A stretch of 47,597 nt of DNA from an uncultured Puniceicoccaceae bacterium (GTDB taxonomy: Bacteria > Verrucomicrobiota > Verrucomicrobiia > Opitutales > Coraliomargaritaceae), in contig CAJQOS010000028.1 in NCBI GenBank assembly GCA_905479975.1, positions 1 to 47,597 on the forward strand, written 5' to 3'. The notes beneath the pieces were generated by a model, which was not told the DNA's origin, searched no databases, and was given only the letters and a program-made list of their open reading frames with translations. Shown here piece after piece: positions 1 through 47,597 of this stretch (positions are counted from its first letter, which is position 1; the number at the start of each line of letters is the position of its first letter). The position numbers and the translations under genes are program-made.

Positions 1-1
1 G

Positions 2-376
2 CAGTTTGTATATGGCGACTATGCGGAGATCGAAGATCACAATCGCCGTTTGAAGGAAGATCCGATGATCGGTGCGATCGGTGAGCTTGGGTTCGGCACG
101 CAAGTACTACCGTTTTCCGGGCGCGACATTCAGGATGAGAAGATCCTTGGCACCATTCATGTGGCGACGGGGCGCGATGATCACCTCGGTGGTCAGATTA
201 CTCCTGATTTATTTAAAGAGCATAAGAATGCGTCGCATGATGATGTGCTGTATGCGCCACATAAAACCCCAGAGATTCGTTTGCCGGAGGCGCGTATGAT
301 TAAGGGGGGCGAGACGACCGTGTTGATTCGGCACTATAAGCCTGCCGATTTTATGGTGCAGTGCTTGGCAGGTTGA
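2..376 (+). CDS. M29-like aminopeptidase, C-terminal part (5' end outside window)
   Basis: The reading frame is open from base 2, so the gene starts upstream of the window; about 124 C-terminal residues are visible. The segment FGTQVLPFSGRDIQDEK followed by GTIHVATG and, further on, NASHDDVLY resembles the metal-binding C-terminal part of M29 (AmpS/AmpT) aminopeptidases, where a conserved TIH and a later H-D pair bind the two metal ions. The match is to a pattern I remember and the protein is a divergent member, so the family call is moderate. If right, it is a cytosolic, metal-dependent exopeptidase that trims peptide N-termini. It ends 16 bases before the efflux operon and need not be related to it. 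Confidence 0.55.
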   Translation, partial: QFVYGDYAEIEDHNRRLKEDPMIGAIGELGFGTQVLPFSGRDIQDEKILGTIHVATGRDDHLGGQITPDLFKEHKNASHDDVLYAPHKTPEIRLPEARMIKGGETTVLIRHYKPADFMVQCLAG

Positions 377-392
377 AGTTTCGCGGCTTAAT

Positions 393-2009
393 ATGCCGGG
401 CGCGGTTGCGAATGTTTTAGATCTGATTCTGATCTTGGTGTCGTTTGTGTGCTTTTATTGTATTGGCTTCTGGGGGAGTCAGTCATTTAATCTGCATTCA
501 AGTCAGCCCTTGTCTAATATTCTTCGCAGCGCGAATTACGTGAAATCTTTTTTTGAACCCTCTCGAACCCTGCAAGCAACGTCTAAGTTGAGTGCAGCGA
601 CTCTCTTTGTTTTACTCGGCCTCTCTGGCTGTAAATTTGTCGGCACGGATTACGTTGCGCCGGAGTTGGAAGTTCCGGATCAGTGGCAGCAACGCCTGGT
701 AACAGGCAATGCAGCCGCGCCATTGGCGGTCGACCATTGGTGGAAGCATTTCGGCGATGCGACGCTGGATCGAGTGATCGAGCAGGCGGTCGAGGCGAAT
801 AAGGACTTGGCAATTGCCTATGAACGGGTGTTGCAGGCTCGAGCCGCACGCCAAATCTCGAAGAGTGGGCTTTATCCGACAGTGGATGGCACGGGTAATT
901 TGAGCCGTCAGCGCACGAGTGAAAATGTTGGGATTCCTTCAAATGGAGGAGGTGGTGCGACCGATACTTATTATGGTGCCGGTGCGGGGGTTGCTTGGGA
1001 GCTGGATGTGCTCGGCGGCGTGCGTCGTTCGATCGAGGCGGCCGATGCGGGCCTTCAGGCCAGCGAAGAAACCTATCGTGACTTCATGGTGCTGTTGTTA
1101 GCCGACGTTGCGAGTAACTATGTGGAAGCACGCACTTTAGATGAACGTATCGTATTGGCTCAGGAAAATATTAAGACGCAGCAGGGCTCTTTGAAGTTAG
1201 CAGAAGATCGTTTTGAAGCGGGCTTGGTGCCTAAGCTTGATATTACGCAAGCGCAGACGAATTTATCCAATACGCAGGCTTTTTTACCCCAGCTTAGCAT
1301 TGAGCGTATCGCGGTGATTAATCGCCTCTCAGTTTTACTCGGTGGCTATTCCTATGAGACGCAAGCGCTCCTAGGAGCATCCAGCTCGATTCCCAAGCCG
1401 CCGGAACAGGCTGCTGCGGGCACGCCGGCCGAGGTGCTGCGCTCACGTCCTGATGTTCGAGCGGCAGAGCGTCGTTTGGCCTCGCAAAATGCACGTATCG
1501 GAGTGGCAGAGGCAGACCTTTACCCTCGTTTTACACTGAACGGTGATTTTCAACTCCTCTCTACCGAGAGTGGCGATGTGTTTGATTCCGGCTCTCGGGA
1601 TTATGGCTTCGGGCCGGCCTTTCGTTGGAACATCTTTAGTGCGGGACGAGTTCGTAGTCAGATCGAGATCGAAGAGTCGAAGACCCGTGAGGCTTACTTA
1701 GCGTATGAGAATGTAGTGCTGAGTGCCGTGGGTGAAGTTGAAACTTCGATGGGCGGTTTGGCCTTTGAGCGGGATCGCTTAGCAGCTTTGCGGATCGCCT
1801 CTTCGTCGGCATCGGAGACGGTGTCTTTGGTGAAGGACAACTATGCAAAGGGCTTGGTTGACTTTCAAAACGTGTTGGATGCTGAGCGCACTGCGACCAG
1901 CACGGATGATAACCAGGCATTGAGTAAGGGCCGAATGGCTAAGTTTTATATCGACCTTTACCAGTCGCTTGGTGGTGGTTTTTCCGATGAAGAGATGCGA
2001 CTGAAGTAG
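393..2009 (+). CDS. RND efflux system outer-membrane lipoprotein (OprM/NodT family)
   Basis: This is a TolC-like outer-membrane channel subunit of a tripartite efflux pump. The frame opens at 393, but the lipoprotein signal (n-region with Lys and Arg, hydrophobic stretch, lipobox LSGC) fits better with a start at the GTG at 540, giving about 489 residues, the usual length for NodT-family proteins. The first 49 residues from 393 are atypical and probably untranslated. After the lipobox come the family hallmarks VAPELEVPDQW, DHWWKHFGDATLDRVIEQAVEAN and the repeat-like helical segments with LRSRPDVRAAERRLASQNA. The adaptor and the pump follow in the same direction, so the three genes most likely form one operon that exports drugs, detergents or metabolites across both membranes. 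Confidence 0.9.
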   Translation: MPGAVANVLDLILILVSFVCFYCIGFWGSQSFNLHSSQPLSNILRSANYVKSFFEPSRTLQATSKLSAATLFVLLGLSGCKFVGTDYVAPELEVPDQWQQRLVTGNAAAPLAVDHWWKHFGDATLDRVIEQAVEANKDLAIAYERVLQARAARQISKSGLYPTVDGTGNLSRQRTSENVGIPSNGGGGATDTYYGAGAGVAWELDVLGGVRRSIEAADAGLQASEETYRDFMVLLLADVASNYVEARTLDERIVLAQENIKTQQGSLKLAEDRFEAGLVPKLDITQAQTNLSNTQAFLPQLSIERIAVINRLSVLLGGYSYETQALLGASSSIPKPPEQAAAGTPAEVLRSRPDVRAAERRLASQNARIGVAEADLYPRFTLNGDFQLLSTESGDVFDSGSRDYGFGPAFRWNIFSAGRVRSQIEIEESKTREAYLAYENVVLSAVGEVETSMGGLAFERDRLAALRIASSSASETVSLVKDNYAKGLVDFQNVLDAERTATSTDDNQALSKGRMAKFYIDLYQSLGGGFSDEEMRLK

Positions 2010-2045
2010 CTAGCCGTATAAGTTTAGATTTAATTGATATACACT

Positions 2046-3257
2046 ATGAAAGAAACACGCGCTTTTGTTCGTCGAGGTTTAGGCCTCTCTCTCCTGATGG
2101 CACCTCTGGGTGCTGCCGTTCTTGCTTCAATTTTTTCCGTGGGATGTTCGCCTAAAGCAGAGGTGCAGGCGCCGCCTCCGCCGTCAGTGACAGTTGCGAC
2201 GCCTGAAACACGTGAGGTGGCTGTTTATAAAAGCTACCCTTCGACCCTCAAAGGCATTTCGGAAGTCGAGATGCGTGCTCGCGTGAGCGGTTACTTGCAA
2301 GAGACCACCTTCATTGAAGGTGGGTTTGTGAAAAAAGGAGACCATTTGTTTACGATTGAGCCACGACCGTATCAGCTGGCAGTGGAGGCGGCGGAAGCTG
2401 ATTTGGCACGAGCCGAAGCTGGACGTGAGCTGGCGCAATCGCGACTTCGCCGACTCGAGGAGGCGCTAAAGTCAAATGCGGTGGCAGAAGTTGAAGTGGA
2501 TATTGCTTCTGCCGAGTTGGCCCAAGCCATCGCCAGTGTGAGTCAGGCGACAGCTCAACTGCATAATGCAAAGTTGGACTTGAGTTACACCAGTGTGAGT
2601 GCACCTATCAAAGGTCGAGTGTCCCTATCTTATGTCAGTGATGAAAATTTGGTGGGTTACAGTGATCCAACAGTTATTACTACGATTGTGGATGATTCGG
2701 TCATCGAGGCTTATTTTGAAATGCCTGAGCGCGAGCTGATTAAATATCTGCAAGCACGTCAAAAGGGATCTAAGCTGGATAAGTATGTTTCAGGTTTAGA
2801 GATTTTATTGGAGTTGGCGGATGGTTCGATGTATTCTGAAACTGGGTATATCGATTTCCTAGATAACAAGGTGGATTCGATGACTCGCACGATTCGGATG
2901 CGCGCTATCTTTGATAATAAGGATGCTGGCTTGGCATCAGGCCTATATGCGTCAGTTCGGATCCCAGTTGCGGTGAACAAATCTGATCTGACTCAACGGG
3001 AGGCAATCTTGGTGCCCGCGGACGCTATCTTAAGAGATATCGGCGGTCGTTATGTCTGGGTGGTGGATGATCAAAACGTGGTGCACCGTCGTGCTGTAGA
3101 CCCGGGTGATACCCTTGTGAAGCAGGCCGCAGGCGATGCGCCAGCAGTGCGTCAGACGATCATTGTCGATGGGGTCACGGCAGAAGATCGTATCATTGTG
3201 ATGGGGCTACAGCGTGCGCGTGACGGTGTGACCGTGACTCCGGAAACCGCGAAATAG
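2046..3257 (+). CDS. RND efflux periplasmic adaptor (membrane fusion protein, AcrA/MexA type)
   Basis: The protein bridges the inner-membrane pump and the outer-membrane channel of the efflux complex. The frame is open from a TTG at 2034, but the ATG at 2046 gives a proper lipoprotein signal: MKETRAFVRR, a hydrophobic core, and lipobox SVGC. About 403 residues is normal for the family. Visible parts in order are a first barrel/lipoyl strand region with SEVEMRARVSGYLQE and EGGFVKKGDHLFTIEPRPYQ, an alpha-helical hairpin rich in Ala, Glu and Arg (about residues 105-165), the second lipoyl half with SYTSVSAPIKGRVSLS, a beta-barrel domain, and a membrane-proximal domain ending with VTAEDRIIVMGLQRARDGVTV. 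It lies 36 bases after the channel gene and 21 bases before the pump gene. Confidence 0.93.
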   Translation: MKETRAFVRRGLGLSLLMAPLGAAVLASIFSVGCSPKAEVQAPPPPSVTVATPETREVAVYKSYPSTLKGISEVEMRARVSGYLQETTFIEGGFVKKGDHLFTIEPRPYQLAVEAAEADLARAEAGRELAQSRLRRLEEALKSNAVAEVEVDIASAELAQAIASVSQATAQLHNAKLDLSYTSVSAPIKGRVSLSYVSDENLVGYSDPTVITTIVDDSVIEAYFEMPERELIKYLQARQKGSKLDKYVSGLEILLELADGSMYSETGYIDFLDNKVDSMTRTIRMRAIFDNKDAGLASGLYASVRIPVAVNKSDLTQREAILVPADAILRDIGGRYVWVVDDQNVVHRRAVDPGDTLVKQAAGDAPAVRQTIIVDGVTAEDRIIVMGLQRARDGVTVTPETAK

Positions 3258-3278
3258 TTAATTTAGCGAAGATATATT

Positions 3279-6200
3279 ATGCTTAGTTTATTCTTTATTC
3301 GCAGACCGATTTTTGCGGCAGTGATCTCGATCGTGATTGTGGTCTTGGGGATTGTTTCCCTTATGATGCTGCCGATTGCGCGTTATCCTGACTTGGCTCC
3401 GCCTACAATTACTGTATCTGCAAACTATGCGGGTGCGGATGCGCAGACGGTTTCGGATACGGTCGCCGCTACCATTGAAAAAGAAGTCAACGGCGTGGAA
3501 GGCATGATCTACATGAGTTCGGTGAGTGCGAATGACGGTAGCATGAACTTGACTGTTACCTTTGAGCCCGGCGTTGATTTGGATACTGCCAATGTCTTGG
3601 TGCAGAATCGTGTGTCACTGGCAGAGCCTCGTTTACCGGAAGAGGTGAAGCGCACGGGTGTTTCGGTTAAGAAAAAGTCCACTGACGTGGTGATGTATGT
3701 TTCGGTGACTTCGCCTGAAGGCACGTATGACGATGCCTATTTGGCGAATTATAGTAACATGCGTATTCGCGATGATCTATTACGTGTGCCGGGCGTCGGC
3801 GACGTGATGCTTTATGGTGTTGGAGAGTTTAGTATGCGTATCTGGTTAGACCCCGATCAGTTGCGTGCCCGCAATTTGGGAGCCTCTGAAGTGGTGGATG
3901 CGATTCGAGAGCAGAATATTCAGGTGGCTGCCGGTCGTGTGGGTGGTTCGCCTGCGCCCGAAGGCACCGCCTTCGAATATGTTTTGAGTGCACATGGGCG
4001 CTTGGTTGAAATCGAAGAATTCGAAAATATCGTGGTGGCGACTGCAGAGGATGGTCGAACGATCCGTGTGCGTGATATCGGGCGAGTTGAACTCGGTTCT
4101 GATGTTTACAACTTTAGCGCACGCGCGAATGGAGCGGATGCGGCTGCCTTGGCGATTTACCAGATTCCTGGTTCTAATTTGATCCAAGTTGCGGATGGAG
4201 TGACTGCTAAGTTGGAAGAACTCTCGAATTCGTTTCCGAACGATGTCGAATATCGCATTATTTATGATGCCACGTGGGTGGTGGACGCTTCGATTAAGGA
4301 AGTTGTGATTACGCTGTTGCAGACCTTGAGCTTGGTGGTGTTGACGGTCTATATTTTCTTGCAGAACTTCCGTGCGACACTGGTGCCAACGGTGACGATT
4401 CCAGTGGCCTTGATTGGCACGTTCTCCGTGCTGTTGATGATGGGCTATTCTCTTAACCTGCTGACGCTCTTTGGCCTGGTATTGGTGATTGGGATTGTGG
4501 TCGATGACGCGATTTTAGTGGTGGAAAATACCACGGTTCACTTGGAGAAAGGATTGAGCGGTAAAGAGGCTGCGGCTGAGTGTATGAAGGAAGTCACCGG
4601 GCCCGTTGTGGCGACGACCTTGGTCTTGCTCTCTGTGTTTATTCCGACTGCGATGATGCCTGGCATTACCGGAACGATGTTTAAACAATTCGCGATCACG
4701 ATTTCGATCGCGACCTGTTTCTCGACTGTTAATGCGCTGACGCTGAGTCCTGCGCTCTGTGGCATTTTGTTGAAGCCGGGGCAACCGGAAGCCAAGGGGC
4801 TATTTAAGCTATTCAATAAGGGGGTGGATCGAACGAACAGTGGTTATCAGAGTCTCGTTCGTTTGGCGCTGCGTTACAGTGTGATCGGTGTCGTTCTCTT
4901 TTTCGGTATCGTTTATATCTCCGGTAAGGGGATGGGCAGCTTGCCGACGGGGTTCGTGCCGCAGGAGGATGAAGGCTATTGCATGATGAGTGCTCAATTG
5001 CCGGATGGTGCGACATTGGAGCGCACGAATGCGGTAATGGCAAAAGTCGAAGAAATTGCTTTGGCAACTCCCGGGGTGGTCGATTGTTTGTCGGTCTCGG
5101 GTTACTCTTTGATCGATGGTGCAGCAGGTTCCAATGCGGGCTTCTGTATGATTGTATTCGACCATTGGGATAATCGTCCCACACCGGAATTGCATCAAGC
5201 CGGGATTCTGGCGGCGATGCAGGTGGAGTTTAATAAGATGCAAGACGCGGTCGCGTTTGGCTTCCCCATGCCTTCCTTGCCGGGCGTTGGTATGACCGGT
5301 GGTTTTACATATATGCTGCAAGATAAAGAGGGCGGTGGTCCCGAGCAACTACAGTCGATCTCAGCGGGGCTAATCAATGAAGCGAACCAGAGCCCGGTGA
5401 TGGCTGGAGTGCGAACCACTTTCCGTGCCAGTGTGCCGCAGATTTTCATCGATATCGATCGTGAGCAAATTAAGCGCACAGGCACGTCGATGACTTCGGT
5501 GTTTAATACGCTGCAGGTGTATCTCGGTTCCATGTATGTGAATGACTTCACGCTATTCGGGCAGGTGTTTAAAGTGACGGCACAGGCGGACATTCCTTTC
5601 CGAGGAGAGCCGGGCGATATTAATAAGCTCTCCGTAAAAGGTTCAAATGGTCAGATGATTCCACTGGGAGCGGTGGTTGCCTTAGAGGAGAAGCTTGGCC
5701 CTCAGAATGTGGTTCGTTTCAATATGATGCCTTCAGTGAAGATTCTAGGTAATCCTTCTGCGGGCCATAGCTCGGGGCAAGCAATGGATATGATGGAAAC
5801 CTTGTCTCAAACGAATTTGCCCGCATCGATGGGGTTCGAGTGGTCTGAACTGTCCTATCAGGAGAAGCAAGCGGGGGCCGGTCTGGTTGCGGTCTTTGGG
5901 TTCGCTGTGTTGATGGTGTATCTATTGTTGGCTGCTCAGTATGAGAGCTGGACTTTGCCGATCTCCGTTTGTTTGGCTGTGCCGACTGCTCTTTTGGGAG
6001 CGGTGTTCTTTATCAAATACCGTGGCATGGAGAACAATGTGTATACACAGGTTGGTTTGATTCTATTGATTGCGCTCGCTACCAAGACGGCGATTTTGCT
6101 GACAGAGTTTGCCAGTGTGCAACGTCAGGGCGGCATGAGTATTTTCGATTCTGCCGTCGAGGCCGTGAGACTTCGCTACCGTGCGGTGTTGATGACGGCG

Positions 6201-6422
6201 CTGTCTTTCGTGCTGGGTGTGATTCCACTATTGATTGCATCGGGTGCAGGTGCTGCGTCACGTCAGGTTCTGGGCACTGCGGTGTTCGGCGGTATGGTTA
6301 CTGCAACGATCTTGAGTTTGATTGTCGTGCCGATGCTCTACTTTGTGATCCAGACCATTATGGAGAAACTGACTGGAGGGAAGAAGGCAACTGAAGCCAA
6401 TACTGACGCATCTGAATCCTAA
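3279..6422 (+). CDS. RND multidrug efflux permease (AcrB/MexB type, HAE1 family)
   Basis: This inner-membrane proton/substrate antiporter powers the tripartite pump. At 1047 residues it has the full AcrB length, starting MLSLFFIRRPIFAAV and carrying the family signature LPIARYPDLAPPTI in the first periplasmic loop. The proton-relay aspartates are present in TM4 as VVDDAILVVEN (D409, D410), and the partner lysine is in TM10 within ATKTAILLTEFA (about K936). The end of the protein is short and hydrophilic with no extra domain. Its stop codon overlaps the start of the next gene (a methyltransferase) by one base, so the two may be co-translated. I cannot tell the substrate; no regulator gene is next to the operon on the visible side. 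Confidence 0.96.
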   Translation: MLSLFFIRRPIFAAVISIVIVVLGIVSLMMLPIARYPDLAPPTITVSANYAGADAQTVSDTVAATIEKEVNGVEGMIYMSSVSANDGSMNLTVTFEPGVDLDTANVLVQNRVSLAEPRLPEEVKRTGVSVKKKSTDVVMYVSVTSPEGTYDDAYLANYSNMRIRDDLLRVPGVGDVMLYGVGEFSMRIWLDPDQLRARNLGASEVVDAIREQNIQVAAGRVGGSPAPEGTAFEYVLSAHGRLVEIEEFENIVVATAEDGRTIRVRDIGRVELGSDVYNFSARANGADAAALAIYQIPGSNLIQVADGVTAKLEELSNSFPNDVEYRIIYDATWVVDASIKEVVITLLQTLSLVVLTVYIFLQNFRATLVPTVTIPVALIGTFSVLLMMGYSLNLLTLFGLVLVIGIVVDDAILVVENTTVHLEKGLSGKEAAAECMKEVTGPVVATTLVLLSVFIPTAMMPGITGTMFKQFAITISIATCFSTVNALTLSPALCGILLKPGQPEAKGLFKLFNKGVDRTNSGYQSLVRLALRYSVIGVVLFFGIVYISGKGMGSLPTGFVPQEDEGYCMMSAQLPDGATLERTNAVMAKVEEIALATPGVVDCLSVSGYSLIDGAAGSNAGFCMIVFDHWDNRPTPELHQAGILAAMQVEFNKMQDAVAFGFPMPSLPGVGMTGGFTYMLQDKEGGGPEQLQSISAGLINEANQSPVMAGVRTTFRASVPQIFIDIDREQIKRTGTSMTSVFNTLQVYLGSMYVNDFTLFGQVFKVTAQADIPFRGEPGDINKLSVKGSNGQMIPLGAVVALEEKLGPQNVVRFNMMPSVKILGNPSAGHSSGQAMDMMETLSQTNLPASMGFEWSELSYQEKQAGAGLVAVFGFAVLMVYLLLAAQYESWTLPISVCLAVPTALLGAVFFIKYRGMENNVYTQVGLILLIALATKTAILLTEFASVQRQGGMSIFDSAVEAVRLRYRAVLMTALSFVLGVIPLLIASGAGAASRQVLGTAVFGGMVTATILSLIVVPMLYFVIQTIMEKLTGGKKATEANTDASES

Positions 6423-7171
6423 TGATGGCGACGAATCCATATGAGTCCGACGAGCTGCTGCAGCAGTATTTGATCTTTCACTACGCCAGTTCTGCGGAGC
6501 AGTTCCCATATGGGTTCGGTGCTGTCGATGCTTTGGGCTTTCCGCAGCGCTGCGTCAGTGAGGGGATCGATGTCGGTGCTCTGCCAGAAAATACACGAGC
6601 ATTAGATCTGGGCTGCTCGGTCGGATGTTCGACGTTCGAACTGGCTCGTCATTGTCAGGAAGTGATCGGCATCGATTATTCGCAGGCTTTTATTGATGCG
6701 GCGAACCGTATGAAGACCGAGGGCTTGCACGCCGCTTGGCGTTTGGACGAAGGTTCGGCGACGACTTTGCTAGACCTGAAGGTGGATGAGGCGATTGATC
6801 CCAATCGGGTGCATTTTGAAGCCGGTGATGCACAACACATTCGTGAAGACATTGGTCAGTTTGATGTCGTGATCGCATGTAATTTGATCTGTCGCTTGCC
6901 CGAGCCGAAGCGCTTGTTGCAGCAGCTGTCGCAGTTGGTGAAGCCGGGCGGTCAGTTATTGATCACCACGCCGTTTACCTGGTTGGAGGAATATACGCCG
7001 TCCGCGAATTGGCTCGGTGATGGCGCGCAAGATTCGTTTGCAGGCTTGCGCTCAGCACTAGAGCCCGAGTTTGAGCTACAAAAGCAGTGGGATATGCCGT
7101 TTTTAATTCGCGAACATGCACGTAAGTTTCAATACAGTATCGCTCAAGCGAGCCGTTGGTTGCGGCGCTAG
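6422..7171 (+). CDS. stand-alone ovothiol-type histidine N-methyltransferase (OvoA C-terminal domain family)
   Basis: The 249-residue protein corresponds to the C-terminal methyltransferase domain of OvoA, which methylates N1 (N-pi) of the imidazole of 4-mercaptohistidine (5-thiohistidine) to give ovothiol A, using SAM. Family features are NPYESDELLQQYLIFHY at the N-terminus, the phrase FPYGFGAVDALGFPQRCVSE, a Rossmann SAM site ALDLGCSVGCSTFELA (about residues 60-75), and the C-terminal REHARKFQYSIAQA. Full OvoA also contains a DinB-like and a sulfoxide-synthase (FGE-sulfatase) domain; neither is in this gene nor elsewhere in the window, so the synthase would have to be encoded elsewhere. It overlaps the pump stop codon by one base, and its stop shares the bases CTAG with the stop of the opposite-strand gene. 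Confidence 0.8.
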   Translation: MMATNPYESDELLQQYLIFHYASSAEQFPYGFGAVDALGFPQRCVSEGIDVGALPENTRALDLGCSVGCSTFELARHCQEVIGIDYSQAFIDAANRMKTEGLHAAWRLDEGSATTLLDLKVDEAIDPNRVHFEAGDAQHIREDIGQFDVVIACNLICRLPEPKRLLQQLSQLVKPGGQLLITTPFTWLEEYTPSANWLGDGAQDSFAGLRSALEPEFELQKQWDMPFLIREHARKFQYSIAQASRWLRR

Positions 7172-7482
7172 TCTGCTGGCTGGCACTCAATTTTTTTGAG
7201 CAACTTCGCGTCGGCGACGATTGGCCCGAAAGGCAGTACACTGGCGATGAGCAGCAGGACGGTGGTCTTCCACGACCATTTATAGTCGAGTTGTCCGAGC
7301 CCAGCCAGGCCGACGTAGAGAATCCAAAGCACCCCATGCGCCATCCCGACGATGCGCACCATCTCCGGATGGCCGAAGGCATATTTCAACGGCATCGCAA
7401 CTCCGAGTAGGAGGATGAAGGAAATGGCTTCAAGAATGCCGATGCTGCGAAGGCGGTTGAGGGTGCTGTCGAATTTGAACAT
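7168..7482 (-). CDS. DUF3817 family small membrane protein
   Basis: The 104-residue protein has about three membrane spans and the pattern of DUF3817: an N-terminal R-x-x-G-x-x-E segment (LRSIGILEAISFILLLG), then VAMPLKYAFG, VRIVGMAHGVLWILYVG and a last hydrophobic span before the charged tail DAKLLKKIE. Its function is unknown; some relatives are annotated as integral membrane or YdzA-like proteins. Its stop codon overlaps the stop of the convergent methyltransferase (shared CTAG), leaving no space for a terminator between the two. It lies 62 bases downstream of the cation ATPase on the same strand and may be in one transcript with it. Confidence 0.82.
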   Translation of the reverse strand: MFKFDSTLNRLRSIGILEAISFILLLGVAMPLKYAFGHPEMVRIVGMAHGVLWILYVGLAGLGQLDYKWSWKTTVLLLIASVLPFGPIVADAKLLKKIECQPAD

Positions 7483-7544
7483 GCGAACAGCTATTAAAGG
7501 GCTTGTGACGAATTGCGATTAAAAATTGTGAGTGGAGTTCGCAG

Positions 7545-10277
7545 TCAGTTGTGATTTCGGGCGAATCGCCTGCGAATGAGTTTTTCGATTTCAAGGACAA
7601 CGAAGCCCGGTAGCAAGCAGGGGAGTATATATAGCCACCATTCCAGCGGAAAGTTTGCCATGCGGAAGGCATTGGCGACTTGCGGGACGAACATCGGTAT
7701 CAGGCGTAGGGCTAAGCTGGCACCGATGCCTGCGAGCAACCATTTGTTGGAGAAGGGGCTGAAGGTGAAGGCTGATCTGTTGATCGATCGTGCGCTCAAA
7801 ACGAAGCCATCATGCACCATCAACACGGCCCAGAACGCAGCGGTTTGAGCTTGGGTGAGTAGTCGTGCATCAATGACGGTGCCATCTGCTGCGACGGCTG
7901 CCGCACCAAAGTGGTGGTAGATCCAAAATCCTGGCAGAGCGATGGCTAAGCCAATTAGGATGACGCGCTCTAGCAATAGGAAACTGGCAAGTTTTGCTTT
8001 CGGTGGGCGTGGTGGCTGTTTGAGTAAGTCGCGCTCTTTGCTCTCCATCATCAGCGGCATCGTTAGAAACACAGAGTCGAACAGATTTATCCAGAGAATC
8101 ATGACTGGTTCGAGTGTTAGTCGTGCCGAGAAGATCGGAACAAAGGAAGCCATTAGCACGGCACCGATGACGAGAAGTGCTTGTCCGCCGTTGGTGGGGA
8201 GTGTGTAGAGAATGGCCTTTTCTAGGTTTTTCCATGCGTGGCGGCCTTCTTCGACTGCGCCGATGATACTAGCAAAGTTATCGTCAGTCAGCACCATGTC
8301 TGCGGCCTCTTTGCTGACTTCGGTGCCGGTGATCCCCATAGCAATGCCGATGTCTGCGGCCTTCAGTGCCGGTGCATCGTTCACGCCATCGCCGGTCATC
8401 GCTACGATTTCGCCACGTTCTTGTAATTGTCGGGCGATGCGGAGTTTGTGCTCGGGGGCGACGCGTGCAAAGACGGAGACTCGGGTCACGGCTTCGCGTA
8501 AGTCGTCATCGCTCATACGAGCGAGTTCTTCGCCGCCGATTGCCGTTGGATCGTCGGGGCAAAGAATGCCAAGTTGGTGTGCCACTGCAGTCGCGGTGAT
8601 GGCATGGTCGCCGGTTATCATTATGGGCCGTATGCCTGCCTGTTTACATTTCTCAATTGCAGTGATCGCTTCTTGTCGCGGTGGGTCCATCATCCCCTCG
8701 ATCCCTAGAAACGTGAGTGTATGCAAATCCTTGGTGGTAATGCGTGTGTGCGTGTGTGGCACTGTTTTGGTGGCCATGGCGAGTAGGCGCAGTGCTTTGC
8801 TGGCTAGTTCCTCAGCTCTTTGGTGGATTTCCTCAGGAGTGATGTCCGCCGGGCCGTTTTGAGTGATTTGATGAGTGCAGAGTGTGAGCACTTGTTCGGG
8901 AGAACCTTTTACCCAGATATGGTTAAACTTTTCGCCGCGATGGAGGGTCGCCATATACATGTTTTCCGAGTCGAAGGGGATTTCGTCTAAGCGCTCCGAG
9001 CGGTCTGTGATTTGTGCTTTGGCTGCGGCCACGAGGAGTGCGCCTTCCGTGGGATCGCCGACAATGTGGTGATGGGTGCCTTCTTTGACTAGGTTCGCAT
9101 CGTTGCAGAGCAGTCCGGTTCGGAGTGTTTCGCACAGAGCTATCGGTAGTTCTGCCAGATCGATGGGCGTTTGGTCGCTTACGAAAAAGCCTTCGGGATC
9201 ATATCCCACACCGTGCACTTCATAGGAACTGTCCGCACAGAGGATGGCTTGCACGGTCATTTCATTCTTGGTCAGGGTGCCAGTCTTGTCGGAGCAGATC
9301 ACTGTGGTGCAGCCGAGGGTTTCGGCGGCCGGGAGGCGTCGAATCAGGGCACTGCGTTGTGCCATGCGGGTGGCGGAGAGCGCGAGTATACCAGTCACGA
9401 TCATTGGCAACATTTCGGGGATTGCTGCGACGATGAGTGAGATCGATCCGAGGAAGTTGTAGCCGAGGGCATATCCCACGTAGTGGCCGAGTAGCAGGTT
9501 CAACACCCCGATTAGCAGAATTGCGATGATCAGTGTGCGGGTGAAATCGGCGATCTTCGACTGGAGTGGTGTGAGCGGCGCTTGGATCTCTTTCATTAGC
9601 ACGGCAATTTTACCGATCTCGGTCTGCTCGGCGGTTTCGACCACGATTCCCAGTGCTGAGCCGCGAGTGGCGAAGGTGCTGCTGAACGCCATGCAGTGTT
9701 GATCGCCGGGAGAGAGGTCGGGGCGCTCGATGGCTTCGAGTTCCTTCTTTGCCGGCACGGATTCCCCGGTGAGGACGCTTTCGTCTGCGTGGAAATTATG
9801 AGCGGAGATCAGCCGTAAGTCGGCGGGAATACGGTCGCCCCCGCTGAGGCTGACGATTTCGCCGGGGACGAGTTCTCGACTAGGGATAATCGTGGCCTCG
9901 CCATTACGGATGACGGTGCATTTTGCCACGAGTGTGCGCTTTAGGGCATCTAGTGCGCCTTCGGCCTTGCCCTCTTGGATGTAGCCGATGACTACGTTTA
10001 GGATGATCACACCGATGATGACACCCATATCCATCCACATCCCGAGTATGGCGGTCAAGGTGATCGCAATCAGCAGGATATAGATGAGCGCGTTGTGGAA
10101 TTGTCGCAGTAGGCGTTTCCAAGCGCTTGGTGTCGGGATTTTTAATTCATTATAGCCGAATTCTTCTAAGCGGCGGCGTGAAAGTGCCAGAGGGAGTCCT
10201 TCAGGGGCACTGTCTAAGCGTTCGAGCGCATCCGCGCTGGAACGTTGATACCAAGATCTGTCACAATTTTGGGACAT
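7545..10277 (-). CDS. P2-type cation-transporting ATPase
   Basis: A 910-residue P-type ATPase of the inner membrane, similar in build to bacterial Ca2+ and Na+ pumps. The cytosolic N-terminus (WYQRSSADALERLDS, then GLPLALSRRRLEEFGYNEL) is the usual P2 cation-ATPase N-domain. The actuator domain has LTGESVPAKK, M4 has AAIPEMLPMIVT, the phosphorylation site is SDKTGTLTKNE (D330), and the hinge has MTGDGVNDAPALKAADIGIAMG. M6 reads WINLFDSVFLTMPL where SERCA-like Ca2+ pumps have NLVTDG, so the ion-binding residues differ from classic Ca2+ ATPases and I leave the ion open (Ca2+, Na+ or other). Ten membrane spans and a basic tail end the protein. No dedicated regulator is next to it. Confidence 0.92.
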   Translation of the reverse strand: MSQNCDRSWYQRSSADALERLDSAPEGLPLALSRRRLEEFGYNELKIPTPSAWKRLLRQFHNALIYILLIAITLTAILGMWMDMGVIIGVIILNVVIGYIQEGKAEGALDALKRTLVAKCTVIRNGEATIIPSRELVPGEIVSLSGGDRIPADLRLISAHNFHADESVLTGESVPAKKELEAIERPDLSPGDQHCMAFSSTFATRGSALGIVVETAEQTEIGKIAVLMKEIQAPLTPLQSKIADFTRTLIIAILLIGVLNLLLGHYVGYALGYNFLGSISLIVAAIPEMLPMIVTGILALSATRMAQRSALIRRLPAAETLGCTTVICSDKTGTLTKNEMTVQAILCADSSYEVHGVGYDPEGFFVSDQTPIDLAELPIALCETLRTGLLCNDANLVKEGTHHHIVGDPTEGALLVAAAKAQITDRSERLDEIPFDSENMYMATLHRGEKFNHIWVKGSPEQVLTLCTHQITQNGPADITPEEIHQRAEELASKALRLLAMATKTVPHTHTRITTKDLHTLTFLGIEGMMDPPRQEAITAIEKCKQAGIRPIMITGDHAITATAVAHQLGILCPDDPTAIGGEELARMSDDDLREAVTRVSVFARVAPEHKLRIARQLQERGEIVAMTGDGVNDAPALKAADIGIAMGITGTEVSKEAADMVLTDDNFASIIGAVEEGRHAWKNLEKAILYTLPTNGGQALLVIGAVLMASFVPIFSARLTLEPVMILWINLFDSVFLTMPLMMESKERDLLKQPPRPPKAKLASFLLLERVILIGLAIALPGFWIYHHFGAAAVAADGTVIDARLLTQAQTAAFWAVLMVHDGFVLSARSINRSAFTFSPFSNKWLLAGIGASLALRLIPMFVPQVANAFRMANFPLEWWLYILPCLLPGFVVLEIEKLIRRRFARNHN

Positions 10278-10320
10278 CGCACTGCAACTATATGCATGCT
10301 CGCTTGCGAGTCCATTTTTA

Positions 10321-10337
10321 GGGGGCGATTCAGCCCC
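10321..10337. other. hairpin between rlmJ and the cation ATPase gene
   Basis: GGGG, loop CGATTCA-like, CCCC forms a short GC-rich hairpin between the end of rlmJ and the ATPase start. It is not followed by a run of T on either strand, so it is a weak terminator candidate at best. A second palindrome, centred near 10305, contains CTCGCTTGCGAG. Confidence 0.3.
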
Positions 10338-10348
10338 AGTTTGAAGCG

Positions 10349-11191
10349 CTACTCCTCAACCAGTTGTTCGACTCTGGCGAAGCCGTTGCCGTCAATACCA
10401 AGTGTCTCAACCAAGAACTTGAGTGCGGGGTCCATGCGTTGCTTGAGCGTCCATTGCGGATTAATCACGATCATACCGCTGGAGGTCATGCCGCGCGCCT
10501 CGGTGTCGTTGGTGATCCCGAGCTCGTAGATTTGAATATTACGAATGCCGCTGCGCTGCAGGTCGGCTTCCATCTGGTCAATGCGTGCGCGCTCAACCAC
10601 TGGATACCAAATCAAATACAGCCCTTGGGCGAATTTTCGGTGTGCGGCAATGACGAAATCGACCACGCGCTCGTAGTCTTCTTTGATCTCGTAGGAAGGG
10701 TCAATGAGGGGCAACGCACGTCGTTCTCTGGGCGGCAGGAGCTTTTCGACGCGATTAAAGCCGTCTTCGTGCCAGACCTCGGCGCGGCCATCAATGCGGA
10801 GCAATGCTTCGAGGGCGTCGATCTCTGTATTGTGCAGTTCGCACAATTGTAGGCGGTCTTGCTCGCGCAGCAGATGTTGCGCGATGGCGGGGGAGCCCGG
10901 ATATTTGACGAGCTCGTCCGCGACATTGATGGCCTCGATGACCTCAATGTAAGGCAGCAGCGCCTCCGGGAGGGCTTCCTCGACCCATAGCTTGGCGATG
11001 CCACCCTGAAATTCCCCCGTCTTCAGTGCGAACTCGGAATCGAGCGCATACATGCCGGGGCCCGCATGCGTATCGAAATACGCAAATGGCTTGTCCTTCA
11101 ACTTTAGGTAGTTGAGGCATTCAACGAGCACAAGGTGCTTGAGCACATCGGCGTAGTTGCCAGCGTGAAAGACGTGTCGGTCGCTGAGCAT
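10349..11191 (-). CDS. rlmJ: 23S rRNA (adenine(2030)-N(6))-methyltransferase RlmJ
   Basis: RlmJ methylates A2030 of 23S rRNA with SAM. At 280 residues it has exactly the length of the E. coli enzyme and starts with the family's MLSDRHVFHAGNYADVLKH. Other matches are FDTHAGPGMYAL (SAM site), KYPGSPAIAQHLLREQDRLQLCELH, and GMTSSGMIVINPQW near the end. The catalytic tetrapeptide, DPPY in E. coli, is D164-P-S-Y167 here; I recall Ser at that place in some relatives, so this alone does not suggest loss of function. It lies 12 bases downstream of pyrE on the same strand and they are probably co-transcribed. Confidence 0.95.
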   Translation of the reverse strand: MLSDRHVFHAGNYADVLKHLVLVECLNYLKLKDKPFAYFDTHAGPGMYALDSEFALKTGEFQGGIAKLWVEEALPEALLPYIEVIEAINVADELVKYPGSPAIAQHLLREQDRLQLCELHNTEIDALEALLRIDGRAEVWHEDGFNRVEKLLPPRERRALPLIDPSYEIKEDYERVVDFVIAAHRKFAQGLYLIWYPVVERARIDQMEADLQRSGIRNIQIYELGITNDTEARGMTSSGMIVINPQWTLKQRMDPALKFLVETLGIDGNGFARVEQLVEE

Positions 11192-11203
11192 TCTGAGGGT
11201 AGA

Positions 11204-11773
11204 CTAGCTGCCGGGTTTGGTCGCTTCGGAGCCTTGCAGTTCGGGTGGGAGATTGTCGGCTTCGTAGGTTGGGAAGCTGAGCTCGGCGAGGCTGTGGTGC
11301 GGAATGTCGAAAGTGGTTTTGCCGTTGCTGCGGTCGACGATGACACCGACTGCCACAGGATCTGCGCCGTGTTTGCGGCATTGTTCGAGCGCCTCAACGA
11401 CGCGGCCACCACGAGTGATGACGTCTTCGACGATCAGCACCTTCTCGTCGGGTGCGAACTTGAAATTGCGGCGTAGTTCGAGCTTATCATCGACTTTTTC
11501 GAGGAAAACGAAGCGTAGGCCGAGCTGGCGGGCAACTTCTTGGCCGATGACGAGACCGCCCATTGCGGGGCCGACGACGGTTGTCGCGCCGTAGCCTTTG
11601 AGGTCTTCGCTGAGGAGTTCCGCCATGCGTGTCACTTTGTCCATATATTGGCAAACCTGGGCGCACTGGAAGAAATGTGCGCTGTGTAGGCCGGAGCGCA
11701 GCAAAAAGTGGCCACTGAGGAGTGCGCCACCGTCACGGAAAATTTGGAGAACTTCGTCTTGTTTGGTATTCAT
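11204..11773 (-). CDS. pyrE: orotate phosphoribosyltransferase
   Basis: PyrE joins orotate to PRPP to make OMP in de novo pyrimidine synthesis. The 189-residue protein is of the shorter (Thermus/cyanobacterial-like) type, with the substrate-loop phrase HFLLRSGLHSAHFFQCA, VVGPAMGGLVIGQEVARQLG, and the PRPP-binding motif VLIVEDVITRGGRVVEAL. The last 15 or so residues are hydrophilic and not part of the fold. Convergent or divergent partners of pyrimidine synthesis are not visible, but rlmJ follows at once on the same strand. Confidence 0.95.
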   Translation of the reverse strand: MNTKQDEVLQIFRDGGALLSGHFLLRSGLHSAHFFQCAQVCQYMDKVTRMAELLSEDLKGYGATTVVGPAMGGLVIGQEVARQLGLRFVFLEKVDDKLELRRNFKFAPDEKVLIVEDVITRGGRVVEALEQCRKHGADPVAVGVIVDRSNGKTTFDIPHHSLAELSFPTYEADNLPPELQGSEATKPGS

Positions 11774-11839
11774 TACAGCAGGTTGAAGCGTGAATCGGGA
11801 AGTGTGAAGAGAGAAACGAGCAGGAGGTCAGAAAAGTAT

Positions 11840-11857
11840 GTAAGAGCCTACTCTTAC
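11840..11857. repeat. perfect 7-bp palindrome upstream of the RAYT gene
   Basis: GTAAGAG, CCTA, CTCTTAC forms a small perfect hairpin in the gap between divergent pyrE and the RAYT gene. It could be an operator, or a REP-type target of the neighbouring transposase; nothing in the sequence decides between these. Confidence 0.35.
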
Positions 11858-11924
11858 TTAAAATACACAGGCTATTTATTGCAGATCGCGTTGATTTACA
11901 TGTGGAATGTGATATTTTGTTCAC

Positions 11925-12965
11925 ATGGATGCGAGTTATATGCGAAAGTCTGGGTATCGTGGGCGTCTTTTGGTTCATGGGCGACGTGGGGTGTATCATG
12001 TGATGAGTCGCACGGCTTGTGGGCAGTTCCTGTTTGGGGATGATGAGAAACGGGTGTTTTTGTCGATGCTTCGTAAACAGGTAGGCTTTTGTGGGGTGGA
12101 GTTGTTGGCTTATTGTGTGATGGGGAATCATTTTCACCTGCTGGTTGCGGTACCGGATGCTGATGAGGTGTGCATTTCGGATGAAGATCTTTTGCGGCGT
12201 TACCGACTGCTGTATGATGGTGATTGTCCCGCATCTTCGGCGAGTCCTCTAGTGTTGGCTCAGTTGCTGGCTGCGAATGAGCGGGAGGGCCAGCTCCTGC
12301 GAACGCGGATATTAGCTCGAATGCATGATCTTTCGGTGTTTATGCGTGAGTTGAAGCAGCGCTTTGGACTGTGGTATAATGATCAACATCAGAATCAGGG
12401 GACGATCTGGGCAAAGCGTTTTACGAGTGTGGTTGTGGAGTCGTCGCGTGAGGCGTTGATGACAGTGGCAGCGTATATTGATTTAAACCCCGTGCGTGCT
12501 GGGTTGGTCGATGATCCTGAGGATTACGCGTATAGTAGCTACGGCTTGGCGATACGTGGGCAGACTGGGGCACGTCATGGCTACGCGGGCGTTTTTTGTG
12601 ATGCTGGAACGTGGGACGTGTTGCTGCCGAGATACAGGGTGTTTCTTTATGGAAAAGGGAGTCGCAGTAAAGGGAGCCTTGATAAGGATTTCGGTGTGAT
12701 CGATGCGAACCGTGCCGAACAGGTGCTGAAGGCAGGGGGCCGCTTGGCGATATCTGATGTGCTGCGTCTGCGTATCCGTTATTTTTCGGCGGGGACTGCT
12801 GTAGGCTCTGATTCTTTTTTGACTGAATTGGGGCGTGATTGGAAGGCATGCTATGGGTTGAGTCGAAAACGGGATTCCTATCCGATGCGCTGCGCCGAAT
12901 GGGGACAGTTGAGGGCGTTTCGCAATCTGCAGGTGGAGCCTGTGGATTTGAAGTCTTTGGATTGA
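11925..12965 (+). CDS. RAYT: REP-associated tyrosine transposase (Y1_Tnp / IS200-like HUH family)
   Basis: A single-copy, chromosomal relative of IS200/IS605 transposases that handles single-stranded REP hairpins. The N-terminal Y1 domain starts YRGRLLVHGRRGVYHVMSRT and carries the HUH metal motif MGNHFHLLV (H69, H71). The nucleophile is the Tyr of AAYIDLNPVRAGLV (Y184). The remaining 160 residues, with RSKGSLDKDFGVIDANRAEQVL, are a C-terminal extension usual in the longer RAYT group. No inverted repeats or target duplications bound it, as expected for a domesticated RAYT. Hairpin repeats with GTAG-type headers elsewhere in the window (33111, 33820, 35116, 45956) are plausible substrates. Confidence 0.88.
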   Translation: MDASYMRKSGYRGRLLVHGRRGVYHVMSRTACGQFLFGDDEKRVFLSMLRKQVGFCGVELLAYCVMGNHFHLLVAVPDADEVCISDEDLLRRYRLLYDGDCPASSASPLVLAQLLAANEREGQLLRTRILARMHDLSVFMRELKQRFGLWYNDQHQNQGTIWAKRFTSVVVESSREALMTVAAYIDLNPVRAGLVDDPEDYAYSSYGLAIRGQTGARHGYAGVFCDAGTWDVLLPRYRVFLYGKGSRSKGSLDKDFGVIDANRAEQVLKAGGRLAISDVLRLRIRYFSAGTAVGSDSFLTELGRDWKACYGLSRKRDSYPMRCAEWGQLRAFRNLQVEPVDLKSLD

Positions 12966-13050
12966 TGAATTATTTTTTAGTGGAACAGGTGGAAGTGTAG
13001 ATGTGGCTTGTGGTTCTAGCGTTCTGACTACTAACTTCTGATTTTCGCAA

Positions 13051-14196
13051 ATGCTTAATTTACTACATCGTCATGTCCTCCGGGAGGTTCTGGTCTCAAC
13101 TGCCTTAGCCATGGGGCTTTTCGTGTTCGTGTTGCTTCTGGGGAATGCGATGCGCGATATCGCGGAGCTCGTTGCGGCGGGTAAGCTCGATGCGATTGTC
13201 TTTCTAAAGTTGCTGGGGCTGTTGATTCCTTATGTCGCGGCGTATGCCTTGCCGTTGGGGGTGTTGACTGGCACACTCATGGCGCTTGGGCGTTTGTCTG
13301 CGCAGCAGGAGATCACCGCGATGAAGGCATCGGGCTTGAGCCTGTATCAGATCGCTTCGCCCGTGTTTTTGATCTCGTTTATCGGGATGGTCGCGGGAGT
13401 GGTGGTGAATCTACACTATGCGCCGCAGTCGCGCCTGGCTTATAAGCAGCTGATGGCCACTGCGGTGAGTGAGAATCCGATTGGGTTTATTGAGGAACGG
13501 CGATTTATTCATGAATTTCCAGGCTATGTGATTTATATGGGCGGGCGTGATGGTTCGCTGATGAAGGATTTCTGGATTTGGGAGCTCGACGACGCGCAAC
13601 GGGTAAAACTCTTTTTACGAGCGGAGGAGGGTGAAATCAGTTTTGATGAAGATAATAGTGCGCTCGTATTGACTTTAAGAGATGGTACGGCGGAGCAGCG
13701 TGATGAGGAAGATCCGGAGGCCTTGGGGGAGGATCCGGTGCGGTCGCTCTTTTTTGGGGAATTACCGATTGAGCTGCCGATGGGGGAAATTTTTGGTGAA
13801 AAGGCCCAACGGCGTATTCGCACGAAAGAGATGACATTTGCTCAGTTAATGGCAAAGCGTGATCTGCAATTGGCGGAGGAGGCGGAGAGTGGCGAGGGAA
13901 TGTCTAAGTCGCGGATGAAGATGCAGATGCATGTGCAAAAGAGCTTCGCGATGGCGTTTTCGGTGTTTTCGTTAGCGATCTTTGGGGTGCCGTTGGCCAT
14001 TCACGTGGGGCGTAAGGAGAGCTATGCGAACCTCGGTATCGCGCTGGTCATTGCGATGAGCTATTACTTTTTGATCATTGCAGTGAGTTGGTTGGAGGGG
14101 GTGCCTGCTCTTCGCCCTGATCTATTGGTTTGGTTGCCGAATATCATTTTTCAGGCTACTGGATTTTATTTGATCCAGCGAGCCAACAAGCACTAG
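13051..14196 (+). CDS. LptF/LptG family permease (YjgP/YjgQ), LPS export
   Basis: A 381-residue inner-membrane protein of the LptBFG ABC transporter, which pulls lipopolysaccharide out of the inner membrane. It has the family layout: three N-terminal spans with LLHRHVLREVLVSTALAMG and IPYVAAYALPLGVLTGTLMALGRLSAQQEITAMKASG, a periplasmic beta-jellyroll domain (about residues 130-270), and three C-terminal spans with FAMAFSVFSLAIFGVPLAIHVGRKE. I cannot say whether it is LptF or LptG; the partner and the LptB ATPase are not in the window. About 70 bases separate it from pabB and this gap holds an 8-bp tandem repeat. Confidence 0.9.
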   Translation: MLNLLHRHVLREVLVSTALAMGLFVFVLLLGNAMRDIAELVAAGKLDAIVFLKLLGLLIPYVAAYALPLGVLTGTLMALGRLSAQQEITAMKASGLSLYQIASPVFLISFIGMVAGVVVNLHYAPQSRLAYKQLMATAVSENPIGFIEERRFIHEFPGYVIYMGGRDGSLMKDFWIWELDDAQRVKLFLRAEEGEISFDEDNSALVLTLRDGTAEQRDEEDPEALGEDPVRSLFFGELPIELPMGEIFGEKAQRRIRTKEMTFAQLMAKRDLQLAEEAESGEGMSKSRMKMQMHVQKSFAMAFSVFSLAIFGVPLAIHVGRKESYANLGIALVIAMSYYFLIIAVSWLEGVPALRPDLLVWLPNIIFQATGFYLIQRANKH

Positions 14197-14199
14197 GCC

Positions 14200-14243
14200 G
14201 AAATACTGAAACGTTGAAAATCTGAAATGCTGAAATTGTTGAA
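14200..14243. repeat. degenerate 8-bp tandem repeat (GAAATNCT type)
   Basis: Five consecutive units, GAAATACT, GAAACGTT, GAAAATCT, GAAATGCT and GAAATTGTT, plus a partial sixth, occupy the gap between the permease gene and pabB. This is a short decayed minisatellite with no coding signal. Confidence 0.6.
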
Positions 14244-14269
14244 TGGGCTGACTCGGCTGTTTTGTTAGA

Positions 14270-14497
14270 ATGCGTATCGTCCACATAGATAGCCCGCCCA
14301 GTGTGGATGAGTTGATTGAGCGATTCGGTTCGAGGGACTTGCCGTTTGTGCTGGATAGTTCGCTTTCGAATGACGGCTTGGGGCAGTGGAGCTTTTTTGG
14401 AGCAAATCCGTTCTTAGTCTTTTCGGGGAAGGATGGGGACTATGTCGAACGTTCAACATCGAACGCTGAACGGAGATGGCTTACAGCTATTGCGTGA
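14270..14497 (+). pseudogene. pabB: N-terminal fragment of pabB, out of frame with the rest
   Basis: The 75 codons encode the expected N-terminal part of aminodeoxychorismate synthase component I (chorismate-enzyme N-domain): LPFVLDSSLSNDGLGQWSFFGANPFLVFSGKDGDYVE. Just after this the frame runs into a repeat (14447-14472) and stops at 14497, while the continuation GDGLQLLRELMAKF lies in another frame. Either pabB is frameshifted here, or the ribosome shifts frame, or the raw sequence has a base error. No slippery heptamer is evident at the junction. Confidence 0.6.
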
Positions 14498-15635
14498 GTT
14501 GATGGCGAAGTTCTCAATCGAGAATGAAAGTGGCATCCCGTTTGTGGGAGGGGCTGTCGGATTCTTGGCATATGATTATGGCCGCCAAATCGAGGCATTG
14601 CCGGATCAAACGCTCGATGATCGTGACATGCCGGATATTCATTTTGGTTTTTATGATGGGATTGCAGCATTGAACCATTTGACGGGGGAGTTGAGCTTGA
14701 TCGCGCTTGGTCTGCGGGCGGATGAGGATGTGGTGCTCGAGGAGTTGCGAGCGATTGTTACGGATTCATTCACGGCAACAGATCAGACTACGCCGCAGCG
14801 TGGCGGATGGGAGTGGAATATTGAGCGCGGTGATTATCTACAGGCGGTTGAGCATGTGCGCAGTTATATTGCCAGTGGAGATGTCTATCAGGTGAATCTT
14901 TCGCAGCGCGCGAAGTGCCGCTACGAGGGGTGCCCGATTCAGTTGTATCAGGCGCTTAGGGCGGGCAACCCTGCGCCATATAGCGCGTTGATTCGTTCGG
15001 ATGCATATACAGTGTTGTCGACTTCTCCAGAGCAGTTTCTTCGTAAACAGGGGCGTCAAATTGAAACGCGTCCGATCAAAGGCACGCGTCCTCGTGGTGC
15101 GTCGGTCGAGGAGAATGCGCGCAACGCAGAAGCGCTGGGCGCTTCGGAGAAAGATCGTGCAGAGCTGCTAATGATCGTGGATTTAGAGCGTAACGACCTC
15201 GGCCGTGTGGCTGAGTTTGGCAGTGTGCGGGTTGAGCACTTGTATCATCAAGAACACTACGCTCGGGTGATTCATCAGACTGCACAGGTCAAAGCGATCT
15301 TGGCGGAGGACAAGGATGTGTTTGATTGCATCCATGCGTTGTTTCCCGGCGGCTCAATTACTGGAGCGCCTAAAGTGCGAGCGATGGAAGTCATCGAGGA
15401 GATCGAATCAACACGTCGAGGAGTCTATACGGGATCGGTGGGCTACATCGGATTTGATGGCAACGCGGAGCTCAATATCGCGATTCGTAGCCTACATCTG
15501 AAGGATGGGACTTTGGATTATCAAGTGGGTGGTGGAATCGTTTGGGATTCCGACCCTGAAAGTGAATATCAAGAAACGCTCGATAAAGGCCGTGCGATTC
15601 GGGAGACTGTGGATGCTTTATGTCAGACATCATAA
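14433..15635 (+). CDS. pabB: aminodeoxychorismate synthase component I, main part (5' end frameshifted)
   Basis: PabB converts chorismate and ammonia to 4-amino-4-deoxychorismate for folate. The chorismate-binding domain is complete: GGAVGFLAYDYGRQ, SYIASGDVYQVNLSQRAKC, the PabB-type lysine motif ETRPIKGTRPRG, LLMIVDLERNDLGRVAEFGSV, FPGGSITGAPKVRAMEVIEEIE and YQVGGGIVWDSDPESEYQETL. The 400-residue frame starting at 14433 lacks the normal first 60 or so residues; those are in the frame of 14270-14497. The first 13 residues of this frame are translated from the repeat, not from a PabB N-terminus. pabC follows with a 16-base overlap. The glutamine amidotransferase PabA is not in the window. Confidence 0.85.
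   Translation: MGTMSNVQHRTLNGDGLQLLRELMAKFSIENESGIPFVGGAVGFLAYDYGRQIEALPDQTLDDRDMPDIHFGFYDGIAALNHLTGELSLIALGLRADEDVVLEELRAIVTDSFTATDQTTPQRGGWEWNIERGDYLQAVEHVRSYIASGDVYQVNLSQRAKCRYEGCPIQLYQALRAGNPAPYSALIRSDAYTVLSTSPEQFLRKQGRQIETRPIKGTRPRGASVEENARNAEALGASEKDRAELLMIVDLERNDLGRVAEFGSVRVEHLYHQEHYARVIHQTAQVKAILAEDKDVFDCIHALFPGGSITGAPKVRAMEVIEEIESTRRGVYTGSVGYIGFDGNAELNIAIRSLHLKDGTLDYQVGGGIVWDSDPESEYQETLDKGRAIRETVDALCQTS
14447..14472. repeat. short dispersed repeat inside pabB at the frame break
   Basis: The 17 bases at 14447-14463 (GAACGTTCAACATCGAA) recur exactly, inverted, at 33875-33891 in an intergenic region. The unit is not a multiple of three and lies precisely where the pabB frame changes, so insertion of a mobile small repeat is the simplest explanation. 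Confidence 0.65.
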
Positions 15636-16453
15636 TACTTAATTCGGGCGATCACGTTGCACTGGATCCGACGCAGTCGGGCTTTGCGCATGGCTTTGGC
15701 ATTTTCGAAACACTGAAACTCGCATCAGGGCGACTCTGTTTTTGGGAGGAGCACTGGCAGCGTTTCGTGCGTTCTGCAAAAGAGTTGAGTTTGCACGTTG
15801 AGTTCGCCGAGGAGCAGGCGCTTGAGGCTATTCGTGAGTTGCTGCGGGCAGAAGGCTTGAGGGACGGGGCGATTAAGGTGTCGCTCATGCAAACGGGTGC
15901 AGGTTCGCAATGTTATGTGTATTCACGGCCAGCGATGACGTCGGGCGGTGCCGCGCGGTTACTATTTGCATCCGACTCAAAGCAGAATGAGCACTCCCTG
16001 TTGGCGGGGCATAAGACGCACAATTACATGGAGAATATGTTGCTGTTGGCGTCGGCTCGTTCGGCGGGTTGCACGGATGTGGTCCGTGTGAATGCTGCGG
16101 GTCAATTGACGGAGACTGCGGTTGGGAATTTATTCTTTGTTCAAGGCGACACTTTATATACCCCAGGGGTTGCAACTGGTATTTTGCCGGGGGTGGTGCG
16201 TGCGGTTGTGTTGGAGGCTGCGGGGATCTTAGGGGTTTCCGTTGTTGAGGGCACGTATTTTCCGGATGCGTTGAATTTGATGGAGTCAGCGTTTGTAACG
16301 AACTCCTCTGTTGGTATTCAGATTGTGGATACGATTAAAATTGGGGAGTCGCAGCGCGAAGTCGAGTGTGCTGCGCATCCAATGGTTCAGGATTTAATTG
16401 AGGCGTTGGCTACAGTGGAGGATGGCAGCTCGATGCTGATGACTGATGACTAA
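15620..16453 (+). CDS. pabC: aminodeoxychorismate lyase (class IV aminotransferase fold)
   Basis: PabC is a PLP enzyme that splits 4-amino-4-deoxychorismate into p-aminobenzoate and pyruvate. The 277 residues show the fold-type IV pattern: SGFAHGFGIFETLKL near the N-terminus, the PLP lysine in GHKTHNYMENML (K132), LTETAVGNLFFV (E165), and GILPGVVRAVVLEAA. Related branched-chain and D-amino-acid aminotransferases share these motifs, but its position between pabB and folP decides for PabC. The start overlaps pabB by 16 bases and its end overlaps folP by 8 bases, so translation is likely coupled. Confidence 0.9.
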   Translation: MSDIIILNSGDHVALDPTQSGFAHGFGIFETLKLASGRLCFWEEHWQRFVRSAKELSLHVEFAEEQALEAIRELLRAEGLRDGAIKVSLMQTGAGSQCYVYSRPAMTSGGAARLLFASDSKQNEHSLLAGHKTHNYMENMLLLASARSAGCTDVVRVNAAGQLTETAVGNLFFVQGDTLYTPGVATGILPGVVRAVVLEAAGILGVSVVEGTYFPDALNLMESAFVTNSSVGIQIVDTIKIGESQREVECAAHPMVQDLIEALATVEDGSSMLMTDD

Positions 16454-17282
16454 GTATAAATCATATTTTACGATGCGCCGACCGTTGGCGCTTGGGCAGC
16501 AAACATATTTGGCTGGTATTTTAAATCTGACGCCGGATTCATTTTCGGATGGCGGAGATTTTGTGGATCTGGATTTGGCGATTCAACACTTCCATCGGAT
16601 GGTGAAAGAGGGTGCTACGATTATTGATGTCGGCGGCGAATCAACTCGCCCTGGGCATGTGCCGATTTCTGTGCCCGAGGAAATTGCGCGAGTGGTGCCG
16701 TTTATTGAAACGATTCGTTCGCAGACGGACGCGTTGATTTCGATTGATACATCGAAGAGTGAAGTCGCCGATGCGGCGTTGGACGCTGGTGCAGATATTG
16801 TGAACGATGTCTGGGGCGCTCAGTGTGATCCGCAGATGGCAGAAGTGATTGCTCGTCATGATGCCGCCTGTGTCTTGATGCATAACCGTCCTGCCGAAGA
16901 AGCGGGGGTGGGCGATGTGATGGATGCGATGCGTGCCTTTTTTGATCAATCGATTGCGTTGGTGTTGGCCGCTGGAGTGCGGCAGGACGTGATCATGTTA
17001 GATCCTGGTCTGGGATTTGGTAAAAGCTATGAAGAGAATTGGGAGGTCATGCGCCGCTTGCCGGAGCTATCTGATCTGGGTTACCCGATCTTGCTGGGTG
17101 CGTCTCGCAAGTCGATGATCGCAAAATTGCTGGAGTTGGCTGATCCGAAGGAGCGCTTGAGCGGCAGCCTTGGAACTACGGCATTGGCAATTCAGGCCGG
17201 AGTTGATTTTATTCGTGTGCATGACGTGCGCGAGCATTACGAATGCGCTCAAGTGATGGATCATTGTTTACGCTATGAATAA
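16446..17282 (+). CDS. folP: dihydropteroate synthase
   Basis: FolP condenses p-aminobenzoate with 6-hydroxymethyl-7,8-dihydropterin diphosphate. The 278-residue TIM barrel has all hallmarks: GILNLTPDSFSDGG, VGGESTRPGHVPIS, SIDTSKSEVADAALDAGADIVNDVWG, MHNRP, DPGLGFGKSYEEN and LLGASRKSMIAKLL. This protein is the target of sulfonamides. The start chosen overlaps the pabC stop by 8 bases, and folB overlaps its end by 8 bases. Confidence 0.96.
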   Translation: MTKYKSYFTMRRPLALGQQTYLAGILNLTPDSFSDGGDFVDLDLAIQHFHRMVKEGATIIDVGGESTRPGHVPISVPEEIARVVPFIETIRSQTDALISIDTSKSEVADAALDAGADIVNDVWGAQCDPQMAEVIARHDAACVLMHNRPAEEAGVGDVMDAMRAFFDQSIALVLAAGVRQDVIMLDPGLGFGKSYEENWEVMRRLPELSDLGYPILLGASRKSMIAKLLELADPKERLSGSLGTTALAIQAGVDFIRVHDVREHYECAQVMDHCLRYE

Positions 17283-17640
17283 GACAAAAATCGAATTGAA
17301 AGACTTGGCTTTTTTTGCGCGCCACGGTGTGCTCAACGAAGAGGCGAAGTTGGGGCAACGCTTTAAGGTTGATGTGTTATTGACCTTGGTCGATGGGCTT
17401 GAGTTTGAAGACGATACGCCGGAGCAGACCGTCAACTACGTCGAAGTGTATGAGGTGGTGAAGGAAATCTTTACTGGCTTTCGTTTTAATCTGATCGAGC
17501 GCGCGGCGGAAGTAATTGCGACTGAGATATTAGAACGCTTTGACAAGGTTGTGGAAGTGGCCGTTAAAGTGAAGAAGCCTTCGGTGCCAGTGGATTGCAT
17601 CTGTGATTATTTTGCAGCGGAGGTCACACGATGCCGCTAA
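17275..17640 (+). CDS. folB: dihydroneopterin aldolase
   Basis: FolB releases glycolaldehyde from 7,8-dihydroneopterin in folate synthesis. The 121-residue T-fold protein has IELKDLAFFARHGVLNEEAKLGQRFKVD with the pterin-anchoring region, the phrase DDTPEQTVNYVEVYEVV, LIERAAEVIATEIL with the glutamate that binds the pterin, and KVKKPSVPVDC near the end. Both ends overlap neighbouring genes, by 8 bases (folP) and 10 bases (folK). Confidence 0.95.
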   Translation: MNKTKIELKDLAFFARHGVLNEEAKLGQRFKVDVLLTLVDGLEFEDDTPEQTVNYVEVYEVVKEIFTGFRFNLIERAAEVIATEILERFDKVVEVAVKVKKPSVPVDCICDYFAAEVTRCR

Positions 17641-18131
17641 CTACGGCTTATCTGGCATTGGGCAGTAATGTCGGCGAACGCCTAGAGCAGATGCGCGCGG
17701 CTTTGCGAATGCTGGATGCCGCGAGCGATGTTTCGGTGCTGCGGGCGAGCTCGGTCTATCAGAATCGAGCGATTGGTATGGGCGATGCGGAACCGTTTTT
17801 GAATGCGGTGATTCAGGTATCGACGAGCCGTTCTGCGGAAGACTTGTTGGATCTGTGCTTGTTGGTTGAAAATCAACTTGGGCGTGTGAGGACGGGAGGC
17901 TGGGCACCGCGAACGATTGATGTGGACGTGCTGATTTACGGCGAGGCAAAGATCGAAAACGAACGCTTACAGTTGCCGCATCCACGTGCCGCGGAGCGTG
18001 ATTTTGTGTTGAAGCCGTTGGTTGATATTGATCCAGATTTATTGATTGAAGGGCAGACGGTGCGTGAGCTGTTAGATGAGTTGCCGCTTGTTGAACTGGG
18101 ATTGTATGACGGGGACTTGCTAAAACTATGA
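17631..18131 (+). CDS. folK: 6-hydroxymethyl-7,8-dihydropterin pyrophosphokinase
   Basis: FolK transfers pyrophosphate from ATP to hydroxymethyl-dihydropterin, giving the second substrate of FolP. The 166 residues contain YLALGSNVGERLEQMRAAL, SSVYQNRAIGMGDAEPFLNAVIQV, LVENQLGRVRTGGWAPRTIDVDVLIYG with the two Mg-binding aspartates, and LQLPHPRAAERDFVLKPL. The gene overlaps folB by 10 bases and the SelW-like gene by 4 bases (ATGA). Confidence 0.96.
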   Translation: MPLTTAYLALGSNVGERLEQMRAALRMLDAASDVSVLRASSVYQNRAIGMGDAEPFLNAVIQVSTSRSAEDLLDLCLLVENQLGRVRTGGWAPRTIDVDVLIYGEAKIENERLQLPHPRAAERDFVLKPLVDIDPDLLIEGQTVRELLDELPLVELGLYDGDLLKL

Positions 18132-18424
18132 AACCAAGTGTTGAGATCGAATACTGCCCGGGCTGTCGCTGGTTGTTACGCGCGGGGTGGACTGCGCAGG
18201 AGTTATTAACCACTTTTGAAAGTGAGCTAGGTGCGGTGACGCTGCGCCCTTCCGAGGTTGGTGGCACGTTTCGAGTGACGGTCGATACCGCGGTTGTCTG
18301 GAATCGAAAAGACGAAGGGCGCTTTCCTGAAATGAAGGAACTTAAGCAGCGGATTCGTGACGAGATTGCACCAGAGCGTGACCTCGGTCACAGCGATGTG
18401 GGTGGGAAGTCGAGCGATGTCTAA
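18128..18424 (+). CDS. SelT/SelW/SelH (Rdx) family thioredoxin-like protein
   Basis: The 98-residue protein has the Rdx redox motif near the N-terminus (VEIEYCPGCRWLLRAG, C-P-G-C) and the family ending NRKDEGRFPEMKELKQRIRDEIAP. In selenoprotein W the second position can be selenocysteine; both positions are Cys here. The exact partner is unknown; the fold suggests thiol-disulfide exchange in the cytosol. It is the last gene of the folate operon by overlap (ATGA with folK), and the SMUG1 gene begins inside its last codons. Confidence 0.9.
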   Translation: MKPSVEIEYCPGCRWLLRAGWTAQELLTTFESELGAVTLRPSEVGGTFRVTVDTAVVWNRKDEGRFPEMKELKQRIRDEIAPERDLGHSDVGGKSSDV

Positions 18425-19142
18425 TTCGATCACTAAAGCCGCGATTGCAGCTGCGTGTAAATTGTCGGCTGGAGTGGATGCACTCGATTTCGCGGAACCG
18501 ACGACGCATGTTTATAATCCGTTGGATCATGCGTGGGCCGGGCATGAGAGTTATTTAACGCAACGCGCTCATTCGAAGAAGAAAGTGGTTTTTATGGGTA
18601 TGAACCCCGGGCCTTTCGGTATGGCGCAGACGGGTGTGCCGTTTGGTGAGATCGCGGTGGTGCGTGATTGGGTGGGCGTGAATGAGGCGATTAAGAAACC
18701 CGCGAATGAGCATCCAAAACGATTGGTCGAAGGCTTTGAGTGTCAGCGCAGTGAAGTGAGCGGGCGTCGCCTCTGGGGCTTGTTTCAAGAGCGCTTTGAA
18801 TCGGCAGATGCATTTTTTGCAGATCACTTCGTGGCGAATTATTGCCCATTGGTTTTTATGGAAGCGACGGGGCGTAATCGCACGCCGGATAAGCTGCCGG
18901 CAGCGGAAGTCGCTGCGTTGTATTCACTTTGTGATGCACACTTGCGTGAACTCGTGGACGCGTTGCAGCCCGAATGGGTGATCGGTGTAGGAGTATTTGC
19001 AGAAGGTCGCGGGAAGGTCGCGTTGAAAGGCTACGATTTAAAAGTCGGCCGTATTTTACACCCGAGTCCCGCCAGCCCCGCCGCGAATCGCGGGTGGGGC
19101 GAGCAAGCAACCCAGCAGCTCGAAGCGCTCGGTGTGTGGTAG
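18417..19142 (+). CDS. SMUG1-type uracil-DNA glycosylase
   Basis: The enzyme removes uracil and oxidised pyrimidines from DNA. The frame is open from 18357, but the ATG at 18417 (241 residues) overlaps the previous stop by 8 bases and removes 20 residues without family similarity. Motif 1 is GMNPGPFGMAQTGVPFGEI (catalytic-site Asn N63), followed by VRDWVGV and HPKRLVEGFECQRSEVSGRRLWG, and motif 2 is HPSPASPAANRGW with the conserved histidine H215. SMUG1 proteins are rare in bacteria and known mostly from animals and a few phyla including Planctomycetes and Verrucomicrobia-like lineages; the call rests on these strong motifs. Confidence 0.93.
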   Translation: MSNSITKAAIAAACKLSAGVDALDFAEPTTHVYNPLDHAWAGHESYLTQRAHSKKKVVFMGMNPGPFGMAQTGVPFGEIAVVRDWVGVNEAIKKPANEHPKRLVEGFECQRSEVSGRRLWGLFQERFESADAFFADHFVANYCPLVFMEATGRNRTPDKLPAAEVAALYSLCDAHLRELVDALQPEWVIGVGVFAEGRGKVALKGYDLKVGRILHPSPASPAANRGWGEQATQQLEALGVW

Positions 19143-19154
19143 TTCGTTGGGATC

Positions 19155-19180
19155 GGCTGTCTTTAGCTGCCGTTCTTTTA
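19155..19180 (+). terminator. weak terminator after the SMUG1 gene
   Basis: CGGC, an inner loop and GCCG are followed by TTCTTTTATT on the plus strand. The stem is short and has a mismatch, so the call is weak. Confidence 0.3.
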
Positions 19181-19216
19181 TTCGTTCATTGGTTCACGCT
19201 GTAGCTTATGCTCGAC

Positions 19217-19253
19217 GGCGGCTAAACGGCCGATCCTTGGCCGCTACTCCGCC
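19217..19253. repeat. imperfect palindrome between convergent genes
   Basis: GGCGG at one end pairs with CCGCC at the other, with an inner CGGCC/GGCCG pair. It overlaps the gpsA stop codon and has no T run, so it is more like a decayed REP element than a terminator. Confidence 0.35.
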
Positions 19254-20215
19254 CTAGGATCGCGAGACATCAGATCATGAAGCGCCTTGCGGGGATCTTT
19301 GCCGTCTTCGACGATTTTACAGACCTCTTCTGTGATCGGCATTTCGATGCCGTGCTCAGCTGCGAGGTCGCGTGCCGCTTTGGCGTTCCAGATGCCTTCG
19401 GCGACTTGCTTCATGCCGCCCATGATTTGTTCAAGGCTTTCGCCTTTGCCGAGTCGTTCACCAACGGAGCGATTGCGGCTGTGACGGCTGGCGCAGGTCA
19501 CGATCAGATCGCCGATACCACTTAGTCCTGAGAAGGTTTCTGGCTTTGCGCCGAGACATACGCCGAGGCGGGTGATTTCAGCGAGGCCGCGGGTCATGAG
19601 TGCTGCCTTGGTGTTGTCGCCTAGCTCCATGCCGTCGAGAATGCCAGCGGCCACTGCGATCACATTTTTGAGCGTGCCACCGATTTCGACGCCCAGTGGA
19701 TCGTCGGAGGTATAGACGCGGAAACTTTTGCCCATGAAGGCCTGCTGGATTTGTGCGGCCTGTTCGCTGGCAATCGTGACGGCAGTCGGGACGCCGCGTG
19801 CCACTTCTTCGGCGTGGGATGGACCAGAGAGGATCGCGACCTGGCGGCCCAGTACGTCGTAGGCGACTTCGCTCATGCGTTGGTGTGTAGCTTCGTCGAG
19901 TCCCTTGGTTGCGCTGACGATCAATGCGCTTTCCGGTAGGTGGGGCTTGAAGGCTTCAAGCGAGGAGCGGTAGAAGCGTGATGGAGTGACGACGACAACG
20001 AGGTCGGCATCGCTGACGGCTGCTGGATCGGCCGTCCATTGGATTTCGCTCGGGACTTTGACTTCCGGCAGGTAGGTGGTGTTTTCTCCAGTTTCGCGGA
20101 TACCTTTTAGTTCTTCCTCGAAGGGACCCCATATTGTGACCTGATTACCGTTGCTTGCGAGCACCATGCCGAGCGCGGTTCCCCATCCTCCATTTCCGAT
20201 TACAAATGCTTTCAT
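19244..20215 (-). CDS. gpsA: NAD(P)-dependent glycerol-3-phosphate dehydrogenase
   Basis: GpsA reduces dihydroxyacetone phosphate to sn-glycerol 3-phosphate, the backbone of phospholipids. The 323 residues have a Rossmann start AFVIGNGGWGTALGMVLASNG, SATKGLDEATHQRMSEV, AILSGPSHAEEVARGVPTAV, the catalytic lysine in GTLKNVIAVAAGILDGMELGDN, and SGIGDLIVTCASRHSRNRSVG. Length and all motifs are standard. It is a single gene facing the SMUG1 gene. Confidence 0.97.
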   Translation of the reverse strand: MKAFVIGNGGWGTALGMVLASNGNQVTIWGPFEEELKGIRETGENTTYLPEVKVPSEIQWTADPAAVSDADLVVVVTPSRFYRSSLEAFKPHLPESALIVSATKGLDEATHQRMSEVAYDVLGRQVAILSGPSHAEEVARGVPTAVTIASEQAAQIQQAFMGKSFRVYTSDDPLGVEIGGTLKNVIAVAAGILDGMELGDNTKAALMTRGLAEITRLGVCLGAKPETFSGLSGIGDLIVTCASRHSRNRSVGERLGKGESLEQIMGGMKQVAEGIWNAKAARDLAAEHGIEMPITEEVCKIVEDGKDPRKALHDLMSRDPRAE

Positions 20216-20451
20216 GCCTGACTCTATTCGATTCCGTTTAGAGATCTCAAGCTCAATGAATTTAAGCGCTCGGGTGCGCGCTTATTCTTTTTTGGCAGGA
20301 AGAATAGGAGCATCGCCAGAGGGATCCTCGGCGGAGAGATCCGTGTGAAGTCTGAGGTTGCTGCGGTCGTAATGGCTTCGCCAGTCTCCTATCGAATGCT
20401 GAGCTGGTATTGAGTGTAGTGGAATCCGCGAAGCGCTCGGCATTTGGCAAT

Positions 20452-20478
20452 AAAAAGGGCGGACATTGCTGTCCGCCC
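20452..20478 (-). terminator. Rho-independent terminator of the FadL-like gene
   Basis: On the minus strand GGGCGGACA, loop GCAA, TGTCCGCCC forms a perfect 9-bp stem directly followed by TTTTT. It lies about 20 bases after the stop codon of the FadL-like gene. Confidence 0.85.
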
Positions 20479-20499
20479 CAAAGTGAAAGCCCGTGCTCC

Positions 20500-21693
20500 T
20501 TAGAAGCGATAGCCGACTGAAAAGGCGACGGCTTGGCTGTCGAGGTCGTAGTCGCCATCAACGGTTGGCTTATCATTGCCACTGACTCCACGATCAGATG
20601 CGTAGATATATTGATAGGCCAACTGCCAGTAGATGTTTCCATAGTCTCGGCCAACACCTACAGCAAAGGCATGGCGGTCTGAGTCAGGGACGATGGGGAG
20701 AAAGCCTTGGTCGGGCACTGCATTCTCGATGTATGTGTAACCTGCGCTGACATTCCAACCTTTGTCAAAGTAGCGAGTCACACCGAGTTCCCAAATGAAC
20801 GCAGATTCCCAGTCGAGATCATACGAAATGTCGCCAATCAAGGGGTTGAGGCCTTCGATCGTTAAATCATCGACGCGATCCCAGTTCGTCCAATCAACGT
20901 TGAACTCGATGTTCCACTTTTCATTCGGGCGGTAAGAGTAGCCGAATACGATGGATTCGGGGAAGGTGAGATCCGCCTCGGTTTTGAATTTACCGGCGAA
21001 TGGGCCGAAGAATTCAGGGTGAAGGGTGGTGTTTCCGTCGTAGGTGACCTCGGTTTTTGCCTGATAGTTCAGGCCGAAGGAATGCTTTTCAGAGGGTCTC
21101 CACATGGCAGCAAGGGAGAAGCCAACTGTGTCGTCATTCGCATCGAACTTGAGGGCATTGGCTTTTAGCTTAACATCCGTCTCGTCGTAACTGGCACCAG
21201 CCGAGAGGGATAAAGTTTCCGTTACTTGCCACGCAAGGACTGCATGGTATTTTGTGTAAGCTAGGTCGGCTTCATAGGGAACCGATGGATCGAGTGTGAA
21301 GTTCGCATCACTGCCCCAGTCGGACCCCAGCGCGAAGGGTGAATAAATTCCAAACCCCATCGCGAACGGCGTATCCTTCAGGTTGTGACTAACGAAGGCG
21401 CTGGGGACGGCTTGGAAGTCGTCGTCCATGTCGTCGTTGCCCAACGTGGTGTCTGCACTGTAGTCGAGTGAGACGGCATAGACGCTGCCGTGGATCTGTG
21501 TGCCCTCGAGCTGTGTGAGGCCTGCGCCGTTATAGAAGACTGCGGAAGCGTTGTCCGCTGTGGCGGTGAATGCATTGCCGCGGGCGGTGGCGAAGGCGTC
21601 GACATAGGCGATACGTGTCGCTGCGGCGTGCGAGGTGAGAGTGCTTGCTAGGCTAAGGCCGGTGAGTAATAGGAGTCGTTGATTCAGATTCAT
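20500..21693 (-). CDS. FadL/OmpP1-type outer-membrane hydrophobic-compound channel
   Basis: The 397-residue protein has a signal peptide (MNLNQRLLLLTGLSLASTLTSHAAA) and then the FadL hatch-region hallmark: ATARGNAFTATADNASAVFYNGAGLTQLEG. The rest is a beta-barrel of alternating aromatic strands, with WNIEFNVDWTNWDRVDDLTI typical of the family, ending in YRF. FadL proteins let long-chain fatty acids or other hydrophobic molecules pass the outer membrane by lateral opening. Its start overlaps the stop of the histidine kinase gene (ATGA), so the two are translationally coupled, an unusual partnership. A strong terminator follows. The substrate is unknown; the divergent acyl-enzyme cluster suggests a fatty-acyl signal or nutrient (inference). 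Confidence 0.88.
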   Translation of the reverse strand: MNLNQRLLLLTGLSLASTLTSHAAATRIAYVDAFATARGNAFTATADNASAVFYNGAGLTQLEGTQIHGSVYAVSLDYSADTTLGNDDMDDDFQAVPSAFVSHNLKDTPFAMGFGIYSPFALGSDWGSDANFTLDPSVPYEADLAYTKYHAVLAWQVTETLSLSAGASYDETDVKLKANALKFDANDDTVGFSLAAMWRPSEKHSFGLNYQAKTEVTYDGNTTLHPEFFGPFAGKFKTEADLTFPESIVFGYSYRPNEKWNIEFNVDWTNWDRVDDLTIEGLNPLIGDISYDLDWESAFIWELGVTRYFDKGWNVSAGYTYIENAVPDQGFLPIVPDSDRHAFAVGVGRDYGNIYWQLAYQYIYASDRGVSGNDKPTVDGDYDLDSQAVAFSVGYRF

Positions 21694-23717
21694 TCAGTAT
21701 GGGTAGGATGTGTTAAAGTGGAGGGGAGCTCGATTTTGATGTCCCAGTCTGCTTGAGGGGTTCGAGTGTTGAGTTGGATAAAGCCTTGATGCTCTTCGAT
21801 GATTTTCTTGGCGACTGATAGACCGAGCCCGACGCCTGTGGTGCGCGTGCTAAAGAAGGGCTCTGTGGCTTCGGCTAAGGTCTCGGCTGTAAAGCCTGGC
21901 CCGTCGTCGCGAATGTATACCGTGAGGATGTCTTCGTCGTTGCGGCGAAGGATCGCATGCACTGCGCTTTCGCCGCTTTCATTGGATTGAATGGAGTTTA
22001 GAAAGAGTTCTTCAAATATGTAAGCGATGCCTTCGGGGTTACCATGTATGCTGGCGTCTTTGAGGGCATTATCGAGGTTCAGCTTTACGGTGCTTTTGCC
22101 GCTCTGTGCTTTGGCTCTGTTGAAGCCGTCGAGGATCGCGGTTTCGAGATCGACCTCGTCGTGATTCGAAGGCTTCGAGTGCTCGGCGAGGTAGAGCATC
22201 TGTTCGCTGAGGCGTTTGATGCGGGCAGTCTCTCGGGTGAGGGCGGTTTTGAGTGACGTCTGAAATTTTGGCTGGTCGATTTTCTTGTCGATCAGTTGCA
22301 TGTGTGTGGTCAGCGGCACGAGTGAGTTGCGGATCTCGTGGGCAAATCGTTTGGCGATCAGGCTGATCAATTGTGACTTCGAGTCTTCGAGGGCATTTTG
22401 TTTGCTGGCCTCAATGTGTGTGTAATCTTCGATCACCACCATGACAGGGCGCGGGAGCAGGGGGAGCTTGTCGTTTGAGGCGAAGGGAATGAGCGAGATC
22501 TTGTGCAGCTCGGCATTGTTTGCGCCGGGGATTAAGAATGGCTTGGGCAGCTCGCCGAGTTCCACGGCGAGGTGTATCGGGCCTGCCAGTTCGTTGGGTA
22601 GGTCTGCCCATTCGATCGGTTCTGCATTTTCGGGCCCCATGCCGAGGAAGCGTTTTGCGGAATTATTGGTGTAAAGCACTTCCAGGTGTTCGCTCAATAC
22701 GAGTGCACCGCTGGAGATCGAACCGAGGACATTCTCGATGAGTTGTCCATGTGCGGCGAGTTCGGTGTGCAGGCGACTGTTTCGGATCGATAGTCCGAGC
22801 TCTTCCATCAGCAAATAGAGTAGCTGTAGCTCATCTTCGCTGTAATTGCGTCCGGTGACTGGGCCGTTGAGCACGGCCACGCCGATGAGGCGTTCGCGAT
22901 CACTAATCGGGATGGCGAGGTGGCAGCCTAGGATTTCAAATTCTTTACGGGCGGTTGGATCGATCTCGCCAAATGAGGAGTGAGTCTGGCTGTGCCGATG
23001 GAGGATGCGCGGTTGCTCTGTTAGTGCGCGGCCGAGGCCGGTGTCGCGGCTAAGTTGATAACAATCGACGAGATCTGCGGGCAGCCCGAAGGATGCGATG
23101 CAAGCGAGAGTGGTTGAGCGATTCTTACTGGCAAAGGATTTTTGGCCGTCGTTCTCGAGGAAGATGCCGATGCGGCTGAAGCTGATGTGTTCACGTAGCT
23201 TGAGGATGAAATGATGCGTGAACGCTTTATAATCCAAGCTGAAGCTGAGGATTTGGGAAAAGTCGCGTAAGACGTGTAGTGCAGAGGCTTGCGCTGGCTT
23301 TTCGACCGTATCTTCTGCGCGTCGAGTGGAATGCGTCGGCTGTGGCGCAGTGGGCTCTGTTGGGGCCACGTATTGTTGAATCATGCGCTCCAGCGTTTGT
23401 TTCGGCACGGGCTCGGAGAAAAAGAGATCCGCTCCTTCGTCGAAGGCGAGTTGCTCTGTCTCTAGGCTATATTCTGGAGCGATGACAATCGTCGGAATTG
23501 TCGCGTTGAATGAGCGAAGGGAGCGCAGGTGTTTTGCCAGTGTTGAGTCGCCGCTGTCCGCGTAGATGATGGCGAGGTTGAAGGCATTGCGCTCTAGCGC
23601 GGAGGTGGCTTCAGAGGGAGAGCGGCGACTTATGTTTCGTATGTGTGGCGCTGTGATGACCCCTCGTAAATTTTCCGAGATGGATTCACTATTCTTGATG
23701 AATAAGATGTGGGTCAC
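21690..23717 (-). CDS. soluble histidine kinase with pseudo-receiver, GAF and PAS-like domains
   Basis: A 675-residue protein without membrane spans. Residues 1-115 fold like a receiver domain but the acidic pair is K-N (ILFIKNSES), and the phospho-acceptor Asp position is Tyr (NLAIIYADSGD), so it cannot be phosphorylated in the usual way. A GAF domain follows (about 145-310), then a PAS-like segment (about 325-435: LGSISSGALVLSEHLEVLYTN), then HisKA with the H-box RFAHEIRNSLVPL (H460) and a HATPase with N-box FEELFLNSIQSN, DDGPGFT and GVGLGLSVAKKI. It is coupled by ATGA to the FadL-like gene and faces away from the LuxD-methyltransferase cluster over a 194-base divergent promoter region. No response regulator is adjacent on its strand. 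Confidence 0.9.
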   Translation of the reverse strand: MTHILFIKNSESISENLRGVITAPHIRNISRRSPSEATSALERNAFNLAIIYADSGDSTLAKHLRSLRSFNATIPTIVIAPEYSLETEQLAFDEGADLFFSEPVPKQTLERMIQQYVAPTEPTAPQPTHSTRRAEDTVEKPAQASALHVLRDFSQILSFSLDYKAFTHHFILKLREHISFSRIGIFLENDGQKSFASKNRSTTLACIASFGLPADLVDCYQLSRDTGLGRALTEQPRILHRHSQTHSSFGEIDPTARKEFEILGCHLAIPISDRERLIGVAVLNGPVTGRNYSEDELQLLYLLMEELGLSIRNSRLHTELAAHGQLIENVLGSISSGALVLSEHLEVLYTNNSAKRFLGMGPENAEPIEWADLPNELAGPIHLAVELGELPKPFLIPGANNAELHKISLIPFASNDKLPLLPRPVMVVIEDYTHIEASKQNALEDSKSQLISLIAKRFAHEIRNSLVPLTTHMQLIDKKIDQPKFQTSLKTALTRETARIKRLSEQMLYLAEHSKPSNHDEVDLETAILDGFNRAKAQSGKSTVKLNLDNALKDASIHGNPEGIAYIFEELFLNSIQSNESGESAVHAILRRNDEDILTVYIRDDGPGFTAETLAEATEPFFSTRTTGVGLGLSVAKKIIEEHQGFIQLNTRTPQADWDIKIELPSTLTHPTHTE

Positions 23718-23911
23718 AGGTCCGTGAATATTAGTGCGTTACGGGATATTACGTATTATTTGTTGGAATTATAGCTGTGCTGCAACAGCAAATCACAGTA
23801 ATTTGCCGTCATCGCTCGGTGTTTTCACTTGCTGTTAAGGTGCAGTGATGGGATTTTGCCTAAGCAACGGCATTCTAATTATTAACATGATCGGCCTCCC
23901 CCCCCTCATTC
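23718..23911. promoter_or_regulatory. divergent intergenic region between the kinase and the LuxD-methyltransferase gene
   Basis: The 194 bases are AT-rich in the middle and must hold both promoters. Small inverted repeats are visible (TTACG GGATAT TACGT near 23737-23754; GCTG TGCTGCAA CAGC near 23773), possible operators. No Shine-Dalgarno precedes the ATG at 23912; a run of C lies there instead. I could not assign promoter boxes with confidence. Confidence 0.35.
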
Positions 23912-25606
23912 ATGCTTAAAGGACAATTACCCACAGCAGTTTCTGATATAACGAGTCGTCTCGTCTCTTTCCCCGGGCCGAGTGGATTGCAGGTCGTTGG
24001 TTATATTGATGAAGGAGCGGAAGATGTGTGGAATGAGCGCGTCGTGATTCTTGCGCCGCGGTATGGGGAGACGAAGAAGAATAACCTGCAGTTAGCTTAT
24101 GAGCTGGTTGCAAATGGTTTTAAGGTGCTTCGTTTTGATCAGACGAACCACATCGGTGAAAGCGATGGGGCGATGCATGCATTTACGTTGTCGGGAGCGA
24201 CGGAGGATATTTTAGCGGTTGTGGATTATGTGGATCGATTTTATGAGCCTTCTGAGGTCGTTTTAATTACGCTGAGCCTCTCCTCGCGTTGTGGGTTTCG
24301 AGCCTGTGCGCAGGATTCACGGATATCGCGCTTTGTTAGTTTGGTCGGAATGCTTGATATGGATCGGACTTTGCGGGCGATTTATAATAGAGACTTTTTC
24401 GGAGAGTTGAAGGCAGGTGCGACGTGGAGTCGGGTCGATATTTTGGGTTTTGAAATTGAGGGTGACAAATTTTATCAAAGTTTGGTTGATAGTGATATGT
24501 TGAATCTATCCGGGACATTGATTGATTCCGCTCAAGTGAGTGCTCCGGTGCTGCATTTGTGTGCGGAGCGGGATTTGTGGGTCGAGCGGGAAGATGTCGA
24601 TCAGGTGATGTCGTGTTGTTGTAATGGTCGAGTGGTGTCGATTCCGAGTGTGGGGCATGAGCTGAACGAGAATCCTGAGTCGCTCAAATTCGCAATTCAG
24701 GAAGTCATGGCATTTTGCGCTGAAGGTTTAGCTGGAAACTCGGATGCTCTGTGCGTGCCGGACATGAAGGTGCTACTCCGGCAGAATCGACTCGAGCGCT
24801 CTAAGCTTCAGGCATCAATGGATTTCTCGGAGTCGGAGTCGGAGTTCTGGGGGGAGTATTTGGGGAAGTTCGGGATCATCGAAGATGCAAAATATTATGT
24901 TGAATATTTCGATAAAATGTCAGCGCTTCTGGGGGCAATACAACCAAGCGATGTGTTGTTAGATGCGGGCTGCGGCAATGGATTTTACGGCATTAGTATT
25001 ATTCGCGCCTTGATTCGGGACTCTTCGGTTCGGGGGAGTTTGCCTCAGCCGATACATTATTGTGCGATGGATCTGACTAGTCACGGGCTAACTCGTTCCT
25101 ATTCGAGGCATACGGAATCGCTGGTGGAGTTTCAGCGCCAGCAGCTTTGTGACTCGGGAGCCGTTGGGTTTTCGTATCGAAAAGTTGATTTTGATGCTGT
25201 TGGAGGTGAGCTTGGTGCTGCGCTTCCGTTTACAGATGGATCGATTAGTAAGATCTGCTGTAGCTTGGTGCTGTCTTACTTGAAGGAGCCGTTGAATCTG
25301 ATGCAGGAGTTTTATCGAGTGCTTAAGCCCGGTGGAGTGGCTGTGGTTTCCAGTATGAAGCCCGGTTGCGACATGACGGTGCTCTATCATGATTATGTGA
25401 CTCAAGATGTAGGGGGCGAAGGGGAGCAGGATGCGTCTATTTTGTTGAGTGCTGCTGGTCGAATCAAACTGAAGAAAGATACGGGGGTGTATCAATTTTT
25501 TGACGTGGAAGAATTAGAGCACCTTGCCGCTCAAGTTGGTTTTATGGAAACTCGTAGCTGTCGTTCGTTTGGTCATCAGGCCAATGTTATCCGTATTGTG
25601 AAGTGA
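23912..25606 (+). CDS. LuxD-like acyl hydrolase/transferase fused to a SAM methyltransferase
   Basis: The 564-residue protein has two catalytic halves. Residues about 20-290 are an alpha/beta hydrolase close to LuxD, the acyl-ACP thioesterase/transferase of bacterial luminescence: KVLRFDQTNHIGESDGAMHAFTL and ILAVVDYV align with LuxD segments, the nucleophile is in TLSLS (S122; LuxD has A-x-S-x-S instead of G-x-S-x-G), D221 is in ERDLWVEREDV and H249 in VGHELNEN. The S-D-H spacing (99, 28) nearly equals that of LuxD (97, 30). Residues about 330-560 are a class I methyltransferase: LLDAGCGNGFYG (D351), AMDLT, SYLKEPLNLMQEFYRVLKPGG and VVSSMKPGCDM. A sensible reaction would be release of an acyl group followed by carboxyl methylation (inference). 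The next gene starts GTG on its stop (GTGA). Confidence 0.85.
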   Translation: MLKGQLPTAVSDITSRLVSFPGPSGLQVVGYIDEGAEDVWNERVVILAPRYGETKKNNLQLAYELVANGFKVLRFDQTNHIGESDGAMHAFTLSGATEDILAVVDYVDRFYEPSEVVLITLSLSSRCGFRACAQDSRISRFVSLVGMLDMDRTLRAIYNRDFFGELKAGATWSRVDILGFEIEGDKFYQSLVDSDMLNLSGTLIDSAQVSAPVLHLCAERDLWVEREDVDQVMSCCCNGRVVSIPSVGHELNENPESLKFAIQEVMAFCAEGLAGNSDALCVPDMKVLLRQNRLERSKLQASMDFSESESEFWGEYLGKFGIIEDAKYYVEYFDKMSALLGAIQPSDVLLDAGCGNGFYGISIIRALIRDSSVRGSLPQPIHYCAMDLTSHGLTRSYSRHTESLVEFQRQQLCDSGAVGFSYRKVDFDAVGGELGAALPFTDGSISKICCSLVLSYLKEPLNLMQEFYRVLKPGGVAVVSSMKPGCDMTVLYHDYVTQDVGGEGEQDASILLSAAGRIKLKKDTGVYQFFDVEELEHLAAQVGFMETRSCRSFGHQANVIRIVK

Positions 25607-27747
25607 ATACATATCTTACGATCTCTTCTTTGCTGAATTTTTCAGCGGCTATTTTGCTCATCGCCTTTCTGGTGGGTGCGCGGGATCGCAGTCCGATTCG
25701 GCGTCGCTATTTATATTTCTTAATTTCTGTTTCGGCCTGGGCTGGAGCATATTTTCTCTGGCAGGTGACGGCGGATGAGATTGTTGCTGAGTTCTTTTGC
25801 CGTGCGTTGACCTGTTTTTCGATATTCATTTCGATCACATTGTATCACTTCTCTTTGAGACTGGCCGGGGTGGAGTCTCGACGTGGTGTGTTGTTGGGTT
25901 ATCTCGGTGCTTGCGGTTTGATTTGTTTGATGCCGACCGGACTGATCGTGGATGGAGTGTCCGCTCGGCCTTCGCACATGTATTGGCCAGATGCAGGTCC
26001 TTTGACTTGGTTGTATTTGCTGTATTTCTTTGGCTATTTGATTGCGAGTGGATGGGTCCTTCTCCGTGGATGGAAGCTGAACATTGGCAGCAAGGCCTCG
26101 GATCAAATCTTTGTTTTATCAACGTGTATTGTGGGTTTCTTGGGCGGGGCGACGAATTTCCCCTTGTGGTATGATATTCCGATTCAACCGTATGGGAATG
26201 TATTGGTGGCGGTGTATGTGTTCCTGTTAGGGCATGGTCTTTACAGTAGTCGAGTGTCAGGTGTGAGTCTTGATTTTTATAAGGCATCGGTTGGGTTGCT
26301 TTTGAGTGGATCAGCGGCGTTGTTTTATTTGTTGATTACCGCGCTGTATCGAACTGCTACGGGTGATCCCATGTCGTCTGATGAGTTTTGGTTTCGCGGG
26401 GTGCTGGCATTTGTTCTGAGTATTGTTATTTTTTGGGGCGTCCCACGTTTGAAGTTTTGGACGGAGAACATACTTGAGGGCGTCTTTCGTCGCGAGCGGG
26501 CGAGTGCATTGACTGAGCTTAAGGATCTGCCGACGAGGCTTTCCGACCTTGCGGAGGATGGGTCTATTTTTGAGGTGACGGCTGAGACTGTGATGCAATC
26601 GCTGAATGTGACGGGGGTAGCGGTGTATGTGATGGAGCCGTTTGACAGTGCGTATCGTTGTTCGGTTTTAGCTGGTGAATTTATAAAGGAGCCCGAGGGC
26701 TATACTTTGGATGTTGATAGCCCGATTGTTGAGGCGTTGAGTCAGCAGCCGGTCTGTCTCGTGTTGGATCAGATATACGGGGATATTGATCAGTCTTATT
26801 ATCGGGCGCTCGTGGATCTGAGAAATGAACTGAAAGTCTCGATGATCGTGCCGATCTTTGCGAACCATGAAGTGTTTGGGTTGATCTTGGTTGGCCCGCC
26901 GAAACAGCCGCGAGCGTGGAGTGAAGAGGAGGTATCCATCTTGTTTAATGTGGGCGCTCAGATTGGTATCAATTTCAGGACACGTGATTTCGAGCGTCGT
27001 GCGAGTGAGGTGGATAAACTGGTGGCCTTAGGCACGATGGCCGCGGGTTTAGCGCATGAAATTCGTAATCCGTTGGTGTCGGTCCAGACGTTTGCCTCGA
27101 TGGTAGAGTCTGGGAAGTCTCTAGATCGAGTGTCAGATCAATTCAAGGGAGTGCTTCTTCGGGATGTGAAACGTATTGCCAGTATTGTTGAAGGGGTGGC
27201 GCACTACTCGCAGAATCAGAAGGGCAAGAAGGCTCAGATTTCTATCAATGAGGTGCTGCTAAACAGTGTCGATATCAGCTCGAAGCTGGCGCAAACGCAT
27301 GGGGTGGCACTGCGCTTTACGTCTGCCGAGGATGTGGATGCGACGGTTTCTGCAAATCTGGGGCAACTCGTGCAGGTGTTTAGTAATTTAATTGAAAATG
27401 CGATTCAGGCCTTGAATGGAACAGAGTCCCCGCAAGTGAAGGTTTCTGTGGCGAAGCGTCAGGCTCATCGTGGTCGTGGGCAGTCTTGGGTGGAGGTGTC
27501 TGTTGCGGATAATGGGCCCGGGATTCCCAAAGCGATTTTGAGCCGGATTTTTGATCCGTTCATTACTTCGAAAGATACGGGCGCTCGTGACGAACGCATG
27601 GGGATGGGCTTGGGGCTCGCCATCTCAAAACGTATTATTGAGAATCACAACGGTGCGATCACTGTGATCAACGATCCTGAGGGCGGCGCAAAGTTCTTGG
27701 TCTCACTCAAATGCACTCACCCTAAAGATGAAAAAACAACAAACTGA
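25603..27747 (+). CDS. membrane histidine kinase with multi-span N-terminal sensor and GAF domain
   Basis: A 714-residue sensor kinase whose GTG start overlaps the previous stop (GTGA), so it is coupled to the LuxD-methyltransferase gene. Residues 1-290 hold about eight or nine hydrophobic spans similar to the 7TM-histidine-kinase sensor type; no large periplasmic loop is present, which suits a membrane-soluble ligand. A GAF domain covers about 300-460 and the kinase core follows with GLAHEIRNPLVSVQTFASM (H485), N-box FSNLIENAIQAL, DNGPGIPKAI, FDPFITSKDTG and GMGLGLAISKRIIENHNG. This layout resembles PrsK-like and autoinducer kinases such as PhcS or CqsS by topology. The next gene starts 20 bases before its stop. 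Confidence 0.92.
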   Translation: MNTYLTISSLLNFSAAILLIAFLVGARDRSPIRRRYLYFLISVSAWAGAYFLWQVTADEIVAEFFCRALTCFSIFISITLYHFSLRLAGVESRRGVLLGYLGACGLICLMPTGLIVDGVSARPSHMYWPDAGPLTWLYLLYFFGYLIASGWVLLRGWKLNIGSKASDQIFVLSTCIVGFLGGATNFPLWYDIPIQPYGNVLVAVYVFLLGHGLYSSRVSGVSLDFYKASVGLLLSGSAALFYLLITALYRTATGDPMSSDEFWFRGVLAFVLSIVIFWGVPRLKFWTENILEGVFRRERASALTELKDLPTRLSDLAEDGSIFEVTAETVMQSLNVTGVAVYVMEPFDSAYRCSVLAGEFIKEPEGYTLDVDSPIVEALSQQPVCLVLDQIYGDIDQSYYRALVDLRNELKVSMIVPIFANHEVFGLILVGPPKQPRAWSEEEVSILFNVGAQIGINFRTRDFERRASEVDKLVALGTMAAGLAHEIRNPLVSVQTFASMVESGKSLDRVSDQFKGVLLRDVKRIASIVEGVAHYSQNQKGKKAQISINEVLLNSVDISSKLAQTHGVALRFTSAEDVDATVSANLGQLVQVFSNLIENAIQALNGTESPQVKVSVAKRQAHRGRGQSWVEVSVADNGPGIPKAILSRIFDPFITSKDTGARDERMGMGLGLAISKRIIENHNGAITVINDPEGGAKFLVSLKCTHPKDEKTTN

Positions 27748-29176
27748 GCAGGTGGTCTCGTCTGATGCGCCACCCACCTTCGTCGCTCCGGCGGGGTTGG
27801 CTGCGGCTTACTTGCGCTCTGTTGCGTCAAGTTTAGAGTCGTTTGATGAGTTCGGCGGGTTCCTCGATGAGTTGAAGCGTTTGGTCGGTAAAGATTTGTA
27901 TTTGAAGGGTTCGGCTCAGTTGTGTGATGTGTTTTCGGGGGCGAGTGAGCAGCCTGACTTTGAGAGTCTGGGGCAAGGCGAGACAGTCATTGCGGTTTCT
28001 GGCTCGGCGGGGAGCAGTGGTTATTTGAAGTATTCTGGTCGGGCGGATGGCCACCCGTTTGGCGCCGAAGATCTGCATTTGATGGGGGCGATTTCCAGTG
28101 TGGTTTCAGCGCTGGTCGCTCAGGCGCAAAATTTTCGCAAAAAGGAGCAGGCATCTTCTATTTTACAGTATTTGATCAATCAGCTGCCGCTCGGGGTGGT
28201 CTGTTTTGATGCCACTGGCAGTCTACTCATTGAAAATAAAGTGGCTCGACGACTGCTGGGAGAGGGAGGCGCTGCTCTGATTGAAGCGCAACTGACTCAG
28301 GCTGGTAAAGTTCGTGGCGAGCGCGTGAAGTTGCACTTCGAGGTCAATGGTAAGCTGATTTATTCTGAGGGACGTTCGTTGGAAGTGGCAGAGGGGGGCG
28401 TCATCGATGCTTACGTGCTGTATGATTTGAGTGCGTCTCGTGAGAAGTTGTTGAAGGATTTGGAGTTGGAGGCGTATATGAGCGAATCACGTGGAGGGGC
28501 TGTGGTACTCGCTCTGCTGGAGTCGCGCGCGATTGCAGGAGATATTTATCAGAAGCTGAAGGCGTCCGCGGTGGATTTTGATTTGGAGCCCTCGAAGATT
28601 CAACCGTTGGATGCATATGCCTGCGTCTGTGTTTTTCGGGGCAAGGATTTGCGGAGTGTGCGTTATCTGTTGAGGCATCGACTGCCGCTTAAAGCGCTTG
28701 AGGGAGTGCGTGTTTCTGTAGTCGCCTATGATGCGGATGCCCCGGTGGTGGCACCTGCCGAGGCCATGATTGATGCGGCCTCTGCTGCATTACGTCGGTC
28801 AGATGTCGCCTTGTTGCCGGAGCTTCTGGTGATGGATATTTACCCGCCGGTGGTCGATGCGTTGGAGCTGCTGGTCGGGGATGCGTGTCGCTTGCGCTCT
28901 GCGGATTCTTTGGACGAGGCGGAGGCACTGATACGTTCCGGGCAGGTGGATGGTCTGATGATTGATGTGGATGGCTATGGCGAGGATGTGCGGACACGTC
29001 TGCAGCAGGCATCGGCCGCTGCGGGGGGCGGTTTTAAAATCTGCTACTCGAGCTATAAGCAGCCGCAGATGGCTCGTTCTGCCTATGGTTTGTCTGGGGG
29101 GGATACCTTATTGCAAAAGCCTTTTGATGCCGGCGAGGTTGCCGATGCTGTGCGTTTGCAGTTCAATTTGGCTTGA
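27728..29176 (+). CDS. signal-transduction protein: GAF/PAS-like, degenerate GGDEF-like and receiver-like domains
   Basis: The 482-residue protein has no enzyme I can name with certainty. Residues about 20-140 look like a GAF domain (APAGLAAAYLRSVASSLESF, DLHLMGAISSVVSALVAQA), about 145-245 like PAS (LINQLPLGVVCFDATGSLL). Residues about 255-360 resemble a collapsed GGDEF domain: SRGGAVVLALLESRAIAGD, YACVCVFRGKDL, and the end VRVSVVAYDADAPVV with AEAMIDAASAALRRS, but the GGDEF loop itself is absent. Residues about 368-480 resemble a receiver: VDGLMIDVDG (D413 at the acceptor place) and LLQKPFDAGEV with the K-P turn. It lies between two histidine kinases, so it may be a scaffold or relay. It overlaps the upstream kinase by 20 bases. 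Confidence 0.75.
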   Translation: MKKQQTEQVVSSDAPPTFVAPAGLAAAYLRSVASSLESFDEFGGFLDELKRLVGKDLYLKGSAQLCDVFSGASEQPDFESLGQGETVIAVSGSAGSSGYLKYSGRADGHPFGAEDLHLMGAISSVVSALVAQAQNFRKKEQASSILQYLINQLPLGVVCFDATGSLLIENKVARRLLGEGGAALIEAQLTQAGKVRGERVKLHFEVNGKLIYSEGRSLEVAEGGVIDAYVLYDLSASREKLLKDLELEAYMSESRGGAVVLALLESRAIAGDIYQKLKASAVDFDLEPSKIQPLDAYACVCVFRGKDLRSVRYLLRHRLPLKALEGVRVSVVAYDADAPVVAPAEAMIDAASAALRRSDVALLPELLVMDIYPPVVDALELLVGDACRLRSADSLDEAEALIRSGQVDGLMIDVDGYGEDVRTRLQQASAAAGGGFKICYSSYKQPQMARSAYGLSGGDTLLQKPFDAGEVADAVRLQFNLA

Positions 29177-29232
29177 GCCGAGGCATCCGCTCCGCTCATA
29201 GTTTCACGCAACCTTATCCTATCCTCTGATTT

Positions 29233-30360
29233 ATGACTACTGCTCCTTCCGGACTCCCTACGAAACGATTGCTCGTCGTCGATGATGAAGAAGGCCCTCG
29301 TGAATCGTTGAATATGATTTTTTGCGACGACTTCGACGTGACGATTGCGACATCGGGTGAAGAGGCGGTTCGGTTTTCAAAAGAGGCACCGTTCGATGTG
29401 GTGATTACGGATATTCGTATGCGCGGGATGAGTGGCATTGATGTGCTGCGTGAGGTAAAGAAAATCGATGTGCACACTGAGGTGATCGTATTGACGGCCT
29501 ACGAGACGCTGGATACTGCCCGTCAGGCGATCAGCTATGGTGCTTCCGAGTATTTAAAAAAGCCCTTTGACCTCGATCATATTCAGAAAGTGGTGGATCG
29601 TTGTTATCACAATTATCTGTTTACGACGCAGCAGGAGGCTGTGATCCGTCAAGATGTGAATGCCGCGAAAAATAATTTCTTGGAAATCGTGAGTCACGAG
29701 CTGAACACACCGATGAATGGGATTTTGGGATTTATCGAATTACTGCAAGATACGCGTTTGGATGAGGAACAGGGCGAGTTTGTGACCACCATCCGCGATT
29801 GTAGCCTCAAATATTTCGAGCATGTGCAGGATATTTTGACCTATGCCAAGCTCTCGATGAGTGAGAGTGAGATGTCGAGTTTGTCGTTCAACCCAGCGAC
29901 AATGATGCTTAAATTGATCAATGAAGAGACAGCTGCAACTCAAGTTGAAATCCAGTCGGATATTCCGGAAGATTTGCCCCAGTATGTCAGTGGCTCGGAG
30001 CACGAGATCCGCGTGGTATTACGAAAGCTCCTGCAAAATGCCCTGAAGTTTGCGTCGAAAGGAGAAGTCCGAGTTGCGGTTCAATTTGAACATCTTTCCG
30101 ATTCTGAGATTCGCTTGAGCTTTGAGGTGTCTGACACCGGGCCAGGCATTGATCCGCAGTATATTGAAAACGGCAAGCTCTTTGATGCATTTTCTCAGGG
30201 AGACTCTTCGCTGGCCCGCCCTCATGAAGGATTGGGCCTCGGTTTGGCCTTGTGTAAGAGTATCTCTGATCGGCTCGGTGGTTCGCTGGTGGTTGAGAGT
30301 GAGCAGGGCAAAGGTAGTCAGTTCACTTTCACCGTGGATGTGCGCGAGGAAGAGGCCTAG
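29233..30360 (+). CDS. receiver-histidine kinase (REC-HisKA-HATPase)
   Basis: A cytosolic 375-residue protein with an N-terminal receiver that is intact ([14 protein letters not shown], acceptor D60 in [32 protein letters not shown]) and a C-terminal kinase (H-box [20 protein letters not shown]155; [42 protein letters not shown]). A receiver whose output is a histidine kinase is the unusual layout known from PhcR of Ralstonia. It lies 56 bases after the previous gene in the same direction and is probably the last gene of the cluster. No DNA-binding domain is encoded here, so the transcriptional output must lie elsewhere. Confidence 0.93.
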
Positions 30361-30455
30361 GGCCGCATTGGTGTGAATGTTTCCTCCAAGAATGTTGGGG
30401 TTGGGTAAGATTCAAATTGTCAAATGGGCAGAAACTCTCCAACCTGCGCCACTTT

Positions 30456-30484
30456 TTGACAAAATCGGCCTTCGCCAATAGTTT
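30456..30484 (+). promoter_or_regulatory. sigma70-like promoter of panD
   Basis: TTGACA at 30456-30461 and TAGTTT at 30479-30484 are 17 bases apart. The predicted transcription start (about 30491) lies only 1-3 bases before the ATG at 30493, so the mRNA would be leaderless. Confidence 0.45.
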
Positions 30485-30492
30485 TAATCATC

Positions 30493-30888
30493 ATGCAAAT
30501 CACGCTCCTCAAGTCTAAGCTGCTCCGCGCAGAAGTCACTGACAGCGCCCTCCACTATGAGGGTAGTCTGGCGATCGATTCCGCATTGATGGAGCAGGTC
30601 GGCCTCGTCGCCTACGAGAAAATTCTTGTTGCCAACATCGCCAACGGCGAGCGCTTCGAGACCTACGCAATCGAGGCGCCAAAGGGATCGCGCACCATCT
30701 CGCTTAACGGTGCCGCAGCGCACAAAGGCGAACTCGGCGATTTACTCGTGATCATGTCCTTTGCTCAATTCGAAGCTGAAGAGGCCAAAGCATGGAAGCC
30801 TAAGGTGCTCGTTCTGGCCGATGGCAACAAACGCGTCGTGCGTGCGGATAATGTCCTTGTCGCTGAAAACGCCTTTTACGACTGCTAG
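30493..30888 (+). CDS. panD: aspartate 1-decarboxylase (pyruvoyl enzyme)
   Basis: PanD makes beta-alanine from L-aspartate for pantothenate and coenzyme A. The 131-residue proenzyme cleaves itself between Gly and Ser, here in [10 protein letters not shown] (G24-S25), leaving a pyruvoyl group on Ser25. Other landmarks are [40 protein letters not shown], and [10 protein letters not shown]. Length is usual. It stands alone, convergent with cobQ. Confidence 0.96.
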
Positions 30889-30956
30889 TTGGGCGGTGTC
30901 CATTTTTCAAAAAACGATCATTCGTGTGGTCGGTTTTTGTGTGTCTACAGGAATGC

Positions 30957-32416
<1,460 letters not shown>

Positions 32417-32420
<4 letters not shown>

Positions 32421-33100
32421 ACGCGTGAAATCTCGCAAAACCCAAAGGTGAATCGATGCCCAGGATCGTCGAATTCACGTAGGATTGGGGTTGCTCTGTT
32501 TAAGGCAATCGCTGCGCTGAACTCGGGCGCATCGTAAACGAAGGTGTGAAATTCACCATTCTCACCGCAGGGATCAATGCCTGCTGGGAGGTCATCGAGG
32601 AAGGCTTGGTCGTAGTCGCGCCCTGTAAACTCAATGCCGAGCCGTTTGGTGTCGACGCAAACAACGATCGCTTTGTAGCCAGAGTGAATGAAGCGTTGAG
32701 CTAGCTCGGTGGTGTCGGTTTGCCAGATTGGATAAATGCATTTGAGGCCGAGTGGTTCATGGAAACGCTCACGCCATTGTTTGATGTCTTTGAGGTAGAG
32801 GTCGCCGTAAGCGATTTTTCGGATGCCGCGTTCGGCTTGCTCACGCAGCGCTGCAGAGACGGCGACTTCGTAGGATTGCGCTTCATTGACTTCGACCTCG
32901 ATCAGTGGGAGTCCCAACGCATGTGCCTGTGCACGCAGCAAGTCTTGTGAGACACCGTGCACGCTGACGCTTTGATCATGGCGCACGACGGTGATCAAAG
33001 AGTCGATGCTGTAGCCTTGTTTGAGCGCAGCGGTCAATGCCATGGCACTGTCTTTGCCGCTGGACCAAGAGAAGAGGATGCGTTCGTTGGTGGATGGCAT
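32417..33100 (-). CDS. DUF71/COG2102 ATP-pyrophosphatase, B12-linked subgroup
   Basis: The 227-residue protein has a PP-loop ATP site ILFSWSSGKDSAMALTAAL, VRHDQSVSVHGVS, AYGDLYLKDIKQWRE, IYPIWQTDT, and the DUF71 ending DPCGENGEFHTFVYDAPEF. Archaeal and eukaryotic members make diphthamide, but bacterial members cluster with B12 genes and have been proposed to act in B12 salvage; its position between cobQ and the adenosyltransferase fits that. The reaction is unknown, perhaps an ATP-dependent amide formation. It overlaps cobQ by 4 bases (ATGA). Confidence 0.88.
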
Positions 33101-33110
33101 TGTGAGAGAT

Positions 33111-33183
33111 GTGGAAGCGACACTCTTGTCGCTTTAGCGTTGGCAAAGGCTCTGTGGCAAAGCGACAAGAGTGTCGCTTCTAC
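33111..33183. repeat. inverted pair of REP hairpins (BIME-like)
   Basis: The left arm (33111-33135) and the right arm (33159-33183) are inverted copies with one mismatch, 23 bases apart. Each arm is itself a hairpin: stem AAGCGAC, loop ACTCTT, stem GTCGCTT, headed by GTGG or GTAG. A GTAG/GTGG header on a hairpin is typical of RAYT-associated REP elements. Confidence 0.75.
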
Positions 33184-33184
33184 G

Positions 33185-33757
33185 TTACTTACGATTTGGA
33201 CGAAAGAGTCGCCAGCGGTCTTCGGTGAGTCCCTGTTTGTGGGTTTCTTCGCGTGAGAGCTTGAACATCAAGTCGGAGAGACGGTTGACAAATTGTAGGA
33301 TGCTGGGGTCGACGGGATCGGCTTTGTGCAAGGTGACGAGGCGGCGCTCGGCGCGGCGCGAGATGGTGCGGGCCATGTGGCAGAGGGCGCAGACTTCATT
33401 GCCTCCGGGTAACAGGAAATATTCTGTAACGCTGGCGAGTTTTGATTCGATCTCTTTCATCCAAGCTTCCATCCATACGGAGGATTCTGAGGGTAAAGGA
33501 GATTGCGGGCGTGGCTCGATCTCCGACGGTGTGGCAACGTGCGCCATGAGATTCATCATCTCAGTTTGAATGCGTTTGAGCCCGTCTTCCCATTCGTGGT
33601 CTGCCGGGAGTTTGCTGCGGAGTAGGCCGAGGGCACTGTTGGCTTCGTCGAGATCGCCGAGGCATTCGATGCGTGCATCGTCTTTGTCGACGCGTGCGCC
33701 GCCGCCGACGCCTGTTTGTCCTTTGTCGCCTGCGCGTGTGGATATGTTACCTGCCAT
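33185..33757 (-). CDS. pduO: cob(I)alamin adenosyltransferase, PduO type
   Basis: The enzyme transfers adenosyl from ATP to cob(I)alamin or cobinamide, making the coenzyme form. The 190 residues carry the P-loop-like N-terminus STRAGDKGQTGVGGGARVDKDD, FLLPGG (114-119), the catalytic cluster RRAERR (about 134-139), and FVNRLSDLMF (about 156-165). All residues expected for activity are present. A tandem repeat precedes its start, and a REP pair follows its stop. Confidence 0.93.
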   Translation of the reverse strand: MAGNISTRAGDKGQTGVGGGARVDKDDARIECLGDLDEANSALGLLRSKLPADHEWEDGLKRIQTEMMNLMAHVATPSEIEPRPQSPLPSESSVWMEAWMKEIESKLASVTEYFLLPGGNEVCALCHMARTISRRAERRLVTLHKADPVDPSILQFVNRLSDLMFKLSREETHKQGLTEDRWRLFRPNRK

Positions 33758-33763
33758 GATTTT

Positions 33764-33819
33764 AGTGATAGAGTGAGAGTGAGAGTGATAGAGTGAGAGT
33801 GAAAGTGAGAGTGAGAAGT
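33764..33819. repeat. GTGAGA-type microsatellite upstream of pduO
   Basis: AGTGATAGAGTGAGAGTG-like units, 6 and 12 bases long (GTGAGA, GTGATA, GTGAAA), fill the space just upstream of the pduO start. Confidence 0.7.
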
Positions 33820-33845
33820 GTAGCGATGCGACGCTAGTCGCGTCG
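33820..33845. repeat. REP hairpin with GTAG header
   Basis: GTAG at 33820-33823 is followed by a hairpin CGATGCGAC, GCTA, GTCGCGTCG, with one mismatch. It belongs to the same class of RAYT-type hairpins as the other elements but has a different stem sequence. Confidence 0.65.
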
Positions 33846-33874
33846 GTCGAGTGTTGGTTGCTGCATCAACCTTA

Positions 33875-33912
33875 TTCGATGTTGAACGTTCAATGTTGAG
33901 CGTTGAAAGTTC
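33875..33912. repeat. dispersed short repeat, also found in pabB
   Basis: The element has an internal near-palindrome (TTGAACGTTCAA core). Its first 17 bases equal, inverted, those at 14447-14463, inside pabB. Confidence 0.6.
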
Positions 33913-33913
33913 A

Positions 33914-35074
33914 CTAGTCTTCGAACCGTCCTTGCCATTTGATGGCAAACCCGGTGGCGAAGGCTTGATGAATGAGTTGTAGAAAGTCGTCGTTGGAGTG
34001 AGCGAGGTCGCCTGTTTTCCAATCGGTGAGGAAAGTTTCGGGGGCAAGCGCCTTACCGCATACCGCGCGGGCGATGAGACCGGCTTGATACAGTAGGCTG
34101 TCTTTCGCGCAACTCACAGGCAAGACGCCCCAAGTGATCTGATCCTTCACGTGGACGCAGGCTTGCACGGCGCCGACGGTGACGGGGTCGTGGTTGATCG
34201 CTAGAAAGTTATCGGTAAACAAGGTCTGCAACGATTCAGGTAGGCGCGCGGAGATGTCTTCGATGAAGCGTTCTTGTGTGTCGCCGAAGCGTTCGAGTTG
34301 AATGATGCTGGAGCGGCGCGAGTCGGGCGTCATACCACACTGTAGGTTGAGCGCTTGGCTGAGTGCGCCTTCCATCGCTTGGCCAATCAGCTCGCCGAGC
34401 TTGGAGTGTTTATTGGCATCGTGATGGACGACTTCGGTGCCGAGCTGCGCGGCGATCCCGATTTGATCGGTGCCGGTTCCAGTCGCGAGCCTGCCGGAAT
34501 AACGCGACGGGGTGGTCAATTCGTGCAAGACTGCTGACTTCGCTTCGGTCGCGACGGTGGCTGCGATGAGGAGCGCCCCAGGGCTGAGCTCTTGATTGAT
34601 AAAGAGCATACTGATGATGGTGCCTGCGGGCGGTGTGGGTGTGCCAAGCGATTTGACGCCGTCGGCGGTTTGCTCGTAGCTGGCGGGGTCGCCTGCGCGC
34701 CCGGCATTGCCACCGACACCTGCAGTGCAGATGGCGACGACTTCGAGGCCGTTGAACGCGGCGCGTTGGATCGCGGCGTTGTTCATATTGGCGGCGGTGC
34801 TGAGGATGGCGGCGTTGGTCGTTTCGATGCCAGCTTTGGAAGTGATCCGCTTCATGTAGCGAGGCGGATCTTTGACATAGACTTCCACGAGATCGGTATC
34901 GGTGTGCTTACGCGGTTCGCAGGACTGATGGTTGATCAAGTAGTCCAGACCTTCGTGCACGCCACCGTTCAGCCGGCTTGTCGAGAGCACGCGATGCGGC
35001 TTTAGGAAGTGCGCGTAAACGACCTTCTCTTTGCGGTAGAGATCGACTGCGTTGTAGAGTGTATCTAATTTCAT
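33914..35074 (-). CDS. cbiZ: adenosylcobinamide amidohydrolase CbiZ
   Basis: CbiZ removes the aminopropanol side chain from adenosylcobinamide (and in some versions from pseudo-B12), giving cobyric acid that can be rebuilt with another lower ligand. The 386-residue protein contains CbiZ's core: AAFNGLEVVAICTAGVGG (about 105-122), NAGRAGDP, GTIISMLFINQELSPGALL (151-169), TEAKSAVLHEL and LATGTGTDQIGIAAQLG (196-212). The last 160 residues, from NKHSKLGELIGQ onward, extend the usual core and may be a second domain. It sits between the unknown membrane protein and pduO. A CobT call was considered but the motif set does not fit. Confidence 0.88.
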   Translation of the reverse strand: MKLDTLYNAVDLYRKEKVVYAHFLKPHRVLSTSRLNGGVHEGLDYLINHQSCEPRKHTDTDLVEVYVKDPPRYMKRITSKAGIETTNAAILSTAANMNNAAIQRAAFNGLEVVAICTAGVGGNAGRAGDPASYEQTADGVKSLGTPTPPAGTIISMLFINQELSPGALLIAATVATEAKSAVLHELTTPSRYSGRLATGTGTDQIGIAAQLGTEVVHHDANKHSKLGELIGQAMEGALSQALNLQCGMTPDSRRSSIIQLERFGDTQERFIEDISARLPESLQTLFTDNFLAINHDPVTVGAVQACVHVKDQITWGVLPVSCAKDSLLYQAGLIARAVCGKALAPETFLTDWKTGDLAHSNDDFLQLIHQAFATGFAIKWQGRFED

Positions 35075-35075
35075 G

Positions 35076-35108
35076 AGAATTAGGAATTACGAATTAGGAA
35101 TTACGAAT
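35076..35108. repeat. 14-bp tandem repeat before cbiZ
   Basis: GAATTAGGAATTAC occurs twice, followed by GAAT. It lies between the stop of the membrane protein gene and the cbiZ start and supplies the last codons of the former. Confidence 0.7.
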
Positions 35109-35765
35109 ATGCTTCGTAGGGGCTTTGCTTGCGAAGTCCGCGGAGGCCTGTTCTGCTCCGGTCTGTTCAAGTGCGTTCTCTCGTTTCACGGGTGCCGCAA
35201 GCTGCACTCCTTCGGCTGATTGCTGGAAACGACTCCATGCTAAATAGAGAAAGAAGACGGCAGACCCGATTGCGGCGCTTAAATATGCGGTGATGTTTGC
35301 GGTCTGTGTAAATGCGATGCCCGTTGTTGCATCTGGATACCAGAGCTCAGGATAGAAGGCGTGAGTTAGTCCTTTTTTAATTCGAATGCGATCAATGTAT
35401 CCAGATAGCAGTGACACGCTTTCAATGCAAAATAGGAGAAAGAAGAAGCGTTTGTATGCGAATGCGAAATTCAAGGGTGGACGAGGGTGCCCGAGTTGAG
35501 TCACTGCAAAGGTAATCATGCCAAACATCATACCTAGCCCAAAAGTCGCGACTGCGGCATACTCGATGACGAGTAGTGCCGGGTTCTCAAATGGATAGAG
35601 TCCAGTGTGGAATTCGGTGAAGTGTCGAGGTTCGACCGAGATCAGAATGAGGTCATGGAGTATGGCCCAAATAATTATCGTCAACGAGTAGGCCCACGCA
35701 TGCCGAATGAAAGCGGCGTGCTGCGCTTTCGGTATCGGTAATCGGAACTTGTCGGCAAATGTCAT
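35094..35765 (-). CDS. unknown polytopic membrane protein of the cobalamin locus
   Basis: No family is recognised. The frame is open from 35804, but the ATG at 35765 overlaps the btuD stop (ATGA) and gives about 223 residues starting [19 protein letters not shown]. Four to five membrane spans are visible (around [54 protein letters not shown], and the C-terminal [21 protein letters not shown]), with a [11 protein letters not shown] loop between. The last residues ([17 protein letters not shown]) are translated from a REP hairpin and the tandem repeat, so the original C-terminus may have been replaced. Location and overlap with btuD suggest a part in corrinoid transport; the sequence does not show what it does. 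Confidence 0.7.
35116..35139. repeat. REP hairpin with GTAG header, inside a coding 3' end
   Basis: GTAG followed by a hairpin GGGCTT, TGCTTGCG, AAGTCC. A close copy (GGGCTT, TGCTTGCG, AAGCCC) lies at 45956. Confidence 0.75.
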
Positions 35766-36856
35766 TTCTTCGGAGCCGAGCATTTTCCCTGTTGTTCTAC
35801 CCATTCGATTACGCCTTCGATGTGAGTGAAGTCGGTGGTCTCGTTGTTTTGTGTAATGACCCAGTGTGTGCGGTTATCTTGTTGAGATACCTGGGTATCA
35901 AAGGCTGCCTGTGATGAATCTTCGGTGATGCCGATTCCGAGGCGAGCGAAGGCGCGGCTGGTCCATAGTGCGGCGGGGCCTTCGCCTGACAGTGTTACCA
36001 ATATACACGGTGACTTGTGTGTGCGGAAGGAGCCGGCCTCTGGGTCCCAATCCAAATTTTCGTTGGCAAAGGCACGTTCGAGCTCGCCGCTGAGTGCGAG
36101 TGCTTCGGGTGCGCCTTGGATGAGTTCGCCATCGGGAGTGATTAGCCACAGGCGGTCTGCGTAGCGCAATGCGAGGTCCAGATCGTGCGTGGAGAGTAGC
36201 ATTCCGATCTGTTCGCGGTGTGAGAGATCGCGCAAGATACGCATTAGTTCGACGCGGCGAGGTAGGTCAAGAAAGGCGGTGGGCTCATCGAGTAGCATGA
36301 GTTGCGACTCTTGTGCGAGGGCGCGGGCGATGGATACTTTTTGACGTTCGCCATCGCTGAGTTCGGCGACTTGGCGCTCGCTGAGTGCTTCGGCACCGAC
36401 GGCTTTCAATGCCCATGCGATACGGGCGTGGTCGTGTTCGCCGAGGCCGCCGAGCCAGCCGGAGTAAGGGTGTCGGCCGAGGGCGGCGAAGGCATAGACA
36501 TCCATCATGCCGATCGGCATGCTGTCGGTGAAAACGATACTGACCATGCGTGCGCGTTCGCGCGGGGTGATGGCGTGAAAGGCTTTGCCCTGTAGCTCGA
36601 GTGTGCCGCTGAGGGCGGGTTGCGCCCCTGCGAGCGTGCGGATGAGCGTGGATTTTCCAGTGCCGTTCGGCCCGAGCAGGCAGATGAATTCACCGCCTTG
36701 AATCGCGAGGTTCAATGCCTTCAGTGTGGCCTGCGATTGGCCTTTCACTTGATAGCCGATGACGAGGTCTTCGACATTTAGCTTGGGGACTGCCTGTGCT
36801 GGCGCCTGTCCACTGCCCTCTGCCTTCTGTCTTCTGTCTTCTGAATAAGTGTTCAT
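35762..36856 (-). CDS. btuD: ABC transporter ATPase for cobalamin (BtuD type)
   Basis: The cytosolic ATPase of a FecCD-type importer. Starting at [14 protein letters not shown], the first 20 residues are translated from a heptamer repeat; the ATPase proper starts at about residue 26 ([15 protein letters not shown]). Walker A is [18 protein letters not shown], signature [15 protein letters not shown], Walker [13 protein letters not shown] and the switch His [17 protein letters not shown]. The last 95 residues form an extension beyond normal BtuD, with [27 protein letters not shown], and resemble a small Rossmann-like domain. It overlaps btuC by 4 bases (ATGA) at its start and the membrane protein gene at its end. 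Similar proteins import iron chelates, but the locus argues for corrinoids. Confidence 0.9.
36806..36843. repeat. heptamer tandem repeat in the btuD 5' coding region
   Basis: Five 7-bp units (minus strand AAGACAG, AAGACAG, AAGGCAG, AGGGCAG, TGGACAG) start just after the first few codons of btuD. A unit gain or loss would shift the reading frame. Confidence 0.75.
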
Positions 36857-37914
36857 CCGAATAGGCGCTTCATATTGCGCTGCTTGATGAGGGCGACAAT
36901 GATCACAGGCGCACCGATGAGTGCGGTGATGGCATTGAGCGGTAATGAGACGTCGAGTCCCGGGCCGCGTGCGATGAGATCCGCTGAGAGTGATATCAGC
37001 GCGCCAACTAAAATGGTCGCGGGAATTAGGATGCGGTGACTGCTGCTATTAAACAGGCTGCGGCTTAGGTGTGGCGCGGCAATGCCGAGAAAGCCGATCG
37101 GTCCGCAGAAGCCTGTGACGGTGCCTGCGAGTAGGGAAGCTGAAAGTAAAATGAAGAAGCGCACTTGCTTGGTGCGAGTGCCGACGCTTTCGGCGTAATG
37201 CTCACCCAGTAGTAGCGCATCGAGTGGCTTCATGAACAGCAGTGTAATGACGAGTCCAATACAAATCGCGGGCGCGAAGACGATCATTTGATTCCAGCTG
37301 ACGTTGCCATAGTTGCCGAAGGACCAGTTCATGAATGACTGTAGGCGTTCGGCCATGCTGAAAAACATCAGGATGCTGACGATCGCGCCAATCGCGTAGC
37401 TCATCATGAGTCCGAGAATCAGTAGTGTCATGACATCGACGCGCCGCGACATGGTGAGCGTAATCATTAAGGTGACTGCGGCACCGCAGGTCGATGCGAA
37501 GACGATTAAAGTTTGCCCGGAGAGGCTGAGGCTTTCGGTGAGACTAATGCCGATGGGGGCGAGCAGTAGTATGACAATGGCGACGCCCAAGCTCGCGCCT
37601 GAGTTGACGCCCAGCACGAAGGGATCGGCCAATGGATTGCGAAAGATGGTTTGCATCATCAGGCCGGCGGTGGAGAGGGCGGCGCCTGCTAGGATTGCGG
37701 TGGCGATACGCGGTAGACGAAACTCGATGATGATCTGGCGCAGCACGTCGTTGATCTCGGGAGAGCCGGAGATGGCTTGCAGGATGACTTTTGGAGCCAG
37801 CGGTTGTGAGCCGAGGCAGGCGCTGAGTAAGGCGACGCCGATCACGCCCAGCACGAGTAGCACGAAGAGGGTGACTCTTCGTGTCGTGAGGTGCGTCTGT
37901 GGTTGCGTGGACAT
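36853..37914 (-). CDS. btuC: ABC transporter permease for cobalamin (BtuC type, FecCD family)
   Basis: The 353-residue permease has about ten spans and the FecCD pattern: [73 protein letters not shown], and [20 protein letters not shown] near the end of the substrate path, followed by GADLI-like [11 protein letters not shown]. It works with BtuD and BtuF to move corrinoid across the inner membrane. It lies 3 bases after btuF and overlaps btuD by ATGA. Confidence 0.93.
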
Positions 37915-37917
37915 GTG

Positions 37918-39057
37918 TTAATTGAGTTGCTCGTAGTAGATGAACTCGTGGTCTTTGGCTAGATCGGGGTGAAAGATTTTGATCATGTCGGCCAGCACTT
38001 CATCGGGGTGGACGATGCCGCGCTCCCAGATGTTGTTGCCGCCGGTAAGGTTGAACTGTTTGGAGTTGTTGTAAATTTCTCCGTCTTTGGCTGCCTGAAA
38101 GTGCATGAATCGCTGGTCGGCAGAGACGAGTGCTTTGAGGTCGCGGTAGCTACTGGGGTTGATCCAAATGTCGGCCTTTGCGGCTTTGAGGAACACGCGC
38201 TCAAAGTCGAGTGGGATGCCGCCGCTGGTGGTGTCGTCACGCCAGATGTAGTCGCCACCGGCATCGGCAATGGCTTGGGCCACATAGCTGCGGCCGCCGG
38301 GCACGTGCCATGCGCTGGCATAGGGTGCGCCGCTAAAGACGGTGGGGCGCGGTTGGATATCTTTTGTGTCGGCGACGAGCTGATTGTAGCGCTCGGCGAT
38401 TTGATCGAAAATGAGGTCGGCCTGTGCGTCTTGTTGGTAAAATGCGGCAATGAATTTAATCCACTCTGAGCGGGCGAGTGGGTGTTGCTCCATGTAACTC
38501 GCAGAGAGCACGACCGGTAGGCCGGAACGTGCGAGCTGCGGATGCACATCGAACAGTGGATTGCCCGAGGAGCTGGTGAGAATGAGATCGGGCTGTAGCA
38601 AGAGCATGCGCTCGATGTCTAAACTCTGCCCAGTTTGCACCGTGATGATTTGTCCGGCATCGATGCGCTCGTGCACTTCGGGGTTGTTAATGAAATCCGG
38701 GGTGGCGACACCGACGAGGGAATCTTGTAGTCCGAGCGTGTCAATGTAGCCAACGAAAGTGGTGGCCATGACGACCACGCGCTCGACGGGTGTGCGAATG
38801 AGCATCGCACCTTTGGGGAGTTCCGGCACCGCTTGCCCCTTGGGGACGAGTGCATATTGAAAGCGCTCCTTGGAATTTCGGCTGATGTTTTTCACCGTGA
38901 TCAACCGGTGGGTCGGAAAGTTCTCGATTTGCAGGTTTTGCGCGTAGTCGAATTCGCCCGAAGCGGACGCTACAGCGCGCGTGCTTTGAATCGAGCAGCA
39001 GATGAGCAGGGCGATGAGGGTGCGGATGAGGGGAAATGTGATTTTCGGTGAAATCAT
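37918..39057 (-). CDS. btuF: periplasmic cobalamin-binding protein (BtuF type)
   Basis: The frame is open from 39105, but MISPKITFPLIRTLIALLICC at 39057 starts a good signal peptide and excludes a hairpin, so I use it (379 residues). The helical-backbone fold of periplasmic binding proteins (PF01497) is visible: RVVVMATTFVGYIDTLGLQDSLVGV, SLDIERMLLLQPDLILTSSSG, ARSGLPVVLSASYME, and DIWINPSSYRDL. It would hold the corrinoid released by BtuB and pass it to BtuCD. The partner genes are directly downstream. Heme or iron-siderophore binding is possible in this family, but the flanking genes decide. Confidence 0.88.
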   Translation of the reverse strand: MISPKITFPLIRTLIALLICCSIQSTRAVASASGEFDYAQNLQIENFPTHRLITVKNISRNSKERFQYALVPKGQAVPELPKGAMLIRTPVERVVVMATTFVGYIDTLGLQDSLVGVATPDFINNPEVHERIDAGQIITVQTGQSLDIERMLLLQPDLILTSSSGNPLFDVHPQLARSGLPVVLSASYMEQHPLARSEWIKFIAAFYQQDAQADLIFDQIAERYNQLVADTKDIQPRPTVFSGAPYASAWHVPGGRSYVAQAIADAGGDYIWRDDTTSGGIPLDFERVFLKAAKADIWINPSSYRDLKALVSADQRFMHFQAAKDGEIYNNSKQFNLTGGNNIWERGIVHPDEVLADMIKIFHPDLAKDHEFIYYEQLN

Positions 39058-39073
39058 GTTGATGTGATATAAA

Positions 39074-39102
39074 GGCGCTTGTCCGGAATGTGGACAAGCG
39101 CC
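39074..39102 (-). other. hairpin between btuB and btuF
   Basis: GGCGCTTGTCC, loop, GGACAAGCGCC is a perfect 11-bp stem with a 7-base loop, followed on the minus strand by only three T. It may weaken transcription between btuB and the downstream genes or protect the mRNA. Confidence 0.55.
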
Positions 39103-39146
39103 CATCTTTGATTTTGGCAGATCAAATACGATCTTTCGCGTTTCGT

Positions 39147-40994
39147 CTAGAAGTTGATGCGCAGACCACCAGTTATGTTGAAGTCGGGGCTATTGTAGCC
39201 GGCGATTTCTTGGTAGTCTTCGTCGAACACGTTGTTGATCATCGTCCAGAGGGTCACGCGTTCGTTGACGATGTATTGGGCGGCGAGATCGACGAGTATG
39301 TAGTCGTCGGCATCCCCATTGTAGGTCACGCGGTCGTCGATGTAGCGAGTCGAGGCTTTGAGGCTGAGTTTGTCCTCCATGGTGATCCATGTGGCACTGA
39401 GATTGGCCATGTTTTCCGGCACGTGTAGCGGGGCGCTGCCGTCCTTGTTTTCTGCGTCGGTATACGTGTAGTTCGCGCTGATAACGAGACTGTCGAGGGC
39501 TTGCCAGCTGAGGGTGGTTTCGACGCCTTTGCTCTTGTAGGAGGCCTGGTTGATGTAGCTGTTGGTGCCTCTGTCGTAAGTAATCTGGTCGTCGATCTCA
39601 TTGCGAAAACCTGTGACATCGAGCACGAGGACACCAGGGATGAGGGTCGTCTCTACGCCGAAGTCCCAGCCTTCGCCTTCTTCGGCATCGAGGTCGGGAT
39701 TCCCGTAAGTCGGGTTGCTCGTCTGGTAGAAGTTCGGTGCGATAAACGATGTGCCATAGGAGCCGTGTAGCCGTGAGCGTATCGGTTCGATCAGATAGCT
39801 GAGGGTGGTGCGCCAAGTCTCATTTTCACCGTATTCGCTGTTGTCGTCGTAGCGTCCTCCCAATGTCCAATGCAGGTTTTCAATGAGCTCCAAGTTGTTG
39901 TCAGCGTGGTAGGAGGTCTGGTCGCGGTCGCCAGGCGCGGCACGATTGTCTTCGATTTCATGTTCGATGCCGCCGGCAACGGTCCAGTTGTCTTTGAGCT
40001 CAAGCACATTGCGCCAGTGTATCTTGTGCCGTTCACCTTTGGAGACATACTTTGACGGTGTGCGGAAGTAGCCGTTCGAGTCGGTTGTCGATTTGACGTA
40101 GGTGTAGGCGTAGCTGAGGCGTGTTTCCCAGTCCTCGGTGGCTTGCAGGATGGCTCCGGTTTTTGCGTAGAAGTTATCCTGCTCGACGTTGCCGTAAGGA
40201 TCATCGGCGTGATAGCTGTCGATGTCGCTTTCTGAGTCGATGTAGTAGCTGGTGAGATACAGATCGAGTCGGTCGCTGACTTCGTAGCCGAATTTGGCGC
40301 GAACGCTTTTGTTTTCGTAACCGTCGTCCTCGTTGTTGGCGTCGCTGGTGGAGAAGCCATCGCTCTTGTAGTAATACGCGCCGAGGGATAGATCATATGC
40401 ACCTTGCTTGGTTTGATAGTCGACCGAGCCTTGGCGTGTATTGAAGGTGCCGTATCCTCCATTGAGTGTGCCAAAGGATTCGCCATCCTTGGCTTCGCGG
40501 GTGGTGATGTTGATCACGCCGGATTGTGCATCCGCTCCATAGAGCGCACTTTGCGGCCCTTTTAGAAACTCGACACGTTCAATGCCACTGGTGAAGAGCA
40601 GTCCGGGGTTAATGCTTTGCCCGTTGGCGGGATTACTGACTTCGATTCCATCGAGTAGGATGATCGGAGCGTCGGTGAGTCCGCGTGTGGTGATGCCAAA
40701 GCTGGTGCCGGGACCACCATTGTTACGCAGGTAAACGCCCGGTAACTCGCGTAGTGCATCGAGCACAAAGGTGGTTTGGCCGAGTTCGAGTTCCTCGCGT
40801 GTAATGGCGTTGACCGTGCTGCCGACCTCGGCGAGCGGGACTTCGTAGTTGTTGGCGACGACGACGTAGTCGGCCAATTCACGGTTGTTTGCTTCCTCTT
40901 GATCGCTGTTGGACGAATCCTGGGCGACTAGATGTTGTGTGCTAAGCAGTGCGAATAACGCGTAGGCGCTGCTTTGTATGATAGGATGTTTCAT
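39147..40994 (-). CDS. btuB: TonB-dependent corrinoid receptor (BtuB type)
   Basis: The 615-residue outer-membrane receptor has a signal peptide (MKHPIIQSSAYALFALLSTQHLVA), a TonB box region near DYVVVANNYEVPLAE, the plug domain (LDALRELPGVYLRNNGGPGTS, TRGLTDAPIILLDGIEVSNP, VEFLKGPQSALYGADAQSGVINITT) and a 22-strand barrel ending RINF. The plug phrase GVINITT and size fit BtuB. It is the first gene after the riboswitch, and the ABC importer genes follow. The receptor would bring corrinoids into the periplasm with TonB energy. Confidence 0.92.
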   Translation of the reverse strand: MKHPIIQSSAYALFALLSTQHLVAQDSSNSDQEEANNRELADYVVVANNYEVPLAEVGSTVNAITREELELGQTTFVLDALRELPGVYLRNNGGPGTSFGITTRGLTDAPIILLDGIEVSNPANGQSINPGLLFTSGIERVEFLKGPQSALYGADAQSGVINITTREAKDGESFGTLNGGYGTFNTRQGSVDYQTKQGAYDLSLGAYYYKSDGFSTSDANNEDDGYENKSVRAKFGYEVSDRLDLYLTSYYIDSESDIDSYHADDPYGNVEQDNFYAKTGAILQATEDWETRLSYAYTYVKSTTDSNGYFRTPSKYVSKGERHKIHWRNVLELKDNWTVAGGIEHEIEDNRAAPGDRDQTSYHADNNLELIENLHWTLGGRYDDNSEYGENETWRTTLSYLIEPIRSRLHGSYGTSFIAPNFYQTSNPTYGNPDLDAEEGEGWDFGVETTLIPGVLVLDVTGFRNEIDDQITYDRGTNSYINQASYKSKGVETTLSWQALDSLVISANYTYTDAENKDGSAPLHVPENMANLSATWITMEDKLSLKASTRYIDDRVTYNGDADDYILVDLAAQYIVNERVTLWTMINNVFDEDYQEIAGYNSPDFNITGGLRINF

Positions 40995-40995
40995 T

Positions 40996-41053
40996 GTGTT
41001 GTTTGCTTGATGCCAACCGTGAATAGGATGCTTCAGAGGTTTTCAAACAACAC
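40996..41053 (-). promoter_or_regulatory. start-codon hairpin of btuB
   Basis: On the minus-strand mRNA GUGUUGUUUG (41053-41044) pairs perfectly with CAAACAACAC (41005-40996), whose last base is one base before the AUG. This 10-bp helix would hide the btuB start region, fitting translation control by the riboswitch upstream. Confidence 0.6.
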
Positions 41054-41146
41054 GAAGTGGCTGGGACGCTTCGGGTATGAGGCGTCCGCAGTGTTCCGTT
41101 TTGAGGGAATCATTGCTGATGTGCTTCCTGCTTTCGCGGCAGGCGT

Positions 41147-41168
41147 GCTTCAAAAGTTGTTTTGAAGC
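41147..41168 (-). other. strong hairpin in the btuB leader, downstream of the riboswitch
   Basis: GCTTCAAAA, loop CAAC, TTTTGAAGC, 9-bp perfect stem, without a following T run. Two further hairpins lie nearer btuB (41127-41143 and 41064-41087). Confidence 0.55.
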
Positions 41169-41175
41169 GGACAGC

Positions 41176-41345
41176 GTATGCAGTCAGTGGCCGGACTCCA
41201 AGTTTTCGGTCTCGTTTATGAGACCACCTCCCCCTGTTCGATTTGGTTAGAATGAAGAGAGCTGCCAGCTTTCAACACGGGTTTGTAACTTGTTACCGTA
41301 GCGCGACTGTCGCCGATTTTCACGGCGTTTCCTGAGTCTGCATAC
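41176..41345 (-). ncRNA. cobalamin riboswitch upstream of btuB
   Basis: On the minus strand the conserved core reads GGAAACGCCGTGAAAATCGG followed by CGACAGTCGCGCTACGGTAA, matching the cobalamin riboswitch core (GGGAA...GGTG.AAATCC...ACTG.CCCGCAACGGTAA). The closing stem P1 pairs GTATGCAG (5' side, 41345-41338) with CTGCATAC (41183-41176). The 3' B12-box-like part AGTCCGGCCACTGACTGC lies just before the second P1 strand. Length is about 170 bases, in the class I size range. It is located between cbiB and btuB and controls the btuB operon by the start-codon hairpin or another structure (inference). Confidence 0.8.
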
Positions 41346-41496
41346 ATTGTAGTTATGTGTAAGAACAGGCAGCGCGAGAGTTGCGCTACATCTGCACTAA
41401 CAACTTTAGCTGCCCCCAAATGCAAGCACTTTGATGTATTCTTTTTATTTTACGTGCTGCTATTAGCGCGCGTGCTGATTGGGGGTAGGGCTGCTG

Positions 41497-42432
41497 TTAG
41501 ACGACCGTTTGTATCATTAAAACCAATACGGATAGGATCAGACTATAGGTATATGTCTGGCGCATTACGCCGATGCAGCGACGGATGTCATTGGCGTTTG
41601 GTTGCGGTGCGCCGGTGTTCATTGTCTGCGTGTGCAGTAGCTTTCCGTCTTTATACATTTCGCCACCAATGACGATGTTGAGGCGTTTCGCCATAGCGGC
41701 TTCAGGCCATCCCGCATTCCAGCTTGGGTGCTTTTTCGCATCAGAGCGTAACTGCCACCATGCCCGAATGTCCCAACTGCCGAAGGTGATCAAGCTGCAG
41801 AGGCGTGCGGGAATGAAGTTTAAGACGTCGTCCATACGGGCGGACAGTTTACCGATTTTTTCGAAGCGCGCATTGCGATGGCCGATCATGGCGTCGAGTG
41901 TATTACACAGGCGAAAGAAGAGCGCGCCCGCGGGGCCGAACACCAAGAGCCAGAACAGTGGGGCGATGGCGCCGTCATTGTAATTTTCAGAGCCACTTTC
42001 GATCGCTGCGCGACAGACTGCATCTTCATCCATACGACTGGTGTCACGGCCGACGATCCATGAGACACGCTCACGTGCTCTTTCAATACTGACGTTGAGT
42101 GCGTCCGCAATGGCGGCGACGTGCTTAGTCAGATCGGTAAAGGCAACCGATTGAAAGACGACGATGGCATCGAGCGGTAAGGTGAGCCACGGGTGGATAC
42201 TACTGAGTAGGCCGCGCAGTAGTAGGTAGCCGCCGAGCATGATTAGTATGAGGCTGAGCCATAGCACGATCCCGCTGAAAACCGTTCGCCCGAGTTGCTT
42301 TACCCAAAGGGGTTCGAGCCGAACGATGAGGTTGCCAGCCCACTTGACCAAGTGAGGCATTTTGCGCGGATCTCCAAAAACGAGATCCAGCGCAAGTCCT
42401 ATGATGCAGGCGATGAAGGTCACGATATCCAT
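41497..42432 (-). CDS. cbiB: adenosylcobinamide-phosphate synthase
   Basis: CbiB (CobD) attaches aminopropanol phosphate to adenosylcobyric acid. The 311-residue membrane protein has VTFIACIIGLALDLVFGDP, FQSVAFTDLTKHVAAIADAL, RERVSWIVGRDTSRMDEDAVCRAAIESGSENYNDGAIAPLFW, and HPSWNAGWPEAAMAKRLNIVIGGEM. These strong signatures leave little doubt. It lies upstream of the riboswitch-btuB unit on the same strand, so it may have its own promoter in the divergent gap to the TonB receptor. With CbiZ, PduO and CobQ it closes a cobinamide remodelling path. Confidence 0.95.
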   Translation of the reverse strand: MDIVTFIACIIGLALDLVFGDPRKMPHLVKWAGNLIVRLEPLWVKQLGRTVFSGIVLWLSLILIMLGGYLLLRGLLSSIHPWLTLPLDAIVVFQSVAFTDLTKHVAAIADALNVSIERARERVSWIVGRDTSRMDEDAVCRAAIESGSENYNDGAIAPLFWLLVFGPAGALFFRLCNTLDAMIGHRNARFEKIGKLSARMDDVLNFIPARLCSLITFGSWDIRAWWQLRSDAKKHPSWNAGWPEAAMAKRLNIVIGGEMYKDGKLLHTQTMNTGAPQPNANDIRRCIGVMRQTYTYSLILSVLVLMIQTVV

Positions 42433-42611
42433 ACTTGTTTCGCATTAAGGAGTCCTTGCTTGAGTGGAGTCGACTTTAAAAGTGAGGCAGGCAAGTGTGG
42501 TGTCGGTGGAAGGATTACCTCAATGCGATGAGTGTCGGTCTTCGTTTCGTGATCTTACTGGCAGTGCAGGGTTCTTACTCATGGGCATTAGGTTTTTTAA
42601 TTAATAATCTA

Positions 42612-42626
42612 TGAGAATCAATCTCA
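42612..42626. promoter_or_regulatory. Fur-like operator (upstream palindrome)
   Basis: TGAGA and TCTCA flank ATCAA, giving a 15-base palindrome related to the Fur half-site TGATAAT. It lies about 285 bases upstream of the receptor start. Confidence 0.45.
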
Positions 42627-42823
42627 AGAATGTGTTTTGTTGTTTTTGGATGCCAGCTTTACGGCGCGACATCGCTGCACTTTGGGGGGCGTTTTGCCTT
42701 GGTATCATGTGTTTGTGGACAGGGAGAGTTGCTGTAATCTTCTGTTCATGAGTGGGTTGTGGGGGTTTTGGGGATGTGCGATCTCATCGATGGAGAGGGG
42801 CGTGACTGTGGTCGACTCCTGTT

Positions 42824-42845
42824 ATTGAGAATGATTCTCTTGAAT
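42824..42845. promoter_or_regulatory. Fur box upstream of the TonB receptor
   Basis: ATTGAGAATGATTCTCTTGA contains the perfect palindrome GAGAATGATTCTC (42827-42839), close to the consensus of bacterial Fur/Irr boxes. It lies about 50 bases upstream of the receptor ATG and a Fur-family gene follows the receptor. Confidence 0.7.
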
Positions 42846-42894
42846 CGAAAAGAGCTTGTCGTATTTTTTTAATATGCAATGTCTGTCGGCACAT

Positions 42895-44868
42895 ATGAAT
42901 ACGAAGCAAAATATCTTACGTCGAGCGTCCTTCGCAGGGCTCGTAGTGACTTGTGCGAGCGCCGCGCTAAATGCCGAGGAGGTTGAGGCCGAGGCGGGCG
43001 CCAGTGAAGAATTGGTGCCCTATGTAGTGGTGGCGACTCGCACTCCGCTGGGGCTCGATCGTGTGTCGCCATCGGTGTCATACGTTTCAGCAGACGAAAT
43101 GGAGCAATGGCAGTATCGGGATTTGAGTGGCGTTTTAGAGCAAGAAGCAGGTATGGCCGTCATTTCTTCGGGGGCGAAAGGCGCACAAACCTCTCTGTTC
43201 ACTCGCGGCACCAATAGTGACCACACCGCATTCTTTTTGGATGGTCGTCGCTTGAATACAGGTTTTGGCAATCAATATGGCCTGGAACGTTTGTCATTAA
43301 ATAACTTGAGTAGTGTGCAAATTCAAAAGGGTGCTTCATCCGTGAATTATGGCTCCAGTGGTATTGGTGGTGTCGTTGATTTGCGTTCTCGTTCGGCTTT
43401 TGACGTTGAAGGAAATTCTTCGATTCTGTCAGGTGAAACTGGCTCGCATAACTATACTGCGGGTGCCTTTGCGTCAGCATTCTCAGAGGGAAGCCTTGGT
43501 GTTTCTGTTTCGGGTTCTGCGCTGACTACTGAGAATGATCGTAAGAATGATGATTATGAATATGAAGGTGTGAATTCGCGCGTCGACTATCTGCTGACAG
43601 ATTATTTAAGTCTGGAATTTCTCGGGCAGTATGATCACACAGATAAAGAATTGCCTGGTTCTACTGCGTCACCCACGTTGAACGATGAACAAGAAACTGA
43701 TGATTGGTTAGTCTCCCCGGGGATTCGTTATGCGACCGATGAACTGACTGTGCACCTTTTCTATTCTCATAGTGAAAGTAAGATTGATCTCGATCAAGAG
43801 AAGGCTGCTTATGATGATTTTGGTGGTTATTTAGGTCATTTTCCCGTCTCAAATGATAGTGAAGTCAAGTCGGATGAAGTTAGTTTGCAGGCGGACTACT
43901 CCTTTTCAGAGGCTTTATTGATTACTTCTGGTATGGTGTATCGTAATGATGAAGTAGAGAATAGTAACTTAAATACATTCAACCCTCTAGAGGATGCTAT
44001 TCCATATGATGAGCGTTTTGAGCAATTTGGCATATATGCTCAGGCTCTTTGGTTAGTTACTGAAGCGATTGAATTACGCGGTGGTATTCGTTATGATGAT
44101 TACTCGGATTATGACAGCCCGGTGACAGGACAGTTGGAAGCCTTGTATCATCTTCATGATACTGGACTGAGCTTCTTTGCTAAGTATGCAAATTCGTATG
44201 CCCCGCCAAGTCCATCGGATCTGGCTTTTGATAACGATGTAATTAATCAAGCTCCAGCTAACACAGATCTGGATGCTGAAGAGAGTGATTCGTATGAGTG
44301 CGGCGTGCGTTATATCGGTCTTGAAGATGCCTTGACATGCACAGTTGTGTATTTTCGCAACGATATTGATGATCTAATCGGCTATGCATATGAAGCAGAT
44401 TATAGTAATTGGCCAGATGTGATTGAGATAACTAATGATAGTTATAATGTCGGGAGTGCTACTACTGAGGGGCTCGAATTTAGTTTTGATTATTCTGCGA
44501 CTCAACAGCTCGATCTGGCAGTCGCATACACTTATTTGACCGCAACAGATGATGATGAAGATGAACGTCTATTGCGTCGTCCACGACACATGTTGCAATT
44601 GTCTGCAAATTATCAGTTCACTGATTCTATCAGTGCCGGGGTGCAGGGAGTTGGTTACTTCGACCGCGAAGATTACGATGCGGTAACTTATGAACGTATC
44701 GACCAAGAGGACTCCTTCGTTGTGAATTTCGTTGCAGATTGGAATATCAATGAGCGTTTCTCGGTCTTTGCACGTGCCGAAAATTTATTGGATGAATCTT
44801 ATGAGGCAGTAAACGGATATCCCGCTTTGGGGACGACGGGATATGTCGGCGCTCGTTTCAATTTCTAG
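42895..44868 (+). CDS. TonB-dependent receptor, probably iron-regulated
   Basis: The frame is open from a TTG at 42856, but the ATG at 42895 gives a proper signal peptide (MNTKQNILRRASFAGLVVTC) and 657 residues. Visible are TonB-box-like VPYVVVATRTPLG, the plug (SVSYVSADEMEQW, SLFTRGTNSDHTAFFLDGRR, VQIQKGASSVNYGSSGIGGVVDL), the barrel, and a C-terminus of GARFNF. The ligand cannot be read from the sequence; a Fur box upstream and a Fur-family gene downstream suggest an iron chelate or heme. A neighbouring PduO-like gene keeps a corrinoid link possible. A strong terminator follows. Confidence 0.88.
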   Translation: MNTKQNILRRASFAGLVVTCASAALNAEEVEAEAGASEELVPYVVVATRTPLGLDRVSPSVSYVSADEMEQWQYRDLSGVLEQEAGMAVISSGAKGAQTSLFTRGTNSDHTAFFLDGRRLNTGFGNQYGLERLSLNNLSSVQIQKGASSVNYGSSGIGGVVDLRSRSAFDVEGNSSILSGETGSHNYTAGAFASAFSEGSLGVSVSGSALTTENDRKNDDYEYEGVNSRVDYLLTDYLSLEFLGQYDHTDKELPGSTASPTLNDEQETDDWLVSPGIRYATDELTVHLFYSHSESKIDLDQEKAAYDDFGGYLGHFPVSNDSEVKSDEVSLQADYSFSEALLITSGMVYRNDEVENSNLNTFNPLEDAIPYDERFEQFGIYAQALWLVTEAIELRGGIRYDDYSDYDSPVTGQLEALYHLHDTGLSFFAKYANSYAPPSPSDLAFDNDVINQAPANTDLDAEESDSYECGVRYIGLEDALTCTVVYFRNDIDDLIGYAYEADYSNWPDVIEITNDSYNVGSATTEGLEFSFDYSATQQLDLAVAYTYLTATDDDEDERLLRRPRHMLQLSANYQFTDSISAGVQGVGYFDREDYDAVTYERIDQEDSFVVNFVADWNINERFSVFARAENLLDESYEAVNGYPALGTTGYVGARFNF

Positions 44869-44890
44869 ACTTTCCTTGTTCAAATAGTAT

Positions 44891-44936
44891 GGCAGGCTGT
44901 GATTTCCTTATCGGTGAAATGGCAGCCTGCCTTTTT
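44891..44936 (+). terminator. Rho-independent terminator of the TonB receptor
   Basis: GGCAGGCTG (44891-44899) pairs with CAGCCTGCC (44923-44931), with a further inner stem ATTTC/GAAAT, and is followed by TTTTT. The next gene starts only 8 bases after the T tract. Confidence 0.85.
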
Positions 44937-44943
44937 ATTATTT

Positions 44944-45318
44944 ATGGCGAATACTCAACAGCGTGAAGTGATCTTGTCGGTCTTGAAAGAAGCTGGGCGT
45001 CCGATTACACGCGAGGAAGTCTTGTCTTTAGGGCGTCAGCAGATCCCGCGTTTAGGCTCTGCCACTGTGAACCGGGCGATTCGTGAAATGACGGAGACGT
45101 TCCAGATTATCGGGGTCGATTTTCCCGGGCAGCCGCGTCGCTATGAGTTGCCGGCGGAGCAGGAGCACCCGCATTTCATCTGTCGAAGCTGCAACAAGGT
45201 ATTTGACCTTCCAGTGGCGATGCAACTCCCCGAGGTGCATGTGCCAAAGGGCTTCGTGGTGACCGGAGGGGAAGTAGTGTATTCGGGCAAGTGTCCTGCC
45301 TGCTCGAAGGAGGCATAA
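44944..45318 (+). CDS. Fur-family metalloregulator
   Basis: The frame starts at 44899, inside the terminator, but the ATG at 44944 (MANTQQREVILSVLKEAGRP) fits the Fur fold and gives 124 residues. The winged helix has ITREEVLSLGRQQIPRLGSATVNRAIREM, and the dimer domain has EHPHFICRSCNKVFDL and GKCPACSKEA, the two C-x-x-C pairs of the structural zinc site. It is short of one Fur metal-site His region, so it could be a Fur, Zur or PerR. The upstream receptor with its Fur box is a likely target. It starts right after a terminator without a Shine-Dalgarno, so how it is transcribed is unclear. Confidence 0.88.
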   Translation: MANTQQREVILSVLKEAGRPITREEVLSLGRQQIPRLGSATVNRAIREMTETFQIIGVDFPGQPRRYELPAEQEHPHFICRSCNKVFDLPVAMQLPEVHVPKGFVVTGGEVVYSGKCPACSKEA

Positions 45319-45342
45319 TGGACTTGTTAGGAGAATATTTAT

Positions 45343-45909
45343 ATGAGGCCAAAGCTGAGTAAGATTCCCGGAGAGGTGTGCTACCCCTTCATGTATGAGA
45401 AATCGCTGAAGTGTGATTTCGAGATTTTGACGGATGATCTGTGTCGTCAGGTGGGGGCGATTCTGGCCGAGATGCCGCCGGAGTTTCCGGTGTTGATCGC
45501 GGAGCTGGAGCAGTTACAGCCGATGATCTATCATTTGAATGGTTCGATTCGCGGGAAGTGCGCTGTCTCTGAGGAGGATGTCGATTGGCTGCGTGAGTTA
45601 TATTTAGGGCACCGTGCTGACACGGCAGAGAGTGTGTCCGGCAGCGCGGCTGGCTTTGTGTTACCGCGCGGTGCGGCACCAGTGCCTCAGTTGAATGCGG
45701 CCAGTTCGACTGCGAAGCGAGCGATCCGCTTGATGGTGCGCTTGTATGATGAAGAAGCCGTTGAGATCCCTGAGGTGTTGCACCGCTTTGCGAATGTGGT
45801 GTGCAATTATTTGTTTGTGCTGACTTTGGTGATTAATCGCGCCCGCGGTGAGGTGGAGGTTCCATTTGTGAGTCAGAGTTATCCTGAGCGCACGCGGCGT
45901 AAGACCTAG
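45343..45909 (+). CDS. degenerate PduO-like (cobalamin adenosyltransferase fold) protein
   Basis: The 188-residue protein matches the C-terminal half of PduO-type adenosyltransferases in a degenerate form: GFVLPRG (104-110) for the FLLPGG motif, STAKRAIRLMVRL (122-134) for the catalytic RRAERR cluster, and HRFANVVCNYLFVLTLVINRARGEV (147-171) for FLNRLSDLLFVLAR.xNR. The N-terminal STRxGDxG ATP loop is missing, replaced by YPFMYEKSLKCDFEILTDDL. Activity as an adenosyltransferase is unlikely; cobalamin or another ligand might still bind. A true PduO enzyme is encoded at 33185-33757. A Shine-Dalgarno (TAGGAGA) lies 9 bases before the ATG, an exception here. It is 24 bases after the Fur gene. Confidence 0.65.
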   Translation: MRPKLSKIPGEVCYPFMYEKSLKCDFEILTDDLCRQVGAILAEMPPEFPVLIAELEQLQPMIYHLNGSIRGKCAVSEEDVDWLRELYLGHRADTAESVSGSAAGFVLPRGAAPVPQLNAASSTAKRAIRLMVRLYDEEAVEIPEVLHRFANVVCNYLFVLTLVINRARGEVEVPFVSQSYPERTRRKT

Positions 45910-45955
45910 AGGTTCTGTAGTCAAGCTGCTCTGTTTCGGTGTTCGCATCATTCCT

Positions 45956-46051
45956 CTAGGGGCTTTGCTTGCGAAGCCCGCGCAAAGGCCACACGCGTAG
46001 GAAGTTCGTAATGTTTCGAACGCTCGCGGTCCGCGCAAGCACGGCCCCTAT
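45956..46051. repeat. BIME: two inverted REP hairpins
   Basis: The left hairpin (CTAG then GGGCTT, TGCTTGCG, AAGCCC at 45956-45979) and the right one, reversed (ATAG then GGGCCG, TGCTTGCG, CGGACC at 46051-46028), share the header type and the loop TGCTTGCG while the stems vary. Same family as the element at 35116. Confidence 0.7.
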
Positions 46052-46107
46052 CTTTTGGCACTAATTCACACCTTGCTATCCCGCGAGGTGGGCGCATTTA
46101 TAGAGTG

Positions 46108-46530
46108 ATGCGTATTTTATTAGTCGGAGCGTTGTTGAGTTTGTTGGTCGGGTCCATGCAGGGACAGGAGGCGACCTTGCAGCCGAAGTATGATATTTCA
46201 CCTTCGATCGCGAAGTTACCGGAGCAGTCCGATTTCTTTGGCACTTGGTTGCGCTCGGATGGCACTTACAGTGTGGAAGTCGAGGCGGGTGGCTCTGCGG
46301 GCACGGTGGTGGCTCGTTATTTCAATCCGGAACCGATCAACGTGGAATCTGCGGTGTTTGATGAGGTCGAAGGGCAGCCGCGTTTGGAGTTTGTTTTGCG
46401 CGATGAGGGGTATCCCGGTTCTGCGTATCGGTTGATCTATTTGGCTGAACGCCGTGTGCTGGTGGGCACTTATATGCGACCCGGCGGTGAACCTGCCGAG
46501 GTGTTCTTTGTGAGGAAGGACGAACAATAA
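46108..46530 (+). CDS. small exported protein of unknown function
   Basis: I do not recognise a family. The start ATG at 46108 gives 140 residues with a signal peptide [20 protein letters not shown], then a globular part [18 protein letters not shown] with a beta-rich pattern, [20 protein letters not shown], and [28 protein letters not shown] at the end, which reads like a lipocalin-like or DUF-type strand protein. The protein likely sits in the periplasm. It is 8 bases before the potassium channel gene and likely in one transcript with it. Confidence 0.75.
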
Positions 46531-46537
46531 AATTCCG

Positions 46538-47383
46538 ATGACCAATCGGTTCAGATCGCATTGGCGACGCATTATTTTCCAGTCGAGCCGCTGGGACGAG
46601 AAGTCGTTTGATGTCTTACTCATTGTTGCGATCTCCTTGAGTGTGATCGTGGTGATGCTGGAGAGTATCCCTTCGATTAGTGCAGAGTTACGCAGCGCTC
46701 TGTATTTCGTCGAGTGGGTGATTACGATCCTCTTTACGTTGGAGTATGTTTTGCGTTTGTATGTGTCGTTGAGGCCGTTGCGCTATGCGCGGAGCTTTTT
46801 CGGGGTGGTGGATCTACTTGCGATTTTGCCGACGTATCTGGATCTATTGCTGCCCGGTGCGCACTATTTGGCGCTGTTGCGCGTGTTGCGTGTGCTACGT
46901 ATTTTCCGTGTGCTGAAGCTGGCCAAGTATATCGGTGAGGCCAATGTGTTGATGCATGCCTTGCGCTCCAGTGCGCGTAAAATTTCGATCTTTATTTTTA
47001 CGGTGATGGTGCTCGTTCTGATTTTGGGCTCGTTGATGTATTTGATCGAAGGTGCCGAGCATGGCTTTACCAGTATCCCGAAGAGTGTGTATTGGGCGAT
47101 CGTTACGCTGACGACGGTGGGCTATGGCGACATCTCGCCGCAGACGCCGCTCGGACAATTTTTTGCTTCGCTCATTATGATTACCGGTTATGGCATCATC
47201 GCAGTGCCGACGGCGATTGTGACGGCTGAAATGACGAATCCGCATCGGGATGAGATCGCACTGAGGGAACTTGAAGATCCGATCTGCCCTTCGTGCGGCT
47301 GGGAAGACCACGAGCATGATGCGGCGTTTTGTAAGGTTTGCGGAGAGCGCCTGCCGCCTGAATATCAACCGAAGAAGAAATAG
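46538..47383 (+). CDS. voltage-gated potassium channel with C-terminal zinc ribbon
   Basis: A 281-residue six-span channel (Kv type). S1-S3 cover about residues 25-100, S4 has regularly spaced arginines ([20 protein letters not shown], 113-132), and the pore has the filter TTVGYGD (192-198) between S5 and S6. After S6 the tail carries a zinc ribbon, C250-P-S-C253 and C265-K-V-C268, an unusual addition. It would carry K+ across the inner membrane upon depolarisation. Ligand or partner of the zinc ribbon is unknown. Confidence 0.93.
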
Positions 47384-47457
47384 ATGATGAATGCCGAAGA
47401 AAATGAGATGGTTAAGCTGCTGCTGGCGACGAATTCGTCGGTCGCAGAGCAAAAGAA
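47384..47457 (+). pseudogene. 5' fragment of an unknown gene, cut by an insertion sequence
   Basis: The frame starts MMNAEENEMVKLLLATNSSVAEQKK directly after the channel stop codon and then enters sequence that belongs to the IS end, where it continues meaninglessly to 47569. The part before about 47457 looks like a natural N-terminus of a gene of the same transcript. The true gene product is unknown. Confidence 0.5.
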
Positions 47458-47597
47458 GGCCTCTTCACGGATTTCGGTCATAGCTCTTTGCGTGTCGATA
47501 GGTTGGGCAGATCATAAATTTTCAGGTGCAGGAACTCTTCATCCCTATATCCATAAGCCTGCCTCGTGAGCCATCCGATCTTGTTGTTGAAGCCTTC
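47458..47597 (-). mobile_element. end of an ISL3-family insertion sequence (rest outside window)
   Basis: From about GGCCTCTTCACGG (47458-47470), which looks like a terminal inverted repeat, to the end of the window the sequence is an IS end. The other end is beyond the window, so target-site duplication cannot be checked. Confidence 0.55.
47478..47597 (-). CDS. ISL3-family transposase, C-terminal part
   Basis: The last 39 codons of a minus-strand gene run in from beyond the window and stop at 47478-47480. The residues EGFNNKIGWLTRQAYGYRDE, followed by EFLHLKIYDLP, match the conserved end of ISL3-type (IS204/IS1001/IS1096/IS1165) DDE transposases, in which E-G-x-N-N-K-I closes the catalytic domain. 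Confidence 0.8.
   Translation of the reverse strand, partial: EGFNNKIGWLTRQAYGYRDEEFLHLKIYDLPNLSTRKEL

Follow-up and report, generated by a model that had tools for sequence, protein, structure and literature searches.

The locus analysed here raises the question of what a relative of LuxD may do in a verrucomicrobial genome when it is joined to a methyltransferase in a single chain. LuxD is the myristoyl-ACP-specific thioesterase/acyltransferase of lux operons; it prefers C14 acyl groups and forms a covalent acyl-enzyme, from which transfer to acceptors is possible. Hardly any description exists so far of its relatives beyond luminescence, and little is known of cell-cell signalling in Verrucomicrobiota. 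The window (the whole stretch of DNA analysed, 47,597 nucleotides) belongs to a 2.8-Mb draft genome of the order Opitutales (Verrucomicrobiota), close to Puniceicoccaceae-type genomes. The fusion gene, its parts and the genes that accompany it are listed in Table 1.

Table 1. Coordinates of the fusion gene, its parts and the surrounding signalling genes in the window
Feature	Position	Strand	Basis or remark
FadL/TodX-family outer-membrane transporter	20500..21693	-	4-nt overlap with divergent kinase gene
Divergent soluble GAF histidine kinase	21690..23717	-	N-terminal stretch like a degenerate receiver (by eye)
LuxD-methyltransferase fusion, 564 aa	23912..25606	+	ATG start; frame open throughout; end-to-end alignment with 30 homologues
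N half, residues 13-275: alpha/beta hydrolase of the LuxD branch (Acyl_transf_2)	23948..24736	+	Profile and fold matches
Codon of nucleophile S122	24275..24277	+	Invariant; aligned with LuxD Ser
Codon of acid D221	24572..24574	+	Invariant; aligned with LuxD triad
Codon of H249	24656..24658	+	Invariant; aligned with LuxD triad
Helical joint between the halves, residues 285-340 (QNKxERxxL ... E..FW..YL.K)	24764..24931	+	High conservation; alignment and model
C half, residues 340-564: class I SAM-dependent methyltransferase	24929..25603	+	Profile, model and fold matches
SAM-binding motif I, DAGCGNG, residues 351-357	24962..24982	+	Alignment
Histidine kinase: N-terminal membrane part (weak HisKA_7TM), GAF, HisKA, HATPase	25603..27747	+	4-nt overlap with fusion gene
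GAF-PAS-receiver-like protein, 482 aa, degenerate C-terminal receiver	27728..29176	+	Domain and homologue scans
Receiver, HisKA and HATPase, 375 aa, without DNA-binding domain	29233..30360	+	Phospho-Asp and phospho-His sites conserved

A relative of LuxD fused to a methyltransferase

The sequence-only reading had assigned to this frame a triad of the LuxD type formed by S122 (within TLSLS), D221 and H249, separated by 99 and 28 residues, and had given spacings of 97 and 30 for Vibrio LuxD. All three residues were identified at these places and align column for column with the triad of LuxD, and the spacings of 97 and 30 are exactly those of the LuxD encoded on a lux plasmid (L088; S116, D213 and H243). 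The triad is kept without exception in all 31 aligned sequences, comprising the window protein and 30 Opitutales homologues with identities down to 36%, and is therefore far above chance. The nucleophile elbow in these sequences is [A/S/T]-x-S-[L/I/M]-[S/A], the glycines of the G-x-S-x-G elbow being absent in all 31. Identical residues are present in LuxD at 17 of the 30 invariant columns of the N half, including D76, H80, G82, S84, G86, S122, D221, W223, H249 and E253. Shared with LuxD (PDB 1tht; PF02273; NF052253) are the alpha/beta-hydrolase fold, the Ser-Asp-His triad, an elbow of the A-x-S-x-S type and the DxWV and HxxxEN motifs, with an overall identity of only about 20-22%; the fusion differs in the attached methyltransferase and in having signalling genes in place of lux genes.

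The kinship was also found in separate profile searches of the two halves, which led to LuxD for the first and to class I SAM methyltransferases for the second. Residues 46-263 match the Pfam family Acyl_transf_2 (PF02273) with 75.1 bits against a cut-off of 20.3 (E 7.4e-21), this being the sole match of the family in the genome. The best NCBIfam match of the N half is the LuxD model NF052253 (72.9 bits, E 2.7e-20), which was matched by 22 of 22 homologues scanned and gave the best E-value of any family. In sequence searches of the PDB the first hit was 1tht (V. harveyi LuxD), both with the single sequence (3.5e-16, the next at 0.0019) and with a profile (1.6e-31, the next at 1e-13). The superposition of a predicted fold on LuxD, which had been proposed as a check, gave the same answer: for the AlphaFold model (pLDDT 84.8, pTM 0.82) Foldseek placed 1tht first (E 1e-16; TM-score 0.83 by target; next 1.5e-14), and so did VIA-align (279 residues aligned with Z 30.1 and rmsd 2.9; feruloyl esterases next, Z 28.5), with the triad in register. 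LuxD and the esterases are narrowly separated by fold alone and clearly separated by sequence; an ordinary esterase or S33 peptidase was ruled out, LuxD being ahead by profile with 113 bits versus 55 or fewer. A small tree grouped LuxD with the fusions and set five generic hydrolases apart (support of the split 99/97), but the LuxD branch is very long and its exact placement only approximate.

The N half is a true relative of LuxD and a member of the broad family PF02273. It is neither LuxD itself nor an equivalog, because its 72.9 bits do not reach the equivalog cut-off of NF052253 (420 bits). Luminescence is not involved, since no match to the LuxC family was found in the genome, which rules out a fatty-acid reductase complex; lux genes are likewise absent among the neighbours of the fusion.

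The C half is a class I SAM-dependent methyltransferase with a Rossmann-like fold (model pLDDT 84.5) and a glycine-rich motif I, in which D351, G353, C354, G355 and G357 are invariant among the homologues. Its nearest structures, OxaG, CysG, CmoA, CouO and others, are nearly tied (Z 18-20.5) and comprise O-, N- and C-methyltransferases as well as CmoA with no leader among them, so that the methyl acceptor cannot be read from the fold. By sequence LahSB comes first, with a weak, local match. The claim that a LuxD-type enzyme is fused to a methyltransferase is therefore upheld by profiles, fold and triad, with "LuxD-type" taken to mean related to LuxD. A described fusion of this kind had not been known to the earlier reading, and none was found in a literature search that had most subscription journals outside its reach.

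A conserved signalling cassette in Opitutales

The GTDB collection contains 31 loci with relatives of the fusion, each from Verrucomicrobiota and, where titled more finely, of Opitutales type. The chain is unbroken in 30 of them, with 36-64% identity to the window protein, so that an assembly or frame artefact is ruled out. Only in one draft contig (L051:9941-11642) is the fusion broken into two frames, either by sequencing error or because the gene has decayed. A further candidate for a long fusion (L062) was rejected, being a hydrolase that stands alone in a frame called too long. No full-length fusion was found outside the order among 384 genomes of the class and 289 of the phylum, nor in the GTDB scan, which relied on a pair of short peptide patterns and may overlook distant relatives. 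In the genomes and collection searched the fusion is thus confined to Opitutales, and its presence is patchy within the family. One of the carriers of the cassette is strain IMCC26134 (L031), whose genome is complete.

The conserved cassette around the fusion is the more informative part of the locus and goes beyond the enzyme that the sequence-only reading had considered. The core is formed by the fusion and the 7TM-GAF kinase, which lies directly downstream in 31 of 31 loci, mostly with an overlap of 4 nt; the HisKA_7TM match in its sensor region is under the Pfam cut-off. The next gene, wherever the contig extends far enough, encodes the GAF-PAS-receiver protein (450-480 residues). The divergent GAF kinase and the receiver-kinase were identified in nearly all loci with room for them, and the FadL gene behind the divergent kinase in most, exceptions being L032, L038, L043 and L049, where it is absent despite room. 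All 23 receiver-kinase sequences examined retain the phospho-Asp, Thr and Lys together with the kinase His. No DNA-binding domain is present in the conserved cassette proteins, and across the loci the cassette contains no other conserved metabolic gene. The intergenic region between the divergent genes showed no match to a sigma-70-type promoter.

Some variation was observed among the members. The receiver-kinase gene occupies two positions (L021-L051): in Puniceicoccaceae-like loci it follows the GAF-PAS-receiver gene, and in Opitutaceae-like loci it lies past FadL on the opposite strand. The Opitutaceae-like receiver-kinases mostly have a different kinase half (HELNTP versus HDINNP). The GAF-PAS-receiver protein of the window has no Pfam match alone, its domains being visible through homologues only; its receiver retains the KPF motif and is otherwise degenerate.

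The cassette is not described in the literature searched, and the fusion is probably its synthase. No paper dealing with both PhcB and LuxD, with a LuxD carrying a methyltransferase domain or with a LuxD-like family was found in that literature (most subscription journals lying outside), and papers naming Opitutaceae together with quorum sensing were, by title and abstract, not about signalling in that family.

Likeness to the Phc system and proposed function

The final output of the Phc system is PhcA, a LysR regulator; no LysR gene is present in the conserved Opitutales cassette. In the phcBSRQ operon of Ralstonia the methyltransferase PhcB makes methyl 3-hydroxymyristate or methyl 3-hydroxypalmitate, PhcS is a kinase, PhcR, with 368-374 aa and no DNA-binding domain, is a receiver-kinase, and PhcQ is a receiver protein (PMC8578825, PMC10653808, PMC11960443). 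The window cassette has the same gene plan: a SAM methyltransferase gene followed by a sensor histidine kinase gene, a receiver-histidine kinase of about 370 residues (375 in the window), a receiver-like protein and no DNA-binding output in any of these proteins, as in the operons of Ralstonia and Cupriavidus. The differences are the GAF domain of the sensor kinase and the second kinase and FadL porin facing the operon. PhcB, moreover, has 464-468 aa and is described as a methyltransferase only, whereas the window protein has 564 aa and a LuxD-type half. A PhcB mutation at residue 22 lies outside the methyltransferase domain (PMC6989110), and the reported distribution of the phc cluster is restricted, within Betaproteobacteria (PMC10653808). 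With moderate confidence the cassette may be considered to work like Phc; the likeness is one of gene plan, and membership of the Phc family is not claimed. The Lqs system of Legionella and relatives also has a signal synthase gene adjoining kinase and receiver genes, although its synthase LqsA is a PLP-dependent autoinducer synthase unrelated to the fusion (PMC10653808).

A fatty-acid porin, an acyl-handling enzyme and kinases without DNA-binding output together point to a fatty-acyl signal, and since the fusion always stands beside sensor-kinase genes it is probably the maker of a fatty-acid methyl ester that cells sense. Under the preferred explanation, which is given an even chance, the fusion would be a two-step synthase of such a signal and the flanking genes its reception system. 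S122, activated by H249 and D221, would take a medium- or long-chain acyl group from acyl-ACP, which would then be released as free fatty acid or handed on, and the C half would methylate the carboxylate with SAM. The methyl ester would leave the cell and re-enter through the FadL-type porin, where the putative receptor would be the 7TM-GAF kinase whose gene overlaps that of the synthase; phosphate may then flow to the receiver-kinase and on to an unlinked regulator, in a response presumed to follow cell density. The loci that lack FadL count against this explanation, as do the sub-threshold Pfam match of the kinase sensor region, the smaller size of PhcB and the C half, for which no particular kinship to carboxyl methyltransferases was found among its structural neighbours.

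The nearly tied neighbours of the C half, among which O-, N- and C-methyltransferases are many, would also suit an acyl signal other than a simple methyl ester, in which a small acceptor receives the acyl group of S122 from the LuxD half, and the methyltransferase alters either this acceptor or the acyl chain by O-, N- or C-methylation. LuxD is established to make a covalent acyl-enzyme and to transfer to acceptors, and the same signalling cassette would fit. However, the cassette holds no acceptor-making gene and the Phc precedent is a plain methyl ester; this alternative is considered rather unlikely. The relation between the two activities could also be one of opposition, the LuxD half acting as an esterase to break down a signal, either a fatty-acyl ester or a lactone, that the methyltransferase makes, with one protein setting the signal level. 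Weak profile matches to UilS, a quorum-quenching lactonase, and to esterases, together with a fold common to feruloyl esterases, agree with this, but LuxD is the best match by a wide margin in sequence and elbow motif, and maker and destroyer in one chain would be wasteful; the idea is regarded as very improbable.

The fusion might instead serve ordinary lipid metabolism by releasing and methylating fatty acids, the kinases controlling the enzyme according to lipid state or to fatty acids imported by FadL, with no cell-cell signal. FadL serves nutrient fatty-acid uptake in many bacteria, as is well established, and the GAF and PAS domains of the kinases could sense internal ligands. Four signalling proteins for one enzyme, the lack of any further conserved metabolic gene and a presence that is patchy even within the family nevertheless argue against a housekeeping role, which is judged improbable.

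Returning to the methyl-ester synthase, the fusion might, more tentatively, represent a new verrucomicrobial class of fatty-acyl quorum-sensing synthase, in which an acyl-ACP thioesterase of the LuxD type would act in series with an O-methyltransferase, with import by FadL and a multi-kinase relay. This would be a Phc-like language outside Betaproteobacteria that employs an enzyme of the luminescence type. If the methyl-ester reading is right, the fusion would show a direct conversion of acyl-ACP to a methyl-ester signal, which would also bear on the source of the fatty acid used by PhcB.

Other genes in the window

The gene panD (aspartate decarboxylase, 30493-30888) immediately follows the receiver-kinase gene in the window and in three other loci (L021, L022 and L048), and not in the Opitutaceae-like loci. 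It is followed by an apparent cobalamin uptake and salvage cluster (30957-44868), comprising a CobQ/CbiP-like protein (by eye), a CbiZ amidohydrolase, a periplasmic binding protein and TonB receptors. An RND efflux set formed by an outer-membrane efflux protein, a HlyD-type fusion protein and an AcrB-family pump was identified at 393-6422, and the gene at 46538-47380 encodes a small voltage-gated-type ion channel (Ion_trans, 4.9e-39).
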